The notes under the pieces: model-generated
What the model saw: the letters and a program-made list of their open reading frames with translations, nothing else
Told to the model about the DNA's origin: nothing
Databases searched by the model: none
Assembly (NCBI GenBank): GCA_018806915.1
Contig: JAGKQI010000051.1
Location: forward strand, 186,001-250,000
Direction of reading: 5' to 3'
DNA from: Phytophthora colocasiae
Lineage: Eukaryota; Oomycota; Peronosporomycetes; Peronosporales; Peronosporaceae
Length of the DNA stretch: 64,000 nucleotides
Shown here: piece after piece, positions 1-64,000 of the stretch
Numbering within the stretch: the stretch's first letter is position 1
Layout of the letters: every line of letters begins with the position of its first letter
Program-made: the position numbers and the translations under genes

Positions 1-319
1 CCAGCAAACTGCTACTTCATCCACCGGCACAAGGCCTAGGCACTCTAAATGGAGTTTTTCATTCTGGTGTCCAACGCTTTGAGCCATTCTTGGCGATTCA
101 GCACAATGCCAGACTTTTCCCTTGAGATTGAGCGGGGCCACTACTGTATCACCGAAATACGCTGAAGTACTTCACTGATGACCAGGTCCTTTGACAGTTT
201 CTCAAACCCAACCGAAAGTACACGAATCTAGGTAGTCAGATCACAACTTCATTTGTGACGAGAGATAGATAACAACACACTGATGAGCTGAAGAGACAAA
301 TTCTGATGTACAAAAGGGT

Positions 320-335
320 GGTGTTAATAAACACC
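320..335 (-). promoter_or_regulatory. Hairpin downstream of histone H1
   Basis: On the minus strand, 91 nt after the histone H1 stop codon, GGTGTT-TATT-AACACC forms a perfect 6-bp stem with a 4-nt loop. This is the geometry of the histone mRNA 3' stem-loop, although the sequence does not match the animal consensus. No AATAAA is visible on the minus strand between the stop and about position 240. A role in 3' end formation is inference. Confidence 0.35.
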
Positions 336-425
336 GAGGGATAGAGGGAAGGTTGCAGCTCGTCTGGCTGCACCCGTAATAAATCACCGACCTTGATTTC
401 TAGCACAGTGAGACATCGAAGCAAT

Positions 426-1175
426 TTACTTCTTAGCCGTCTTCTTGACCGTCTTCTTCGCCTTGGGCGAGACCTTCTTAGGAGCGGCCTTCTTGGCCGG
501 AGCCTTCTTAGGAGCAGCCTTCTTCGTGGTCGTCTTCTTAGCAGCAGCCTTCTTGGCCGTAGGCGACTTCTTAGCAGCCGTCTTCTTGGCCGGGGCCTTC
601 TTAGCAGCCACCTTCTTCGTAGCAGCAACCTTCTTGGCCGCCGTCTTCTTAGCAGCGGGTGACTTCTTAGCCACCTTAGCCACCTTCTTAACCGTCTTAG
701 CAGACTTCTCCGACACCTTAAGGCTCTTCTTGTTGGAAGCAGAGGGCTTACGCAGCTCAGGAGAGAGCTTGTACGAGCCCTTAATCTGAATGAACTTACC
801 AGCGTCCACAGCCGTACGAAGGGCCTTGTTCAAGTGGTGACTGGCATAGTTGTCCTTCTTGTTCTCGACAACCTTAGCAATAGCCTGACGGGAAGAACCA
901 TTGCGCTCCTTCAATTCCTTGATAGCGTCCACAATGAGATCAAAGTACGACGGACCATTGTCACCCGTGTTCTTAGCAGCCGGAGCCTTCTTGGCCTTAG
1001 GCTTCTTGGCCTTCGGGGCCGGTTTAGCAACGGGTTCCTGCTTTTTAGCGGCAGCAGCCGTCTTGGCCTTGCGAGCTGAAGGAGAACGCGTAGGGGCAGG
1101 GGTAGCAGCCTCCTCAGTAGAAGCAGGGGTAGTAGCGGGCGTAGGCTCCGCGGCCTTAGCGTCTTCGGCAGCCAT
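426..1175 (-). CDS. Linker histone H1
   Basis: This 249-residue protein binds linker DNA at the nucleosome entry/exit site and compacts chromatin. Residues about 75-150 hold a winged-helix globular domain (SYFDLIVDAIKEL, RQAIAKVVE, HHLNKALRTAV, GKFIQIKGSYKLS). The N-terminal tail is Ala/Pro/Thr-rich and ends in a Lys-rich stretch. The C-terminal tail of about 90 residues is nearly pure Lys/Ala/Pro with recurring AAKK and APKK units, as in H1 tails. The open frame extends 47 codons upstream, but that part is not H1-like and the ATG at 1175 gives the usual MAAE-type start. The coding region has no intron. The strand opposite has Arg- or Leu-rich shadow frames only. Family assignment is firm; the subtype is not. 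Confidence 0.96.
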   Translation of the reverse strand: MAAEDAKAAEPTPATTPASTEEAATPAPTRSPSARKAKTAAAAKKQEPVAKPAPKAKKPKAKKAPAAKNTGDNGPSYFDLIVDAIKELKERNGSSRQAIAKVVENKKDNYASHHLNKALRTAVDAGKFIQIKGSYKLSPELRKPSASNKKSLKVSEKSAKTVKKVAKVAKKSPAAKKTAAKKVAATKKVAAKKAPAKKTAAKKSPTAKKAAAKKTTTKKAAPKKAPAKKAAPKKVSPKAKKTVKKTAKK

Positions 1176-1251
1176 TGGGTCTTGAGAGGGCGATAAAGAG
1201 GAAGCGAGGAGCGGTCGGAGCCGTCGGGGTCGAGTTCTTTTCTGCCAGTCA

Positions 1252-1347
1252 CGCGGAATTGAAGGGATTTTCGGATTTGGACTGCTGCAGTTTCCCGCGA
1301 AAGTAGAACTGACCAATCAGAAGGTATTGTGGGAAGGCTCCGCCAAT
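1252..1347 (-). promoter_or_regulatory. Histone H1 promoter region
   Basis: Upstream of the H1 ATG, read on the minus strand, there are two ATTGG (inverted CCAAT) boxes at 1343-1347 and 1313-1317. A palindromic TTTCGCGGGAAA lies at 1291-1302, matching E2F-type sites. A weak oomycete initiator-like TTCAATTCCGCG sits at 1252-1263. The combination is what one expects of an S-phase histone promoter. Binding is inferred, not shown. Confidence 0.5.
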
Positions 1348-1375
1348 TATAGAAGAAGAACCGAACCAACGGGTG

Positions 1376-2759
1376 AAAACAACTGATTAGGGGACAAGGA
1401 AGGGTTGTGGAACCGTATTTAAATGTAAAACCAATTTATATTTATTTACACATATCGGACTTTTGGTAAGAAAACCCGGTCACTGGTCACCAGTCGGAAT
1501 CTTGAAGGACACTTCGAGATGCCACTTGACAACTGGGGTTCCGGGGGGTATCCGGCAGAGTTGGCGTGTGACCTTGTGGTAATCCTCCTTGGTTTCTTTT
1601 GGCGTCGTGTATCCGATGTCTTACGAGTGAGTTATATTCGGTGTGATCAGATCCAAAGACCTAAAGGACCAAAGTGTTTCCAAATACAGTAGGCTTTCTG
1701 GAAAGCAAAGACTACTAGCAGAGTCCTCTTCCAACAGTTAACCAATACAATTCCGGGAGCTAATATGCCACGCAGCCGCTCTTACTACTTGTAGGCCTCG
1801 AGGGGTGAGCACTCCAATTACCAGTCGACGGGGTTTACATGGCTCGACTCCGGTGGCTTGACCAGTATTGTCGGGAATATCCTTAGAGCGAAATCCACCA
1901 AAAACGACCATGTCCTGAAAAATGCCCTACAACAAAATCAGTCAATCGCGAGCAGACGAGATACAGTCGCCGCTTTGCAAACTCTTCAGGAGAAGGAGGC
2001 CGGCGAATCTGTGGCAAATAATGTGGTGGAGCGGATCTGGCCAAAATCTGGTTGAGGCCGATCGCGATCACCACTTGCGCCCAGACACCGACTAACGGAG
2101 GGGGTCCCCCGATGATCCGTGATCTTGCTGCGTGTAGAGTTCACCTTGTGTACCCGTCGGTAGGCGGGTTACGCTCTTCCAGGTGACTTCTGAAGATGTC
2201 TCGGGACGCGAAGGATGTCTTGGGTGACGCAGGGGTGTGAGATAGCGTGGGAATACTCCACTCTACCTCGATGGGGTTGATCCGGGTCACAGGCGAATAC
2301 TCGAGCCTTGATCCGGTCGCCTGATCTTCGATCTAGGTCTTCCAAAGGTCCAATGTTGGGGATCTGGTCCCTTCCTTTACGATGCTTGCCGCTTCCTATA
2401 GCGGGTGTCTTGATGGGTTGAGAGTCGACGAGATCGTCAGGCCAAGCAGCCAATTCCTTCCGATCCGTAGTTCGCACGTAAAGGATAGATCACTAGATAG
2501 GGTAAAACTGGCCAATGTATTATCCAGAATTAACCTCTATGCTAGATCTCTTCTCCTTACCTTCTTGATGCTGGTAGGCCAATGTAATTCCCGGTTCCAG
2601 TCTTGGATGAAGGCACTTGTGAGGTCCAGAGCAAATTCGATTCTGTTTATGGTTATTCCTATGTCTACTAGTCCCATCCTCATCTGCTATCCTACGACTA
2701 CCTGACATCCGGCTACACAGCTGCCCCTCCGATCCTCGATCTCGATCTCACCTAACCCC
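1376..2759. other. No recognisable gene
   Basis: Short ORFs on both strands here have no recognisable domain and no consistent reading frame. Nothing repeat-like was seen by eye until the GATC-rich array that follows. Confidence 0.5.
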
Positions 2760-2950
2760 TGATCGCGATCAGCCGATCTGTCGATCTGGCGATCAGCCGA
2801 TCTGTTGATCTGTTGATCTGGCGATCAGCCGATCTGTCGATCTGTCGATCTGTCGATCTGTCGATCTGTCGATCTGTCGATCTGTCGATCTGTCGATCTG
2901 CCGATCTCGATCAGCCGATCTGCCGATCAGCCGATCTCGATCAACCATCT
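2760..2950. repeat. GATC-rich 8-bp tandem repeat
   Basis: The unit is GATCTGTC. Eight perfect copies run from 2831 to 2894, flanked on both sides by degenerate units (GATCTGGC, GATCAGCC, GATCTGTT, GATCTGCC). Each unit carries one GATC. There are no unique spacers, so it is not a CRISPR array. The minus strand reads through as a meaningless Arg-Ser-Thr-Asp-Gln-Ile repeat. Confidence 0.9.
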
Positions 2951-3592
2951 CGGTCATCGATCTTGGTCCACCGTCTTGAACAATGATCTCGATCAGCAAC
3001 CTTCATACTTGATCTCGCGTGCCTGTGTCGTCAACATTCCAGGTCCTGATCTTCCTGTACTTGATCACCACTCCCCATGCGACCGATGCTGCCATCAGGT
3101 CCCCTCGGCAGCATCTCACGGTTATGTTGTCACCGGCCCACCATAGATCGCACCGGCCCCGACCCTCTGCTGTCTTGATCTCCTTCTCATGCGACCTCAG
3201 GCAAGGCGCCCTTTTCTCCTCCGACCCTGAGCCGCTACGCGGGACCGTACGGCGGGTTCTCCAATCACTTAGTCTCACTCGACCAAGACGCCATCCATTC
3301 ATCGCTGGCGAGATCGAGACGAACATCGATCTGGATCCATTCGTCAGCCATCGTTCGCGCAATCTGGGGTCATCAACTGACATCTTGCTTCGCCAGAGGC
3401 CCCTGTCGCTTGATCCGACTCTCTCTGGGCCTGACGTTGCCTTTTCTCGGATTTCTTATTCGCGCTTCACAATAATTTCGCCATCATAGGCGCCTACCAC
3501 TCGGTGGGGCATCATCACCTCTCTCAACTACTCGGTGTGGTTGCACAGGTGTGTGGAGTCACTGCTGACCCCACGTATCCAATTGGGTGAAC
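2951..3592. other. Unassigned sequence with overlapping ORFs
   Basis: Two overlapping ORFs on opposite strands (3019-3489 plus, 3003-3383 minus) fill this stretch. The plus ORF begins with a hydrophobic run that could pass for a signal peptide, but no RxLR-EER or other effector motif follows. The minus ORF is Arg/Ser/Trp-rich. Neither has a family I recognise, and they cannot both be coding. It may be decayed retroelement sequence. Confidence 0.3.
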
Positions 3593-4568
3593 TACAACTT
3601 TTCTCGGGCAAAATGGCACATTTTCTAAGCAATGTGGTTTTTAATCACTCGTGCAACTTAATATTTTCTCTGGTAAGTACGATTTTTAAAGCAATGTGGC
3701 TAATTACGATTTGTTTCTCAAGCAAAATGGCGCGAAGGAGTTAACTTCACTGGTTTCAGTGGCTCATACCGGACCTCATTTCGCCCATTGCGCTCCAGCT
3801 CATACATGACTGACCCCACCACGCCTTCTCCTTCTACCGAAGCCAAGGAGTACGAGCGCAATAGCGCCAAAAAGCGAGTCCTGGGTTCCTTTTTTAGACG
3901 GTCAAGACTGGTAAAGCACCGCCCGCTCCAACAAAGTGCCCATGTATTGTACTTTACTGTACTGTACTGCCCGTCGAGTCATTTCGAAGGGTATTATCGA
4001 GAAGCAGGCACGCGGTGGCGTTCGGCCGTCTTGTGTGAAGATGACAGTGGAGGTGTTGTCGAAGTTGGAGAAATAGTTGGACGAGCAGGCGGACATGAAG
4101 CTCGAGGACGTGAAGGATTGGCTACTCAGCGACATGGACGTCAACGTAAGCGTCACTTCAATTCACCGTGCTCTCCACAGTATGCTTTACACGATCAAGG
4201 GTTTGCGCATCGAGAAATCTACGATGAATAGCAGCGAGAACAAGGCTAAGCGAATGGCGTTCGCTAAGGCGCTGAACTTGCACGTTACAGAGGGTAACTT
4301 GATCATCTACCATGACGAAACTAACTTTAGCGTCTACCTAACACGCACGCAAGGCTAGTCCAAGAAGGAGATACATTGCTTGAAGAATATCGTTTTAGCG
4401 GAGAGAGGTGAAGACATGTCGTTAGGTCAGTAGGAGACATTCCACTTTGGTTGGGAAAAGAATCGTACTTAGCCACATTGCCTTAAAAACCTTATTATCC
4501 AATTTTCGATTCTTTTAAAAAAAACACTTTGCTGGAAAAATGTGCCATTTTGCCCGGGAAAAGGTGTA
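3593..4568 (+). mobile_element. Degenerate Tc1/mariner-type transposon
   Basis: The ends are inverted repeats starting at TA dinucleotides: TACAACTTTTCTCGGGC at 3593 and, reading inward on the minus strand from 4568, TACACCTTTTCCCGGGC. Both continue with CAAAATGGCACATTTT. Similarity extends about 150 bp inward, including a second shared block with GTACGATT and GCAATGTGGC, so each end carries duplicated subterminal motifs. The TA termini fit Tc1/mariner target choice. The element is about 976 bp and contains a broken transposase. Confidence 0.85.
3988..4432 (+). pseudogene. Tc1/mariner transposase fragment
   Basis: The frame reads ARGGVRPSCVKMTVEVLSK, then a stop at 4074, then LDEQADMKLEDVKDWL, VTSIHRALHSMLYTIKG, NKAKRMAFAKAL and IIYHDETNFSVYL. 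The middle matches the helix-turn-helix part of Tc1/mariner (IS630-type) transposases, and YHDETNF holds the first catalytic Asp and the following Glu. A stop codon at about 4357 then ends the frame before the rest of the catalytic domain. With two stops and no C-terminal half the protein is dead. The location between matching inverted repeats supports the assignment. Confidence 0.8.
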
Positions 4569-4834
4569 ATCTACCAAGCTAATGCTCGAACCTATATCTT
4601 CCAGGGAGACTGTAAATAACGCATGCTGTGTTGCAGGAGTGACTGGGACCTGTTCTGTTTGCCCCATCAACAGGTGATGCTGGATATTATCCTTTTGCAA
4701 ATCGAGACGCTGGTGATTCATGAACGCTCTTCACCACGATGAAATACCAGCTAAGAAATCTCGGAAGGCTATCAGGTACTCCTCATGTAATTCGATCTCT
4801 CTTTTGATCAATGGTGATCTATGGTGATCTATGG

Positions 4835-5012
4835 TGTAATGGGTCTACCTAGACCCACTAGGTGGTGTACATGTGCGCTTACGTGCATGAGGAAGCGTGC
4901 AAATAAGATATACTTAATTTAAATATACTTGTCCAATAAGTTTAACAATCAAATATAACTCATTTAAACTGCAAATTATGGGACCTCCTAAAGCTGTTTA
5001 ATCTATTTCTAA
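4835..5012 (-). repeat. Truncated LTR of R1 (beta family)
   Basis: It starts TGTAATGGGTCTACCTAGAC and follows the E2 LTR for about 175 bp with many substitutions and small indels. It then breaks after the block homologous to CTATTTCTAA. The remaining roughly 250 bp of the LTR are missing, and gag-side beta sequence follows directly. Confidence 0.85.
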
Positions 5013-6305
5013 TGGTTACACTGATCCGCCAGTGTGCGCTCCATGGATGCCAACTTGAGGCACAGATCCAGGATTGGTTTGATGCTAGTTCATCACCGAA
5101 CCCGATACTGTTGTACTCATACAACAGTATCAACGACGACGATGTCCCCAAGGAAGTTGTCTTTGAGTCGGAGACTCGAAGCCGCGACTGCAGCGGGGCT
5201 GCGTAGGTGTGCACGGCACAGAGGAAGTTTAGTGGACTCGTAGAGTCCTGCTTGCAAGGCACTAGCCTTCGGTTCTATACAAGAACCAAGTAGGCCACTA
5301 AATACGGGACGTACTAAATTAATGTCCCTATAATTAAGGGACTGACACTAATTATATAAACTGATTTTTATTTGGCTTTATTCCCTAATCCTAAATGAAA
5401 CGGATTTAGTATCTAACATACTAAATCCTAATCAAAATGTAGTGTGTGTGGCTCTGAGCTAACTACCATTAAATGGCTACATAGGTGACGTGTGAGACAT
5501 ACGATGTGTCATACACAGATCTGTGACTTGTGCCTTTGGCCGGTGTCTACCACACTAATGTAGCCATAGCGTCCGATTTTACGCAGCGAAGAAAACTTCG
5601 CGCAAGGGAAAAGTGCCAGAGTGGCAGGCACTATGTAAGTCGTGGAACGACTTTGTTGAGAACTTCAACAAAATCACAGCAAGGATCTCCGTGGTCGTCT
5701 TGAGCCACGCGATGCTCCGAGTGCTGTGTCTGATCGCAGCACTCCTCGTGCAGGTCTAAACCCTGCAAGTTATGGTGGGCTTCGTACGCCCTCACCATTT
5801 CCGGAACGTCCTCCATCAGGACGTTCCGCGGCTCCCATGTATCTCGCTAAGGAGGAAATCCTCTCCAACGAATACGAAAACGAACCCCTTGAGATTCGTT
5901 CTCTTATGAGCCACGATCCGCTCCACAATCCAGCGGATTGCTCCACGCGCGTCGCGCAACGGCGGCGGAGGGGGTGGGAACACTCCCTCCGCATGGTCAA
6001 CGCTATGACCATGACGATCGTGCCCTGCACGATCGAGTTGCTGCGCTGGAGCAGTGCCCAGATAGCGGCTCAGAAGCAGGAGGTTCGTGTCCTCCGTGCT
6101 AAGGTCTGTGAGGCAGCTCAGACGGCCTCGAACCTCTCGTCCGGTCTCGGGACGAGAGTAAACCGGCTGAACGACCGTACGGCTTCAACCGCCAGAAGTA
6201 GGTCGGGTGTAGTCTAATGTTGGACGGTATGTCCAGCCGGTACCCGTTGCCGTGCCGTTCAAGTACTTTGAACGGCCCAATGAATCTTGGAGCAAGCCTG
6301 CTTAC
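5013..6305 (+). pseudogene. Relic of the beta antisense ORF (R1)
   Basis: The sequence is homologous to the intact antisense ORF of E2 (14008-15594) and to the overlapping 3' end of pol. Blocks at 5013-5188 and 5568-6212 align by eye. The frame is broken by the delta LTR, a small deletion, and later frameshifts; the largest surviving frame is 5726-6217. The opposite strand retains the chromodomain tail (MEDVPEMVRAYEAHHNL) near 5770-5816. From about 6213 to 6305 the sequence corresponds to the integrase C-terminus, cut by the insertion of E1. Many of the short inverted repeats are still intact, for example GGAACGTCCT with AGGACGTTCC near 5804-5828. Confidence 0.8.
5189..5567. repeat. Solo LTR-like insertion, delta family
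   Basis: The block begins TGCAGCGGGGCTGCG and runs to about CATAGCG, interrupting beta sequence on both sides. Closely related copies lie at about 33556-33953 and 45936-46090. No clean target duplication remains and about 25 bp of the host element are missing at the junction. It shares the palindromic texture of beta (GCAGC-GGG-GCTGC, TCCCT-ATAATTA-AGGGA, TAGTAT-CTAAC-ATACTA). Confidence 0.75.
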
Positions 6306-7965
6306 TGTCGCGAAGTCGGTGAAACTTTGGTCGCGGAGCAGGAGGCGTATAGTGAACCCTAGTTATACGACTACTGAAAAGGGGTTTTCAGAGCCGTACA
6401 ACGATAGGTTGGCGTGTGGTACCTTGCGGTATCCTCGTGGGTTCGTTCTTCGGAAACATGACCCTCGCCGGAGTCTGAGAATGTGTTGTGAAGAGAAGTT
6501 GGGGTTCCCTTGGAGTCTGGTGTCGGTATTCAGGAAATCCTTCCAGGAGCGCTTGGGAGTCGGAATCTCTGGAAAACAAAGTGTTTTCCAGGAAGTCGGC
6601 GGTCGAAAAGAGGTTAATATACCAGAGAAAGTCTGAAATCGGTGTCTGAATATCACAAATCCAGAACCGAGATACCTGACTTTCAGAGATAAACAACCAA
6701 TACACAGAATTCGAAATTATACAAATATATACAGCCGTTCTTATTCTTTCTAGGCCCTTGAACGGTGGGCTAACACTCCAGGTCAACTAGGGACTTGCTA
6801 CCAGACACCTGGTCTGTCTGGTATCCCTTTACGTTCGCGCACCACCCTCTAGTATAGAGGGAAAATATAAACCAATACAATCGGCTATATATAACAGTCT
6901 ACCTTGCACTCTGAAAACGACTGTCTAGTTTCCAGAGCCTGTCCAAACGAGCAATATGAAATGGGCTACCGCTAGAGACAAAACAAACGACCCAACTAGG
7001 ATATAGAATAGGCGGGTCCTTTCAGGTCTCTGCGTTACCTGATCTCCGCCTAAGGGGATTGAATAGGCGAGAGATCACACGGCAACAATCCTTGGCGTGG
7101 CCTTGCAAACAGAAATACAATGACTTCTGGGTTACACGGCAAATTGAACTCTGTTTATCGTTTATCTTCCTCATAACTATCATATCTTTCTGGTATCTCT
7201 CTTCTGCTTGTCATCTTTTGCGTCCTTTCAGCAGTCAGTCTTCATATGTCAGGTATACTTGGCTCTTGTATGTATAAGATGTCTTGACTTGATCTCAGTA
7301 TGCAGTTTGTGCAGCCGATCTCGATGGGTTAACAGGTAGAGACGTCATTACGGGGGATGTGCAGGTCAGTAATCACTTGAATGCGTGACTTGAACTTGGG
7401 TTCACTTGGTTTCAGTATGGTCTTGGATCTTCGGTGGTTTCAGAGTCTGGTATCCTGGTTTTCAGAGTCTTGGTCACTCAGAGTTAGAGATACCAGAGTT
7501 TTGAGTGAGAAACCAGAGTACGGAGCACTAATGCTTCAACGTACATGAAGATCTTGAGGGTGGCGCGGGTGCGCGGCGTCCGGCGCGCGATACTTGGTCT
7601 CTGCGGGTATATATTGTGAATCCTTGAACCATCCATCGTCGCGCTGGACGGTAACGGGATGAGGTCTCTCAGAGATACGTTCTTCTGAGAGACTTTCCGC
7701 CAGAACTTAGGCACTCATCGTCGGGGAAAGTCCGGTGACCAGACAGAGTGTAGTTGATCTTCAGAGTTGTGCACACTCTGAAGTACACTTCTGGTCCTTT
7801 GGGCCCCTTTACAGTCAGGCGAAGGTTTATCCACAATCTTCCACAGATGTCGCACGGGTGCGGCCGCATCCCAAAATCCCTTTCGCTTATAACCCATAGT
7901 ATAACCAATCCCATCGTAACGTAATGTCCACCAGTCGCTCGAAAATCGGAAAAAACATCATGTCA
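6306..7965 (-). repeat. 3' LTR of E1 (LTR A)
   Basis: This 1660-bp LTR is the downstream one in native orientation. From 7140 to the right end it differs from the partner LTR at only about five positions. To the left of 7140 the two differ at dozens of sites, with a completely different block at about 7060-7138. Its right end abuts the polypurine tract. Confidence 0.93.
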
Positions 7966-7979
7966 ACCGCCCCTCCTGG
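7966..7979 (-). promoter_or_regulatory. Polypurine tract of E1
   Basis: The minus strand reads CCAGGAGGGGCGGTT directly before the LTR start TGACATGATG. It is the expected plus-strand primer position for an element transcribed on the minus strand. Confidence 0.75.
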
Positions 7980-8178
7980 TCACGATCCATCAGTGCGGAA
8001 CTTTCTCCAAGCTGTGTATCATGGCCAGGCCTATCAAACATTCTGATAGACGGTTTTCAGAGCGTAGTGTAGCTGCAACTCTCTGCCAGTTGCCCGGTTT
8101 TCAGAGTCTCTGGTGCCCCGTCGCACAGTCTGATTCTCTCAGACTCAGAAACTTTAATTTGACTCGCCCAACGGGCGA

Positions 8179-8193
8179 TCATTTTCCAATCTC
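8179..8193 (+). promoter_or_regulatory. Oomycete initiator/FPR before the antisense ORF
   Basis: TCATTTTCCAATCTC matches the oomycete core promoter (TCATTYY, one base, CAWTTT) at nearly every position. It lies 28 bp upstream of the ATG at 8207. It implies that the ORF is transcribed from its own start on the strand opposite gag-pol. Confidence 0.6.
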
Positions 8194-8206
8194 TGTCCTC
8201 TCGCTC

Positions 8207-11200
8207 ATGACTGAGGAAACCAGCGCTTCTTTGAGCTCAAACGCCTCAGCGAGTGGGGTGGCAGGCGACGCCACAGGCACCTGTCCTGCTTCGGCAACTG
8301 CCAGTGTGGTGCAGGGTGGAGATGTTGGTTCAGCCACATCGCCAGGCGGCAGCTCTAGCGCCCCAGCCCGTGCGTCCGAGCCTAAGCATTCACAAGTCGA
8401 TGATCTGGGTGAGAATCTCCCCGGTGGCACTATTGACCCGGCTGGCTCCGGTGATCTTTCGCCAACGCCTGTTTCACATGGGGGTTCCAGTTCTGAATTC
8501 TCTGAGGGAACTCCTGGTGTTTTCAGACCGCGAGCTTTCGGCGCCCCACGGCTTTTGTCCACGGAAGAGGTCGATCGGCTGTTTCGTCAGGGTCTGGTGA
8601 CGTCCACAGGAGACCAAGTCACGGCGTTGGGGGACTCTGATGTTCCCCAGAATTATGTTGCTCCCATCGTCAAACCAGAGGGACGTGCCTTTCTGGTGAG
8701 TACTCCTGCACGGGCTGAAGATTTCAGAAGAGGGCGTCACATAGCGAACGCGTATGGTGGCCCCTGTGTACTCGTGGGTTACGAGGCACTCACCGATGAA
8801 GACCTCCGGGAGCTGGAGCGGGTGATCCCAAGCTTCGATCCTGACGAAGTCGTGTCTCCATGCGCCCAGACTCCAGACGTGCGCACTCTGGATGCCTTGA
8901 CGTCGTCTGTGGATGTTCGCCGAGAACTGGGGTATTTGGTTTCTCACGTCTCCCCCACTCGGCTTGCCGAGAAAGTTTTTCGGGCGGCCGGATGCCTAAA
9001 GCTTATGACTGCTGCTCACCGTCGCCTTCGGGAACGTGTTGGTTCTCAGAACGGTGTCGCCTTGATCGATGCTGCAGCAGCGCGCTCTGAATGCGAAGAA
9101 ATCAAGCGTGAGTGGGTACCGCACTGTCAATACTGGAAGCACGAGCTTAAGTGTGCCCAGAAAGACGCCGGTGTGGTAGAAGAACGCATGACTTCGGAGA
9201 TTCAGGATCTCAAGGCTCACTACCAGGACCAAGTGGAAGCTCTGAAGTCGGACAAGGCAGCTCTGAAATCCCAAGTCGCTGATCTTCAAGCGCAGGTCTC
9301 GATTCTGAAATCGCGTCCTGAAGTCAAACCCACAGATCCATGGGGATTCTCAGGGTTCTTACAAGAGAACTCTGAAATCTCCGGTAATTGGGATCGGCTT
9401 CATGACCTTCTGGTGTCGTTTCAAGAGAATACTATCGTTCCTGATAACTGGACGACTGTCATCAGTGTGACAGCTTTGGACGCACGGAAGAAGCCTGTTC
9501 CTGATTTCAAGAAACGGCTTTCTGAAGAACGAGCTCGTCGGGCTGCTGAGAAGGCTGCGAAGACCACCAGAGTTCTGGATCTTACTCGTCCAAGTGCTGA
9601 AGCCTCAGAGTCCAAGAGCGAGAGCCCACGGTATCTGTCATACCCACCGAAGCCCCAGACTCTGAAATCATCTCCGAAGCGGCCGTTCAAGTGGGACTCC
9701 AAGAATTTGCAGCGTCGCCCGTCCGGACACAAGCCCGTTGAAGACTCGGCGCTTCCGGCGAATGCAGGTTCCAAGGTGGCAAAGTCTGAGGTCCACAAGA
9801 GGCTCCCTGGTGACGTGGTCTGGAAGGAAGTTCGAACCGACCTCCGCCAAGCCCTGCTATCTGGGATCAAGTATGATAAAGCCATGGAGTGGTTAGCGTC
9901 AGACAAAGAGGCTCACAGTCTCTTTAGCAGTCCGGTTCTCATTCAGATGTTGGTGAGTCTGGTATTTTCTCGTCGCCTGGATTCCACTCTCTGGGCCAAG
10001 TACGTCCCCGAAGTGTATTACCAGATGGCCGACGAGGTGGTGGATCGTCACATCTCAGCTGGTACCGAGCCTGCAGCCTGGGGTGATCTGGATGGTCACG
10101 TGAATTATCCAGAAAGTGATGTCGAGTCCACCGCCGACAACCCCAAGGATGATCCGGATTACAAGGATTCTGGTACGATCGAGTCCAGAGATGAAGATGA
10201 CGACGAGAGCTCTGGTGACGGTGCGTCTGTCGACAGCGATTCCGAGAGCGACAAGTCTGAAGACAAGAAGTCTGAAGACAGGAAGTCTGGGAACAAGAAC
10301 TCTGGGGGCAAGAAGTCCGGGAGCAAGAAGTCTGATGACCACCCGCTGGTTCCAAGCGTCCCCGGGATTCTGATGACGACTCAGACTCTGATGATGGACC
10401 TATCATCCCCACCAAGAAGTCCAAGAGAAGTATCGCATCCGTAAAGGCCCATACCAGTCCCAAGTCTCGCCCGAAGTCCACCAGTGGAAGTGGACCGAAG
10501 TGCAAAAGTTCTTCTGGGAAAGCGCGTAGTCTGGTGTCCAAGTCCTACAACTCCCTGACGGTCAAGGAGCTCCAGGTGGTGGAAACACCAGACTGTGAGG
10601 CATCCTCCTGGTTGTACTACGGTATCAGGGTACAACGAGTGAGCTCTACCAAGACCACCACTGGCCAGACATTGGGTTTCCCAGACTACGAGGTGCACAA
10701 ACACTCATGTGCCATCCTCAAGAAGCGCTGGGACTCTGAGCGGTACTGTGCAGTCCTCCGCAAGAAGCGCGCCCCTTGGAAAGTCATGTTCGACAACCGA
10801 TTCTCAGAGTTTTACTTCCACAAGCGGGAGGAACTGGGGCCCATGGTGTTGGCTGACGTGGAAGACATCGTGCGCAGCATGAAGAAGCATGCTCAAGCCT
10901 TCTGGGAGCGTACTCATTGGGCAACTATGGACGTTGAAGCTGACGACAAGTCTGCGGAGCTTCACAAGTACCGGGCCATGCGTCGTGGTGCCATGATTCG
11001 TCAGCACAACGCCCTCATCCGAAAGGTCCTGAAGCACAAGGACTTCCCAGAGTCGATACTCTCAGAGCCCGGCATCTGGGTCGTTCCTGACAAGTCCTGT
11101 CCCTGGATCTGGCAAGATCCCAGAGTCGCGGAGCTCGGGGGTCCCAAGTGTCTGAGTCTGGAGACGCGACTGGGCGACTTGGATGCGATTGAGCCTGCTC

Positions 11201-11322
11201 GGATGCAATGGGCCACGGTGAACGTGGACGAAGAGTGGCTCCAGTACGTTCCTGCCGAAGTCAGGAAAGATCACATGACACCCACAGAGCGTTCCGAGAA
11301 CCCCATCTCCCTTCGTTATTGA
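8207..11322 (+). CDS. E1 antisense ORF, unknown protein (one frameshift)
   Basis: I do not recognise this family. The frame starting at ATG 8207 (MTEETSAS) is open to about 10340. The matching continuation is in the -1 frame, open from 10339 to 11322, so one missing base near 10342 in a CCC run splits a protein of about 1038 residues. The N-terminus is Ser/Ala/Gly-rich. A globular part follows (about residues 110-300), then a coiled coil at about 325-368 (SEIQDLKAHYQDQVEALK), a basic Arg/Lys segment, an acidic Asp/Glu/Ser-Lys tract at about 660-740, and a Trp-rich C-terminal domain (SSWLYYGIRV, PWIWQDPRV). The frame also opens upstream to 8021, but the start-site match favours 8207. Expression and function are unknown. 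Confidence 0.7.
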
Positions 11323-11693
11323 AACTCAGGTGCCCACCATGGTACCCACGGGAAGGCTGCATTTTGAGAAGCCCTATAGTTGTCTGCATTCGTGACGTAA
11401 ACCCCCGGCCTCAGTGTAGCTTCCTAATCCCTTAATCTCTTAATATCACTCCACTTAATCATCTCATTGTTCATACTCTCGTATCCTTCAGCACTTAATT
11501 CTTCACAAATTCACTTCCACATTCACATTCACACAGTCGTTTTCATATAAGCAGTAACATGATCGATCACATATCCAAACACACGAATTTCGGAAACAAG
11601 ATTCTGAAAAACCTGCACTCAGATTATCATTCTCTGAAAGTCGATGTCTGAAATCCTTCAGATATCAGACTTCCAGCTGTGTTTTCAGAGTCC
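11323..11693. other. Spacer between convergent E1 ORFs
   Basis: About 370 bp between the stop of the plus-strand ORF and the stop of the minus-strand integrase ORF. It is AT-rich, rich in TCATTC and CACATTCAC words, and shows no ORF or strong hairpin by eye. The two genes converge here. Confidence 0.5.
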
Positions 11694-13446
11694 TTAGACT
11701 CTGGGGTGGTCGTCTCCAGCCTGCATTGCCTGAAAACGAGCTCGTGCTCGTGCACTCTGGTGGAATTCGTAAAGTAATGCTCCACAATTCAACTTCGATA
11801 ATGGTAACCACTCAGTTTCATCGTAACCTTTCCACTTAACCAGATATTCGCGCAAGCGTTTAGACGTCCTGGTACGCTTGCTCCAGCGGGTATCCAGAAT
11901 CCTCTCCACTTCATACTCGTCGTTCTCAGTATCAGGTTCCCAACTATCTTCTGGTAACAAGGCAGCGTCAAAGTCATCATCTTCTGGGATCTGAAGCTCT
12001 GCTGTTGGTCGTCTAGGAAACAGTGCTCTAGGTTTCAGGCGGCTCACATGCACCCAGGGGTTTACACGATAGCCGGTATCTTCAACCTTGAGTCGCACCC
12101 TGAAATCATCCAGCATCTCCTCGATCATGAAAGGTCCATGCCACATGTGCGCCAGTTTCCTGCTCAACCCCGTTTGTACCTTTAAGATGTAGAGCCATAC
12201 GGCGTCGCCTACAGCAAAACCTGACTTCAAACGCTCTGATAACTCGTTCCACTTTCTGGTTTGCTCTTCAGACCGATCACGTTTTGCCTTCTTCTGGAGA
12301 TCTTCGGCGCACGCCAGAGCATAACTATAGTCTCGTTGCATCTTCCTTCTCCATTCGTAAGCAGTTCGCTCCTGAGTCGTCGACGGCTTGGGTCCAAGCA
12401 TTGCGGACACCGTACCGTGAGCATCCCAACCGTGCACCAAATAAAAAGGTGTCTCCAGACGAGTGGCGTCGAATGATGTATTCAAAGCGAACATCAGTTG
12501 TTCAGCATGATCATCCCAATCACTCTGATCAGCTTCAGAGATATATGCCTTAATTGCGCGCACTACAGTTTGTACTGATCGCTCCTGCTGGCCATTGGCT
12601 TGAGGTCGATATCCTAGAGTAGCTCGTTGTCTGCTACCCAAAAGCTCTCTGAAACATTTGAACACCTCACTGATGAAGCGAGGATCTTGATCATGACGAA
12701 TCAGAGAGCTAGCTCCAAAGTTTCTGAAAACGCGTTCCTCATAAGCCTCGGCTACATCTTGAGCAGTGGTGACACTCATCGGCTTGCACATCACGTATCC
12801 TGAAAACATATCCTGGAACAGCAAGAGAAATGTGTTTCCACGTGCTGATTTCGGCATGTGGGTTACAAAGTCCATAGACACCACTTCAAACGGCCGGCTG
12901 GGCTCAATATTCCCAGGTGACGGTCCAGGATTCGGGGGTCGCCCCTTGCCACTGGCACAGTCCACACATTCCTTCACGAATCTCTCCACATCAGCATACA
13001 TACCCAACCAGTAAAACTCCGAACTCAGCTTCTCAAAGGTTCTCCTGATTCCTTGATGTCCACCCTGGTAGTCTTCATGAGCATAGTGCAACAAGTCTGG
13101 ATACAAGTCTCTGGGAACCACCAGTCTGAGTTCATCAACATTGTCCCGGGGCCGCTCTCGGGTGGCACGACTCAGGCGATAAAGTACATCTCTAGAATCC
13201 AGAACAAAGTCCTCGGCGATTCTGGCAAGTTTCCTGACTTGGGGTCGTGGCAAATCTCCCACGTCGCCTTTATGAAACTTCATGAGCTCAACCAAGTGCG
13301 GGTCCTGGCTCTGATGTGCCTTAATCCGTCGCCAGCGTTCTGCCTGGAACTCCAAAGGCCCCAAAGGTTCTCGTTCATCATCGTCCTCAGGCGGATTAGC
13401 ATCAAGCGGAGCTTGGGCACGGGTTACGGCAACCAATATTCTAACC
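11694..13446 (-). CDS. E1 pol: integrase with chromodomain
   Basis: This is the 3' half of pol, at least 580 codons, open across its whole length and truncated upstream by E2. The zinc-binding region has His residues in DLLHYAHEDYQGGHQG and a Cys pair in KECVDCASGK. The catalytic triad is D189 (SMDFVTHMP), D249 (IRHDQDPRF) and E285 (NGQQERSVQ), with exactly 35 residues between D249 and E285. A GPF motif (MWHGPFMIEEML) follows, and a chromodomain closes the protein at about 506-558 (YEVERILDTRW, EYLVKWKGYDETEWLPL). Chromodomains direct integration to marked chromatin. The upstream frame reads across the E2 target site into the RNase H segment at 21782-22200, so this was one polyprotein. Confidence 0.92.
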
Positions 13447-13906
13447 TGTAATGGGTCTACCTAGACCTATTAGATGGCGTACACGTGCGCTTACGTGTAT
13501 GAGGAAGCGTGCAATTAGAATAGACTTAATTTAAGTATACTTATTTAAATAAGTATAATTAAATCAAATATAACTAAATTAAACTGCAAAATACCGTAAA
13601 ATGAGAACTGTTATTGAATTTGGCATAAGCCAATTATGGACCTCCTAAAACTGTTTGTTATCTATTTCTAAAGGGTCTGCCAACGTGTGGTTGGCAGAAA
13701 CTCTGCTCAGTGATTGGTAGAAATCCGTTACTTTCTACCAATAATATGCACAAATGCACCCGAACCACCCAATAATGTGGTTCGCCCATGTATCCATTGG
13801 TGTGTACAGCACACCACGGTCTGAGGCCCATTTCCAACCTCTAACAGTTATCCTAACTGTTAGAGTTACAAGTGGTACAACCACTTGTACGTGTAACCCC
13901 GTTACA
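13447..13906 (-). repeat. 3' LTR of E2
   Basis: 460 bp, TGTAATGGG to CCGTTACA on the plus strand. It contains many perfect inverted repeats, including a 12-bp stem at 13839-13865 (CTCTAACAGTTA, loop TCC, TAACTGTTAGAG). The two terminal bases pairs, TGTAAC and GTTACA, are themselves part of a hairpin at 13892-13906. Confidence 0.96.
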
Positions 13907-13924
13907 CCATCCCCCCGTTAAGAT
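13907..13924 (-). promoter_or_regulatory. Polypurine tract of E2
   Basis: On the minus strand TTAACGGGGGGATGG lies directly before the LTR start TGTAACGGGG. Confidence 0.7.
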
Positions 13925-13997
13925 TCGACGTATCGGTCTCGATACGTCAATCAACTGAACTTGACAAGACCGTCAAGTTCCCAAGAGAAATCCGAGT

Positions 13998-14011
13998 TCA
14001 TTTCGCAATGG
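13998..14011 (+). promoter_or_regulatory. Oomycete initiator-like site at the beta antisense ORF
   Basis: TCATTTCGCAATGG resembles the oomycete initiator plus the first part of its flanking element and overlaps the ATG at 14008. If transcription starts at the A of TCA the leader would be only about 8 nt, so the real start may differ. Confidence 0.35.
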
Positions 14012-15594
14012 ACTCGCCAACGCCCACGTCTCCGTCCGCTACTGCGGACGCGCAAGCCTCACCTGCTGCCTCTGCAGCAGGAACAACGACCTCAGCAGTG
14101 CTCACTAGCACTGCTGCTTCCAGCGGTCCGACAGAGAAGCTCTCTGTCACCAAGTACCATGCTCTCCATAAGGAGAAGCATGAGAAGAAGAAGAAGTCTT
14201 CTTCTCTAGCAGAGATTAAGAATCCTGCTGTACCTTTTAAAGAACTCTTTGGAGAGGACTACGAAGACATCCTCGACTACGAGGAGGATGTCGAGGAGGG
14301 GGAGGTTGATGTCAAGGCTCCCGCTCCCGTGTCTTCGTCTGAAGACACGTCAGACCCACCCGTGGGATCTCGACGACCTCGTGATGAGGCCTCGGACGCT
14401 TCAAGCTCGAAGCGTCCGCGCAGTGATGATGAAGCGTCCCCCATGTCGAGGGCGCTCACTGCCCCGCGCACTGATCTGCCAGTGCGCACACCATGGATGC
14501 CTACTGAGGCGGAAATCCATGACCGGTTCGGTGCTAGTTCACCACCGAACCCGATACTGTTGTACTCATGCAACAGTATCAATGACGACGACGTCGCCGC
14601 AAAGGTTGTCTTTGAGTCCGAGACTCAAAGACGCGACTACTATATCGGGCTCTTCCATGAGCTCCGATACTATGCAGCGAAGAAGACTTCGCGCAAGAGC
14701 AAAGTGCCCGAGTGGCAGGCACTTTGTCAGTCGTGGAACGCCTTTGTTGATAACTTCAACAAAGACCCGAAGGCATATCGCGATCGCGTTGCTGCGGCTC
14801 GCGATCGCTACTACACTTACACTACACGTGGTAAGTGTGAACGCCTCCATGATCAGTCCATGGAAGCGAGGATCCCATGTGCCGTTCCCTTTGGCACACC
14901 CTGCCCGTGTTGCCCACCCTTGGCAACACGCCTCACCGAAAGTGATCTCCTGGGGTACACGGTCGTCCGTGTACCCGATCACATCAAGGAACTCCGTGGT
15001 CGTATTGTGCCACGCGAAGCTCCGAGTGCTGTGGCTGACCGCAGCACTCCTCGTGCAGGGTTTAACCCTGTAAGTTATGGTGGGCTTCGTACGCCCTCAC
15101 CATTTCCGGAACGTCCTCCATCAGGACGTTCCGCGGCTCCCATGTATCTCGATGGGGAGGAAATCCTCTCCAACGAATACGAAAACGAACCCCTTGAGAG
15201 TTCGTTCTCTTATGAGCCACGATCCGCTCCACAATCCAGCGGATCGCTCCACGCGCGTCGCGCAACGGCGGCGGAGGGGGTGGGAACACTCCCTCCGCAT
15301 GGTCAACGCTATGACCATGACGATCGTGCCCTGCACGATCGAGTTGCTGCGCTGGAGCAGACACAGAGCGCTGAGATAGCTGCTCTGAAGCAGGAGGTTC
15401 GTGTCCTCCGTGCTGAGGTCTGCGAGGCAGCTCAGACTGCCTCGAACCTCTCGTTCGGTCTTGGGACGAGAGTGAACCAGTTGATCGACCGTGTCGACGG
15501 TCTCGAGAAGGCCTTCCAGGCCTCTCGCACTCCAGTCGGACTACCAACCCTAGGTAGTCCGTGCTGCACGTACGGCTTCAACCGCCCGACGTAG
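14008..15594 (+). CDS. E2 antisense ORF, unknown protein
   Basis: This 528-codon ORF runs opposite to gag-pol and is uninterrupted. I do not recognise the family. The N-terminus is Ser/Thr/Ala-rich, followed by a Lys-rich helix (HEKKKKSSSLAEIKNP), an acidic patch (EDYEDILDYEEDVEEGE) and an Arg-rich, Ser-rich basic segment. The middle (about residues 175-290) looks globular, with YYIGLFHELRYYAAKKTS and VPEWQALCQSWNAFV. The C-terminal third is Pro/Arg-rich with a short coiled coil near 455-480 (AEIAALKQEVRVLRAEV). The last 530 bp overlap the chromodomain end of pol on the other strand. R1 holds a decayed copy of the same ORF. The palindromic texture of the sequence could help keep both strands open, which weakens the coding argument. 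Confidence 0.65.
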   Translation: MDSPTPTSPSATADAQASPAASAAGTTTSAVLTSTAASSGPTEKLSVTKYHALHKEKHEKKKKSSSLAEIKNPAVPFKELFGEDYEDILDYEEDVEEGEVDVKAPAPVSSSEDTSDPPVGSRRPRDEASDASSSKRPRSDDEASPMSRALTAPRTDLPVRTPWMPTEAEIHDRFGASSPPNPILLYSCNSINDDDVAAKVVFESETQRRDYYIGLFHELRYYAAKKTSRKSKVPEWQALCQSWNAFVDNFNKDPKAYRDRVAAARDRYYTYTTRGKCERLHDQSMEARIPCAVPFGTPCPCCPPLATRLTESDLLGYTVVRVPDHIKELRGRIVPREAPSAVADRSTPRAGFNPVSYGGLRTPSPFPERPPSGRSAAPMYLDGEEILSNEYENEPLESSFSYEPRSAPQSSGSLHARRATAAEGVGTLPPHGQRYDHDDRALHDRVAALEQTQSAEIAALKQEVRVLRAEVCEAAQTASNLSFGLGTRVNQLIDRVDGLEKAFQASRTPVGLPTLGSPCCTYGFNRPT

Positions 15595-15776
15595 AAGGTC
15601 GGGTGGAGTCTCATGCTGGACGGTATGTCCAGCCGGTACGCGTTACCATGCCGTTCAAGTACTTTGAACGGCCCAATGAATCTTGGAGCAAGCTTGCTTG
15701 CTCCAAAGTCAGACACTGCATGTTTAGGCAGGTTTTGTGCAGCTAACAAAACTTTATGAACCCACTTTGAATTCAT
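15062..15776 (-). pseudogene. E2 pol end: GPY/F region and chromodomain
   Basis: The frame at 15432-15776 reads KLAPRFIGPFKVLERHGNAY and SSMRLHPTFYVGRLKPY, the classical GPY/F end of chromovirus integrases. A second frame, 15062-15547, ends with IVERIVAHKRTNSQGVRF, RIRWRGFPPHRDTWEPRNVL, a chromodomain with its WEP signature. A frameshift separates the two, and another near 15760 separates both from the integrase core. The chromodomain end overlaps the antisense ORF. Confidence 0.8.
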
Positions 15777-17688
15777 TTATGTTGCCCCTACCAACAGTAT
15801 CAGCGTTCAGCTTCTGTCGATCGACAGAAGCTGCGATAGCATCTTGGACAAACCGTATGACGGCTTGGCTTCGCTGGACAAAGTCTAGCGCACCCGAGCT
15901 GAATCCTTTCAGCTTGTCGCCCTTGTCAGCAGCAGGCCCTGCCTGCTCGCTATCATCTCTCATGTCTGTGCCCGGCACAGACATCGCGCGCTCGTTCCTG
16001 CTCGAACGAGACGTCGCACGCGTCACCGCAGCTGATAGTGTGCTGCTATCAGTTGCATTCTGCGGTTGTTCGGACGCAACCGTAGATCCTCCCCCACTTA
16101 AGGACGAAGCTACCCCGCCGAGCATGCTCGGCAATCGTGGATGCCTCATGGCGTTCACGTAGAACGGTGTATGCCCTGTCGAGGCATGCACCGAGTTGTT
16201 GATGGCAAACTCTGCCATCGGCAAGCACTCGCTCCAATGCGGGAACGAGTGAGCGTAGCTCTTCAACGTGTCACCCAATACACGGTTGACACGTTCGGTC
16301 TGTCCGTCCGTCTGCGGATGATCCGCAGTCGACATTGATAACTGTGAACCAAGAAGTGTAAACACTTCTTGCCAGAACCGCGCTGTGAAGCGTGGATCAC
16401 GGTCCGACACAATGTCGAGCGGCATGCCATGGTGTTTGAACACCATGTCAACAAACAGTCGCGCAGTCTGCGCGGCTGTAACAGTAGCCGGGACGGCAGC
16501 AAGATGAACCATCTTGCTGAATCGGTCCACAAAGACAACGCTGCCCGTCCTCCGCTTGCTGTCAGGCGGAAGACCGAAGACAAAGTCCATGGACATGGAC
16601 TGCCAACACTCCGACAGAGTCGGTAGTGATTGAAGAGGAGCCTGCGAGAACTGCGCAGGCTTCACGCGTTGACAAACCTCGCAAGCACGTACGTACTTGC
16701 GCACCCACTTGTACTGGTGGTGCCAGTAGAAGTAACGCGTGAGAAGAGTGTATGTCTTCTCACGACCCGAATGCCCTGCCGTGAGGGCATCGTGATACTC
16801 GAACATGATCCTCAACCGGAGGTCATGATCATTCGGAATGACAATGCGATCCGCATTGTCGTCTACTGCACTGTACAACAGTAGGCCTTCGTGTACACGA
16901 TAGCGGTGTACACGAGCTCGAAGATGAGGGGTTAGCTTCCGACGTGCCACGTCGGAAGGTGCTGCGAGGAACTCCAGCAGCCCCTTCGCGTCTGCATCCC
17001 TTGCATACGCGTTCTTCACGTCGTCAATCAACGTTGACGACGGCACACTTGTCCTCACGACGCCAACAGCGTTGGCGTCGACCGTCTCCGCATAGCCAGG
17101 TCGACGCGATAACGCGTCGGCCACTACATTGAGTCTTCCGGGTTTGTACTCCACCCGGAAGTTGTACTCCGCGAAGAAGGACAACCATCTCGCCATACGT
17201 TGCGAGATGTGCGGCGACTTAATCGCCGTACGCAATGATGCGTGGTCTGTATAGACCACGAACGGTCTACTCCCAAGTAGATACACTCGGAACTTTGCGA
17301 GTGCATACTTCATGGCAAGGAGCTCCTTGTCATGTACGGGATAGTTACGCTCAGCTGGCTTCAGCTGACGCGATTGATAGTAGACTACACGATCACGCCC
17401 TTCGTGATCGTGTTGCATCAATGCACATCCGATTGCAAAGTCGGATGCATCGCACACTACGTGGAATGGACGATCTTGGTCCGCCACGGCCAAGATCGGC
17501 GCTTCAGTCAAGCCCTGCTTGACTGCACCGAATGCCTCCTCGCACTCGGTCGTCCAAATCCACTCAGCTTCTTTCTTAAGAAGCTGTGACAACGGGCGAA
17601 TCTTGCCCGCATAGTTCTCCACGTACTTGCACAAGTACGTGGCCCAAGGAACTGCCTCAGTTCCTTCACATTGGATGGCGTGGGCCAT
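15754..17688 (-). pseudogene. E2 pol: RNase H and integrase core
   Basis: A long open frame of 644 codons. RNase H shows VVCDASDFAIGCAL, KELLAMKYALAKFRVYL and VYTDHASLRT, ending in VVADALSRRPG. The integrase part has HDALTAGHSGREKTY and CEVCQRVKP (zinc-binding), MDFVFGLPP, VSDRDPRFTARFW and TDGQTERVNRVL with the three acidic residues in place. The sequence would be functional by itself, but a 4-nt deletion near 17642 (compare the AAGC retained in R1 near 32010) puts it out of frame with RT, and a further frameshift cuts it from the GPY/F region. Confidence 0.88.
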
Positions 17689-18374
17689 TCATTGATCACT
17701 CTGACCTTCTCTGGGTCAGGGCGCACGCCGTCTTTCCCCACGAGACACCCCAGCACGGGTATCTCGCTCGCCCCGAAGATACACTTCTTCAGGTTCGCAT
17801 AGACCTTATGTTTCCTCATAAGCTCTAGCAGCTTCCGGAGATGCACCTTGTGCATCTCAATGTCCGTCTTCCCGTTCACAGCCCGGCTGTGGACGAACAC
17901 GTCGTCGAAGTAGCTCGGTGCGAAGTCGCGCACCGAGCGCAATAGATGTGTCACGCATCTATTGAACGTCGCAGGGGCGTTCTTAAGCCCCTGTGGCATG
18001 ACGAGCCACTCCCAAAGCATACCGCTTGGAGTGCTTACCGCTGTGAGAGGGATGTCCCTCTCACGCATGAAGATTTGATAGAATCCATCACGCAGATCTA
18101 GAGCACTGAAGATAGTGCTCAAGGCCATCGAATCGATGATAACATCTTTTCGCGGTATCGGCGTCTGCGCCGGTATCGTCGCATCGTTCAGCTTGTTATA
18201 CGCATGAACGATGCGCCAGCCGCCCTGTGGTTTCTTAACACAGAACGTTGGGGCACTGTGCGGGGACTTTGATTCCCGCACTTGACCACGACTTTCAAAG
18301 AAGTCGTCGATCGCTTGAACTTGTTCACGCGGCAGTGGCCACTGCCGTGTAACACAGTACTTCGTGCCCGGCAC
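17508..18374 (-). pseudogene. E2 pol: reverse transcriptase
   Basis: The frame reads PTFCVKKPQGGWRIVHAY, DLRDGFYQIFMRERDIPL, VMPQGLKNAPATFNRCV and SYFDDVFVHSRA. The last carries the FDD form of the RT catalytic motif. The thumb follows (KKCIFGASEIPVLGCLVGKDG). The N-terminal fingers join the preceding frame at 18188-19201 by another shift, and the C-terminal end is out of frame with RNase H through the deletion near 17642. Confidence 0.88.
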
Positions 18375-19761
18375 GAGATCAATCTCGTGCTGTACGCCCT
18401 TGTCCTTCGGAAGCTCCGAAGGAATCTCGTCCGGGAGTACATCCTTGTACTCCCGCAGAACTTCGTAGTAGGGCTCGCCCTAAACGAGTCCCAACTCTGC
18501 TCTTCGAAGCGCTGCTTCTTAGTCTTCGCACTGAGGGAGTCATCACCCTCAGTGATCCCATCGACGACGAGCTTCAGCTCTTCGGCTTCGCGATCCACTC
18601 TCTCAACATCCGAGATAATGCAAATTTGTTCGATGCGTCCATCGTACAAGTCTCGCGCGAAGCGCTTCCAACTCATCGTTGGAAGTGCGGTCAACGCCGA
18701 CGCACTCGTCGGCGTATTCTCCAACCGCATCCTCTGGTACTGTAACCCAGTACCAGTACGTGTCAAGACGTTCAACGTCTCGACACTCGGTGTCTGCACT
18801 GCAGATACACCCGTCTCAGTCCCGGACTGAGACTCGCGCAGCTCCCTGAGCTTGCGCCGCGAAGGTCTACCATGGAGCCCGGCTCCAGGTGCTCCACGTT
18901 CAAGGCATCGCACCTTGGACGGGACGTTATCGCAATCGTCAGCGGATTCCTTTCGCTGACTCGCACTATCAAGCCCGGCTTGAGTGCCGCTCATCGCGTG
19001 CAGCGCTGCTGCACGTGAGCACGCAGGTTGTTCGGGTGCTGGGCGTTTGCAACCGCCAGCACCTCCTGCCGCGCAGTCGGTTCCCTGAACCGCTGCGCCT
19101 CCATCCGCTCCCGGAGCGGATGAAGCAACCGCATCGTCGACTCCCGGAGTCGACGTGCTCTCGCTAGCTTCCTGCGCTAGCGAGTGTTCGCTTGTACACA
19201 TATCATCCCTTCCCAGAGCGGATGTACGATCGCTAGTTCCCGGAACTAGCAGCGACTGTTCGCCTATACACGTCTCATCAGCTCCTGGAGCTGATGACCG
19301 ATCGCTAGTTCCCGGAACTAGCAGCGAAGCGCCAGTGGCGTCAGCTCCCAGAGCTGACGCACGCCTTTCGGTTCCCCGAATTTTATTTATTTCGTCAACT
19401 CCCGGAGTTGACGCGACGTCGTCGGCGCGACCCTATCTCCAAGGATACCGGTAATACCGGAATTTTACCTTCTCTTAGGTGAATCGCATTCACCTGACCA
19501 TCACTCATGTGACAAACATCATTCAGATGTTTACGCGTCAGGTGATTCACATTCACCTGACCATCACTCATGTGACCGCGACCCTTCGGCTCAGATTTCT
19601 GAGTCGACACACATTTTCTCACAACGACTCTCGGAGGCAGCGGCGGACGCTGCTGCCTCAACTGGGGAATCACATGCACCGCCTGGTGCATGTGCAGCAC
19701 TGACAGGGCCATCGCTCTCTGTCGCGCATGCGTTGTTGAAGCGTACGAGTGTACGCTTCTC
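18375..19761 (-). pseudogene. E2 linker between protease and RT, with hairpin array
   Basis: The minus strand encodes a low-complexity Ser/Pro/Gly/Ala-rich linker with repeated SAPGAD, STPGVD and LVPGTSDRS-like units (about 19110-19420), then a Cys/Ala-rich part and a conserved stretch (SVETLNVLTRTGTGLQYQRM) leading into RT. At DNA level each repeat unit is a palindrome around a CCCGGA-like centre. Beyond it (19480-19600) come direct repeats of CACCTGACCATCACTCATG. Frames shift several times. No catalytic motif was seen. Confidence 0.6.
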
Positions 19762-20241
19762 TCAGTTGATCACCGGTTCATGCCGTGCAAGCCACGGCAT
19801 GCCTAATACCAAGTCGAACTTATCGTCTAGATCCAAGACGATAAGATCTTCTACAAACGTCCTTCGTTTGTAAGAGAAGCGCACACGGACTACGCGCTTC
19901 TCAGTCCTCACGGTGGCACCCGTTGCCAACCGCACCTCCAACACGCTGCGAGGCGTGTCGGCCTCTTCGAAGTCAAGTCTTCGAAGACTTCCCTGTCGAA
20001 CAAAGTTATTCGACGCGCCCGAGTCCACTAGGGCACTAAGAGAGTTCACTCTCTTCGACATCACGTTCAGGATGACAAGGTTTGGCTTGTCATCTTGCAG
20101 CTTACAGCGAGAAACCTTCTCGCTGGGGGCAGCAGTCCTCATCGTCGCGTGTCCAAGCTCGACACGCGAGACTGCATCACCAGTAGGACGCCCCGCGCCT
20201 ACTGGTCCTTGGCGTTTTTTGAACGCCCGCCCGCTGTGCAC
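19762..20241 (-). pseudogene. E2 retropepsin-like protease
   Basis: The frame contains ALVDSGASNNFVRQGSL with the DSG active site, and LDDKFDLVLGMPWLARHEP, the second conserved block of retropepsins (hydrophobic-LGMPWL). In R2 the reading goes on after VIN into WEKRTLVRFNN. In E2 that Trp codon is TGA, so the frame stops at 19762. The upstream end overlaps the zinc-knuckle frame in another phase. Confidence 0.85.
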
Positions 20242-21184
20242 TCGCGTGCATAGTGACCGATGTTACTACACTTGTAACATCGAACCTTGCTGTTCCTACG
20301 CTGCTGTTGACCAGCAGTCGTAGCACTCGAGAGGTCCATAGGTTCCGGACCTCCCGTCTTCACAACAGGACGCGCCGGCTTCGGCGCGTTCGCATGGAGT
20401 TTAGCTTGACGTCGGCTAAACTCCTCTTGCATCGCAAGGCTGATCGCCTCTTCGAGAGTATTCGGATACTCTCGGAAGAGATATGTTTTGACGGGACCAT
20501 CTCTTAGTCCTTCATGAACGTGACGACCTTGGTCGCCTCGTCGATCGGGTTGGCCACTATGTTCGATACCAAGTATCGAGCACGCTGGGCAAAGGTGTGA
20601 ACATCATCCTTGCCCTGTTGCAGATCGAGAAACTCCGCTCTCGATCTGAACTCGTTCTTCGGAGGCTCAAATGCAAGTTTGAGTTCCTCCTAGAACACCT
20701 CATACGTGCTGAAGCACGTAGGATCCGAGAGTCGGCGCCCATAGGCCCAACTCCTCGCACGTCCGCCAAGACATGACATGGCGAACGCGACCTTCGACAT
20801 CGGATCGACGATACGTCGAGCCGCAACGGCTGTGTCGAGTTCGACAAGCCACCGAAGGAGGGTCTCGTCCTCCTTCCCCGTGTAGGTACTCACGTGGAGT
20901 TTCAACGACTCCACGCGTGGCTTCGGGGAAGCCACCGAGGCAGCAACATCTCGTTGCTCCTTAACAATGTACCCCAGAGCAACACCGTGTTGCTCTGTCG
21001 GCGATAGCGTACGAAGCATCGTAGCTACCGCTGCCTCTCCAATGACTCGCGAGAGTCTTTGGAGAGCCTCCCACTCTGGATCAGACAGGTGGGCGTAGTC
21101 CGTGCGCGTCACGGACATTTGAGGGGTCCCAGCGGATCCCTCATCCATTGGGGAGTTCTCTACCCCGCGTTCGTATGACTCCAT
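20199..21184 (-). pseudogene. E2 gag with CCHC zinc knuckle
   Basis: Gag starts at ATG 21184 (MESYERGVENSPMDEG). The capsid-like domain includes LHVSTYTGKEDETLLRWLVE and SCLGGRARSWAYGRRL. A TAG at about 20688 replaces a Lys codon present in R2 (FSTYEEFKEEL there), and a deletion near 20511 shifts the frame. The third piece, 20199-20432, holds the nucleocapsid knuckle CYKCSNIGHYARECTAGG (C-X2-C-X4-H-X4-C). So this young copy cannot make an intact Gag. Confidence 0.85.
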
Positions 21185-21213
21185 ACGAACGAGCAGCAGT
21201 CGGTCGTGGGACG

Positions 21214-21231
21214 GACTACAAAGTGCTACCA
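21214..21231 (-). promoter_or_regulatory. Primer binding site of E2
   Basis: On the minus strand, two bases inside the 5' LTR, TGGTAGCACTTTGTAGTC begins with the TGG that pairs with a tRNA CCA end. I cannot name the tRNA. Confidence 0.6.
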
Positions 21232-21233
21232 GG

Positions 21234-21693
21234 TGTAATGGGTCTGCTTAGACCTATTAGGTGGCGTACACGTGCGCTTACGTGTATGAGGAAGCGTGCA
21301 ATTAGAATAGACTTAATTTAAGTATACTTATTTAAATAAGTATAATTAAATCAAATATAACTAAATTAAACTGCAAAATACCGTAAAATGAGAACTGTTA
21401 TTGAATTTGGCATAAGCCAATTATGGACCTCCTAAAACTGTTTGTTATCTATTTCTAAAGGGTCTGCCAACGTGTGGTTGGCAGAAACTCTGCTCAGTGA
21501 TTGGTAGAAACCCGTTACTTTCTACTAATAATATGCACAAATGCACACGAACCACCCAATAATGTGGTTCGCCCATGTATCCATTGGTGTGTACAGCACA
21601 CCAAGGTCTGAGGCCCATTTCCAACCTCTAACAGTTATCCTAACTGTTAGAGTTACAAGTGGTACAACCACTTGTACGTGTAACCCCGTTACA
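21234..21693 (-). repeat. 5' LTR of E2
   Basis: 460 bp, followed by the target duplication TAACC. Compared with the other LTR I count seven substitutions and no indel. One of them (TTTCTACTAAT against TTTCTACCAAT) breaks one pair in an inverted repeat. Confidence 0.96.
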
Positions 21694-21781
21694 TAACCGA
21701 TCGAGGTAGGGGTGCGGATTCCGGATCAAAAGCATCCTCAGACTCTGGTGACGCATTATGATTTTCAGAGTCTGGTATTTT

Positions 21782-22200
21782 TTACTCTTGAACTTCCATG
21801 TTCGGGGTTGAGCGAGGCTTCATCAATTTCTCATGAACTTTGGATACCAGTTGCAGGTGCATAAGTTCATCGTCGTCCTGTACCTGCCAAGCTTCCCCAA
21901 GGGTCAAAGTCTTCGAGGTCAGGTATTCCGCCGCTTGGTTGAACTCGCGCTTCACATGCACCAACTTCAGAGTCTGAAACTTGGTTTTCAGAGACTCAAA
22001 TTCGGCCAACCTCCATTGCAAGTTAGGCTGATTGCAGTTGATTAGTCCCTGAGCCTGTTGTATCGCGATGCGCGAATCTCCCACAACCACCAACTCCTGT
22101 ATTCCGTGGTCGAGTGCTATCTTCAGACCATAATTTAGGCCACAGTATTCTAAGTCATTCACCGTGACATCCGTCAGGGGAAACCACTTCGCAGGGTGGC
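21782..22200 (-). pseudogene. E1 pol: additional RNase H domain (archaeal-like type)
   Basis: The frame reads PLTDVTVNDLEYCGLNYGLK, VVVGDSRIAIQQAQG and LVHVKREFNQAAEYLTSK. The spacing of the acidic residues resembles the archaeal-like RNase H (RVT_3 type), found as a second RNase H in some plant and oomycete Ty3/Gypsy elements. It is fused out of frame to the end of gag. A stop follows NMEVQE, after which the same frame continues up to the E2 target site and into the integrase. The first, retroviral-type RNase H, RT and protease are missing. Confidence 0.65.
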
Positions 22201-25200
22201 ATCCGACACATTCGACTCGGATGTCCTTTTTCCTGACAGCGGTCACACGTGACGTCTCTCCAGCAATCTTCTTCTGAGTGTCCTAAGCGTTGACATTTTT
22301 CACAGAACTTGCTCCAGTAGCCACTATTCTCGTGACGCCTCTGCTGGAATCCCTGACCTGGCGATCCAGACGGGGACTGGGGCGGCGGACGCCATCCCAT
22401 GTTATCCATTACTCGATATACTTCGTTTGTCAGAGTCTGCGTCCAATCTGTACTTGGTGGAGCCTTTGAATTGTTCGAGGATGCATGCGCAGTACTTTCA
22501 TCACGGGTAGACTCTGAAATCGCACTCGGAGTTCTGGAATCACCAGTCTGATCTCTGGTATCCTGATTGGATTTCAGAGATTCCTTGTGATTTTCAGAGT
22601 TTTCAGAATCATAATCTTCAGAGTCCACGTCTCTTGCAACGTAAGTCCGATGCACACGCTTGGGCTTGAACTGGCCTCGTGGAATATTATCAGCCCGGAA
22701 ATCTCGAGACTTGGCAGGAGTCATTTCTTGGTCACCAGTTCGCCACACGTCTTCATCTTGTTGCAACGCATACTCCAAGTCTGAAATCCGTCTAAATCTC
22801 TGGCCTTGCAGCGAAGTGTTCAGACGTGCATCCTTAAGCTTCGTGATGAATCGCAGTACATGCTTCTCAAGACGCTTGGACGACTTCCGGAAATCGATGT
22901 CAGCTTTTCCAGCGGCAGAATTAAGTCGGTAGAAAAATTCAAGCGGAGTCTCAGAGTCTTTCATAGCCATAGTGAAGTATCTCTCAGAATACGATGACCG
23001 AGCTTTGCAATAACGTTTCTTGAACTCTGAGGACAGCTCTTTCCAGTCACGGGATACACTTTTGGGGAGCTGGTTAAACCAGTCTCGCGCAGACACAGGG
23101 AGCTTCAACTTGAGTTCCTGGATGCGCGTCTTGGTCGACCATCCTCCTTGAGAAGCCATATTTGTAAACCGCTCCCACCAGTGGACACGTTCCCTGAGTG
23201 TAGCTCTGGGGTCAAATTCTCCAAGGTTGTTGGAGTTCATGAACGGCCTCAGCGTCAGAAGTGTGGTTCCGGCCTGTGCTCGAGTTGCTGCCGTCAAATT
23301 CACCACATCACCTGGCTCCGAGTTCTCTGATGACGAGCTCGCAGAATCTGAGCTCGAGTCATCAGAGTCTCCGCCAGAGTCTGGCGCTCTACCATGACGT
23401 TTCTCTCTGCGAGACGCTCTTCGATCTCCATTAGGCCGTCTAGCCTCAGTTTTCTGCGGCGGATCTCGTCTCGGAGTAGGCGCACGTCTAGTATCACCCT
23501 TGGTCTCTGTCACCGAAGTCGCTTGAGTCGCCTGGGTGGTCGTAGCAGTAGTAGCGCCGCCATTCCTCTCAGGCTTCACTCGCTTCGTCCCCGTGCTTCG
23601 TGCAGGGGTGCCCTGCTGGAAGGTCGCAACCTCTTGAGATTCCGTCTTGAGGACCGGTGAATGTGACATGGGTTCAACCCCAACCCTACTTGCGTCACTT
23701 CTGATTTCCGACCCTGACACTGGATACATAGTTGCAACTTCAGGGTTGCCTGTTTGTAACGCTTGGTTTGAAGTTGCTGAATCAGGGTGGCCGACCCTTC
23801 GCGCTTCTTGAACTTGGGATAGTGTCGCTCGAAGGTTCCTCAACTGACCGGCTTGGAATCGTTGCATGTTCTGAGAACTTTCTTTCTCCCTGTCGCGTTC
23901 AGCTTCCATGTCTTTCATTCGCTGCTGTAGAGCTTCCATTTGAGAAATCCAGTCCCGTTTCATCTCGTCAGTCACACGCGCACGTTCGGCTTCAGTCTCA
24001 GCCTCTCTCTGTCGCCAGCGTTCAGCAAACACTGATTCCAGACGTTGGTTTTCAGAGTTCTGGAGCTCCGTTTTCAGAGTTTCCAACTCTGCCGCGCTGC
24101 GATTCCTGAGCTTGTTTTCAGAAACCAGACTTCTACGTTCTTCAGCATCGTCGGCGCGTCTCTCAGCCTCCAGCCTCGCGCTTTCCGACTTCAACAAGCG
24201 CTCGGTGAGCGTCTGAATTTCGCGCCTTGCCTCCAAGTCACGTTGCTCTCGACGACGATCACGTTCCATGGTCTCCAAGCGTTCTCGGGCCAAGAATTCC
24301 ATCTGCGCTTGCTCCATCCGGCTTTGCCACTCCTGCTGTTGCCTCATGACGTTCAACTCGATCTGGGCAGGCCCTGATCTCTGAAAGCTTCGAGCTTCAG
24401 ACTTCGTACGACTCGACGCAATGGAACTCAATCGTCGGGACGGTGATTTTGGAATGTCTTCACTCTTCACGCTTTGGCGGTGGCTCTGGTGACTTTCGCT
24501 TCGTGTGGAGGCAGGTACGGGTGGAATCTCTGGGGTCAATCGCCTGAAATCCCGTGAAGTACTTCCGACAGAGGCCTGTTTTCCAGACTTCGCGTCCGGC
24601 ACCTCCGGTTTCTCTTCCGGCATGTCGACGTCTTCTGGCTCTGGTTTCACTGGTAACAGCATTCGCGTCACTTGGATCCCTATGCCTTCAGAGGCTGCAC
24701 CTCCCATATCAGCGCCTTGAGCGATTAACGCCAGACTTCCTGTGGACAGTGACAAATGTGATGCCGCCCCTCGACTCATAGACATCAAGGACGAGTCCGT
24801 AGAGCTTCCGCGCGAAGTCTGGAATCCCGACGACTGGTCGTCTGAGGTCCCAATGACACTGGGAATTGGCACGTCCGACATCTGAGTCTGAGAGATGCTG
24901 TGATCTTCAGACATTGGATTTTCAGACTCCGGTCGCGTGTTATCAGAGCGACTCTCGTACTGCGGCAATGAAGACAGCGATGGCGTCGATAAAGCTGACG
25001 GTGTTGACGGGATTTTTGGGCGCGGCGGTCTCTGCTGAAAGCGCTTGGACTGCGGCGGCTCGTCACTGCTGGAACCATCAGAGCTGTGCGTCACTCGGAG
25101 TCCGGTCACCCGGAGTCGCATGATCAGCCGTCGTCCTTGTAGGTCAGCATCTTCGTCAGGTAATACACTGTCTGCTTCGTTCTTGCCAGTTGTGTCTTCT

Positions 25201-26276
25201 TGCTTCATGCTGTCTGGGAGTCGGCAAACTTGTAACCTGGCGGTCACTGTGGCCCACTCAACCAATTCCACTGCGAGTCGACTCTGAAGTTCGGACGCCA
25301 CACTGCGTATTTGAGACTCAAAGACGGCTGACGCCTGGGTCTGAGACCACGTCGGGAGCAGGTTCTGGAATTCAAAGCCTGCCTCATACAGCATTGTCTG
25401 GAGAACCGCCACACACTCTGGTGCTGTCAACGTGCTCATCGGAATCTCGACGTAGGAAAGGTCTTGGATTCGACCAAAACCATGACGTCTCACGTGAAAC
25501 TCTGAGATCCACATATCCTCAGGGAAGACGGAGGAGCATCGCCACTTGATGTAGTCGCCGGTCGCCGCAGCAGCTTTCTGGAAAGCATCAGCACTAGGCT
25601 TCATCGTCGGCCACATATACTCGATGCTTGGCGGGACGACCTTGCCTGTGTCCATGTCTCTCCAACGACGGAACTCACGACGCACATACTTCAAAGCACG
25701 TTCCCCATCAAGCGAGTCAGCCCTCCCAGACTCTTCAGACGGTGTCTTCAGAGAATCTTCGGACTTGATCAACACGTCATCAGACATCGGCGTGTCTTCA
25801 GACTCTGGGGACTGTGGAGCTTGGTTTTCAGAGAGTCGAGGTTCTGGTTTCACTTCATCCACGGATTGTCCGGAAGTCGCCGAATCTGAACACAGATCGA
25901 TCACTTCTGGGGACTCAACCATATTGGCGCCTCCCTCAGACGCCTCGTCATCACCCTCACAGGTGATGGTCACTTCATCACCAGGAGCTTCGACCTCTGA
26001 CAAGCCTTCAGGACCTTGTTCACCAGAGACAACAGGTGTCTCCTGAGCTTCTGGTTCTTCAGCAGGCTGGTCTTCGACTGCCGGTTCTGGGACGCTCACA
26101 CTCTCAGCTGCCTTCTTCTCTCGCGCAGCTTTTCTCTTCTCGCGGGCCGCCTTCTGGATGGCATCCAAGTCTGGTTGCTCCTCAGGCGACAGACCTTGTA
26201 GACGCTTGGACTGACGTGTCGGAATACTCCGACCACGACCACGGCGTCCTCCTCTCGTAGATCCTGGCGTAGCCAT
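22155..26276 (-). CDS. E1 gag, unusually long
   Basis: An open frame of 1373 codons from ATG 26276 (MATPGSTRGGRRGRGR). The first 1000 residues are an accessory part: a basic N-terminus, acidic/Ser-rich segments, a globular block around 210-380 (YVRREFRRWRDMD, EDMWISEFHVRRHGF), and a long Glu/Arg-rich coiled coil at about 640-820. The capsid-like Gag domain lies at about 1040-1200 (LRERVHWWERFTNMA, ARDWFNQLPKSV, ELSSEFKKRYCKARS). Two CCHC knuckles end it (FCEKCQRLGHSEEDCW, CDRCQEKGHPSRMC). The frame also opens 21 codons upstream, but MATPG is the better start. The coding sequence is intact although pol is deleted directly downstream. Confidence 0.88.
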   Translation of the reverse strand: MATPGSTRGGRRGRGRSIPTRQSKRLQGLSPEEQPDLDAIQKAAREKRKAAREKKAAESVSVPEPAVEDQPAEEPEAQETPVVSGEQGPEGLSEVEAPGDEVTITCEGDDEASEGGANMVESPEVIDLCSDSATSGQSVDEVKPEPRLSENQAPQSPESEDTPMSDDVLIKSEDSLKTPSEESGRADSLDGERALKYVRREFRRWRDMDTGKVVPPSIEYMWPTMKPSADAFQKAAAATGDYIKWRCSSVFPEDMWISEFHVRRHGFGRIQDLSYVEIPMSTLTAPECVAVLQTMLYEAGFEFQNLLPTWSQTQASAVFESQIRSVASELQSRLAVELVEWATVTARLQVCRLPDSMKQEDTTGKNEADSVLPDEDADLQGRRLIMRLRVTGLRVTHSSDGSSSDEPPQSKRFQQRPPRPKIPSTPSALSTPSLSSLPQYESRSDNTRPESENPMSEDHSISQTQMSDVPIPSVIGTSDDQSSGFQTSRGSSTDSSLMSMSRGAASHLSLSTGSLALIAQGADMGGAASEGIGIQVTRMLLPVKPEPEDVDMPEEKPEVPDAKSGKQASVGSTSRDFRRLTPEIPPVPASTRSESHQSHRQSVKSEDIPKSPSRRLSSIASSRTKSEARSFQRSGPAQIELNVMRQQQEWQSRMEQAQMEFLARERLETMERDRRREQRDLEARREIQTLTERLLKSESARLEAERRADDAEERRSLVSENKLRNRSAAELETLKTELQNSENQRLESVFAERWRQREAETEAERARVTDEMKRDWISQMEALQQRMKDMEAERDREKESSQNMQRFQAGQLRNLRATLSQVQEARRVGHPDSATSNQALQTGNPEVATMYPVSGSEIRSDASRVGVEPMSHSPVLKTESQEVATFQQGTPARSTGTKRVKPERNGGATTATTTQATQATSVTETKGDTRRAPTPRRDPPQKTEARRPNGDRRASRREKRHGRAPDSGGDSDDSSSDSASSSSENSEPGDVVNLTAATRAQAGTTLLTLRPFMNSNNLGEFDPRATLRERVHWWERFTNMASQGGWSTKTRIQELKLKLPVSARDWFNQLPKSVSRDWKELSSEFKKRYCKARSSYSERYFTMAMKDSETPLEFFYRLNSAAGKADIDFRKSSKRLEKHVLRFITKLKDARLNTSLQGQRFRRISDLEYALQQDEDVWRTGDQEMTPAKSRDFRADNIPRGQFKPKRVHRTYVARDVDSEDYDSENSENHKESLKSNQDTRDQTGDSRTPSAISESTRDESTAHASSNNSKAPPSTDWTQTLTNEVYRVMDNMGWRPPPQSPSGSPGQGFQQRRHENSGYWSKFCEKCQRLGHSEEDCWRDVTCDRCQEKGHPSRMCRMPPCEVVSPDGCHGE

Positions 26277-26351
26277 CTTGAATATAGACGCTTGACAGGA
26301 AACTTTCTCTTCTTGTACTCTCAAATCCGGTGATATCACGATTCCAAAGAT

Positions 26352-26367
26352 CCGGGCACGCGCACCA
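26352..26367 (-). promoter_or_regulatory. Primer binding site of E1
   Basis: On the minus strand, TGGTGCGCGTGCCCGG lies two bases inside the 5' LTR. It would pair with a tRNA 3' end of the form ...CGCGCACCA. The tRNA was not identified. Confidence 0.65.
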
Positions 26368-26492
26368 GTTGTCGCGAAGTCGGTGAAACTTTGGTCGTGG
26401 AGCAGGGGGTATAGTGAACCCTAGTTATACGACTACTGAAAAGGGGTTTTCAGAGCCGTACAACGGTAGGTTGGCGTGTGGTACCTTGCGGT

Positions 26493-27363
26493 CAGAGGTC
26501 GCAAACAGTTACCCGAGACCGCTTTCTAACCGTGTACCCGCGACCGCGGGTATCCACGGATATCCGAACGGATGATCCAAAATACTTTGGGCGGTTGCAG
26601 ACATCCGAAATAAATCAACGGACAGTCACAGACGTCCGAATACTTTGGGCGTTTTCTATTGGCATTCGAAACCCCCCCCCCGCTGCCGTCTTTCACTCGT
26701 GGGTTTCACTACCCTCGCTGCCGTCGTACGGTCATGGACTCCTTCGTAATGTGCACACATCGTTCTTCACGAACTGATGGCGGCGCAAGCACTACAAATT
26801 CCAGTCCGTCCGACGAGACGTCGTTGCCTTATCAATCTCAGCAACTACACTCCATTCGTGCTCTCACATCATTGACTGCGATTAAAGAGGCGATCACACG
26901 CGAGTTGACGTCGCAAAATAAATAACTGGTGTTGTCGTTGCTGGCAGATTCATCTAGCACTAGGTCTAAGTGTTGGGATTTCTTTTCCTACGTTGTGGAG
27001 AAGAATTCAGGGGCTCGGTTTGAGGCTATGGAGACGACTTTCGTTGCGTGTAGAGGATGCTATCGAATGTTTGCTTTTCAGAGTAAGAAGGGAACTGGAA
27101 ATGTGTTTGGTAAAAAACGAACTACGCTCAACCAGTATATTCTAGACGATGTTCTAGTGGCTTGTTCAAACTAGTGACAGACTAATAAAAATATAATGCT
27201 GAATGAGCTATACTGCGCGGTTTAAACTACAATCATCCGTATTTTTTCTCGGGCGGTTGCGGATATCCGAACGAGAATCTCGGGCGGTCATGGACGTCCG
27301 AAAGTCTGCTGAGAATCGTACAGACGGGCACGGGCATCCGAAATTTCCAGCTTGCGACCTCTG
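26493..27363 (+). mobile_element. Small non-autonomous hAT element
   Basis: Perfect 12-bp terminal inverted repeats (CAGAGGTCGCAA at 26493, TTGCGACCTCTG ending 27363) and an exact 8-bp target duplication CTTGCGGT (26485-26492 and 27364-27371). Both are hallmarks of hAT transposons. Near both ends the motif TCCGAA recurs in the same orientation: GATATCCGAACG, GACATCCGAAAT and GACGTCCGAATA on the left; GATATCCGAACG, GACGTCCGAAAG and GGCATCCGAAAT on the right. These are candidate transposase binding sites. The element is 871 bp and lacks a catalytic domain. Confidence 0.93.
26929..27174 (+). pseudogene. BED-type zinc finger remnant of hAT transposase
   Basis: The 81-codon frame starts with a non-ATG codon. 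It reads SKCWDFFSYVVEKNSGARF and then TTFVACRGCYRMFAFQSKKG, GTGNVFGKKRTTLNQ. The aromatic positions, the CXXC pair and the Lys-Gly-Thr stretch are those of BED fingers, which form the N-terminal DNA-binding part of hAT transposases. The final His of the zinc site is not obvious (KKR where KHR would be usual). The catalytic region is absent. It might still bind the element ends as a repressor, which is speculation. Confidence 0.65.
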
Positions 27364-28909
27364 CTTGCGGTATCCTCGTGGGTTCGTTGTCTTCGGAAAT
27401 ATGACCCTCGCCGGAGTCTGAGAATGTATTGTGAAGAGAAGTTGGAGTTCCCTTGGAGTCTGGTGTCGGTATTCAGGAAATTCTTCCAGGAGCGTTCGGG
27501 AGTCGGAATCTCTGGAAACCAAGTTGATCTCCAAGAAGTCGGCGGTCGAAAAGATATTAATATACCAGAGAAAAGTCTGGTATCGGTGTCTGAATATTAC
27601 AAATCCAGAACCAATACACCTGACTTTCAGAGATATACAACCAATATACAGAGTTCGGGAATATACGAATGTGTACAGCCGTTCTTATTCTTTCTAGGCC
27701 CTTGAACGGTGGGCTAATACCCCAGGTCAACTAGGGACTTGTTACCAGACACCTGGTCTGTCTGGTATCCCTTTCACGTTCGCGCACCACCCTCTAATAT
27801 AGAGGGAAAATATAAATCAATACAATCGGCTATATACAACAGTCTACCTTGCACTCTGAAAACGACTGTCTAGTTTCCAGAGCCTGTCCAAACGAGCAAT
27901 ATGAAATGGGCTACCGCTAGAAACAAAACAAACGACCCAACTAGGATATGGAATAGGCGGTCCTTTCAGGTCGCTACGTTACCTGATCTCCGCCTAAGGG
28001 GACTGAATGTGGTGGAGATCACACGGCGTACGTCCTTGAAGCAGTGGTTTGAATACCTCTCAAGCGGACTTGTGCAGTAGCAAGCAATTGAACTCTGTTT
28101 ATCGTTTATCTTCCTCATAACTATCATATCTTTCTGGTATCTCTCTTCTGCTTGTCATCTTTTGCGTCCTTTCAGCAGTCAGTCTTCATATGTCAGGTAT
28201 ACTTGGCTCTTGTATGTATAAGATGTCTTGACTTGATCTCAGTATGCAGTTTGTGCAGCCGATCTCGATGGGTTAACAGGTAGAGACGTCATTACGGGGG
28301 ATGTGCAGGTCAGTAATCACTTGAATGCGTGACTTGAACTTGGGTTCACTTGGTTTCAGTATGGTCTTGGATCTTCGGTGGTTTCAGAGTCTGGTATCCT
28401 GGTTTTCAGAGTCTTGGTCACTCAGAGTTAGAGATACCAGAGTTTTGAGTGAGAAACCAGAGTACGGAGCACTAATGCTTCAACGTACATGAAGATCTTG
28501 AGGGTGGCGCGGGTGCGCGGCGTCCGGCGCGCGATACTTGGTCTCTGCGGGTATATATTGTGAATCCTTGAACCATCCATCGTCGCGCTGGACGGTAACG
28601 GGATGAGGTCTCTCAGAGATACGTTCTTCTGAGAGACTTTCCGCCAGAACTTAGGCACTCATCGTCGGGGAAAGTCCGGTGACCAGACAGAGTGTAGTTG
28701 ATCTTCAGAGTTGTGCGCACTCTGAAGTACACTTCTGGTCCTTTGGGCCCCTTTACAGTCAGGCGAAGGTTTATCCACAATCTTCCACAGATGTCGCACG
28801 GGTGCGGCCGCATCCCAAAATCCCTTTCGCTTATAACCCATAGTATAACCAATCACATCGTAACGTAATGTCCACCTGTCGCTCGAAAATCGGAAATAAC
28901 ATCATGTTA

Positions 28910-29307
28910 TTACTCCGAAGTCAGATACTGCATGTTTAGGCAAGGTTTGTGTAGCAAACAAAACTAATGAACCGTTTTTAAATTCATTTATGTTGCCCCT
29001 ACCAACAGTATCCCCGTTCAGCTTCTGTCGATCAACAGAAGCTGCGATAGCATCCTGGACAAACCATATGACTGCTTGTGTTCGCTGGGCAAAGTCTAGC
29101 GCACCCAAGCTGAATCCTTTCAGCTTGTAGCCATTGTCAGCAGCAGGCCCTGCCTGCTCGCTATCATCTCTCATGTCTGTGCCGGGCACAGACATCGTGC
29201 GCTCGTTCCTGCTCGAACGAGACGTCGCATGCATCACCGCAGCTGATGTGTGCTGCTATCAGCCGTATCCTACGGTTGTTCGGACGCAACCGTAGACCCT
29301 CCGCTAC
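28910..29307 (-). pseudogene. R1 integrase C-terminal fragment
   Basis: The minus strand reads SRSSRNERTMSVPGTDMRDD, AIAASVDRQKLNGDTVGRG and LPKHAVSDFG, homologous to the integrase tail of E2 (15700-16080). It directly continues the R1 sequence cut at 6305. It ends at the TTAA target of the piggyBac element. Confidence 0.85.
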
Positions 29308-29311
29308 TTAA

Positions 29312-30823
29312 CCCCTCTAAAGCGCTGCTCTGTATCATACAGATTAAGCAGTATGATAAGATTTAATATTTGGCTATCTTGCCATCAAGGTTTTCATCCG
29401 CATCTAGAAATTTGTATTGGGTAGAGACGCGATGATTATTCTTGTGGAGTATGTTGGGAAGATAGGTAGTGATTATTCACCCTCCATTGCCAACCGTTCA
29501 TTTGCGATTTTTTCTCGACGATGAAAGTACATATATTCTGTACCATAGAGAACACTAATGCTGTACCATACAGAACAAGTGCTAAAGATTGGATTAGTCG
29601 CGTGCTGGATGCGCGCACTAACACAATGCTGTATGTCGTAATATTTTCTATGCTGTATTCTACAGAGTTGAGCTTTATCTTGGCAATGAAACCAGTGCTG
29701 GACTGGCAAAAGGCGTGGCTTAGAGGGCTGTCGCTCGCAATGCTTCTAAGGCTCTCGCAGGTCAACCCGTAAAACGATTGATCATTGCTGACAATTACTA
29801 CAGCTCGTGTGATTTAGTGCTGACACTGCTTGAGAAGAGCTACTACTATGTTGTAACCGGTTGTTTATAGCGTTCGTCGACATGGTTGTTAACGCGTTCA
29901 TCCTGCACAAAGCGGTGCTTCAGAAGAAATGAGAGCAAGTTCCCACTCGCACTAAGTACATGCGCCGGTTGCAAGTGGAGCTTCTGAATGTATCCAAAGT
30001 CACGTTACGGAACAACATCAACGCGGAGAATTTAGCGACAGTGCCTACGCCAGCGGACGACCACACGCTTGTGAACACCGACGATACGTACGAAGGCGGG
30101 TGGAACGCGAAGAGGCACCAGCATCTCTGCAAAGTTTGCTCGGCAATGGCTGTGCCCAAAACAAAAGCTATGAGAGCAGTTAGTACTGCCCCATCTGCAC
30201 GGAACTTCGCGGAGGCTACGTACCTCTGTGCAATCCGAGAGGCGTCTGGCAGTATGTTGACGTGCAGACAAATTTGGCATCAATCGTGGGCAAATAGAAC
30301 AGCAATCATTTCAAGAAGATTCGCTTCCGTGAGCGCAAGCGTAAGCGCCATAACGCTAAGGAGAAGAAAGAGAAGAACAATGCCAGTGAGAATAGTGATT
30401 AGAACAGTCAGTGAGTTGAGGTTCGAACCTTATTGCTTCACACACCAAAGTTTTCGGCCAGTTCTATCCTAGTTCTTCTTCACTTCTGTCTAGTCTAGAA
30501 CTGGCCGAAAATTTGGTGAGTGAAACGCATGGCACTTGCCTCCCTCCTCCAAACGTGTGGGCGCGAAACATGGCGCCAAAATCAGTTTTCAATCAATTTA
30601 GGCGGGATATTGCGATTCTGAGGTGATTTGCTGATTTGTATAGCCAATCAGGAAACGTAAATGTGTCAGCTGGCTTCAAAATTGCAACGTTTCTACTACA
30701 TCTCGCAGTAGCTTTGCCACAAGCAGGCTTATGACAGAATATGTATGAGAGTTTTAAAAAGTATACAAAAAAATATTTAGTCTAATTCTGTATGATACAG
30801 AATAAAACCTCGCTTTAGAGGGG
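29312..30823 (+). mobile_element. piggyBac-type transposon in R1
   Basis: Perfect 13-bp terminal inverted repeats CCCCTCTAAAGCG and CGCTTTAGAGGGG, flanked by TTAA on both sides (29308-29311 and 30824-30827). Removal of the element restores ACTTAAGGA, matching the uninterrupted beta copy E2 at 16098. A 13-nt palindrome-like CTGTATCATACAG lies just inside the left end and CTGTATGATACAG inside the right end. The total length is 1512 bp. Confidence 0.95.
29770..30420 (+). pseudogene. piggyBac transposase C-terminal remnant
   Basis: The frame around 29770 reads LIIADNYYSSCDLVLTLLEK, with the Asp-Asn-(Phe/Tyr)-Tyr signature of the piggyBac catalytic domain. After a frameshift a basic Cys-rich end follows (RHQHLCKVCSAMAVPKTK, then in another frame YCPICTELRGGYVPLCN), matching the C-terminal zinc-binding domain. 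The first half of the protein is missing, and stops and shifts disable the rest. Confidence 0.8.
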
Positions 30824-30827
30824 TTAA

Positions 30828-31527
30828 GGAGGAAGCTACCCCACCGAGCATGCTCGGCAATCGCGGATGCTTCATGGCATTCACATAGAACGGTGTATGC
30901 GCAGTCGAGGCATGCACCGATTTGATGATGGCAAACTCTGCCATCGGCAAGCGCTCGCTCCAATGCGGGAACGAGTGAGCATACCTCTTCAACTTCTCGC
31001 CCAGTACGCGGTTGACACATTCGGTCTGTCCGTCCGTCTGCGGATGATCCGTAGTCGACTGTGAACCAAGAAGTGTAAACACTTCTTGCCAGAACCGCGC
31101 TGTGAAGCGTGGATCACGGTCCGACACAATGTCGAGCGGCATGCCATGGTGTTTGAACACCATGTAAACAAACAGTCGCGCAGTCTGCGCGGCTGTAACA
31201 GTAGCCGGGACGGCAGCAAGATGAACCATCTTGCTGAATCTGTCCGCAAAGACAACGATGCCTGTCCTCTGCTTGCTGTCAGGCGGAATACCGAAGTCAA
31301 GCCCATGGACATGGACTGCCAACACTCCGACGGAGTCGGAAGTGATTGAAGAGGAGCCTGCAAGAACTGCGCAGGCTTCACGCGTTGACAAACCTCGCAA
31401 GCAAGTACGTACTTGCGCACCCACTTGTACTGGTGGTGCCAGTAGAAGTCAAGCGTGAGAAGAGTGTATGTCATCTCACGACCCGAATGCCCTGCCGTAG
31501 GGGCATCGTGATACTCGAACATGATCC
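30828..31527 (-). pseudogene. R1 integrase core
   Basis: Frame 30777-31424 reads DRFSKMVHLAAVPATVTAAQ, DIVSDRDPRFTARFWQEVF and DGQTECVNRVLGEKL. The catalytic Glu of DGQTE is kept, but the following Arg is Cys. The zinc-binding part lies in another frame (31430-31549, CEVCQRVKPAQF). A deletion near 31527 removes the sequence up to the RNase H end. Confidence 0.85.
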
Positions 31528-32440
31528 ACCCGGAAATTGTATTCCGCAAACAAGGACAACCATCTCGCCATACGTTCCGAGCTGTGCGACGACTTAATCG
31601 CCGTCCACAATGATGCGGGATCTGTATAGACCACGAACCCTAAGTAGATACACTCGGAACTTTGTGAGTGAATACTTCATAGCAAGGAGTTCCTTGTCAT
31701 GTACCGGGTAGTACACTCAGCTAGTTTCAGCTGACGCGACTGATAGTAGACCACATGATCACGCCCGTCATGATCGTGTTGCATCAATGCACATCCGACC
31801 ACAAAGTCGGATGCATCGCACACTACGTGGAATGGACGATCTTGGTCCGCCACGGCCAAGATTGACGCTTCAGTCAAGCCCTGCTTGGCTGTACCAAATG
31901 CCTTCTCGCGCTCGGCCGTCCAAATCCACTCAGCTTATTTCTTAAGAAGCTGTGACAACGGGCGAATCTTGCCCGCGTAGTTCTCCACGCACTTGCACAA
32001 GTACGTGGCAAGCCCAAGGAACTGCCTCAGTTCCTTCACATTGGATGGCGTGGGCCATTCATTGATCACTCTGACCTTCTCTGGGTCAGGGCGCACGCCG
32101 TCTTTCCCCACGAGACACCCCAGCACGGGTATCTCGCTCGCCCCGAAGATACACTTCTTCAGGTTCGCATAGAGCTTATGTTTCCTCATACGATCTAGCA
32201 GCTTCCGGAGATGCACCTTGTGCATCTCAATGTCCGTCTTCCCGTTCACAGCCCGGCTGTGGACGAACACGTCGTCGAAGTAGCTCCGTGCGAAGTCGCG
32301 CACCGAGCACAATAGATGCGTCACGCATCTATTGAACATCGCAGGGGTGTTCTAAAGCCCCTGTGGCATGACGAGCCACTACCAAATCATACCGCTTGGC
32401 GTGCTTACCGATGTGAGAGGAATGTCCCTCTCATGCATGA
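31528..32440 (-). pseudogene. R1 RNase H and RT fragments
   Basis: RNase H pieces include VVCDASDFVVGCALMQHD and TTRYMTRNSLL near 31680-31880. RT reads MFNRCVTHLLCSVRDFARSY, YFDDVFVHSRAVNGKTD, and KELRQFLGLATYLCKCVEN in frame 31935-32339. Here the RT-RNase H junction is still in frame, unlike E2. The RT N-terminus is lost by a deletion near 32440. Confidence 0.85.
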
Positions 32441-33400
32441 GGATCTTCGCACTGAGGGAGTCATCACCCTCAGTGATCCCATCGACGACGAGCTGCTTCA
32501 GCTCTTCGGCCTCGCGATCCACTCTCTCAACATCCGAGATAATGCAAAGTTTTCGATGGGTCCATCGTAAAAGTCCCGCGCGAAGCTCTTCCAACTCATC
32601 GTTGGAAGTGCGGTCAATGCTGACGCACCTGTCGGCGGATTCTCCAACCGAATCCTCTGGTACTGTAACTCTGTACCGCTACGTGTCAAGACGTTCAACG
32701 TCTCGACACTCGGTGTCTGCCCTGCAGATATACCCACCTCAGTCCGGGACTGAGACTCGCTCAGCTCCCTGAGCTGGCGCCGCCAAGGTTTACCATGGCG
32801 CCCGGAGCGAATGAAGCACCCGCATCGTCGACTCCCGGAGTCGACGTGCTCTCTCTAGCTTTCAGTTATAGCGAGTGTTCTCTTGTACACGTTTCATCAG
32901 CTCCCGGAGCTGATGCACGATCGCTAGTTCCCAGAACTAGCAGCGACGCGCCAGTGATATCAGCTCCCAGAGCCTTTCGGTTCCCTGAATTTTATTTGCT
33001 TCGATAACCCCCAGAGTTGACGCGACGTCGTCGGCGCGACCCTTGGGGTCTTGAAGTACCGCCAAGGATACCGGTAATACCGGTATTTTACCTTCTCTCA
33101 GGTGAATCGCATTCACCTGACCATCACTCATGTGACAAACATCATTCAGATGTTTATGCGCCAGGTGATTCACATTCACCTGACCATCACTCATGTGACC
33201 GTGACCCTTCGGCTCAGATTTCTGAGTCGACACACATTTTCTCCCGACGACTCCCTGAGTCGCTGGCGGTCACTGCTGCCTCAACTGGGGAATCACATGC
33301 ACCGCCCGGCGCATGTGCAGCACTGGTAGGGCCATCGCTCTCTGTCGCGCAGGTGTTGTTGAAGCGTACGAGCGTACGCTTCTCCCAGTTGATCACCGGG
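32441..33400 (-). pseudogene. R1 linker and start of protease region
   Basis: Homologous to 18520-19770 of E2. It retains SVETLNVLTRSGTELQYQR, the palindromic linker units (for example ATCAGCTCC with GGAGCTGAT at about 32907-32925) and the CACCTGACCATCACTCATG repeats. Beta homology stops abruptly at 33400 after GTTGATCACCGG. Confidence 0.8.
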
Positions 33401-33472
33401 GCAGAACAACTAGCAATGGATTGAGCATTCCCCATTTTTCGCTTTTCGCAGTCCGGATTCTTGCTGCTCGCG

Positions 33473-33953
33473 CAGGGGGCTGTGTAGGAGTGTACCACAC
33501 AGAGGAAGTTTAGCTGACTCGCAGAGTTTCGCTTGCAAGTCAAAAGCCTTCGGTTCTATACGCAACGGGGCTGCGTAGGTATGCACCGCACAGAGGAAGT
33601 TTAGTTGACTCGAAGAGCCTCGCTTGCAAGGCGCTGGCCTTCGGTTCAATACAAGAACCAAGTAGTCCACTAACGGGACTCACAGTATCCCTATAATAGA
33701 GGACTAACACTAACTATGTAAAATGCAAATTGACTTTTATCGCACTAATCCTAAATGTAACGGATTTAGTGTCTAGCATACTAAATCCTAATCAAAAATG
33801 CAATGTGTGGCTCTTAGCCAACTGCCCTCACATGGGTACATGTGACGTGTGAAAGACAACGTGTCACAGACAGATCTGTGCCGTGTGTCCTTGCCGGTGT
33901 CCACCACACCAATTGTATCAAGGCGCTCAGCGCCGTGTAAACCCGTTACAGTT
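33473..33953. repeat. Delta-family LTR, one partial and one nearly complete copy
   Basis: Positions 33473-33555 match the first part of the delta LTR (GGGGGCTGTGTAGGAG, GAGGAAGTTTAGCTGACTCG). At about 33556 the LTR begins again (CGCAACGGGGCTGCGTAGG) and continues to GTAAACCCGTTACA at 33953. This tandem arrangement suggests an LTR inserted into, or recombined with, another LTR. Hairpins such as CACAGATCTGTG-like and TAGTGTCTAGCATACTA-like units are present. Confidence 0.7.
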
Positions 33954-34294
33954 CTGATTACAAACAGGCTTTCGGCTGCAGCCGCTACACACTGGCTTGT
34001 CCTCTTCGTGGCCATTGTCGTCTGGACTCCGGCGATTAATTGTAGTTGATTAAGGATCATCAGCTTGGACAGCACGTTGCTCACTAGCAAGATCTTCGTG
34101 TTCAGAACAGTGTGTTGTATCAGGAGTGATGACTCGGTCTTTTGTCACTAGTACTTCACGTTTTGGAAGTCGCACTTGAGGTCGGGAGCTCAACGCGTTT
34201 TGGCTCAATTTGGTACTTGGGTTCAACTTCATGTACATTTCGTGAATATGTACCTATTTCCCGTAAGCCCCTTTCGGAAAAGTATTAGCCTGCT

Positions 34295-35504
34295 CTACAA
34301 AACAGATTTTAATTGCATTTGTGAATATGTCACGGATTGGAAGAATAGCCACGGGTTGGTAGACGCGGGGTTCGACAATGATTTCATTGCAATATTCAGC
34401 TGGGGATACATCTGTTGGCAAAAAGAGCCACACTCCCGGATCAGTTGTGATAAATCTGGAGCTTCACCTCCTGCTAATTTTGACTCCTTTTCGGACCTTT
34501 TCTGATGTAACTTGGGCTCGTCACATTGAGTCCCATCGACACTCGAGAAATCTATCACTTTTGCGGGTGTATGCTTGGACACACGCATGCAGCAAAGTCG
34601 TAGACCGAGCGATAAACCAGTTTTGTATTCTATAGCCCGTCTGAACAGTCGAAATAGCTTCTCCTGAAGTGGGTTGTCATCTTTCGAGTTATCCTCCACT
34701 TGGCTTCTCTTAATGCGAGTTACTTTGAGCGTATTTGCTTCAGGAGGGTAAATTTGTGAGATGTAAATTCGGAGGTGCTATTATTTTCAAGATCCAAACC
34801 CAAGTTGTCGGTAAACCTTCTGTGGTTCATCATTTTTCGTTTTTGTTTCAACGCACTCAGCAACTTCAGGATATCTGCTTGGGCAGCGCTATTACAATGT
34901 AAATATGCCTCAGCTTCGTCGACTCGCAGAGGGATCATGTTGTAGATGCCTCCCCACGCTCGATTAGCCTGCACCCAAATTACCCCAGGTCTGTATTGTT
35001 GCTGTACACTTCCAGCAGGTATATAGCTAGCAAGAATTGGATTGAGAAACTCCTGAGGTGAATTTTGTATTATTCCACGGGAAAGGACAGCAGCACGGTA
35101 CAAATGAATAATAACCAAAACCACAAATTGAGAATTGCGGCCGAACTTTGCTCCAACTTGAAGATTGTGCTACGATAAACTCAAACAAAGTCAGCTCATT
35201 CCAGATTGCCACCGTATTCAAGACAAACTCACCTGCAAAATATAATGTATAAAATCCAAAGACCGACTTGAATAGAAACAACTCGATCCAGTAGGTTGCG
35301 CAGTTTTGAATGAATTGCTTCACGCTGGCTGGTGGATACAATCCGAGCTGTTTCCGCGCCTTTGTGATAGTTGCTGTTTTCAACGAAAATGTCACCGCGA
35401 CGAATTTGCACAAGGTCGCTCGCCACACTGCTTTCCCACTCAAACATCACACTAAAATCATCAGGACATATTTTACCAACATAGGTGAACAGTGTTACCA
35501 CCAT
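34295..35504 (-). CDS. Hypothetical gene in pieces, unknown
   Basis: Consecutive minus-strand frames 35229-35504, 35027-35443, 34720-35124 and 34295-34699 look protein-like but I recognise no family. The first contains SVMFEWESSVASDLVQIRRG; the third starts hydrophobic (VVLVIIHLYRAAVLSRGI) and continues with GVIWVQANRAWGGIYNMIPL. At 35233 the minus strand has a good splice donor, CAG-GTGAGT, with an ATCGTAG acceptor about 63 nt on, but the phases do not give a clean join. It is either a degenerate spliced gene or transposon debris. Base composition is more AT-rich than the retroelements around it. Confidence 0.25.
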
Positions 35505-35569
35505 TTCAGGCGGGCATAAATTTCTCTCATCTCATAAATTGCTCCCGATAGACGCTTCACCAACCACTT

Positions 35570-37228
35570 TGACGCGAAGTCGGTGAAACTTTGGTCGTGG
35601 AGCAGGGGGTATAGTGAACCCTAGTTATACGACTACTGAAAAGGGGTTTTCAGAGCCGTACAACGGTAGGTTGGCGTGTGGTACCTTGCGGTATCCTCGT
35701 GGGTTCGTTGTCTTCGGAAATATGACCCTCGCCGGAGTCTGAGAATGTATTGTGAAGAGAAGTTGGAGTTCCATTGGAGTCTGGTGTCGGTATTCAGGAA
35801 ATTCTTCCAGGAGCGTTCGGGAGTCGGAATCTCTGGAAACCAAGTTGATCTCCAAGAAGTCGGCGGTCGAAAAGATATTAATATACCAGAGAAAAGTCTG
35901 GTATCGGTGTCTGAATATTACAAATCCAGAACCAATACACCTGACTTTCAGAGATATACAACCAATATACAGAGTTCGGGAATATACGAATGTGTACAGC
36001 CGTTCTTATTCTTTCTAGGCCCTTGAACGGTGGGCTAATACCCCAGGTCAACTAGGGACTTGTTACCAGACACCTGGTCTGTCTGGTATCCCTTTCACGT
36101 TCGCGCACCACCCTCTAATATAGAGGGAAAATATAAATCAATACAATCGGCTATATACAACAGTCTACCTTGCACTCTGAAAACGACTGTCTAGTTTCCA
36201 GAGCCTGTCCAAACGAGCAATATGAAATGGGCTACCGCTAGAGACAAAACAAACGACCCAACTAGGATATGGAATAGGCGGTCCTTTCAGGTCGCTACGT
36301 TACCTGATCTCCGCCTAAGGGGACTGAATGTGGTGGAGATCACACGGCGTACGTCCTTGAAGCAGTGGTTTGAATACCTCTCAAGCGGACTTGTGCAGTA
36401 GCAAGCAATTGAACTCTGTTTATCGTTTATCTTCCTCATAACTATCATATCTTTCTGGTATCTCTCTTCTGCTTGTCATCTTTTGCGTCCTTTCAGCAGT
36501 CAGTCTTCATATGTCAGGTATACTTGGCTCTTGTATGTATAAGATGTCTTGACTTGATCTCAGTATGCAGTTTGTGCAGCCGATCTCGATGGGTTAACAG
36601 GTAGAGACGTCATTACGGGGGATGTGCAGGTCAGTAATCACTTGAATGCGTGACTTGAACTTGGGTTCACTTGGTTTCAGTATGGCCTTGGATCTTCGGT
36701 GGTTTCAGAGTCTGGTATCCTGGTTTTCAGAGTCTTGGTCACTCAGAGTTAGAGATACCAGAGTTTTGAGTGAGAAACCAGAGTACGGAGCACTAATGCT
36801 TCAACGTACATGAAGATCTTGAGGGTGGCGCGGGTGCGCGGCGTCCGGCGCGCGATACTTGGTCTCTGCGGGTATATATTGTGAATCCTTGAACCATCCA
36901 TCGTCGCGCTGGACGGTAACGGGATGAGGTCTCTCAGAGATACGTTCTTCTGAGAGACTTTCCGCCAGAACTTAGGCACTCATCGTCGGGGAAAGTCCGG
37001 TGACCAGACAGAGTGCATTTGACCTTCAGAGTTGTGCACACTCTGAAGTACACTTCTGGTCTTTTGGGCCCCTTTACAGTCAGGCGAAGGTTTATCCACA
37101 ATCTTCCACAGATGTCGCACGGGTGTGGCCGCGTCCCACAAACTCCCTCTCCGAAACCAAAATATAACCAGGTACATCACTGGGTAACAGCAGCATGACG
37201 CTAGAAAATCTAAAGTTGCATCATGTCA
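35570..37228 (-). repeat. Solo LTR of the alpha family (S1)
   Basis: 1659 bp, TGACGCGAAG to CATCATGTCA, flanked by the 4-bp duplication ACTT (35566-35569 and 37229-37232). No internal sequence remains, so it arose by LTR-LTR recombination. It is nearly identical to LTR B up to about 36990. The last 240 bp diverge clearly. Confidence 0.95.
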
Positions 37229-39312
37229 ACTTTCTCTTGTCGCAATTACTATTTTTCGTCATTCTTTGGATTACGTGGAAGACTCGTCTGTTGAAGCCAC
37301 ACCTTCTGAAACGCTTCGTTGTCTAGACAGGCACGATCCACCATAACTGATCCACTGACGGAAAGAGAAGAAGGCGAAACTGAGGGTCAACGTGCTTGCT
37401 CTTTTCAATGAAGTTTGCCGCTCGAGACAGTAGTGAGTAGTACCGCTTTTTTCGCGACGCGTAACATTGCCCACAGCTCCCGAAACGCCTTTAGCTGTCA
37501 ACTTTCCGTTATTTACTAGATCATACAGCACCATCGAGATTCCCGACTTTAGTATTTACGGAAAAGCTAAAAGCACTTCTTTCGACGACGCTAAGTATCT
37601 ATCGTCGACTGTAGTAAAACATGTTTTAGTCGTACCCCGACAACTTTACCTTGCGTTTTAAAGTATAGTCTGGTGATCAAAGTGGTAAACGATCCGCTAT
37701 ATGTACCACTTTACTTGTGGAGTACAAGAACATCCTTCTATAACACAAATGGGTTCCCTAGAGCCTGCTATAATCTCCGGAGGTCACGTAAAGGTTGGCA
37801 CCGCGACCCACTGGGGCAAACGAACTCCTCATTGGTTTTCCGGAAGGGATAGCAGCGATGGAAACTTGCGTTGAGCAATAGCAGTGTAACCAGCTCGGAG
37901 TACACAGATTCGCTTTTATACTCTACGTAATCAACTTTTGAAACTCTGGGGTCAGGAGCGGAGTGGAACGGGCGCCGCCCTGCGGGTGGCAGAGGCATCC
38001 GGACAAGCCGTTTCAGTACCCTAACTAGCGCACATTTCCGGATAATCACTTGGTTTTTTTGAATACAATAACGAGGACCAATTCAGACGTCGAAATATCC
38101 AAAATCTAAATGCAATCTGGACAAAGAATCCAGATGCAAATGCCCTATCACACAGTAGTCAATTCAAATAAGGGGTCAAATACAAACAGCCTCACAAACG
38201 CAGTTGTAATACGAAATGTGAAACCGGATTCCGGAGAATATGAAATAGAAAAATCCCTTCCAGATACACCGCCGGATCACTTACCCAACTTGGTCTCGAA
38301 CCTTTTGTGCAGAGTCCCGCGGCGATAAACGCGGCCGTACACTGTCTCAGCTTTCTCTAAGCCCTATGACAAGATGCTGGCCCGCAGTGCTTTGCAGTGT
38401 CTTCCCGGAAACCCTTCCAGAAGACCGCTTGCGCCCTTGGTGGCAAATTGAATGCTCTGTTATTTAAATGTAAGATGTTTCTCCTAAAGATTCTGCTAAC
38501 ATCTTGCTTTCACTATAGGAAATGCACACTCATCAGGAGGCGCGTGTCTCCGACGTGGTACACCGAAGAATTCCGAACAGATCTTGGTCTGTTGTCTTCG
38601 TCGGTCGGGTTCACTTGGCTTGAGCATAATTGGAACCTCAAGTCCACACTAGGTACAAAGCAGGCAGGGTCGGAATTCCCTGGGTCATCTGGATACCCGA
38701 ACACTGAAATCTGGACGCCATGACCTCATCACTGGAAGGGAACATCAGGAATACACTTTGTCCCCAAATGGCCAGCAGGATTCCTGAGTTACTGGTCCAA
38801 GCCGACTTGGAATCTGGATTCCTGAAGTATGCGTCGGTGATTCACTTGAACATTTTATGCACAACAGTTTTCCGATCCAAATGCTGTCTGGCATCCGGAA
38901 GTCCTGTAAGGAGTTGCGAAAAGCTTTCACAGCCCAGTCCCAGGCACCCAGATTGCCAGCCAATCATCACCAGAATATTGGGTGACTCTGGGAGACGGCT
39001 TCCCGATAGATAAGTTTAATCCATAGCTTCACAAAACCAAGAAATGAATACTACAATCAACTCCAATATGCAAATCCTTCGTTTCACCTATTGTGAATTT
39101 GAGATCAAAACATTTGAGGTGCTCTCTTTATTAAATATCAGCGTAGACCGCGTTGTAATAGACTTAAGGACACAGGAGGAGCGGACGAGAATTTGTTAGT
39201 TGGTAGGAATCCCTAAAATAAGCAGTTGCATTTCTACTGAGGTAAACACACCAAGGGAAAAACCTCTTAATCCTAGATCCAAATCCCGTTGACCTTTATT
39301 CATTTACAATTT
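37229..39312. other. No recognisable gene
   Basis: Short ORFs only, none with a recognisable domain, on both strands. A GTAAGA...CTAAC...CACTATAG stretch at 38469-38518 looks like a small intron but no open frame crosses it. The region may be decayed transposon or intergenic host sequence. Confidence 0.45.
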
Positions 39313-39625
39313 TCGCAGCGGGGCTGCGGTTGCTTAGCGTCATTAGAAGACGCACAACTCAGAGAGTCACTAGTTAGAACTATACCTTGACAAGGATTTA
39401 TAGGGTCTACACTAAGGCCACTACTTATAACAACTTTAGTTACCGAGACTGATCTGTATTGCATTTCTTATTTGTCCTAAACCTAAATGAAACAAATTTA
39501 GTATCTAGGATACTAAATTCTAATCTAAATGCAACGTGTTAGTGTTGTTCCGGGTAATTACCAAACGGTAAAAATTTACCGGGTAAATTGTCTACCCGTG
39601 GGTTGTAACCCGGTTACCCGGGACG
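39313..39625. repeat. Diverged delta-like LTR fragment
   Basis: It begins CGCAGCGGGGCTGCGG and shares blocks with the delta LTR: CCTAAATGAAAC and ACTAAATTCTAATC. The end is rich in palindromes: AATTTAGTATC-TAGG-ATACTAAATT, GGGTA-AATTGTC-TACCC and GGGTTGTAACCC. It probably belongs to a sister family. Confidence 0.6.
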
Positions 39626-39733
39626 CAACCACGAAGCTTTCATATCTTTCACGTTGAATTTCCTTTCCCCCAAACGACATTCAAACGTATAGCACACTTC
39701 TGAACAGAGCTTAAGCTTCAGCCGATTAGGGCC

Positions 39734-40970
39734 ATGGGCAAAAAGCATGGCATTTGGGACCATTTCATTCATGTTGTCCCGGCCCAGAAAGGAATAAAGC
39801 AGCATCTAGACGTTAAGTTCAGGTACTGCAAACACCAGCCTGAAAGAGCAGCCATGCATGACACTGTCGACGGATGGTTGGTCGAACACAAACCACTAGG
39901 TCATCAATTGCATGCTTGCGTCGCCAGACATGCCTGTCGTTTGGAAGTCAATAACTACCGGAGAAGAAGAACACTCAGTATCAAGGATGTGATTAATGAA
40001 GTTGTGGCCGCAATAGGAGCTCCTGGAACTATTTGCTCCGTCGTCACTGACAACGCAAAGAATATGCTGATGGCATGGACGGAGTTAAAAAAACGCGGCC
40101 CTAAATTATCTGCACGGGGTGTGGGGCTCACAGCTTTAACTTGGTGATGAAGGATGTGCTGAAGATAAACCGCATAGCAGCTGTGCAGGATGATGCCAAG
40201 CACGTCGCAAAGTTTATTCGCGTTAGACATGGTCTACTGAATCGATTTCGTACCAAGCAGGGGGGATGACTGTTCAGCAGGTGAGAAGCGGCTTGCGCTG
40301 AGTCTTCCTATTCCTACCCGTTGGTATACGGTCGAAAGTGTGCTCGCAGTGTTTTCAGAAACCAGTACATCATTCGATCCATGTTCGACGACTGGACGTT
40401 CAAAACCGCTACAACGCGAAGAAAACAAGACCTAAGTTGGAGCGAGCGCAATCGATTGTGGTAGGCCAGAACAAGTGGAATAAGCGTAAGCGTGTCGTGG
40501 ATATCCTTTCTCTAATCAACGAGCGTTTGGCACTTTGCGAAACGGACAAGACTTACATTTCATCAATCTACAACGAGTTTGTGAAGTTGAAAGATCTGGA
40601 TGTGTATCACAGCCCACTTGCGAATGCGACTGCTGACGACCGAGTCAAGTACGATGAGATACAGAGTGAAGTTATTCAGTTGATCGAAGGCAGACTCAAT
40701 TTTCTTGTTACTGCTTCCGTGAGGTCCGCCTACTTCTTGGATCAAACTACAGACATCTCGAAGTTTGCAGCAGGTACGGCACAAGCCAAAGGTGATTTGG
40801 ATATTGCAGTGAGCGACATCGTTACCATGGCAAAGGCGATAACAAAGGACCCTACAATTTTGAAAAAATACGAAGGAGAAGTTGAAAAGTGGTCTCGCCT
40901 CCGGCACTATTGGCAGCGTATCAACACGGCACCAACATAGTTTCCGTGTTCTCTGTCTAGCTACTGGATG
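39734..40970 (+). pseudogene. hAT transposase pseudogene
   Basis: The N-terminus resembles a BED finger (GKKHGIWDHFIHVV, KFRYCKHQPE). A jump then leads to catalytic-domain sequence: ICSVVTDNAKNMLMAW, and in other frames NLVMKDVLKINRIAAVQDDA and LSLPIPTRWYTVESVL. The following frame, 40338-40940, has the helical insertion (SLINERLALCETDKTYIS, GRLNFLVTASVRSAYFLDQT). The C-terminal dimerisation region is missing. Two or more frameshifts and a deletion between the finger and the catalytic part make it non-functional. No terminal repeats were found by eye. Confidence 0.8.
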
Positions 40971-40994
40971 ATGCACGGCAACCAAAAGATTCCC

Positions 40995-41051
40995 TGTGCC
41001 ACGCCATTATGTACCTACATAAATGTATCCATGTGTGTCACACACCAAACC
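40995..41051. repeat. Dispersed repeat, also at 46094-46151
   Basis: About 55 bp (GCCATTATGTAC, AATGTATCCATGTGTGTCAC) recur with few changes at 46094-46151. Both copies sit at the edge of transposon remnants. The element they belong to is not identified. Confidence 0.6.
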
Positions 41052-41417
41052 ACAAAATGCGGTACACGGTCTACTCGACGCTATCACCCGGTTTAGCACC
41101 ACACTCCCCGTATGGGTTGTAGAGCGGGTCAAACAACACTCGAACATAGTTCCGCACGGCGACATTTCTTTAGGGAGGTCTGGCAACACTTCCTTTCAAA
41201 TATCTTCTCCTCTCATTACAGTGCGCGCCAAGTTCTTAACACCCACGCTTTTGCTAATATCTCGCTCAATCTTGCGAGCTCTGCCATGTTGTTTAGATAT
41301 GTTATTCTCCTAGTAGAAACACGCGTGAGGGTTGTTTTAACGTCCCACAAAGAGCATTTTAAGAGGTAGCTACCATACAAGTGACCACACTTGCGAGCAC
41401 GACCATTATATGAACAC
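41052..41417. other. No recognisable gene
   Basis: Short ORFs only. The frame around 41216-41437 on the minus strand shows no domain. No repeats noted. Confidence 0.4.
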
Positions 41418-42395
41418 TCATCGACTATACAAAACACAAGTCAATTGCAACGAAATGATAGTTTCATTAGTAGTCGATTCGGTTACCAAGTTTCTGGATG
41501 CACTTCTGGCAGACGACTCAATCGATTCCCATGCCTCGTACATCATCGCCGTAGTCAGCTCACTTACACTCGAAAACGGTTTGCCGTTGACGTAGACTCG
41601 ATGGCTCATGATCGACCAAGGGTTTTTGATCGGGTTAAGATCGGGAGACCTTGCTGGTCACGGCAACACGCGAACACCACGTAAACCTTGGATCAATGGA
41701 TTGATGCACCGTCTTCCTGATAGGTGAAGTCAGTAGGTGAGCAAAGGGCAACAGAAACTCGGACACAGTATGAATGTAGTCGTCCGAGTTCTGCTTGCCC
41801 ACTAGCACCGCCAGCTTTGTGTTGCCGGAGGCGCTAAATCTCGCCCACATCATCACCGATCCACCTCCCGCTTGCCGGCGCTTTGTTTACCTTGGTGAGC
41901 GCCGGACATCGCGCCAGTAGTTTTTGAATTCATCCAGCCCTTCAAGATTTCATGTCTTCTCGTCCGAGAAGATGATGGCCTCCCAGTACCGGACGGGATC
42001 TTTATTAAGGACCATATCCCAGGCCCACGCCTCTTTTGCTCTCTTGTCCTCGGCCGACAGGGGCAGCGTGTTGTCCATCTTAGAATATACTAGCCGGTCG
42101 ACACCCGAAAGCACACGTTGAATCGCGCGAACCGATGTCGACAACTTTAGCTCCAGCTGAAGCTGCTTAGCCGAGATGTGCCCCTTGGTGGTCGTGGGTA
42201 CGAGCAGCCGCAGCTCACGATCCGACAAGGAGGTGGCTGGGCCGGGTTTCATGTGCAGCTTCAGCGGGACGAACAGAACTCGGTGCACAGCATGCAGAAA
42301 GCGCTTAACGTGGCGGGCGACTTAGCGCTGACTGTGTCCCGCCTCGTATAATCCTTGAACGCGGTCTTGTTCGATGTCAGTTAGTGGAAGTCCTC
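41418..42395 (-). pseudogene. Tc1/mariner transposase pseudogene
   Basis: In order on the minus strand: an N-terminal HTH (LPLTDIEQDRVQGLYEAGHS), a second HTH (SLSDRELRLLVPTTTKGH, AIQRVLSGVDRLVYSKM), the first catalytic block (RYWEAIIFSDEKT), then GGGSVMMWARFSASGNTKLA, YIHTVSEFLLPFAHLL and RVYVNGKPFSSVSELTTAM. The blocks are spread over three frames and the second catalytic Asp block is poorly kept. Its upstream end abuts the truncated beta relic R2 at about 42396. It differs from the Tc1/mariner element at 3593-4568. Confidence 0.85.
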
Positions 42396-43141
42396 TCACG
42401 TCGGCGGATTCTCCAACCGCATCATCTGGTACTGTAACCCAGTACCAGTACGTGTCAAGACGTTCAACGTCTCGACACTCGGTGTCTGCTCTGCAGACAC
42501 ACCCTCCACAGTCACGGACTGGGACTCGCAAAGCTCCCTGAGCTTGCGCCGCGAAGGTCTGCCATGGAGCTCAGCTCCAGGCGCTCCACGTCCAAGGCAT
42601 CTCACCTTGGACGGGACTTTATCGCAATCGTCAGCGGATTCCTTCCGCTGACTCGCACATTCAAGCACTGCTTGTGTGCCGCTCATCGCGTGCAGCACCG
42701 CTGCACGTGAGCACGCAGGTTTTTCTGGTGCTGGGCGTTTGCAACCGCCAGCACCTCCTGCCGCGCAGTCGGTTCTCAGAACCACTGCGTCTCCATCCGC
42801 TACAACGGATGAAGCAACTGCATCGTCGACTCCCGGAGTCGACGTGCTCTCGCTAGCTTCCAGCGCTAGCGAGTGTTCGCTTATACACGTATCATCAGCT
42901 CCCGGGGCTGATGAACGATCGCTTGTTCCCGGAACTAGCAGCGAAGCGCCAGTGGCGTCAGCTCCCAGCTGACGCACGTCTTTCGGTTCCCCGACTTTTA
43001 TTTTCTTCGTCAACTCCCAGAGTTGACGCGACGTCGTTGGCGCGACCCAACTCCAAGGATACCGGTAATACCGGTATAATACCTTCTCTCAGGTGAATCG
43101 CATTCACCTGGCCATCACTCATGTGACCGCGACCCTTCAGC
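42396..43141 (-). pseudogene. R2 linker region with palindromic units
   Basis: Frame 42396-43013 matches the E2 linker (STPGVDDAVASS, SVETLNVLTRTGTGLQYQ). The palindromic units recur, for example GTCGACTCC with GGAGTCGAC near 42827-42843. It ends where the Tc1/mariner remnant begins. Confidence 0.8.
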
Positions 43142-43792
43142 TCAGATTTCTGAGTCGACACACATTTTCTCCCAACGACACCCTGAGACGTTGGTGGACG
43201 CTGCTGCCTCAACTGGGGGATTACATGCACCGCCCGGTGCATGTACAGCACTGACAGGGCCATCGCTCTCTGTCGCGCATGTGTTGTTGAAGCGTACGAG
43301 CGTACGCTTCTCCCAGTTGATCACCGGGTCATGCCGTGCAAGCCACGGCATGCCTAACACCAAGTCGAACTTATCGTCTAGATCTAAGACGTTAAGGTCT
43401 TCTATAAACGTCCTTCGTTTGTAAGAGAAGCGCACACGGACCACGCGCTTCTCACTCCTTACGGCGGCACCTGTTGCCAACCGCACCTCCAACACGCCGC
43501 GAGGCGTGTCGGTCTCTTTGAAGTCAAGCCTTCGAAGACTTCCATGTCGAACAAAGTTGTTCGACGCGCCCGAGTCCACTAGGTCACGAAGAGAGTTCGC
43601 TCTCTTCGACATCACGTTCAGGATGACAAGGCCTGGCTTGTCATCTTGCATCTCGCAGCGAGAAACCTTCTCGCTGGGGGCAGCAGCCTTCAACTTCGCG
43701 TGTCCGAGTTCGACACGCGAGACTGCATTACCAGTAGGTGCGGGGCGTCCTACTGGTCCTTGGCGTTTTTTTAAAGCTCGCCCGCTGTGCAC
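43142..43792 (-). pseudogene. R2 protease
   Basis: An open frame of 216 codons with LVDSGASNNFVRHGSLRRL and LDDKFDLVLGMPWLARHDP. It continues through NWEKRTLVRFNNTCAT, where E2 has a stop. It is the best-preserved beta protease in the window. The rest of pol is missing. Confidence 0.85.
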
Positions 43793-44689
43793 TTGCGTGC
43801 ATAGTGACCGATGTTACCACACAGGTAACATTGAACCTTGACGTTCTTACGCTGCAGTTGACCAGCAGTCGTATCACTCGAGAGGTCCATAGGTTTCGGA
43901 CCTCCCGCCTTCGCAACAGGACGCGCCGGCTTCGGCGCGTTCGCATGGAGTTTAGCTTGACATCGGCTAAACTCCTGCAAGGCTGGTCGCCTCCTTGAGA
44001 GTATTCGGATACTCTCGGAAGAGATACGTCTTGACGGGACCATCTCTCAGTCCCTTCATGAACGTGACGACCTTGGTCGCCTCGTCGATCGGGTTGGCCA
44101 CTATGGTCGATACCAAGTATTGAGCACGCTGGGCAAAGGTGTGAACATCATCCTTGCCCTGCTGCAGATCGAGAAACTCCGCTCTCGATCTGAACTCGTT
44201 CTTCGGAGACTCAAACGCAAGCTTGAGTTCCTCCTTGAACTCCTCGTACGTGCTGAAGCACGTAGGATCCGAGAGTCGGCGTCCATAGGCCCAACTCCTT
44301 GCACGTCCGCCAAGACATGACATGGCGTCGGATCGACGATACGTCGAGCTGCAACCTGTGTCAAGTTCGACAAGCCAACGAAGGAGGGTCTCGTCTTCCT
44401 TCCCCGTGTAGGTACTCACGTGGAGTTTCAACGACTCCACCGAGGCAGCAACATCTCGTTGCTCCTTAACAGTGTACCCCAGAGCAACACCGTGTTGCTC
44501 TGTCGGCGATAGCGTACGAAGCATCGTCGCTACCGCTGCCTCTCCAATGACTTGTGAAAGTCTTTGGAGAGCTTCCCACTCTTGATCTGACAGGTGGGCA
44601 CAGTCCGTGCGCGTCACGGACATGTGAGGGGTCCCAGTGGATCCCTCATCCATTGGGGAGTTCTCGACCCCGCGTTCGTATGACTCCAT
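43771..44689 (-). pseudogene. R2 gag with zinc knuckle
   Basis: Frame 43967-44689 starts MESYERGVENSPMDEG and stays open for 240 codons through FSTYEEFKEELKLAFESP and VVTFMKGLRDGPVKTYLF, positions disrupted in E2. It lacks seven residues present in E2 near 20914-20934 and has a further internal deletion near 44330. The knuckle in another frame reads CYLCGNIGHYARKCTAGE. Confidence 0.85.
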
Positions 44690-44738
44690 ACGAACGAACT
44701 GCAGCCGGTCGTGGGACGGACTACACAGTGCTACCAGG

Positions 44739-44855
44739 TGTAATGAGCCTACCTAGACCTATTAGGTGGCGTACACGTGCGCTTACATGTATGATGAACC
44801 GTGCAATTATGATAGACTTAATTTAAGTATACTTATTTAAATAAGTATAATTGAA
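44739..44855 (-). repeat. Truncated 5' LTR of R2
   Basis: It begins TGTAATGAGCCTACC and follows the E2 LTR to the AT palindrome at 44828-44849 (TATACTTATTT and its complement), then ends within about 6 bp. The remaining 340 bp of the LTR are lost. Confidence 0.85.
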
Positions 44856-45935
44856 TAGCGGTAGTCCGGCGCCACATAGCGCGGCCCCTCCTGGTACTCC
44901 AGCTGGCGTCTTAACTCGGAGTTCTCCCGCTCCAGATAGCGTAGACGATGCTCCACACGCTCCAGCAGCGTCGCATCACTGTCGTCTAGTTCGCGCGAGC
45001 TGGTCCGGCTCCTCTTGTAGATGGGGCGGGACATACTCGACACATCGTGGAAGAAATTCTTCAACAGGACGACGATCAGGGTGCCCTGCGTCGGGGTCGC
45101 CGCGACGATGGCATTCTGAATCTTGTTCGTTGTTTTGGCTCGATGCCCGACAGCTGGGAGCTGCGAGCAACACTTGTTGCTGATGGCTCGGGGATTCTGG
45201 AGGCGTATGAGTTAGCCCAGATTGATCCTGGTGGTCCTCCTGGCGTGACAGCTAGCGTCGTACAAGGACAGGCAATAAAGCCCGATCCACCGACTCTAAT
45301 CCTTTTCCGTCAGCGGATACTCCATCAACATTTGTGTCCACTCTTCCTCGCTCGTTCGTGGCATTTCGTAGCACGACAACTCGCAGATCCTTCGAGATAG
45401 TGGACGTAGCAGCACGGGCGATCCTCACTCCTCCACAGTGCGCAAACCTGGTCGGCCAATTCCCTTAAGGCTGGGCGCTGATGGATCTCCTCTCATCCCT
45501 CGATCGTGGCCATGAAGCGCGTCGCGCTTTCAACGTTTCAACGCCGGGCAAATGCTGTCCAAGCGGTGTCAAGTGACTGCTGTATCACCGCGAGACTCAT
45601 GGTGATAGACTTGCCTCGCTTGGAACGCCAACGACGGAACCAGTCGCGCATCTCGACCGGAGCCAAACCATCGTGGATGCCGCTGCAGTCATGCAGCGGC
45701 CACTGGCGCAGTGGCTGAGCGAAGGAGGTAAACGGGTTCGTGGAGTTCATTTCGAGGAAGCAGCAAGTTGCAAAAGTGCTAAGCTTGATGAAGCTTCGTT
45801 TACTAGGAAGGGATGATGTGACGGGCCTCCGTCACACGGTCGCCGTGGCCCACGGCGGCCAATTAGATAGCTTACATATTTGATTGTTGTGGACGTTCGT
45901 ACTCAAGCATCCTCGTCTAATTCTGAGTTACATTC
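44856..45935. other. Unassigned, partly palindrome-rich sequence
   Basis: On the minus strand, 44837-45064 could encode a short coiled coil (LLERVEHRLRYLERENSELR), and 45538-45750 a piece with DWFRRWRSKRGKSITMSLAV. The plus frame 45047-45400 is also open. None is recognised. From about 45460 on, the beta-like texture returns, for example GCCACTG-GCG-CAGTGGC at 45699-45715 and GTGACGG-GCCT-CCGTCAC near 45820. It may be a gag region of another member of the lineage. Confidence 0.35.
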
Positions 45936-46090
45936 TGCAGCGAGGCTGCGTAGGTGTGCACCGCCCAGAGGAAGTTTAGTTGACTCGTAGAGCCCTGCTT
46001 GCAATGCACTAGCCTTCGGTTCTTTACAAGAACCAAGTAGTCCACTAAATACGGGACGTACTGAATTAGTGTCCCTATAATTAAGGAACT
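45936..46090. repeat. Delta-family LTR fragment
   Basis: It begins TGCAGCGAGGCTGCG and matches the delta LTR to about AATTAAGGAACT, then breaks at the dispersed 55-bp repeat. Confidence 0.75.
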
Positions 46091-46250
46091 ACTCGTGCGT
46101 GCCACACCATTATGTACGCACATCAATGTATCCATGTGTGTCACACACCAACGGAAGACATTCGTGTAACATCCCCGTTACACATTTTTCCACACATACA
46201 TATATATATGTTCGGGATACTTGGCGCCACCGTTTGTGTTTCGCCGAAGT

Positions 46251-46854
46251 ACACCGATCGACAGAATGCAACGACCACTTTCCCGCAGGTGCAAAGTCTG
46301 TTCGGCGCGTGTAGACTGGTTATGTGAGAGCGAATTAATATCGATTTTGGTAAAAGATAGAGAGCAGCTGTATTTTGCACTAAAAATTGCACTAGTGACG
46401 GTTTAATGGATTCCCAGGCTGAAATGGCACGCTTTATCGTAGCCAAGCGCTCTCCTTTCGCCGTCGTAGCAGTAGCTGTTGCTCTTGCGTAGCTTTGCGT
46501 TGGCTTAGCCCCTCTATAGCTTAAAAGGACACGTCGTTTTTCTTGTATTGTGTAGTGCATGCGGCGTTGTTTGGCTGGCGCGTACACCTCGTCAAGGAGG
46601 CCTGTGTGTGGCAACCTCCTTTGCTTCCTGCAATACTGTCACGGGTGGTGGGGGCTGCGAGGACTCCTCGTCCGCTTCCTCCATTTTATCGAGTGGCTGG
46701 TGGAGACCTCCGTTTTATCGAGTGGCTGGTGGAGTTTTATTTTAGCGATTGAACGCTGCATCGGGCAATTTGATTGGTTGATAACAAAATGTGCACACAA
46801 TTTTATATCACAGGCGCCCTTTTTATATGGACGCTGCATTCTGTCGATCGGTGT
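46251..46854. mobile_element. Possible DNA transposon remnant between inverted repeats
   Basis: ACACCGATCGACAGAATGCA at 46251-46270 has its exact complement at 46835-46854. Between them the minus strand encodes YTIQEKRRVLLSYRG and ATIKRAISAWES (about 46440-46560), which resembles the helix-turn-helix start of pogo-type transposases. A 22-bp direct duplication (TTTTATCGAGTGGCTGG...) occurs at about 46684-46737. No target duplication was identified, and the true ends may lie outside the 20-bp repeats. Confidence 0.4.
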
Positions 46855-46939
46855 AAATGTCGTTGCGCAGTCTCCACGTTGTGTGGAACACAATCGCAGT
46901 GTCAGTATCAACAAGACTTCGTGGTCCTCTGGCAATATC

Positions 46940-47260
46940 GCTGTTTGATTGAATGAGCGGAGCTTCCACGCCAGTGTGCGCTGAAATGTCACCCGCCATT
47001 TACTCCAGAGTATCTGACACATTTGTGCTAGCCTTGGACATTTAAGAAAGCAATGTTCCAGCGTTTCAAAGGAATCACAACCATCCCGAACACAATTTGT
47101 GCTTCCGGAATGCTAATTCGCATGAAGAACAGTCTTGATCAAACAATCCGAGATATACACCACCTACGGAACGTATCGAACTGGACAGCCAGCCTAAAAT
47201 ATGGAGATCGAAAATGCAGGACGGCAGATTTGGTGGCGTTGCATCGAGCCCATTCATGTC
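46940..47260 (-). pseudogene. LINE-type reverse transcriptase C-terminal fragment
   Basis: The minus strand reads CVRDGCDSFETLEHCFLKCP and then RLAQMCQILWSKWRVTF. The C-X4-C-X7-H-X4-C pattern followed by a Trp-containing helix is the zf-RVT domain found after reverse transcriptase in non-LTR retrotransposons. Frames around it are broken. No RT core is present. Confidence 0.5.
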
Positions 47261-47685
47261 GTGAACGCAGGCAAGTGCTGCGCCTTGCATTGCAACGCTC
47301 GATTGAAGCCAGCGCGCCATGTTGTGGGTATCACGTATCATTGGCACGCGCCAACCACCGCCCGGCCCAGTGGGACGGGCGTCGTCGTCATTAGCTTGCT
47401 TATTAGTAATTTTTAGTCCCTGTGCCACTTCCGAACAGTAAAAAAGCGAGAGAGTACGGTTTCTACTTGCCAGTCTTGTCCGGGTTCGACCAGCGCATTG
47501 GCGCGAGGCACGCGTCTGCTTGCCGCAACGGGCTCCACTGGACAATTTCTTTCCGTGGGGCGGTAACCTAAGTTAATCTTGAGCATCTGGCAACGATCGA
47601 CGTGATAGATGTTCAGTGAGGACTTGCTGGTGCTCCTGCTCAGTGAGATCGAACACCCAGGGAGACGCAAGTCTATGGTGTACGA

Positions 47686-47796
47686 TCTCATTCCGCAAGT
47701 TTCGGGTGCGACCTCGATCTCATTCCGCAACTTACCAGACTGCAAGCACACCTTTGAGCCCCAGACACTGAACGGCATACACCATTCCGCAAGACG
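47686..47796 (+). promoter_or_regulatory. Triple oomycete core promoter of the oxidase-ZIP gene
   Basis: TCTCATTCCGCAAGTTT (47686-47702) and TCTCATTCCGCAACTTA (47718-47734) are near-perfect oomycete initiator plus flanking elements. A third partial copy, CCATTCCGCAAG, ends just before the ATG at 47797. The first two would give leaders of about 107 and 75 nt. Confidence 0.75.
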
Positions 47797-50532
47797 ATGC
47801 TGTCTTCCGCTCGATCCGCCCTGTCGACGGCGGTAGCTCTAGCAATTGGTGCCGCTGCTATTGTATCCCCGGCTGACGCACTCACGGACCTCAAGACCGA
47901 TTGGGAAGCCTACGTCAGCGCGGTCACCATTCCGGAGGTCATCGACATGACCGGCGGCGGCTCCATCGATATGCAGATCGCCCGCTCGACGCACAACTGG
48001 ACTGACGATGGCTCTATTTCCGGTGCCATTTACGGATACGCGCTGAAGAACTCGACGCCGACGTCGCCTGGGCCTACCATCAAGGTCGCACGGGGCGTTC
48101 CGATCAACGTCACGTGGTACAACCAGCTTGAAGCCCCACACTTGCTTCAAGAGAGCGTCCAGTACACGCTCACGCAACATGCGTCTGCTTGCTATCCGTA
48201 CTGCGGTGTTCCAGTCGTTACGCACGTCCACGGCTTGGAATCGCCTGCCAGGTTTGACGGTCTCCCGTTCCTTTCCATCTACAAGAACCAGTCGCAGGAG
48301 TTCCAGTACCTCAACAACCAGTCGGCAGCTACTAAGACGTACCATGACCACTCGAATGGTCTTACCCGTCTCAACACTTGGGCCGGTCTCATAGGCGCCT
48401 ACATCATCAGTGATCCTGATCTGGAGGAAAAGCTCAACCTCAACATTGAAACGGACATCCCGCTCATTCTGACGGACCGTCTCATCAGTAACTCCGGCAA
48501 GATCATGTACTCGGACGATAACTGCAATGAAGGTGCGACCGTTTGGGTGCCTGAGTCTTTTGGCTCTGTCAACCTTGTGAACGGCGTTGTTATGCCGTAT
48601 CTCGAGGTTCCGCCGGCTCAGGTGCGCTTCCGTCTCGTCAATGCTGCCAATGCTCGTCACTACAACTTGACGATCCCATTCCCGGACAAGTGCAAGACTG
48701 TGGCAACCGACTCTGGTTTTGTCGGAGAGCCTAAGACGCTGACTGAAGACCTCGTGATCTTCCCGTTCGAGCGCGTGGAATTTGTCTGCGACTTCACCGG
48801 CGATAAGAATGGCACGACCTACGATCTCGAGGACAAGCAGACGTCGGACCAAGCCACCCCTTACGACAATCGCATCATGCAGTTCCGAGTCGTCGAGAGT
48901 TTGAAGACGGACACGATGGAAGTGAAGGAAATCCCATCTTCACTGACCCCGTATAAGTCATTGAAGGAGCTGTACGAAGCGGGAGGCAAGGAACGCACAT
49001 TGATTTTGGGTGAAATGGAAACTGAGGTTCTCTGCCCTACCATGAGCATTTTGCTCTACCGCTCGCAACAAGTGAACACCTCCGGTATCACGGGAAACCT
49101 CCACTGTACTAAGGGTACGGTCGAGAAGTGGAACTTTCAGAACCCCACGGACGACCCTCACCCTTTCCACTGGCATCTTATCAATGCCCAGTGCGGTGAG
49201 ACCGAAGACACTGTGAACACGAATGAACTGAAAGACGTGGTGGTTATCCCGAACGCAGGCGACCGGAAGTCAGACACCATTACCCAGGTTTGCTACGTAG
49301 CATGCACGCCGGGTGACTACCTCATTGAAGGAAGCAGTCGTGGCGCCAAGGAGTTTAACTTCGACACGACGGACCCGTACGTGGCTCATTGCCACATTCT
49401 GGAACATGAGGAGAATGCCATGATGGCCTGGTTCAATATCATGGACGTTGATGACGGCTACGCTGATGACGATGGAATTACACCTGGCACGACAATCACA
49501 AACACAGTGATCGCGACGGCCATGTGCATGAGTGTCCTTGGTGGTCTGGCCACCACGTTGTCGGTGCTTGTGATTTCAGTCAAGCGTTTGAATTTCCTGG
49601 CCAGTCCGTTGGCACTGTCTGTTGCGTTTGCACTTTCATCGGGTGTCATGCTATTTATTGGTCTTGCCGACCTCTTCAGTGAATCGTTGACGTTCTACCG
49701 TGCTCACTACACGGTAGGCAATGTGGACCCGGAGGCCTACGAGAAGGGTGGATCAACCAGTACCGGAGTCTGCGACAATACCTGCAACGGTAACGCGTAC
49801 CTGACCACGGTGGCAGCGTTTTTCGGTGGCGTTGTGATCATTTTGCTTGTTGAATTCTTGGTTCACACCGTTTTTGGACGGAAGAAATCTGCTGGTGAGA
49901 AGTCGAACGCTCCCATTTCTACCGGCGACGTAGAAGAAGGAGACAAGGCTGGCTTTGCTTCTCCAGTTCACGAAAGCCCAACTGGTGCCAACCACGATGA
50001 ACTCCGTAGTCCAGCTACTGCGGAATCGTCGAATCTTTTGGAAGAAAACGCCGGCCAAAAGGAGGAATACCGTCGCGCAGGTGTTATGACTGGTATTGCT
50101 GTCGCTATCCACAACTTTCCTGAGGGTCTCGCTCTCTTCGTTTCGTCCCTCTCTGGACTCCGGTCGGGTATTGTGCTGTCCATCGGTATCATCTTGCACA
50201 ACTTCCCCGAAGGTGTGGCCGTGGCTGCCCCAGTCTATTACGCCACAGGAAGCAAGATGGAGGCGTTCAAGTGGACGGCTTTGAGTGGAATCGCTCAGCC
50301 GTTAGGAGCTGCCATCGGTTGGGCCGCTGTTTCAGGAGGTATGAGTTTTGCTCTAGAGGCTTCGCTCTACGGACTCGTGGCGGGAATGCTGGTGTGCATT
50401 ACTGTCAAGGAATTACTGCCAGGTGCCTACAAGTTCGACCCAAGCGGAAAGGCCTTCGTGATGGCATTCTTCGGCGGACTGGGAGTGATTGCCCTCAGTA
50501 TTATGGCTTTGAAATATGCCGGATCAAGCTAA
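47797..50532 (+). CDS. Multicopper oxidase fused to ZIP metal transporter
   Basis: A 911-residue intronless protein. Residues 1-28 form a signal peptide. Residues about 40-550 are a three-cupredoxin oxidase of the bilirubin oxidase/CotA type with all copper ligands: HVHG (143-146), HDH (183-185), HPFHWH (455-460) and HCHILEHEENAM (531-542), the last giving Cys532, His537 and axial Met542. Residues about 565-911 are a complete ZIP permease: eight hydrophobic helices, a variable loop at 695-760, and the paired zinc-site motifs HNFPEG at 772-777 and 801-806 in helices 4 and 5. The oxidase should face outside or a lumen, next to the mouth of the permease. It may oxidise iron, copper or manganese in step with metal uptake; the substrate cannot be read from sequence. 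A truncated tandem paralogue lies downstream of E3. Confidence 0.93.
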   Translation: MLSSARSALSTAVALAIGAAAIVSPADALTDLKTDWEAYVSAVTIPEVIDMTGGGSIDMQIARSTHNWTDDGSISGAIYGYALKNSTPTSPGPTIKVARGVPINVTWYNQLEAPHLLQESVQYTLTQHASACYPYCGVPVVTHVHGLESPARFDGLPFLSIYKNQSQEFQYLNNQSAATKTYHDHSNGLTRLNTWAGLIGAYIISDPDLEEKLNLNIETDIPLILTDRLISNSGKIMYSDDNCNEGATVWVPESFGSVNLVNGVVMPYLEVPPAQVRFRLVNAANARHYNLTIPFPDKCKTVATDSGFVGEPKTLTEDLVIFPFERVEFVCDFTGDKNGTTYDLEDKQTSDQATPYDNRIMQFRVVESLKTDTMEVKEIPSSLTPYKSLKELYEAGGKERTLILGEMETEVLCPTMSILLYRSQQVNTSGITGNLHCTKGTVEKWNFQNPTDDPHPFHWHLINAQCGETEDTVNTNELKDVVVIPNAGDRKSDTITQVCYVACTPGDYLIEGSSRGAKEFNFDTTDPYVAHCHILEHEENAMMAWFNIMDVDDGYADDDGITPGTTITNTVIATAMCMSVLGGLATTLSVLVISVKRLNFLASPLALSVAFALSSGVMLFIGLADLFSESLTFYRAHYTVGNVDPEAYEKGGSTSTGVCDNTCNGNAYLTTVAAFFGGVVIILLVEFLVHTVFGRKKSAGEKSNAPISTGDVEEGDKAGFASPVHESPTGANHDELRSPATAESSNLLEENAGQKEEYRRAGVMTGIAVAIHNFPEGLALFVSSLSGLRSGIVLSIGIILHNFPEGVAVAAPVYYATGSKMEAFKWTALSGIAQPLGAAIGWAAVSGGMSFALEASLYGLVAGMLVCITVKELLPGAYKFDPSGKAFVMAFFGGLGVIALSIMALKYAGSS

Positions 50533-50629
50533 TTCTTGGCGTCACCTAAGCTTAGTTCATTGGAATGGTTCGACTTGACTAAGTAAGCGAAACACTGTCG
50601 TTGGTGTGACTGCAGTAAAAAAAAACATA

Positions 50630-50635
50630 AATAAA
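50630..50635 (+). terminator. Polyadenylation signal of the oxidase-ZIP gene
   Basis: AATAAA about 100 nt after the stop codon, following an A-rich stretch and followed by a T-rich one. Confidence 0.5.
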
Positions 50636-50883
50636 AGTTTTTGTTGATAATTGCACATGTTCAAGTGAAGGTGGAGCAGTTCATCGATCAAAGACAATTT
50701 TTGGGTCCCCGAAGATTCGACAATTCCAACGTCGAAATTGGTGACCTAAAATAAAATGCACGGTCGCATTGCTTAGAAGGTTTCAAGCACCACCCTGGCG
50801 AGACATTGCGCGGTAGATTGGCCCAAGGCACGCGATTCCGATGAGCGATGCAGTCCTTCCTAGTAAATTGATGCCTAACTCAG

Positions 50884-51828
50884 TGTAGCGGGTTGAATCT
50901 TGAGACGGCAGCGAACGGCGAACCTAAGGACAGCGAACCTAAGGACGGCGAGAAGGACGTGTCGGCCGTGGAGCGCGTGGTTGAAGAGTTGGCACCAGCA
51001 CAGCACGAACGCGGAGGTCCAGCAGGACCAGTAACGGCGAATGAACGGCGAGCGCAAGCGCTGCTGGGATGTTGATTGGGCGTGGAGGCCTACGGAGAAG
51101 ATGCGCTCGGCGGAACTGAGTAGCAGAAGTGGTACGACGCGAGGGACTCATGGCGAGAAGCTGCTGCACGAGGGAGCGGTCTTGGCGATGAGGAGGAGCA
51201 TCTTGAAGCGACGGCGAGGCAGAGCTTCAGTTTGAGTATTCGCCACAGAGGGCGCAGAGTTGGAGATTTTGCCGCGACGGGCAGAGTTCGGTGGTCACGG
51301 GAGGCAAGCGGCTGAGCGGGTCGTTGGTCTTCGCGAGGATCGTGTTGAGTAGAGGCGAGAGGCCTCAGACGTGGACGTGAACGAGAATGCTCCCGAGGAG
51401 CACAAAACTTCCGAGCAGGCAGGTGAAGGGGACCGAAGCTTGGGGGCGGGCGACGACTGGGCTGGCAACGACGTGTCGGGCGGCAGCAGCAGGATACCTG
51501 CCTACGAGGGTGAGGACTTGCTGGTCGATATTGAATTCGACCGCACACGGAGTGAGCGCCAGGACTTGCTGACGAGCACAAGACTGAGGAACCCGGAGCT
51601 CCTGTAAGGACCGTGCGAGACGAACGAGACGTGGTAGTGTGTAGATTGAGCGAGGTTAATAAATAGGATCTACCGTACCGTTTTACGGGAGATCCGGCGC
51701 AGTACCAAGTGGGTGCTGTTGGCCAGTGGAGGAGTTGTAAGCGAGCAAACGCCTGTTCGTCGCTCTAGGACGGCAGCGGGCTATACGACACGCCCAACTA
51801 GCCGGGCGAGATAAGAGGCTACGCTACA
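50884..51828 (+). repeat. 5' LTR of E3
   Basis: 945 bp. An AATAAA occurs at about 51658-51663, a plausible polyadenylation signal in R. Confidence 0.95.
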
Positions 51829-51846
51829 TGGTGGTCATACAGGGGC
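51829..51846 (+). promoter_or_regulatory. Primer binding site of E3
   Basis: TGGTGGTCATACAGGGG follows the LTR with no gap. It begins with the TGG that pairs with a tRNA CCA end. The tRNA was not identified. Confidence 0.6.
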
Positions 51847-54390
51847 GTAGGTTGAGACAAAGAGGCGTAAAACGTATGAAGACGATAACGATGACGACAA
51901 CATCCGAGACGGCTAAGCGGGCAACGAAGGCGAAACGGCCTAAGTCGAAGCCAAGCGCTGAGCGAGAACGGAAAAACGAAGATGACGAGCCCGGTGAGGA
52001 AATTCACGACGACGAAGGGGAGCAGTTGACCCCAGAAGCTTCGCACATGGTACTCCGGAGTCAAGCGACGGAACCTACCACCGAGCCGAGACGTGATGTA
52101 GTAGACGAGGGGCAGGCGGCACTCGATGAGACCTTGGCACCGGCAGGGCAAGTAGTAGCTGATACCCAAGCGTGTGAAGCAGAGTCGCAGGGGCGAAGAG
52201 GAAGCGTTGGACGCCGGAGAACTTGGTGACGGACTTGACGGACGTGAACCAGACCGGCACGCGAGAGTCGGCCACGAAGAGCCGAGCTTGGAGAACGTTA
52301 CGGCACTGCTGCGAGAATTGGCAACCCACGTAGCAGAGCTGAAGGCTGGGCGAGCGAGACCACCACGACGAGAGCGAGACAAGCGAGAACAGGTCCTGCA
52401 GCCGCACGGAGACGGAGAAGATACCGTTCCCGTAGAAGAGGTACCGGGACAGGGCGATGTGAACGAAGAGGCTCACGGCGAGTAGTGATTAATGACGAAG
52501 ACCGTAGGGATTGGTCGGCAACGCCGAGATGAGGACGGTCAGCGCGAACGCAGACCCTGAGACGAGACGGGCGGCGCTCGGTTGGACGTGAACGACGACG
52601 ATACATGAGAGATGCCCGACGCGAACGACGACGTAGCCGAGAACGCCGGGAATCGACGTGAAGAACGGCGACAAATCGGTGCGGGGGGAAATCCACCGGA
52701 CGACGACGAGAGCTCGGGGAACTCTGACGACGATGGACGCCGACGAAGACCAGCTGGACGAGGCGACGGCGGTGATGATAGCGGCAGCTCTGGCGGTAGC
52801 TCCGGTGACAGCAGCCCCAGTGACAGCAGCAACGGGGACAGCGATAGTGACGTGAGTCGAGAAGCACGTGGGCGACGCAACCACCGACAACGCGGACCGC
52901 GGCGAGAACGACGTGAACGGCGAGACCGGCATGAGCGGCGAGAACGACGTGAACGGCGAGATAGGCGAAGACAACGTGAACGCCATGAAAGCGAAGAGCG
53001 TGATGGGCGGCGAAGGCGAACGGGTCGACGCAACATCCGAGACCTGGAGTTGCCCACGTTCACACCATTTGCGAGAGTTTCCGTGACGACGTGGATCGAT
53101 CGAGTGGATCTGGCGCTACAGGGAGCGCGCGAGTCTGGACGAGGTGAATGGTCGGATAGAGCGTTGTATTTTATCCTGGGGAACAAACTACTCGAGAATG
53201 CGGCACGTTGGTGGGTGAATGCAGACCGCAGGCTCACGAGAGAACAGCGTACCTGGACAAATTTGAAGCGAAGCTTGCTGAGGAGATACGCACCACCACA
53301 GGATCTCGCCGAGAGGCAGAATGGAGAGGGTGAACTCGAGGCCGATGATGGCAGGAGAGACGTACGCGGATTTCGCAGCTGGTCTGAAATACGGCGTGAC
53401 AGGAACGCGGTCGAGAAAAACGGGTGTTCCAGCGCAGTTCTGCGGCGGAATCTGGATCGGACGACGAGGCAACTGGTGAAGCAGCCGCCGGCTCCACAGA
53501 CGCCTTGAGAAGCTGTGGAACAAGGCGACGGAACTGAGCGACCTATTGGATAACGTGGCCTTCTAGAGGGATGCGGGCCATTGGTTCAACCTTTTCCTCC
53601 AGCACCAGGTGCTCAGCTGATGCAAGTGAATGGGCCGAATGGGGCGACGGTGTTGATAATTGGTGTTGGTGGGTAATCGCGATATCGGAAGGATGCCGCA
53701 GCAGGGACCGCGGGAGATGCGCACGAGGGTCGGAAGTACAGGCGGACGGAGGAACAGCTGGCACTCTTCGACGCAATCCGCCCAGGGCGTGTACAACAAG
53801 GTTGACGGGCGTGAATCTTGAATCCCCGGCAGAGAATGGACTGGACGAATAATGGGGAACCGAAGGCAGTTGGTAGTTGACAAGTGCCCGAAACCTTCCA
53901 ACCGAAGGAACAAAGAAACCGCACAAGCGACACAAAGTAAAACAAGCCAGAGACAACTCCCGACGCAGTCGAGTGGAACGGCTCAGACAGCGCAGGTTCT
54001 GCGTTGAGCAGCAGGCGAACGACGCGTGTGGAAGTACAGTCGGCAAGCACTCCAGCAACAGCGAGTTCGACGCAAAGCACGTATGTCGAAAATGTAGGAA
54101 AGCAAGGTCACTGGGCGATGCAATGTCCTGAAGCACCGAGGTGCTACGCGTGCACGGATAACTCAGGGCATTACGCGCGCGTGAGTGTTCAGACAATGAA
54201 GCGAAGGCGCGTAATGACGAATACATGAAGAAGCGAGGTCAAGCGCAAGGAACGACGCCGGGAAACGAGTAGCGAGCGACGTTGAGGGGATACGGCGTTC
54301 GAGTGCATGGAGAGCACCCACGACGAGAGACCAACGGAAGTGACAGGCGAGGACGGCTACGCACGGCTACTGGACGGGGAAGTGGTGCCA
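51847..54390 (+). pseudogene. E3 gag, frameshifted
   Basis: The N-terminal frames (51828-52485) are Lys/Glu/Arg-rich. Frame 52612-53508 is Arg/Asp/Ser-rich and then holds the capsid-like domain: RVSVTTWIDRVDLALQGARE, NKLLENAARWWVNADRRL and WTNLKRSLLRRYAPP. The continuation jumps to another frame near 53300 (GETYADFAAGLKYGV). A zinc-knuckle region at about 54085-54180 is split as well (GHWAMQCPEAPRCYACTDNS, GHYAR), with the last Cys displaced. At least three shifts are needed to read Gag. Confidence 0.75.
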
Positions 54391-54391
54391 G

Positions 54392-56767
54392 GTGCGGCGT
54401 GTGGAAACGCTGACGGACGGGAAACTGAGTAAATTGATGACGGAAATGGCGAAGAGGTGGCGATGCGCGACGCAGGATGCTGGAGTCTCAGGCGTTGTAT
54501 TTGCCAACGGTGCGACCGGCGTGGAGGTCTGCTACGCGGTTCGTACGGTGGAAGAACGAGGCCGCAAGAGAAAGCGAGCGAGCAACCAGACAGACGGGGA
54601 AACGGCCAGTGCAGCACGTCCAGCTGGGGAAGGCGCGAAGGTAGTGGTGACGACGGACGCGGTGGCTACAGCAGATGCTGGGTCTCCAGGCTACGATGGC
54701 AAGGTAGCAGTAAGCGTGAGTGAGTCTACGGGCGTGGCGGTAAAGGTTGCGGCCGCGACGATGGCTGATGTGGCGACCGAATTGTTGGGAAATGCCAGTG
54801 CAGCACTCACGATGAACGAGAGCGACAAGAATGCGGAGGCGAGTGCGGTTGCCCGGGGTGTCTATGGCCCACAGCAGCAGAACGACACGATGACGGCAGC
54901 GGTGGCGGCCGACGACCCGCTGTGTTTAGAGGAGAAGGCACCGATTCCGGTCGATGTGGACGACGAGATGGAGCCGAGAGAGACACAGATGATGAGCGAC
55001 GTAGCGCCGAGTGAAGACGGCAGTAGCGACAGTCCTGGTGACTCCGAAGGTGGCGTGGAGCGAGCACGACGTGAACGACGACGGGCGCGAAAGACAGCCA
55101 AGCAACGAAAATTAAAGGCGAAGCAGACAGCAGTGCGAAAAGCTACTCGTGAGGACGTTGAGGAGCGTGGGCGTCGAGCTACCATGCAACGCGAAGAACG
55201 TGAACAGCAAGCAGCGGAGGCACTGACAGCACTTGAAGAACGGCGGCAGCAGCGTACGAGTGGAGACGCGAGTGCGGACACGCAAACGACGAATTTGGCG
55301 CGGGTGAGCCTCACCAAACAGCGACAGGCACAGAGAGTCGGCGATGAAGCACTGGAGCATGTTGGCGCTGAGGACGGACTCCCGACGGCGATACTGACGG
55401 TGGACGGCGTGCGTAAGGAAGTGAAGTTGGACAGCTGTGCGAGATACTCGATCGCAGGGACTGACTGGATGGCACACGGAGACAAGGTGGCGAACGTGGC
55501 GCCTGTGGATTACGTGGAGGGCATCGGTGGTTTCTTGCTGGACGTGGTCGGAGTGTGGAGTTTCAAGTTTAGAAACGTGTACGACGAATTGATAAGTGTG
55601 GAAGCTTTGGTGGTCTCTGGATGCACAGATGAGTTTCTACTCGGCGTGGACTTCATGCAGGCACGAGGAGCGAATATGGACTTTGGACGGAACGAAGTGC
55701 GGTATAACGACAACGGCAGGTCGGTAGTGATCCCCTTTAGGACGACAGACAAGCAAGGCGGACGGAAGATTGCTGCTGTGAGAATTGCTGGGAAGGCACG
55801 GTTGACGGCACGGACGGTGACGCCGGTGGCAGTGTCCGTGACAGCAAAAGATGGTGAACGTGGGCTGTTCATCCCAACGCGAAACACGGGGGCGATAATG
55901 TTGGCGGCGACGGTGACGACGGCGCGCGGTGGAAAAGCATGGGTTCCAGCGATCAATGCGAACGATCGAGCAGCGAGTTTGCCAAACAAGCGTGAGTTAG
56001 GAACGTGGATTCCAGTGGACGATGATATGACCATCCTGGCGATGAATGACGGTCTGGGAACGAAGCGGTTGACCGACTGGCTGAGCAAATTGGGCGACAG
56101 CAAGACGCCGTTGAAGAACGAGAGCGAGGTGAAAGTGGGCGTCAAGGATCAGGAGGCTCGCGAGTTGGTGTTGAAGTTGTTGCGTGTGTACCGGGGGTTG
56201 TCGGCGGACGAAAGTGACTGCCCTCCGGCTACGGCGTTGAACATCCACCACCACATCGACACTGGTGAGACGGCCCCGATCATGTTGAAGCGACGTCGAC
56301 AGGCTCAAACGGAGGACAAGGTAATTGAAGAGAACGTGGAAAAGATGCTCCGTGCCGGCGTTATCGAAGAAGGAGATGGTGCATGGGGATTTCCCGTTGT
56401 TTTAGTGCGCAAGAAAGATGGAGAAATACGGTTTTGCATTGACTATCGTGCTCTTAATAAGGTGACGAAAAAAGATGTGTATCCTCTGCCCCGGATCGAC
56501 GAGACGCTAGAGGCGTTGGGTGGCGCTTTGCTCTTCACGACCTTGGATTTGAAAGCGGGGTACTGGCAGATATTGGTTGCGCCAGAAGATCGAAACAAGA
56601 CGGCGTTTACGACGAAGAGAGGACTGTACCGTTTCGTGAGGATGCCCTTTGGACTTACGAACGCGCCGTCTACTTTTCAAAGAATGATGAATCATGTATT
56701 GAGAGGGCTCACGTGGAGCACGTGTCTAGTGTATTTAGATGACATTATTATTTTCAGCGGCACGTAG
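54392..56767 (+). CDS. E3 pol: protease and first part of RT
   Basis: A 791-codon frame. The first 330 residues are low-complexity, acidic and Lys/Arg-rich. Protease follows near 55380-55680 (VKLDSCARYSIAGTDW, VVSGCTDEFLLGVDFM); its active site reads DSC instead of DSG. RT begins at about 56150 with LKLLRVYRGLSADESDCPP and KRRRQAQTEDKVIEENVEKM, then VLVRKKDGEIRFCIDYRALN, TLDLKAGYWQILVAPEDR and RMPFGLTNAPSTFQRMM, ending LVYLDDIIIFSGT. Thus the catalytic YLDD is the last complete motif. A small deletion right behind it puts the rest in the -1 frame. Translation start is uncertain. Confidence 0.85.
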   Translation: MRRVETLTDGKLSKLMTEMAKRWRCATQDAGVSGVVFANGATGVEVCYAVRTVEERGRKRKRASNQTDGETASAARPAGEGAKVVVTTDAVATADAGSPGYDGKVAVSVSESTGVAVKVAAATMADVATELLGNASAALTMNESDKNAEASAVARGVYGPQQQNDTMTAAVAADDPLCLEEKAPIPVDVDDEMEPRETQMMSDVAPSEDGSSDSPGDSEGGVERARRERRRARKTAKQRKLKAKQTAVRKATREDVEERGRRATMQREEREQQAAEALTALEERRQQRTSGDASADTQTTNLARVSLTKQRQAQRVGDEALEHVGAEDGLPTAILTVDGVRKEVKLDSCARYSIAGTDWMAHGDKVANVAPVDYVEGIGGFLLDVVGVWSFKFRNVYDELISVEALVVSGCTDEFLLGVDFMQARGANMDFGRNEVRYNDNGRSVVIPFRTTDKQGGRKIAAVRIAGKARLTARTVTPVAVSVTAKDGERGLFIPTRNTGAIMLAATVTTARGGKAWVPAINANDRAASLPNKRELGTWIPVDDDMTILAMNDGLGTKRLTDWLSKLGDSKTPLKNESEVKVGVKDQEARELVLKLLRVYRGLSADESDCPPATALNIHHHIDTGETAPIMLKRRRQAQTEDKVIEENVEKMLRAGVIEEGDGAWGFPVVLVRKKDGEIRFCIDYRALNKVTKKDVYPLPRIDETLEALGGALLFTTLDLKAGYWQILVAPEDRNKTAFTTKRGLYRFVRMPFGLTNAPSTFQRMMNHVLRGLTWSTCLVYLDDIIIFSGT

Positions 56768-59700
56768 TGGAACTGGCGACAGTGTTGGAGAGGCTGTCGA
56801 TGGCTGGGCTGACTTTGAAGCTGAAGAAGTGCAGCTTCGCCATGCGATCGATGGAGTACTTGGGCCATGAGTTGAGCAACGAGGGTGTGAGACCGGTGGA
56901 GCGGCTGATCACAGCTGTACGGGAGTTTCCGAAGCCTCGCGACGCTCACGAGGTCAAGCGGTTTGTGCATCTGGCGGGCTATTATCGACGATTCGTGGAA
57001 GGATTCGGGTCGATCATGGCGCCAATGACCAAGTTGTTGAGAAAGAAAGTGGCGTGGGAATGGACGGCGAAGCAGGATGAAGCGTTCGAGAAGGTGAAAG
57101 CGATCCTAACAAGCAAACCTCTCCTTATCTATCCTGACTTCCGACTGCCATTTCGAGTGGTGACGGATGCGAGTGTTGTTGGACTTGGCGCATGTTTGAT
57201 GCAGGACCAAGGAAAGGGCTGGCAACCTGTGGCGTATGCGAGTAAGGTTAATAGCGAGACCGAGAGCAAGTATGGTATCACAGAACTGGAGTGTTTGGCG
57301 GTGGTCTGGGCGGTGAAGCTGTTTCGGCCCTACTTGTACGGGCGGCAGTTTGTCATAATTACGGATCATTCAGCCTTGAGGTGGTTGATGACGAGTGCGA
57401 ACTTGACGGGCAAACTCCATCGTTGGGCGCTCACCCTACAAGAGTTCGACTTTGTAGTCGAGTATAGACCTGGAAGCACTAATGTGGTGGCGGATGCGCT
57501 CTCGCGGGCTCCGGCGATTGGCGTGATGCGAGCAGCGGTTGGTAGAAGGCGGCGTGCGCGGTTGCGGCGAGAAGCTGGGCAAGGACCTCCAGCAAAGGGC
57601 GCGATGCGAGCGGCGGTTGGCAAGCGTCGTCGGCCGAAACGACGAACGGCGAAACGAGGACAGTCGAGGGCGGCGCAAGGCGTTGCAGATGGCGGTACGA
57701 CGGGCGTTAATAATGAGGGAGCGAGCGTGGACGGCGTGGCGTCGGAAACAGGAGCGACTGCTGGTTCGCTCGACGTACAGGATGAGGGCGAGGACGTGGA
57801 CGAGAAGCCCGTAGAGACGGTAACGAAGACGAGCTCGGACGACGCGGTAGCCGGCAAGGACAGACGGCGACGACGGAAGGCGAGGACGGTGCCGACGGTC
57901 GACCAACGGGTGACTCGGGCCACTACGAGAAAGGAAGGCGAGCGGCAGTGGCAGGCGGAAGCCGAACGAGCGCTGCGGGACTTTGCTGTGGACGTGGAGA
58001 CGGACGGAGCTGCGGTGACGACACGGAATTCAGCAGTACACGGCGCGACGGCGGCGCACGAACGCGCGATGTTGGAGGCAACGACCGAGGCGACGACAGG
58101 ACGCGGTGCTGAGGTGACGTATGGCACGACCCCAGTACGGAACGAGGCGGACGTGGACTACGGCGACGCGGTGGTGAATGCGGACGCGGGTGACCTGAGC
58201 GAGAACAGCGTGTCAGTGGACCAGACGAGGACGGCGATCGATGTGGCGAACGGCGGCATGGCGCAGGACGAGACTTGGAGTAGCACGGCGGCGGACGTGA
58301 GCGTGGACCAGGAGCAAGCGACGGCCGAGCTGCACGGTACGACGGCGAGTAGGACGGACGCGGCGCCTGGAGTAGTGGGTGACGAGCGACCGAGAGCGAG
58401 TGCAGTGACGAGAGACACGGATCCAGTGAACGTACCGGCGGCGACAGTGAACGACTCGGTGGTGGTGAATGAGACGGTAGCTGGAAACCTGCAGACGAGT
58501 GACGATACGACGGTGGCGCAAGCGGCGTCGAGCGACCAGTACGGAAAAGAGTCGACGGTGGACGCAACGTTGAGCGGGACGGTGGTGACAGGAGCGACGG
58601 ATCTGCAGGCTGGGGATCACCGGCGGCAGCGTGCAGCAGAAGTCGAGCGACGACGGCTAACGGAGCAGACCTTGCAAGTTACTGACGACGAGATCCAGGA
58701 GGAACAGGTAAAGAGTCGGTTGGTGCAGAGATTGTTGTCGGAGGGCGAGTATCGAGGGCAGAAGGTGTCCAAGGTGTTCGGTTTGGTGTTGATAGAGACG
58801 GTGAAAGGGCAGCGGGTGATTTTACCCCCGGCATTGTGGGCCGTGGTGTTTAAAGAGTGTCATGATTCGGTGTGGGCGGGCCATTTGCGGGCTCCGCACA
58901 CTTACGCGAGGATTGCAGCGACGTACTGGTGGCCGGGACTGCAGAACGAGGTGAAGAAATGGGTGCGCGGCTGTAGAGAGTGCGGCAGCAGGAAGGCGAG
59001 GCCCAGAGAGGTGGTGCCGCCGCTGCGTAGTATCCGAGGAGGTGACGTGGGCGACAGGTGGGCTTTAGACGTGGCAGGCCCATTACCTGCGAGCGATGGC
59101 GGCAAACGTTATGTGATAGCGGCGGTGGAGTATGTGAATCGTTACGTGGTGGCGACGACGGTGGATCGGCACGTGGCGGAGAACGTGGCCGAGTTCCTGA
59201 TGAAGGACGTGGTTCTGAAATTTGGGCCGTTCCGGGAGCTGTTGACGGACGGAGCACCGGAGTTGACAGGCAAGGTGATTGACGAGTTGGTGGCGATGTT
59301 GCAGGCGCGGCAGACGAATCCCGTGCCTTATCGACCCCAAATGATCGGCCTGGTGGAAAGGTTTAACAGAACGTGGAAGGACATTGTGGCGACATTTATG
59401 CAGGACGAAGAGCAGCGCGACTGGGAGCGTTGGGTGAGCTTCGCGGTTTACTCGTACAATTCTGGGCGGCACTCGACGGTCGCATTGTCCCCGAATGAGT
59501 TGATGTTAGGACGGCGCTTGAAGAGCCCGAACGAGTTGTTGAGAACGACAGGACGGACGGAAGCTGGCGAGCTGAGTGCGTATCACCAGAAGTTGGTGTC
59601 GACGTTGGGGCGGAGCCACGACTGTGCGGAGAAGGCGAGAATACGCGAGCAGCAGCGACAAGCTCGGTATTATAACCAACGGGCGAGACGGCGAAGGACG

Positions 59701-60204
59701 TTCAGGACGAATGATAGGGTGTGGGTGTACCGGCCGCCGAGAGGGCCGAAGGCGACGAAGTTAGCGCACCAGTGGATGGGGCCGCTGAGAATAATTGAGG
59801 CTGTCGGTTACGATAACTACCTACTTGAACGAGAAGACACGGAAGGTGAAGGCGAGCAGATTATCGCCCACGTATCGTTCTTAGTTTCCTATCACTACCC
59901 TGAAGACTTTCTGGCGAGAGTGGCGAAGGACATTGCCAACGAGTTGCGGTACGAGAATGAAGAAACGGACGGCAACGCAAGACCGACGAACAGCGAGACT
60001 GGTAGAGCAACGAAGGCTCCCGTGCGTGGGGAACGGGAACAGGAGGAAAGAAACGGCGTCGAAGAACAGTGGCGCGTGAGAAGACAGACGAGCAGCAGAA
60101 CGAGCCTTTGGTGGAGCTACGACGGCGGAGAAGACGAAACGCCGCGGGGCAGTACGTCTTGGAGTTCGAGCTCCAACCCGAACGAGAAGTGCGGCGACGG
60201 CTAA
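56767..60204 (+). CDS. E3 pol: RT thumb, RNase H, linker, integrase
   Basis: An 1145-codon frame continuing RT (RLSMAGLTLKLKKCSF, GYYRRFVEGFGSI). RNase H has VVTDASVVGLGACL, ITELECLAVVWAVKLF, IITDHSALRWL and TNVVADALSRAP. About 390 residues of low-complexity linker follow (57514-58680), with the unit MRAAVG(R/K)RRR occurring twice. The integrase has CHDSVWAGHLRAPHTYAR and CRECGSRKA, then the acidic residues in ALDVAGPLP, LLTDGAPELTGKV and GLVERFNRTWKD. The GPL motif (HQWMGPLRIIEAVG) is near the end. It would be active apart from the frameshifts at both ends. Confidence 0.9.
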   Translation: MELATVLERLSMAGLTLKLKKCSFAMRSMEYLGHELSNEGVRPVERLITAVREFPKPRDAHEVKRFVHLAGYYRRFVEGFGSIMAPMTKLLRKKVAWEWTAKQDEAFEKVKAILTSKPLLIYPDFRLPFRVVTDASVVGLGACLMQDQGKGWQPVAYASKVNSETESKYGITELECLAVVWAVKLFRPYLYGRQFVIITDHSALRWLMTSANLTGKLHRWALTLQEFDFVVEYRPGSTNVVADALSRAPAIGVMRAAVGRRRRARLRREAGQGPPAKGAMRAAVGKRRRPKRRTAKRGQSRAAQGVADGGTTGVNNEGASVDGVASETGATAGSLDVQDEGEDVDEKPVETVTKTSSDDAVAGKDRRRRRKARTVPTVDQRVTRATTRKEGERQWQAEAERALRDFAVDVETDGAAVTTRNSAVHGATAAHERAMLEATTEATTGRGAEVTYGTTPVRNEADVDYGDAVVNADAGDLSENSVSVDQTRTAIDVANGGMAQDETWSSTAADVSVDQEQATAELHGTTASRTDAAPGVVGDERPRASAVTRDTDPVNVPAATVNDSVVVNETVAGNLQTSDDTTVAQAASSDQYGKESTVDATLSGTVVTGATDLQAGDHRRQRAAEVERRRLTEQTLQVTDDEIQEEQVKSRLVQRLLSEGEYRGQKVSKVFGLVLIETVKGQRVILPPALWAVVFKECHDSVWAGHLRAPHTYARIAATYWWPGLQNEVKKWVRGCRECGSRKARPREVVPPLRSIRGGDVGDRWALDVAGPLPASDGGKRYVIAAVEYVNRYVVATTVDRHVAENVAEFLMKDVVLKFGPFRELLTDGAPELTGKVIDELVAMLQARQTNPVPYRPQMIGLVERFNRTWKDIVATFMQDEEQRDWERWVSFAVYSYNSGRHSTVALSPNELMLGRRLKSPNELLRTTGRTEAGELSAYHQKLVSTLGRSHDCAEKARIREQQRQARYYNQRARRRRTFRTNDRVWVYRPPRGPKATKLAHQWMGPLRIIEAVGYDNYLLEREDTEGEGEQIIAHVSFLVSYHYPEDFLARVAKDIANELRYENEETDGNARPTNSETGRATKAPVRGEREQEERNGVEEQWRVRRQTSSRTSLWWSYDGGEDETPRGSTSWSSSSNPNEKCGDG

Positions 60205-60320
60205 CCGGCGAGGTGTCTGGAGAAGTCGATGGACGACGGTGGGTATCAGTCGACGAGTACGAGAGGCTGTTTAGAGACGGTAGAGTCGTGGAAGACCCTA
60301 AATGTGGGGAAGGCGTGTAG
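60069..60320 (+). pseudogene. E3 pol C-terminal tail in shifted frame
   Basis: This frame overlaps the end of the previous one and reads GQYVLEFELQPEREVRRRL and RRWVSVDEYERLFRDGRVVE, more protein-like than the Ser/Trp-rich end of the integrase frame. It is probably the native Pol end, displaced by a frameshift near 60060. It takes the place where a chromodomain would be, but no chromodomain is recognised. Confidence 0.5.
60302..60315 (+). promoter_or_regulatory. Polypurine tract of E3
   Basis: ATGTGGGGAAGGCG lies directly before the 3' LTR start TGTAGCGGG. Confidence 0.65.
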
Positions 60321-61252
60321 CGGGTTGAATCTTGAGACGGCAGGGCGAACGGCGAACCTAAGGACAAGCGAACTCTGGGCGACGGCGAGAAGGACGTGTC
60401 GGCCGTGGAGGCGCGTGGTTGAAGAATGGCACCAGCACAGCACGAACGTGGAGGTCCAGTCAGGACCAGTAACGGCGAATGAACTTGGCGAGCGCAGCGC
60501 TGCTGGGATGTTGATTGGGCGTGGAGGCCTGCGAGAAGATGCGCTCGGCGGAGACTGAGTAGAAGTGGTACGACGCGAGGGACTCATGGCGAGCTGCTGC
60601 ACGAGGAGCGGTCTTGGCGATGGCGGAGGAGCATCTTGGAGCGACGGCGAAGGCCGGAGCTTCAGTTTGAGATTCGCCATACAGAGGGCGCAGAGTTGGA
60701 AATTTTGCCGCGACGGGCAGAGTTCGGTGGTCACAGGAGGCAAGCGGCTGAGCGGGTCGTTGGTCTTCGCGGGGATCGTGTTGAGTGAAGGCGAGAGGCC
60801 TCCAGACGTGGACGTGAACGAGGGCTCCGAGGGCACAAAACTTCCGAGCAGGCAGGTGAAGGGACGAAGCTTGGGGCGGGCGACGACTGGGCTGGCAACG
60901 ACGTGTCGGGCGGCAGCAGCAGGATACTTGCCACGAGGGTGAGGACTTGCTGGTCGTGTGAATTCGACCGCACACGGAGTGGGCGCCAGGACTTGCTGAC
61001 GAGCACAAGACTGAGGAACCGGAGCTCCTGTAAGGACCGTGAGACGAACGAAAGACGTGGTAGTGTGTAGATTGAGCGAGGTTAATAAATAGGATCTACC
61101 ATGCCGTTTACGGAGATCCGGCGCAGTACCAAGTGGGTGCTGTTGGCCAGTGGAGGAGTTGTAAGCGAGCAAACGCCTGTTCGTCGCTCTAGGACGGCAG
61201 CGGGCTATACGACACGCCCAACTAGCCGGGCGAGATAAGAGGCTACGCTACA
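60316..61252 (+). repeat. 3' LTR of E3
   Basis: 937 bp, similar to the 5' LTR throughout but with many 1-3 base indels. Confidence 0.95.
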
Positions 61253-61313
61253 TCAGTAATCTCCTCTTCGCCAACTACATCTCGAATGCGCAGTTGTTAT
61301 GCTTTAAAATCGA

Positions 61314-61330
61314 TCTCATTCTGACTTTCA
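61314..61330 (+). promoter_or_regulatory. Core promoter of the second oxidase-ZIP paralogue
   Basis: TCTCATTCTGACTTTCA matches the oomycete initiator and flanking element. It lies about 55 bp before the ATG at 61371 and about 60 bp after the end of E3, so the core promoter itself survived the insertion. Confidence 0.65.
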
Positions 61331-61370
61331 CCACGACTTTCTTTCAGCTCCACCTGTGTACTCCAAACGA

Positions 61371-63237
61371 ATGCGTTTCCTTTCTGGTGCCTCGCTTGCA
61401 GTGGTCTGGGGGGTTGCTGATGCGCTCGACGATCTCAAAACCGAGTGGAATCCCTATGTCAGTGCTGTCCCAATTCCGAAGGTTATTGATATGACTGCTG
61501 GTGGGGGCATCGAAATGCAGATTGGTGCGGCAACCCACGACTGGATTGGTGACAAGTCACTGTCGGGAACCATCTACGGCTACGCGCTCAAGAACGAAAC
61601 ACCATCGTTTCCTGGCCCTACTATCAAGGTCTCAAAGGGAGTACCAACAACCATCACGTGGTACAACGAGCTCAACTCCCCTCATCTTCTCCAAGAAAGC
61701 ATTCAGCTCACTCTGACAGAACAAGCTTCTGTCTGTTACCCCTATTGTGGAGTACCAGTCGTCACCCACGTCCACGGAATGGAATCTCCTGCAAGGTACG
61801 ACGGACTTCCGTACCTTTCGATGTACAAGAATCAAACACAAGTGTTTCACTACATGAACAATCAGTCGGGGTCCACCAAGACGTACCATGACCACTCCAA
61901 TGGCCTCACGCGCCTCAATACATGGGCTGGCCTAGTTGGCCTCTACATTATCGAGGACGCAAAGACAGACAAAAGGCTCAATCTCGACATCGATACCGAC
62001 ATTCCGCTTGTTCTTAGCGATAGACTCATCAGCAACTCAGGAAAGATTCTGTACTCGGATGACAACTGCAATGAAGGTGCTACCGTGTGGGTGCCTGAGT
62101 CTTTTGGTTCTGTCAACCTTGTGAACGGCGTTGTTATGCCGTATCTCGAGGTCCCATCTGCTCAAGTACGCTTCCGTCTCGTGAATACTGCCAACGCTCG
62201 CCATTATAACCTCACCGTGCCGTTTGCGGCGACGGATTCAGGATACGTGGGGTCCACTACAGTCTTGACTGAGGATCTTGTCGTATTCCCGTTCGAACGC
62301 GTGGAATTTGTGTGTGATTTCACTGGTGTCACCGATGGCACGCGCTACGAACTCGTCGACAAGCAGACATCAACCCAGGCGACAGCGTACGACAATCGAG
62401 TGATGCAGTTTCGAGTCAAGAGCAGCTTGAAGACAAACACAATGAAGGTAAAGGAGATCCCGTCGAAGCTAACCCCGTACAAGTCACTGAAGAGTTTGTA
62501 CGAAGCAGGAGGGAAGGAACGCACTCTTTTCCTAGGTGAGATAGAGGAAGCAGTGCAATGTCCATCCATGAGTCTTCTACTCTACCGCTCCCAACAAGTG
62601 AACACATCGGGTGTTACCGGTCATCTTCACTGTACTAAGGGCACAGTGGAGAAATGGAACTTCAAGAACCCGACGGATGACCCTCATCCGTTCCATTGGC
62701 ACGTTATCAATGCACAATGTGGAGAGACCGAGGAGACCATCAACACGAACGAACTAAAGGATGTTGTGGTCATTCCGAATGCCGGAGATCGACCTGCAGA
62801 CACTATTACCCAAGTGTGCTATGTAGCGTGCACGCCGGGCGATTATCTGCTCGAGGGAAGTACACGAGGCGCTAAGGAGTTCAACTTTGAAACGACTTAC
62901 CCGTACGTGGCTCATTGCCATATCCTCGAGCATGAAGAGAACGCCATGATGGCTTGGTTTAATATCCAGGACGTTGACGACGGATACGCAGATGATGATG
63001 GTATTACTCCTGGCACGCAGATCACCCGCACGGTTATTGTAACAGCCATGTGTATGAGTGTGTTAGGTGGGTTGGCAACGACAGCTTCGATCCTGGTGAT
63101 TTCTGTGAAGCGACTCAACTTCCTGGCGAGTCCGACAGCTCTTGCAGTGGCCTTTGCGTTGTCTTCGGGTGTGATGTTGTTCATCGGTCTTACGGATCTC
63201 TTTGGGGAGGCATTGGCCTTCTACCGGGCTCATTACA
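61371..63237 (+). pseudogene. Oxidase-ZIP paralogue, broken in ZIP helix region
   Basis: The ATG at 61371 opens a signal peptide (MRFLSGASLAVVWGVADA). The oxidase is full length and very similar to the first paralogue, with HVHG, HDH, HPFHWH and HCHILEHEENAM all intact. Six residues, including one Cys, are missing after LTVPF. The ZIP part goes through helices 1 and 2 (GVMLFIGLTDLFGEALAFYR) and stops where the paralogue would continue. At 63238 an LTR begins, and the frame ends 47 bp inside it at 63284. The transcript could still make an oxidase with a two-helix membrane anchor. The rest of the ZIP domain may lie beyond the window. The homology start at 61356 is a GTG; ATG is preferred. Confidence 0.85.
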
Positions 63238-63488
63238 TGTCACGTTATACGCGATTGAGACTCAACTTGTGTTGTTGTTGGTAAAATTGAGAATGAATTA
63301 GAAAGTTATGCAATGCTGAGCTAGACGATGAAGGGCTCACGAGTCGTGAGGCTGTGAACCAGCTGTGCAGCCACCACTTGAGGCGCTACTGCTGACGAAG
63401 TCACAACTTATCAACGTCAGCAAACAGCTTGCCCACGCTGCGAGTTCTGGTCCAGCTCCACTTCAATGTGATAGAGGCTATCATGACA
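63238..63488 (-). repeat. LTR of a fourth Ty3/Gypsy element
   Basis: On the minus strand it reads TGTCATGATAG to AACGTGACA, 251 bp. The boundary with the oxidase-ZIP gene is sharp at 63238, and the other end abuts a polypurine tract (AAAGGGTGGAG on the minus strand, 63489-63499). A target duplication cannot be checked because the far end is outside the window. Confidence 0.7.
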
Positions 63489-64000
63489 CTCCACCCTTTG
63501 AAAAGCGTTTACGCCGAGTTCGACCGGATCCGAATCGGTCGGGCGAGGAGAGCCAACGCTCGATGAGATCCACCAGCTTGCCCAAGGTTTTCTTCTGGTT
63601 CCCAGAGAATCCTCAAAGCAGGCCGTACCAGCAGGCAGCGACCCTTGAACTGAGGCTGCCTTTTCTGGTGCAGTGGTCGAGAATGTCTTGCACTTGAAGT
63701 CCTCGTGGCCGTCGCGAGTGATGAGTCATGGAACGTTATTAAGACGCCGGGGATTTGGATCGAGCACGTAGGGTCTCAAATGGGGACACGTGAAACTCAT
63801 CGTGAAGACGAAGTCCTGGTGGCATGTCATCTTGTATGTATCGGGTGTCGTGGACGCAACGATGGATACGGGCCGATGGACCGTGGAGCGAGCTTTCGCG
63901 TGCCAGTGGTGCCGAGATGGTGAAGGTCCAAATTGGAGAAGTGTCGAGTGAAGACCTGATATCCTGCGACGAACTGATACGTTGGCCGGTTTCGATCATG
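63485..64000 (-). pseudogene. Chromovirus pol 3' end: GPY/F and chromodomain
   Basis: Reading from the window edge on the minus strand: TRKLAPRSIGPYPSL, then in another frame DMPPGLRLHDEFHVS, the GPY/F region of integrase. A chromodomain follows, split over frames: VQDILDHCTRKGSL, ILWEPEENLG and LGKLVDLIERWLSS. The last frame ends KRFSKGGVS with its stop just inside the LTR. At least two frameshifts are present. The element extends beyond the right edge of the window. Confidence 0.75.

Follow-up and report, generated by a model that had tools for sequence, protein, structure and literature searches.

In RNA viruses with genome-scale ordered RNA structure (GORS), folding energy lies far below that of shuffled sequences along the genome, and roles in persistence and in shielding the RNA from recognition have been suggested (PMC9784701). 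Nematomorph mitochondrial genes contain perfect inverted repeats within functional coding sequence; these palindromes reach 284 bp and are possibly kept by repeat conversion (PMC6649704). Hairpins ascribed to template switching are described as single events across many genes (PMC8794818, PMC8604942). In Phytophthora infestans, most transposon-derived small RNAs map to LTR retrotransposons, and the 21-nt class is Dicer-dependent (PMC3522703). Here we analyze E2, a hairpin-rich retrotransposon in a 64,000-nucleotide window of Phytophthora colocasiae (contig JAGKQI010000051.1, positions 186,001 to 250,000).

E2 is a high-copy Ty3/gypsy LTR retrotransposon with gag-pol on the minus strand. Its domains follow the order protease-RT-RNase H-integrase, and LTRs, a target-site duplication, a primer-binding site and a polypurine tract are present, the last two assigned by convention.

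13447..21693, minus strand: E2, full-length Ty3/gypsy LTR retrotransposon, hairpins throughout
13442..13446, unstranded: target-site duplication TAACC, left copy
21694..21698, unstranded: target-site duplication TAACC, right copy
21234..21693, minus strand: 5' LTR, 460 bp, 98.5% identity to the 3' LTR
13447..13906, minus strand: 3' LTR, 460 bp
21213..21231, minus strand: primer-binding-site-like sequence TGGTAGCACTTTGTAGTCC, 2 nt off the 5' LTR, which we take by convention to be the primer-binding site
13907..13919, minus strand: AACGGGGGGATGG, adjoining the 3' LTR, which we take by convention to be the polypurine tract
20690..21247, minus strand: gag-side open frame, stop to stop
19762..20262, minus strand: aspartic protease piece, PF08284
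17508..18479, minus strand: reverse transcriptase piece, PF00078
15754..17688, minus strand: RNase H and integrase piece, PF17917, PF17921, PF00665
14008..15594, plus strand: antisense gene, 528 aa

A Pfam search of the gag-side frame up to E 0.01 returned zero matches, and Rfam models gave none against 13300-21800 up to E 1. The primer-binding-site-like sequence sits inside a 75-nt gap without hairpins (21192-21266). The element is present in many copies and was recently mobile: there are 695 candidates, and the 40 that were scored are 98-100% identical over 1 kb. Variation was examined in E2 and 20 further genomic copies, with a variant termed shared when present in at least two of the 21. 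The antisense gene has a nonsynonymous/synonymous ratio of 0.23 among shared variants, is free of in-frame stops in 18 of the 21 rows aligned (frameshifts left aside), and has relatives in many Phytophthora species. E2 has the conserved antisense gene expected of an ambisense element, and this gene is under purifying selection.

The main count was of perfect inverted repeats with arms of at least 7 and loops of at most 12 nt. E2 contains 153, whereas 20 dinucleotide shuffles gave a mean of 6.05 and a maximum of 10, a density 25 times chance. Codon-preserving shuffles (100 per ORF piece) gave the same picture: 35 inverted repeats versus a mean of 1.96 (maximum 5) in the RNase H-integrase piece, 17 versus 1.35 in the RT piece, 25 versus 1.57 at 18188-19432, 11 versus 0.84 in the protease piece, 7 versus 0.55 in the gag-side piece, and 34 versus 2.93 (maximum 9) in the plus-strand ORF. 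A preliminary description of the sequence had proposed comparison with both kinds of shuffle and had argued that no one coding constraint explains the texture; the argument is borne out, with 7-35 repeats per piece against 0.5-3 across all ORF pieces on both strands. All 11 of its examples were recovered, 10 exactly where they had been placed, and the one near 13955 was found at 13957-13980; that site had been called leader but corresponds to the gag-pol transcript's 3' end, on the polypurine-tract side and upstream of the antisense gene. The described spacing of 25-35 bp proved slightly too tight, since a non-overlapping set (arms of at least 6, loops of at most 24) comprises 193 hairpins, one per 43 bp, with a median span of 22 nt and a median gap of 15 nt. 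Only loops between 0 and about 17 nt show the excess; no E2 inverted repeats had loops of 18-25 nt.

Hairpins also mark relics of the E2 family and one fragment of another family in the window.

4833..6306, minus strand: R0, broken relic of the E2 family, hairpin-rich
about 5190-5571: solo-LTR-like insert from another family inside R0
28910..33399, minus strand: R1, broken and interrupted relic, about 93% identity to E2 where aligned, hairpin-rich
42399..44856, minus strand: R2, broken relic, about 93% identity to E2 where aligned, hairpin-rich
about 45480..46190, minus strand: fragment of another gypsy family, hairpin-rich

With shuffled 2-base blocks as the control for relics and other window regions, R0 contains 14 inverted repeats in 1.5 kb, R1 28 in 2.6 kb and R2 37 in 2.5 kb, versus about 1 in each case, so R1 and R2 share the E2 texture as first described. 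No excess was found at 1-4800 (2 versus 2.5 shuffled), 7925-13446 (3 versus 3.8) or 47500-64000 (8 versus 9.2), the last of which holds two frames for multicopper oxidase besides a gypsy element. Mild excesses were present at 21694-27000 (9 versus 2.9, maximum 6), 34000-42000 (14 versus 4.2, maximum 9), 6421-7441 (3 versus 0.65) and 27364-28385 (3 versus 0.75). The non-E2 flanks of 30 other copies contain 0 to 5.4 inverted repeats per kb (loops of at most 17). The gypsy fragment at 45480-46190, likely leader and gag start as judged by its position beside an LTR piece, has 6 inverted repeats in each of two overlapping pieces of 551 bp and 421 bp (0.2 expected in each), and 8 in 0.75 kb in a separate count. 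In a relative of this fragment that is 71% identical, the arms of five of seven hairpins still largely match, and two changes are matched on both sides. The proposal that elements E1 and E3 lack the texture therefore stands at 7925-13446 and at 47500-64000. E2 is not alone in having it, however: a fragment of a second gypsy family has it too.

Shared variants among the 21 copies differ between stems and loops. At synonymous sites they occur at 13 of 605 stem positions, 31 of 195 loop positions and 67 of 716 positions between hairpins (stem versus rest, Fisher p 1.7e-11), and are 7-fold rarer in stems than in loops. Non-coding sites behave similarly (stem 9/688, loop 18/236, between hairpins 34/992), stem pairing is conserved at nonsynonymous sites too, and the rates change little when stems are defined in three other copies. 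Over 3,000 pairable stem sites there are 34 shared variants. Positions that are complementary but too close to pair have 6 in 90 and vary like loops; pairing itself is therefore conserved. The ratio of shared to single-copy variants at nonsynonymous sites was not lower in stems (p 0.22). Protein-level covariation in relatives from other species is suggestive only.

E2 contains about 190 short perfect hairpins whose stems are conserved exactly where bases can pair. Our leading reading, held tentatively and with somewhat less than even confidence, is that this comes from selection keeping single-stranded RNA or cDNA folded, with shielding proposed as the function. The hairpins would have been written or perfected when a polymerase or reverse transcriptase switched templates between inverted arms, and the loop inversions would be the trace of this. 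Selection would then keep them: a chain of mini-hairpins may hinder sense gag-pol RNA from annealing to the antisense RNA that would have to carry the 528-aa gene, and may make E2 RNA inaccessible to small RNAs; arms of 7-11 bp, even when perfect, would be too short to feed Dicer. E2 would work like viral GORS, and the likeliest benefit would be to shield ambisense E2 from double-strand formation and RNA silencing. Against this, hairpins cover all of E2 whereas the antisense gene takes up just the last 1.7 kb; shielding from antisense RNA would need a hypothetical long antisense transcript. Three causes were offered in the preliminary description, and the evidence favours a structured RNA under selection most, since stem conservation extends to synonymous and non-coding sites and is confined to places where pairs can form; the folded molecule may be RNA or single-stranded cDNA. 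A silencing interaction, also among the three, is a hypothesis at this stage.

Some observations run counter to selection, among them the nonsynonymous ratio given above. With about 190 hairpins, a mismatch in just one of them would be expected to do little harm, but the stems are strongly conserved. The pol part of gypsy family L056 from the same genome (45% amino acid identity) lacks the texture, with 6 inverted repeats in 3.5 kb.

Which strand is folded bears on a rather unlikely alternative, that selection acts on single-stranded cDNA and not RNA, with first-strand hairpins blocking nucleases or deaminases or aiding strand synthesis. The entire element is covered, LTRs included, consistent with cDNA. 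In 160-nt windows (n=102), fold z-scores average -5.03 on the plus strand, which corresponds to first-strand cDNA, versus -4.25 on the minus strand (p 1e-6); averages for five control stretches, two of them R-free element or gene regions with 10 windows each, lie between -1.0 and 0.5. Where E2 has a fixed mismatch and the relics a matched pair, 17 of 27 cases are G.T and 1 is A.C (hand tally), and outward mismatches show the same plus-strand lean (17 versus 7 of 37). Arms of at least 10 increase from 33 to 74 when G.T is allowed and to 51 with A.C (shuffled, 4.6 and 5.8). The wobble evidence thus leans toward the plus strand, as cDNA or antisense RNA, over genomic RNA, but the lean fits antisense RNA equally well. 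Shared variants are C>T-biased on the plus strand (76 versus 30 G>A), a bias that fits first-strand cDNA but that can produce the lean without selection and confounds all wobble evidence. Shared stem changes in young copies show no lean (12 G.T and 13 A.C of 30), and folding on either strand is much stronger than in shuffles. Folding energy is 33-42% below shuffles (10 windows per strand), and in silico it lies below sequence-order-shuffled controls genome-wide, as in GORS. This reduction is greater than that of typical GORS.

An unlikely alternative is neutral template switching during reverse transcription or replication, which would create hairpins and keep arms matched by arm copying, with no function. 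Exact loop inversions were found at eight hairpins: six with triloops, one with a 6-nt and one with a 2-nt loop.

13839..13865, unstranded: LTR hairpin with arms of 12 bp; its TCC loop reads GGA, the exact inverse, in two other copies
14393..14418, unstranded: hairpin; 6-nt loop inverted in one other copy
14608..14632, unstranded: hairpin; loop CGA inverted in one other copy
16840..16860, unstranded: hairpin; loop ATC inverted in one other copy
17058..17080, unstranded: hairpin; loop AGC inverted in one other copy
17838..17858, unstranded: hairpin; loop CTT inverted in one other copy
19477..19495, unstranded: hairpin; loop CGC inverted in two other copies
20038..20055, unstranded: hairpin; 2-nt loop inverted in one other copy

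Triloops in which all three bases changed were the exact reverse complement in 13 of 13 rows (eight hairpin-copy cases at six hairpins after repeated rows were merged). Such inversions, described for yeast inverted repeats (PMC8604942), are the mark of template switching, here strand switching at E2 hairpins, and spacer inversion is a feature of palindromes maintained in this way. Four of five variable single-base loops went from C to G, the inverted base, and complementarity runs into minimal loops more often than the expected figure of about 25% (19 with L=1 versus 22 with L=3). Repeat conversion has likewise been proposed for mitochondrial palindromes by the nematomorph authors (PMC6649704). 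However, arm copying predicts that about half of stem mutations are matched doubles, and the 21 copies contain none in 1,498 pairable pairs, which had 25 shared and 202 single-copy breaks; template switching is therefore not what keeps the arms matched. Young copies contain one single-copy matched double, at an unpairable place. R2 has three in 429 pairs, of which two are unpairable, and R1 and R0 have none. Of 2,834 hairpins, 6 have at least two pairs that are absent from the family majority, and minimal-loop positions are not homogenised. The suggestion that template switching perfects near-palindromes is thus half supported, by the loop inversions and not by arm homogenisation.

Low mutation rates at paired bases could mimic selection, and it is quite improbable that old hairpins persist merely because paired bases mutate less while single-stranded. 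The loop-like variation of unpairable positions and the depletion of single-copy variants in stems agree with such shielding from mutation, but complementarity cannot arise by it, and it requires a 5-fold effect on transitions (shared changes per site, 0.0083 in stems and 0.0414 in loops) and a 6-fold effect on transversions (0.0030 and 0.0188). It is very improbable that Gag reads the hairpins as numerous scattered signals for packaging or dimerisation: they recur over the entire genome, and short palindromes near the 5' end are described as holding Ty3 genomic RNA dimers (PMC11381356), but LTRs and the antisense gene carry hairpins as well, and no shared loop motif is kept, since variation is highest in the loops, which also invert freely.

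If selection does keep E2 folded, about a third of a eukaryotic mobile element's genome would carry a structural code on top of its proteins, and the effects of RNA or cDNA structure on silencing, reverse transcription and template switching could be studied in a natural setting. Because its loops invert recurrently, E2 can also serve as a natural reporter of strand switching in an LTR retrotransposon, and its synonymous constraint warns against dating by silent sites. It is a rather unlikely extension that E2 would be the first known retroelement selected end to end, in coding strands and LTRs, as a continuous chain of mini-hairpins, a self-folding armour that strand switching by the element's reverse transcriptase would have built, that would let an ambisense element express both strands without silencing-competent double-stranded RNA, and common to a clade of Phytophthora elements.

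E2 resembles Phytophthora Ty3/gypsy elements (Metaviridae) in its PR-RT-RNase H-IN order, LTRs, primer-binding site, polypurine tract and 5-bp duplication, and the best four pol matches are named Phytophthora proteins with 79-82% identity. Among the works listed in our literature searches there was no hairpin carpet in these elements and no retroelement of this kind; within that scope the claim that no described element has this property stands for retroelements, but nematomorph mitochondria and viral GORS are close analogues. Elements with a gene matching the 528-aa gene in position and orientation are described in PMC7264820; these have plant hosts and, unlike E2, no hairpin carpet is mentioned in the part of that report used here. 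Template-switch hairpins (PMC8794818, PMC8604942) differ from those of E2, which recur within one element with arms of 8-12 bp and show no arm homogenisation in young copies. Unlike nematomorph palindromes, E2 hairpins have short arms, number about 190 per element, extend into non-coding parts, and have stems conserved without visible conversion. Unlike viral GORS, the folding of E2 is dominated by local perfect hairpins with arms of 7-11 bp, and both strands fold.

E2, the Ty3/gypsy LTR retrotransposon whose sequence is carpeted with short perfect hairpins, is as an element an ordinary member of its group, with the following features.

13447-21693, ends: two LTRs of 460 bp each, with target-site duplication TAACC
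Minus strand: PBS-like sequence adjoining the right LTR
Minus strand: polypurine tract adjoining the left LTR
Minus strand: pieces of protease, then RT, then RNase H-integrase
14008-15594, plus strand: antisense gene of 528 aa

Because the PBS-like sequence, the polypurine tract and the domain order all lie on the minus strand, this strand corresponds to the genomic RNA. Gag-pol of this copy is itself broken into several frames; in other copies the frames there reach 1,753 aa. Named protein matches of E2, among the best 120 for each query, come from Phytophthora and Globisporangium, which points to an oomycete host. Phytophthora proteins P0001-P0004 are 79-82% identical to the pol of E2, and P0122, a Phytophthora relative of the antisense gene product, is 84% identical. 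The frame of the 528-aa gene is stop-free in 18 of 21 aligned rows (stops, not frameshifts, being scored), and its shared variants, those present in at least two of 21 copies, are scarcer at nonsynonymous sites (ratio 0.23). It is matched by 459 proteins, the named ones among the best 120 being from Phytophthora; a Pfam search of the gene returned nothing above the cut-off. The product contains acidic and basic clusters and has many Phytophthora proteins as relatives, one of which (P0196) bears the name HMG box domain-containing. A 77-bp unit in E2 is tandemly repeated (19179-19255 and 19251-19327, 83% identical).

Copies of E2 were sought in the host genome of 92.5 Mb (105 contigs), and 20 further stretches (L031-L050) were taken from 40 scored places among 695 candidates. 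Seventeen have alignments of 6.4 kb or more; those of L037, L042 and L046 cover 2.1, 4.8 and 2.4 kb, respectively. Windows that aligned badly were masked, and only columns with at least 10 usable rows were kept. Inverted repeats with arms of at least 7 bp and loops of at most 17 nt number 162 in E2, 133-168 in each of the 17 long stretches, and 63-96 in the three shorter ones. The preliminary description had attributed the same texture to relics R1 (28910-33399) and R2 (42399-44856), which is borne out and extends to a third relic, R0 (4833-6306). The excess in E2 stops at loops of about 17 nt, and the lengths of perfect arms spread broadly over 7-11 bp and then cease (40, 33, 48, 25, 13, 2, and 1 for lengths 7 through 13, loops of at most 20 nt); both limits constrain any explanation. 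Folding of 102 E2 windows of 160 nt gave mean z values of -5.0 for the plus strand and -4.25 for the minus strand. Coding constraint is ruled out as the origin of the hairpins by codon-preserving shuffles, in agreement with the earlier view that no one coding constraint accounts for them; their phases relative to codons number 35, 24, and 28. No match to a known RNA family was found.

Pairing within the stems is conserved. Shared variants per synonymous site amount to 0.0215 for stems, 0.159 for loops, and 0.094 for the stretches separating hairpins; the corresponding values are 0.013, 0.076, and 0.034 per non-coding site and 0.010, 0.024, and 0.018 per nonsynonymous site. Single-copy variants, which take in post-insertion changes, are less skewed (synonymous: 0.093, 0.267, and 0.138). 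Stems have a reduced shared:single ratio at synonymous sites (13:56 versus 98:151, p 0.0016) and a marginally reduced one in non-coding parts (p 0.045); at nonsynonymous sites the difference is not significant (p 0.22). The shared-variant rates look alike when stems are redefined from three other copies. Shared variants are commoner in left arms (24/1502) than in right arms (10/1498). Complementary positions less than 4 apart, which are unable to pair, vary like loops (shared variants at 6 of 90, versus 34 of 3000 in pairable stems), demonstrating that physical pairing, rather than the palindrome as a motif, is conserved in E2.

Template switching that re-matches arms would pass about half of stem mutations to the partner. 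Matched double changes were absent from all 1,498 pairable pairs in any copy, which contradicts arm copying as the keeper of matched arms; in the same pairs, a match was broken 25 times by shared and 202 times by single-copy changes, and three unmatched doubles occurred. Comparison with the older relic R2 revealed three matched doubles in 429 pairs, and two of the three occupy inner positions that cannot pair; comparison of R1 and R0 with E2 revealed none. Loops were followed in 5,055 observations with intact arms (E2 counted, some copies present twice). Triloops with all three bases changed were the exact reverse complement in 13 of 13 rows, which merge into six hairpins and eight hairpin-copy cases. 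One 6-nt and one 2-nt loop were also inverted, and a 10-nt loop in R2 combines inversion with one further change. Four of the five variable single-base loops changed from C to G, and the fifth from T to C in seven copies. In published accounts, spacer inversion is the signature left when the template switches between inverted arms (PMC8604942; PMC8794818). Strands do switch at E2 hairpins; the template switching proposed in the preliminary description thus stands for the exact loop inversions, but not for homogenisation of the arms. Among eight clusters of at least three single-copy changes within 14 bp, one is a pure loop inversion, one gains an 8-nt inverted match, four lose an inverted match, and two are neutral; recent hairpin creation by multi-base events is rejected.

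Phytophthora relatives were compared as proteins to see whether residues beneath the two arms change together in ways that would still let synonymous codons pair. A first form of the comparison gave 6.94 own versus 6.78 swapped pairs. When sequences with both arms changed were set against one-arm chimeras, 19 were better and 34 worse for RNase H-integrase at 78% identity or above, 56 better and 144 worse below 62%, and 156 better and 90 worse for the plus-strand ORF at 48-60%. A third form was strongly positive except for RNase H-integrase below 62%, and is inflated by unchanged arms and saturation. A strict control required both arms to be changed and matched the amount of change.

Strict covariation control by region and protein identity
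RNase H-integrase, at least 78%: +0.0285; 15 hairpins up, 2 down; p 0.004
RNase H-integrase, 62-78%: +0.0245; p 0.017
RNase H-integrase, these two bands pooled: +0.0206; 16 up, 7 down; p 0.053
RNase H-integrase, below 62%: -0.0045; p 0.6
Plus-strand ORF, at least 48%: +0.020; 17 up, 7 down; p 0.04
Plus-strand ORF, below 48%: +0.007; p 0.6
All data: +0.0166; p 0.11

One of 12 slid registers scored higher (+0.033) in the first band. The covariation, weak under strict control, is suggestive of conserved hairpins in other Phytophthora species.

A gypsy family with 45% amino acid identity to E2 in RNase H-integrase (L056) is without the texture (six repeats with loops of at most 17 nt in 3.5 kb); it matches 90 of 235 E2 hairpin pairs, versus 21-29% in slid registers, at 54% nucleotide identity, a result that speaks neither for nor against hairpins common to the two families. 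A fragment of another gypsy family, at about 45480-46190, has the texture, and 26 of 40 places scored for it match this hairpin-rich fragment (also L057) at 69-71% identity. Of its seven hairpins (arms of at least 6 bp), five are still mostly matched in a 71%-identical relative, another has disappeared there and the last is unaligned. Three pairs differ in both arms: two of these still match and the third does not. One hairpin gains length, from 7 to 10 bp, in this comparison. Because it covers one sequence and one region, likely a leader, most kept pairs are merely unchanged. DNA-level relatives of E2 were found neither among viral contigs nor among prokaryote genome contigs.

Mild inverted-repeat excesses outside the E2 family occur at 21694-27000 (9 versus 2.9 shuffled) and 34000-42000 (14 versus 4.2 shuffled). 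An 11-bp-arm hairpin (GGATTTAGTAT) at 5402-5428, in a solo-LTR-like insert within R0, recurs at L020:3460-3486 beside another E2 copy, indicating that strong hairpins also occur singly in other LTR families. A single open frame at 47758-50532 fuses multicopper oxidase domains with a ZIP zinc transporter domain; a gypsy element separates it from a second multicopper oxidase frame at 61308-63284.

Template switching may have supplied the perfect arms of E2 hairpins, which selection would then keep. With genes on both strands, the element is expected to produce both sense and antisense RNAs at some stage. Hairpins in series along these RNAs would make annealing between them slower and would conceal small-RNA targets. 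Perfect arms capped near 11 bp are too short for Dicer. Protection from double-strand formation and small RNAs is the likeliest putative benefit. In P. infestans, 21-nt small RNAs are Dicer-dependent, and transposon small RNAs map mainly to LTR retrotransposons (PMC3522703).

A role at the cDNA level is the next most likely, because wobble-type mismatches in E2 and its relics, and folding, lean to the plus (cDNA) strand; shared variants of young copies exhibit no wobble lean, and C>T bias confounds wobble tests. Plus-strand shared variants of the 21 copies over 13447-21693 include 76 C>T versus 30 G>A; read in the sense of the genomic RNA, this is a G>A bias of the kind that deamination of cDNA or misincorporation by RT leaves. 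Mutational shielding, in which paired bases mutate less often than unpaired ones, is a less likely explanation of the stem conservation.

A search of the open-access literature found no retroelement with a comparable hairpin carpet. We judge the architecture of E2 to be a novel variation, close to two known systems, viral GORS and the coding palindromes of nematomorphs.
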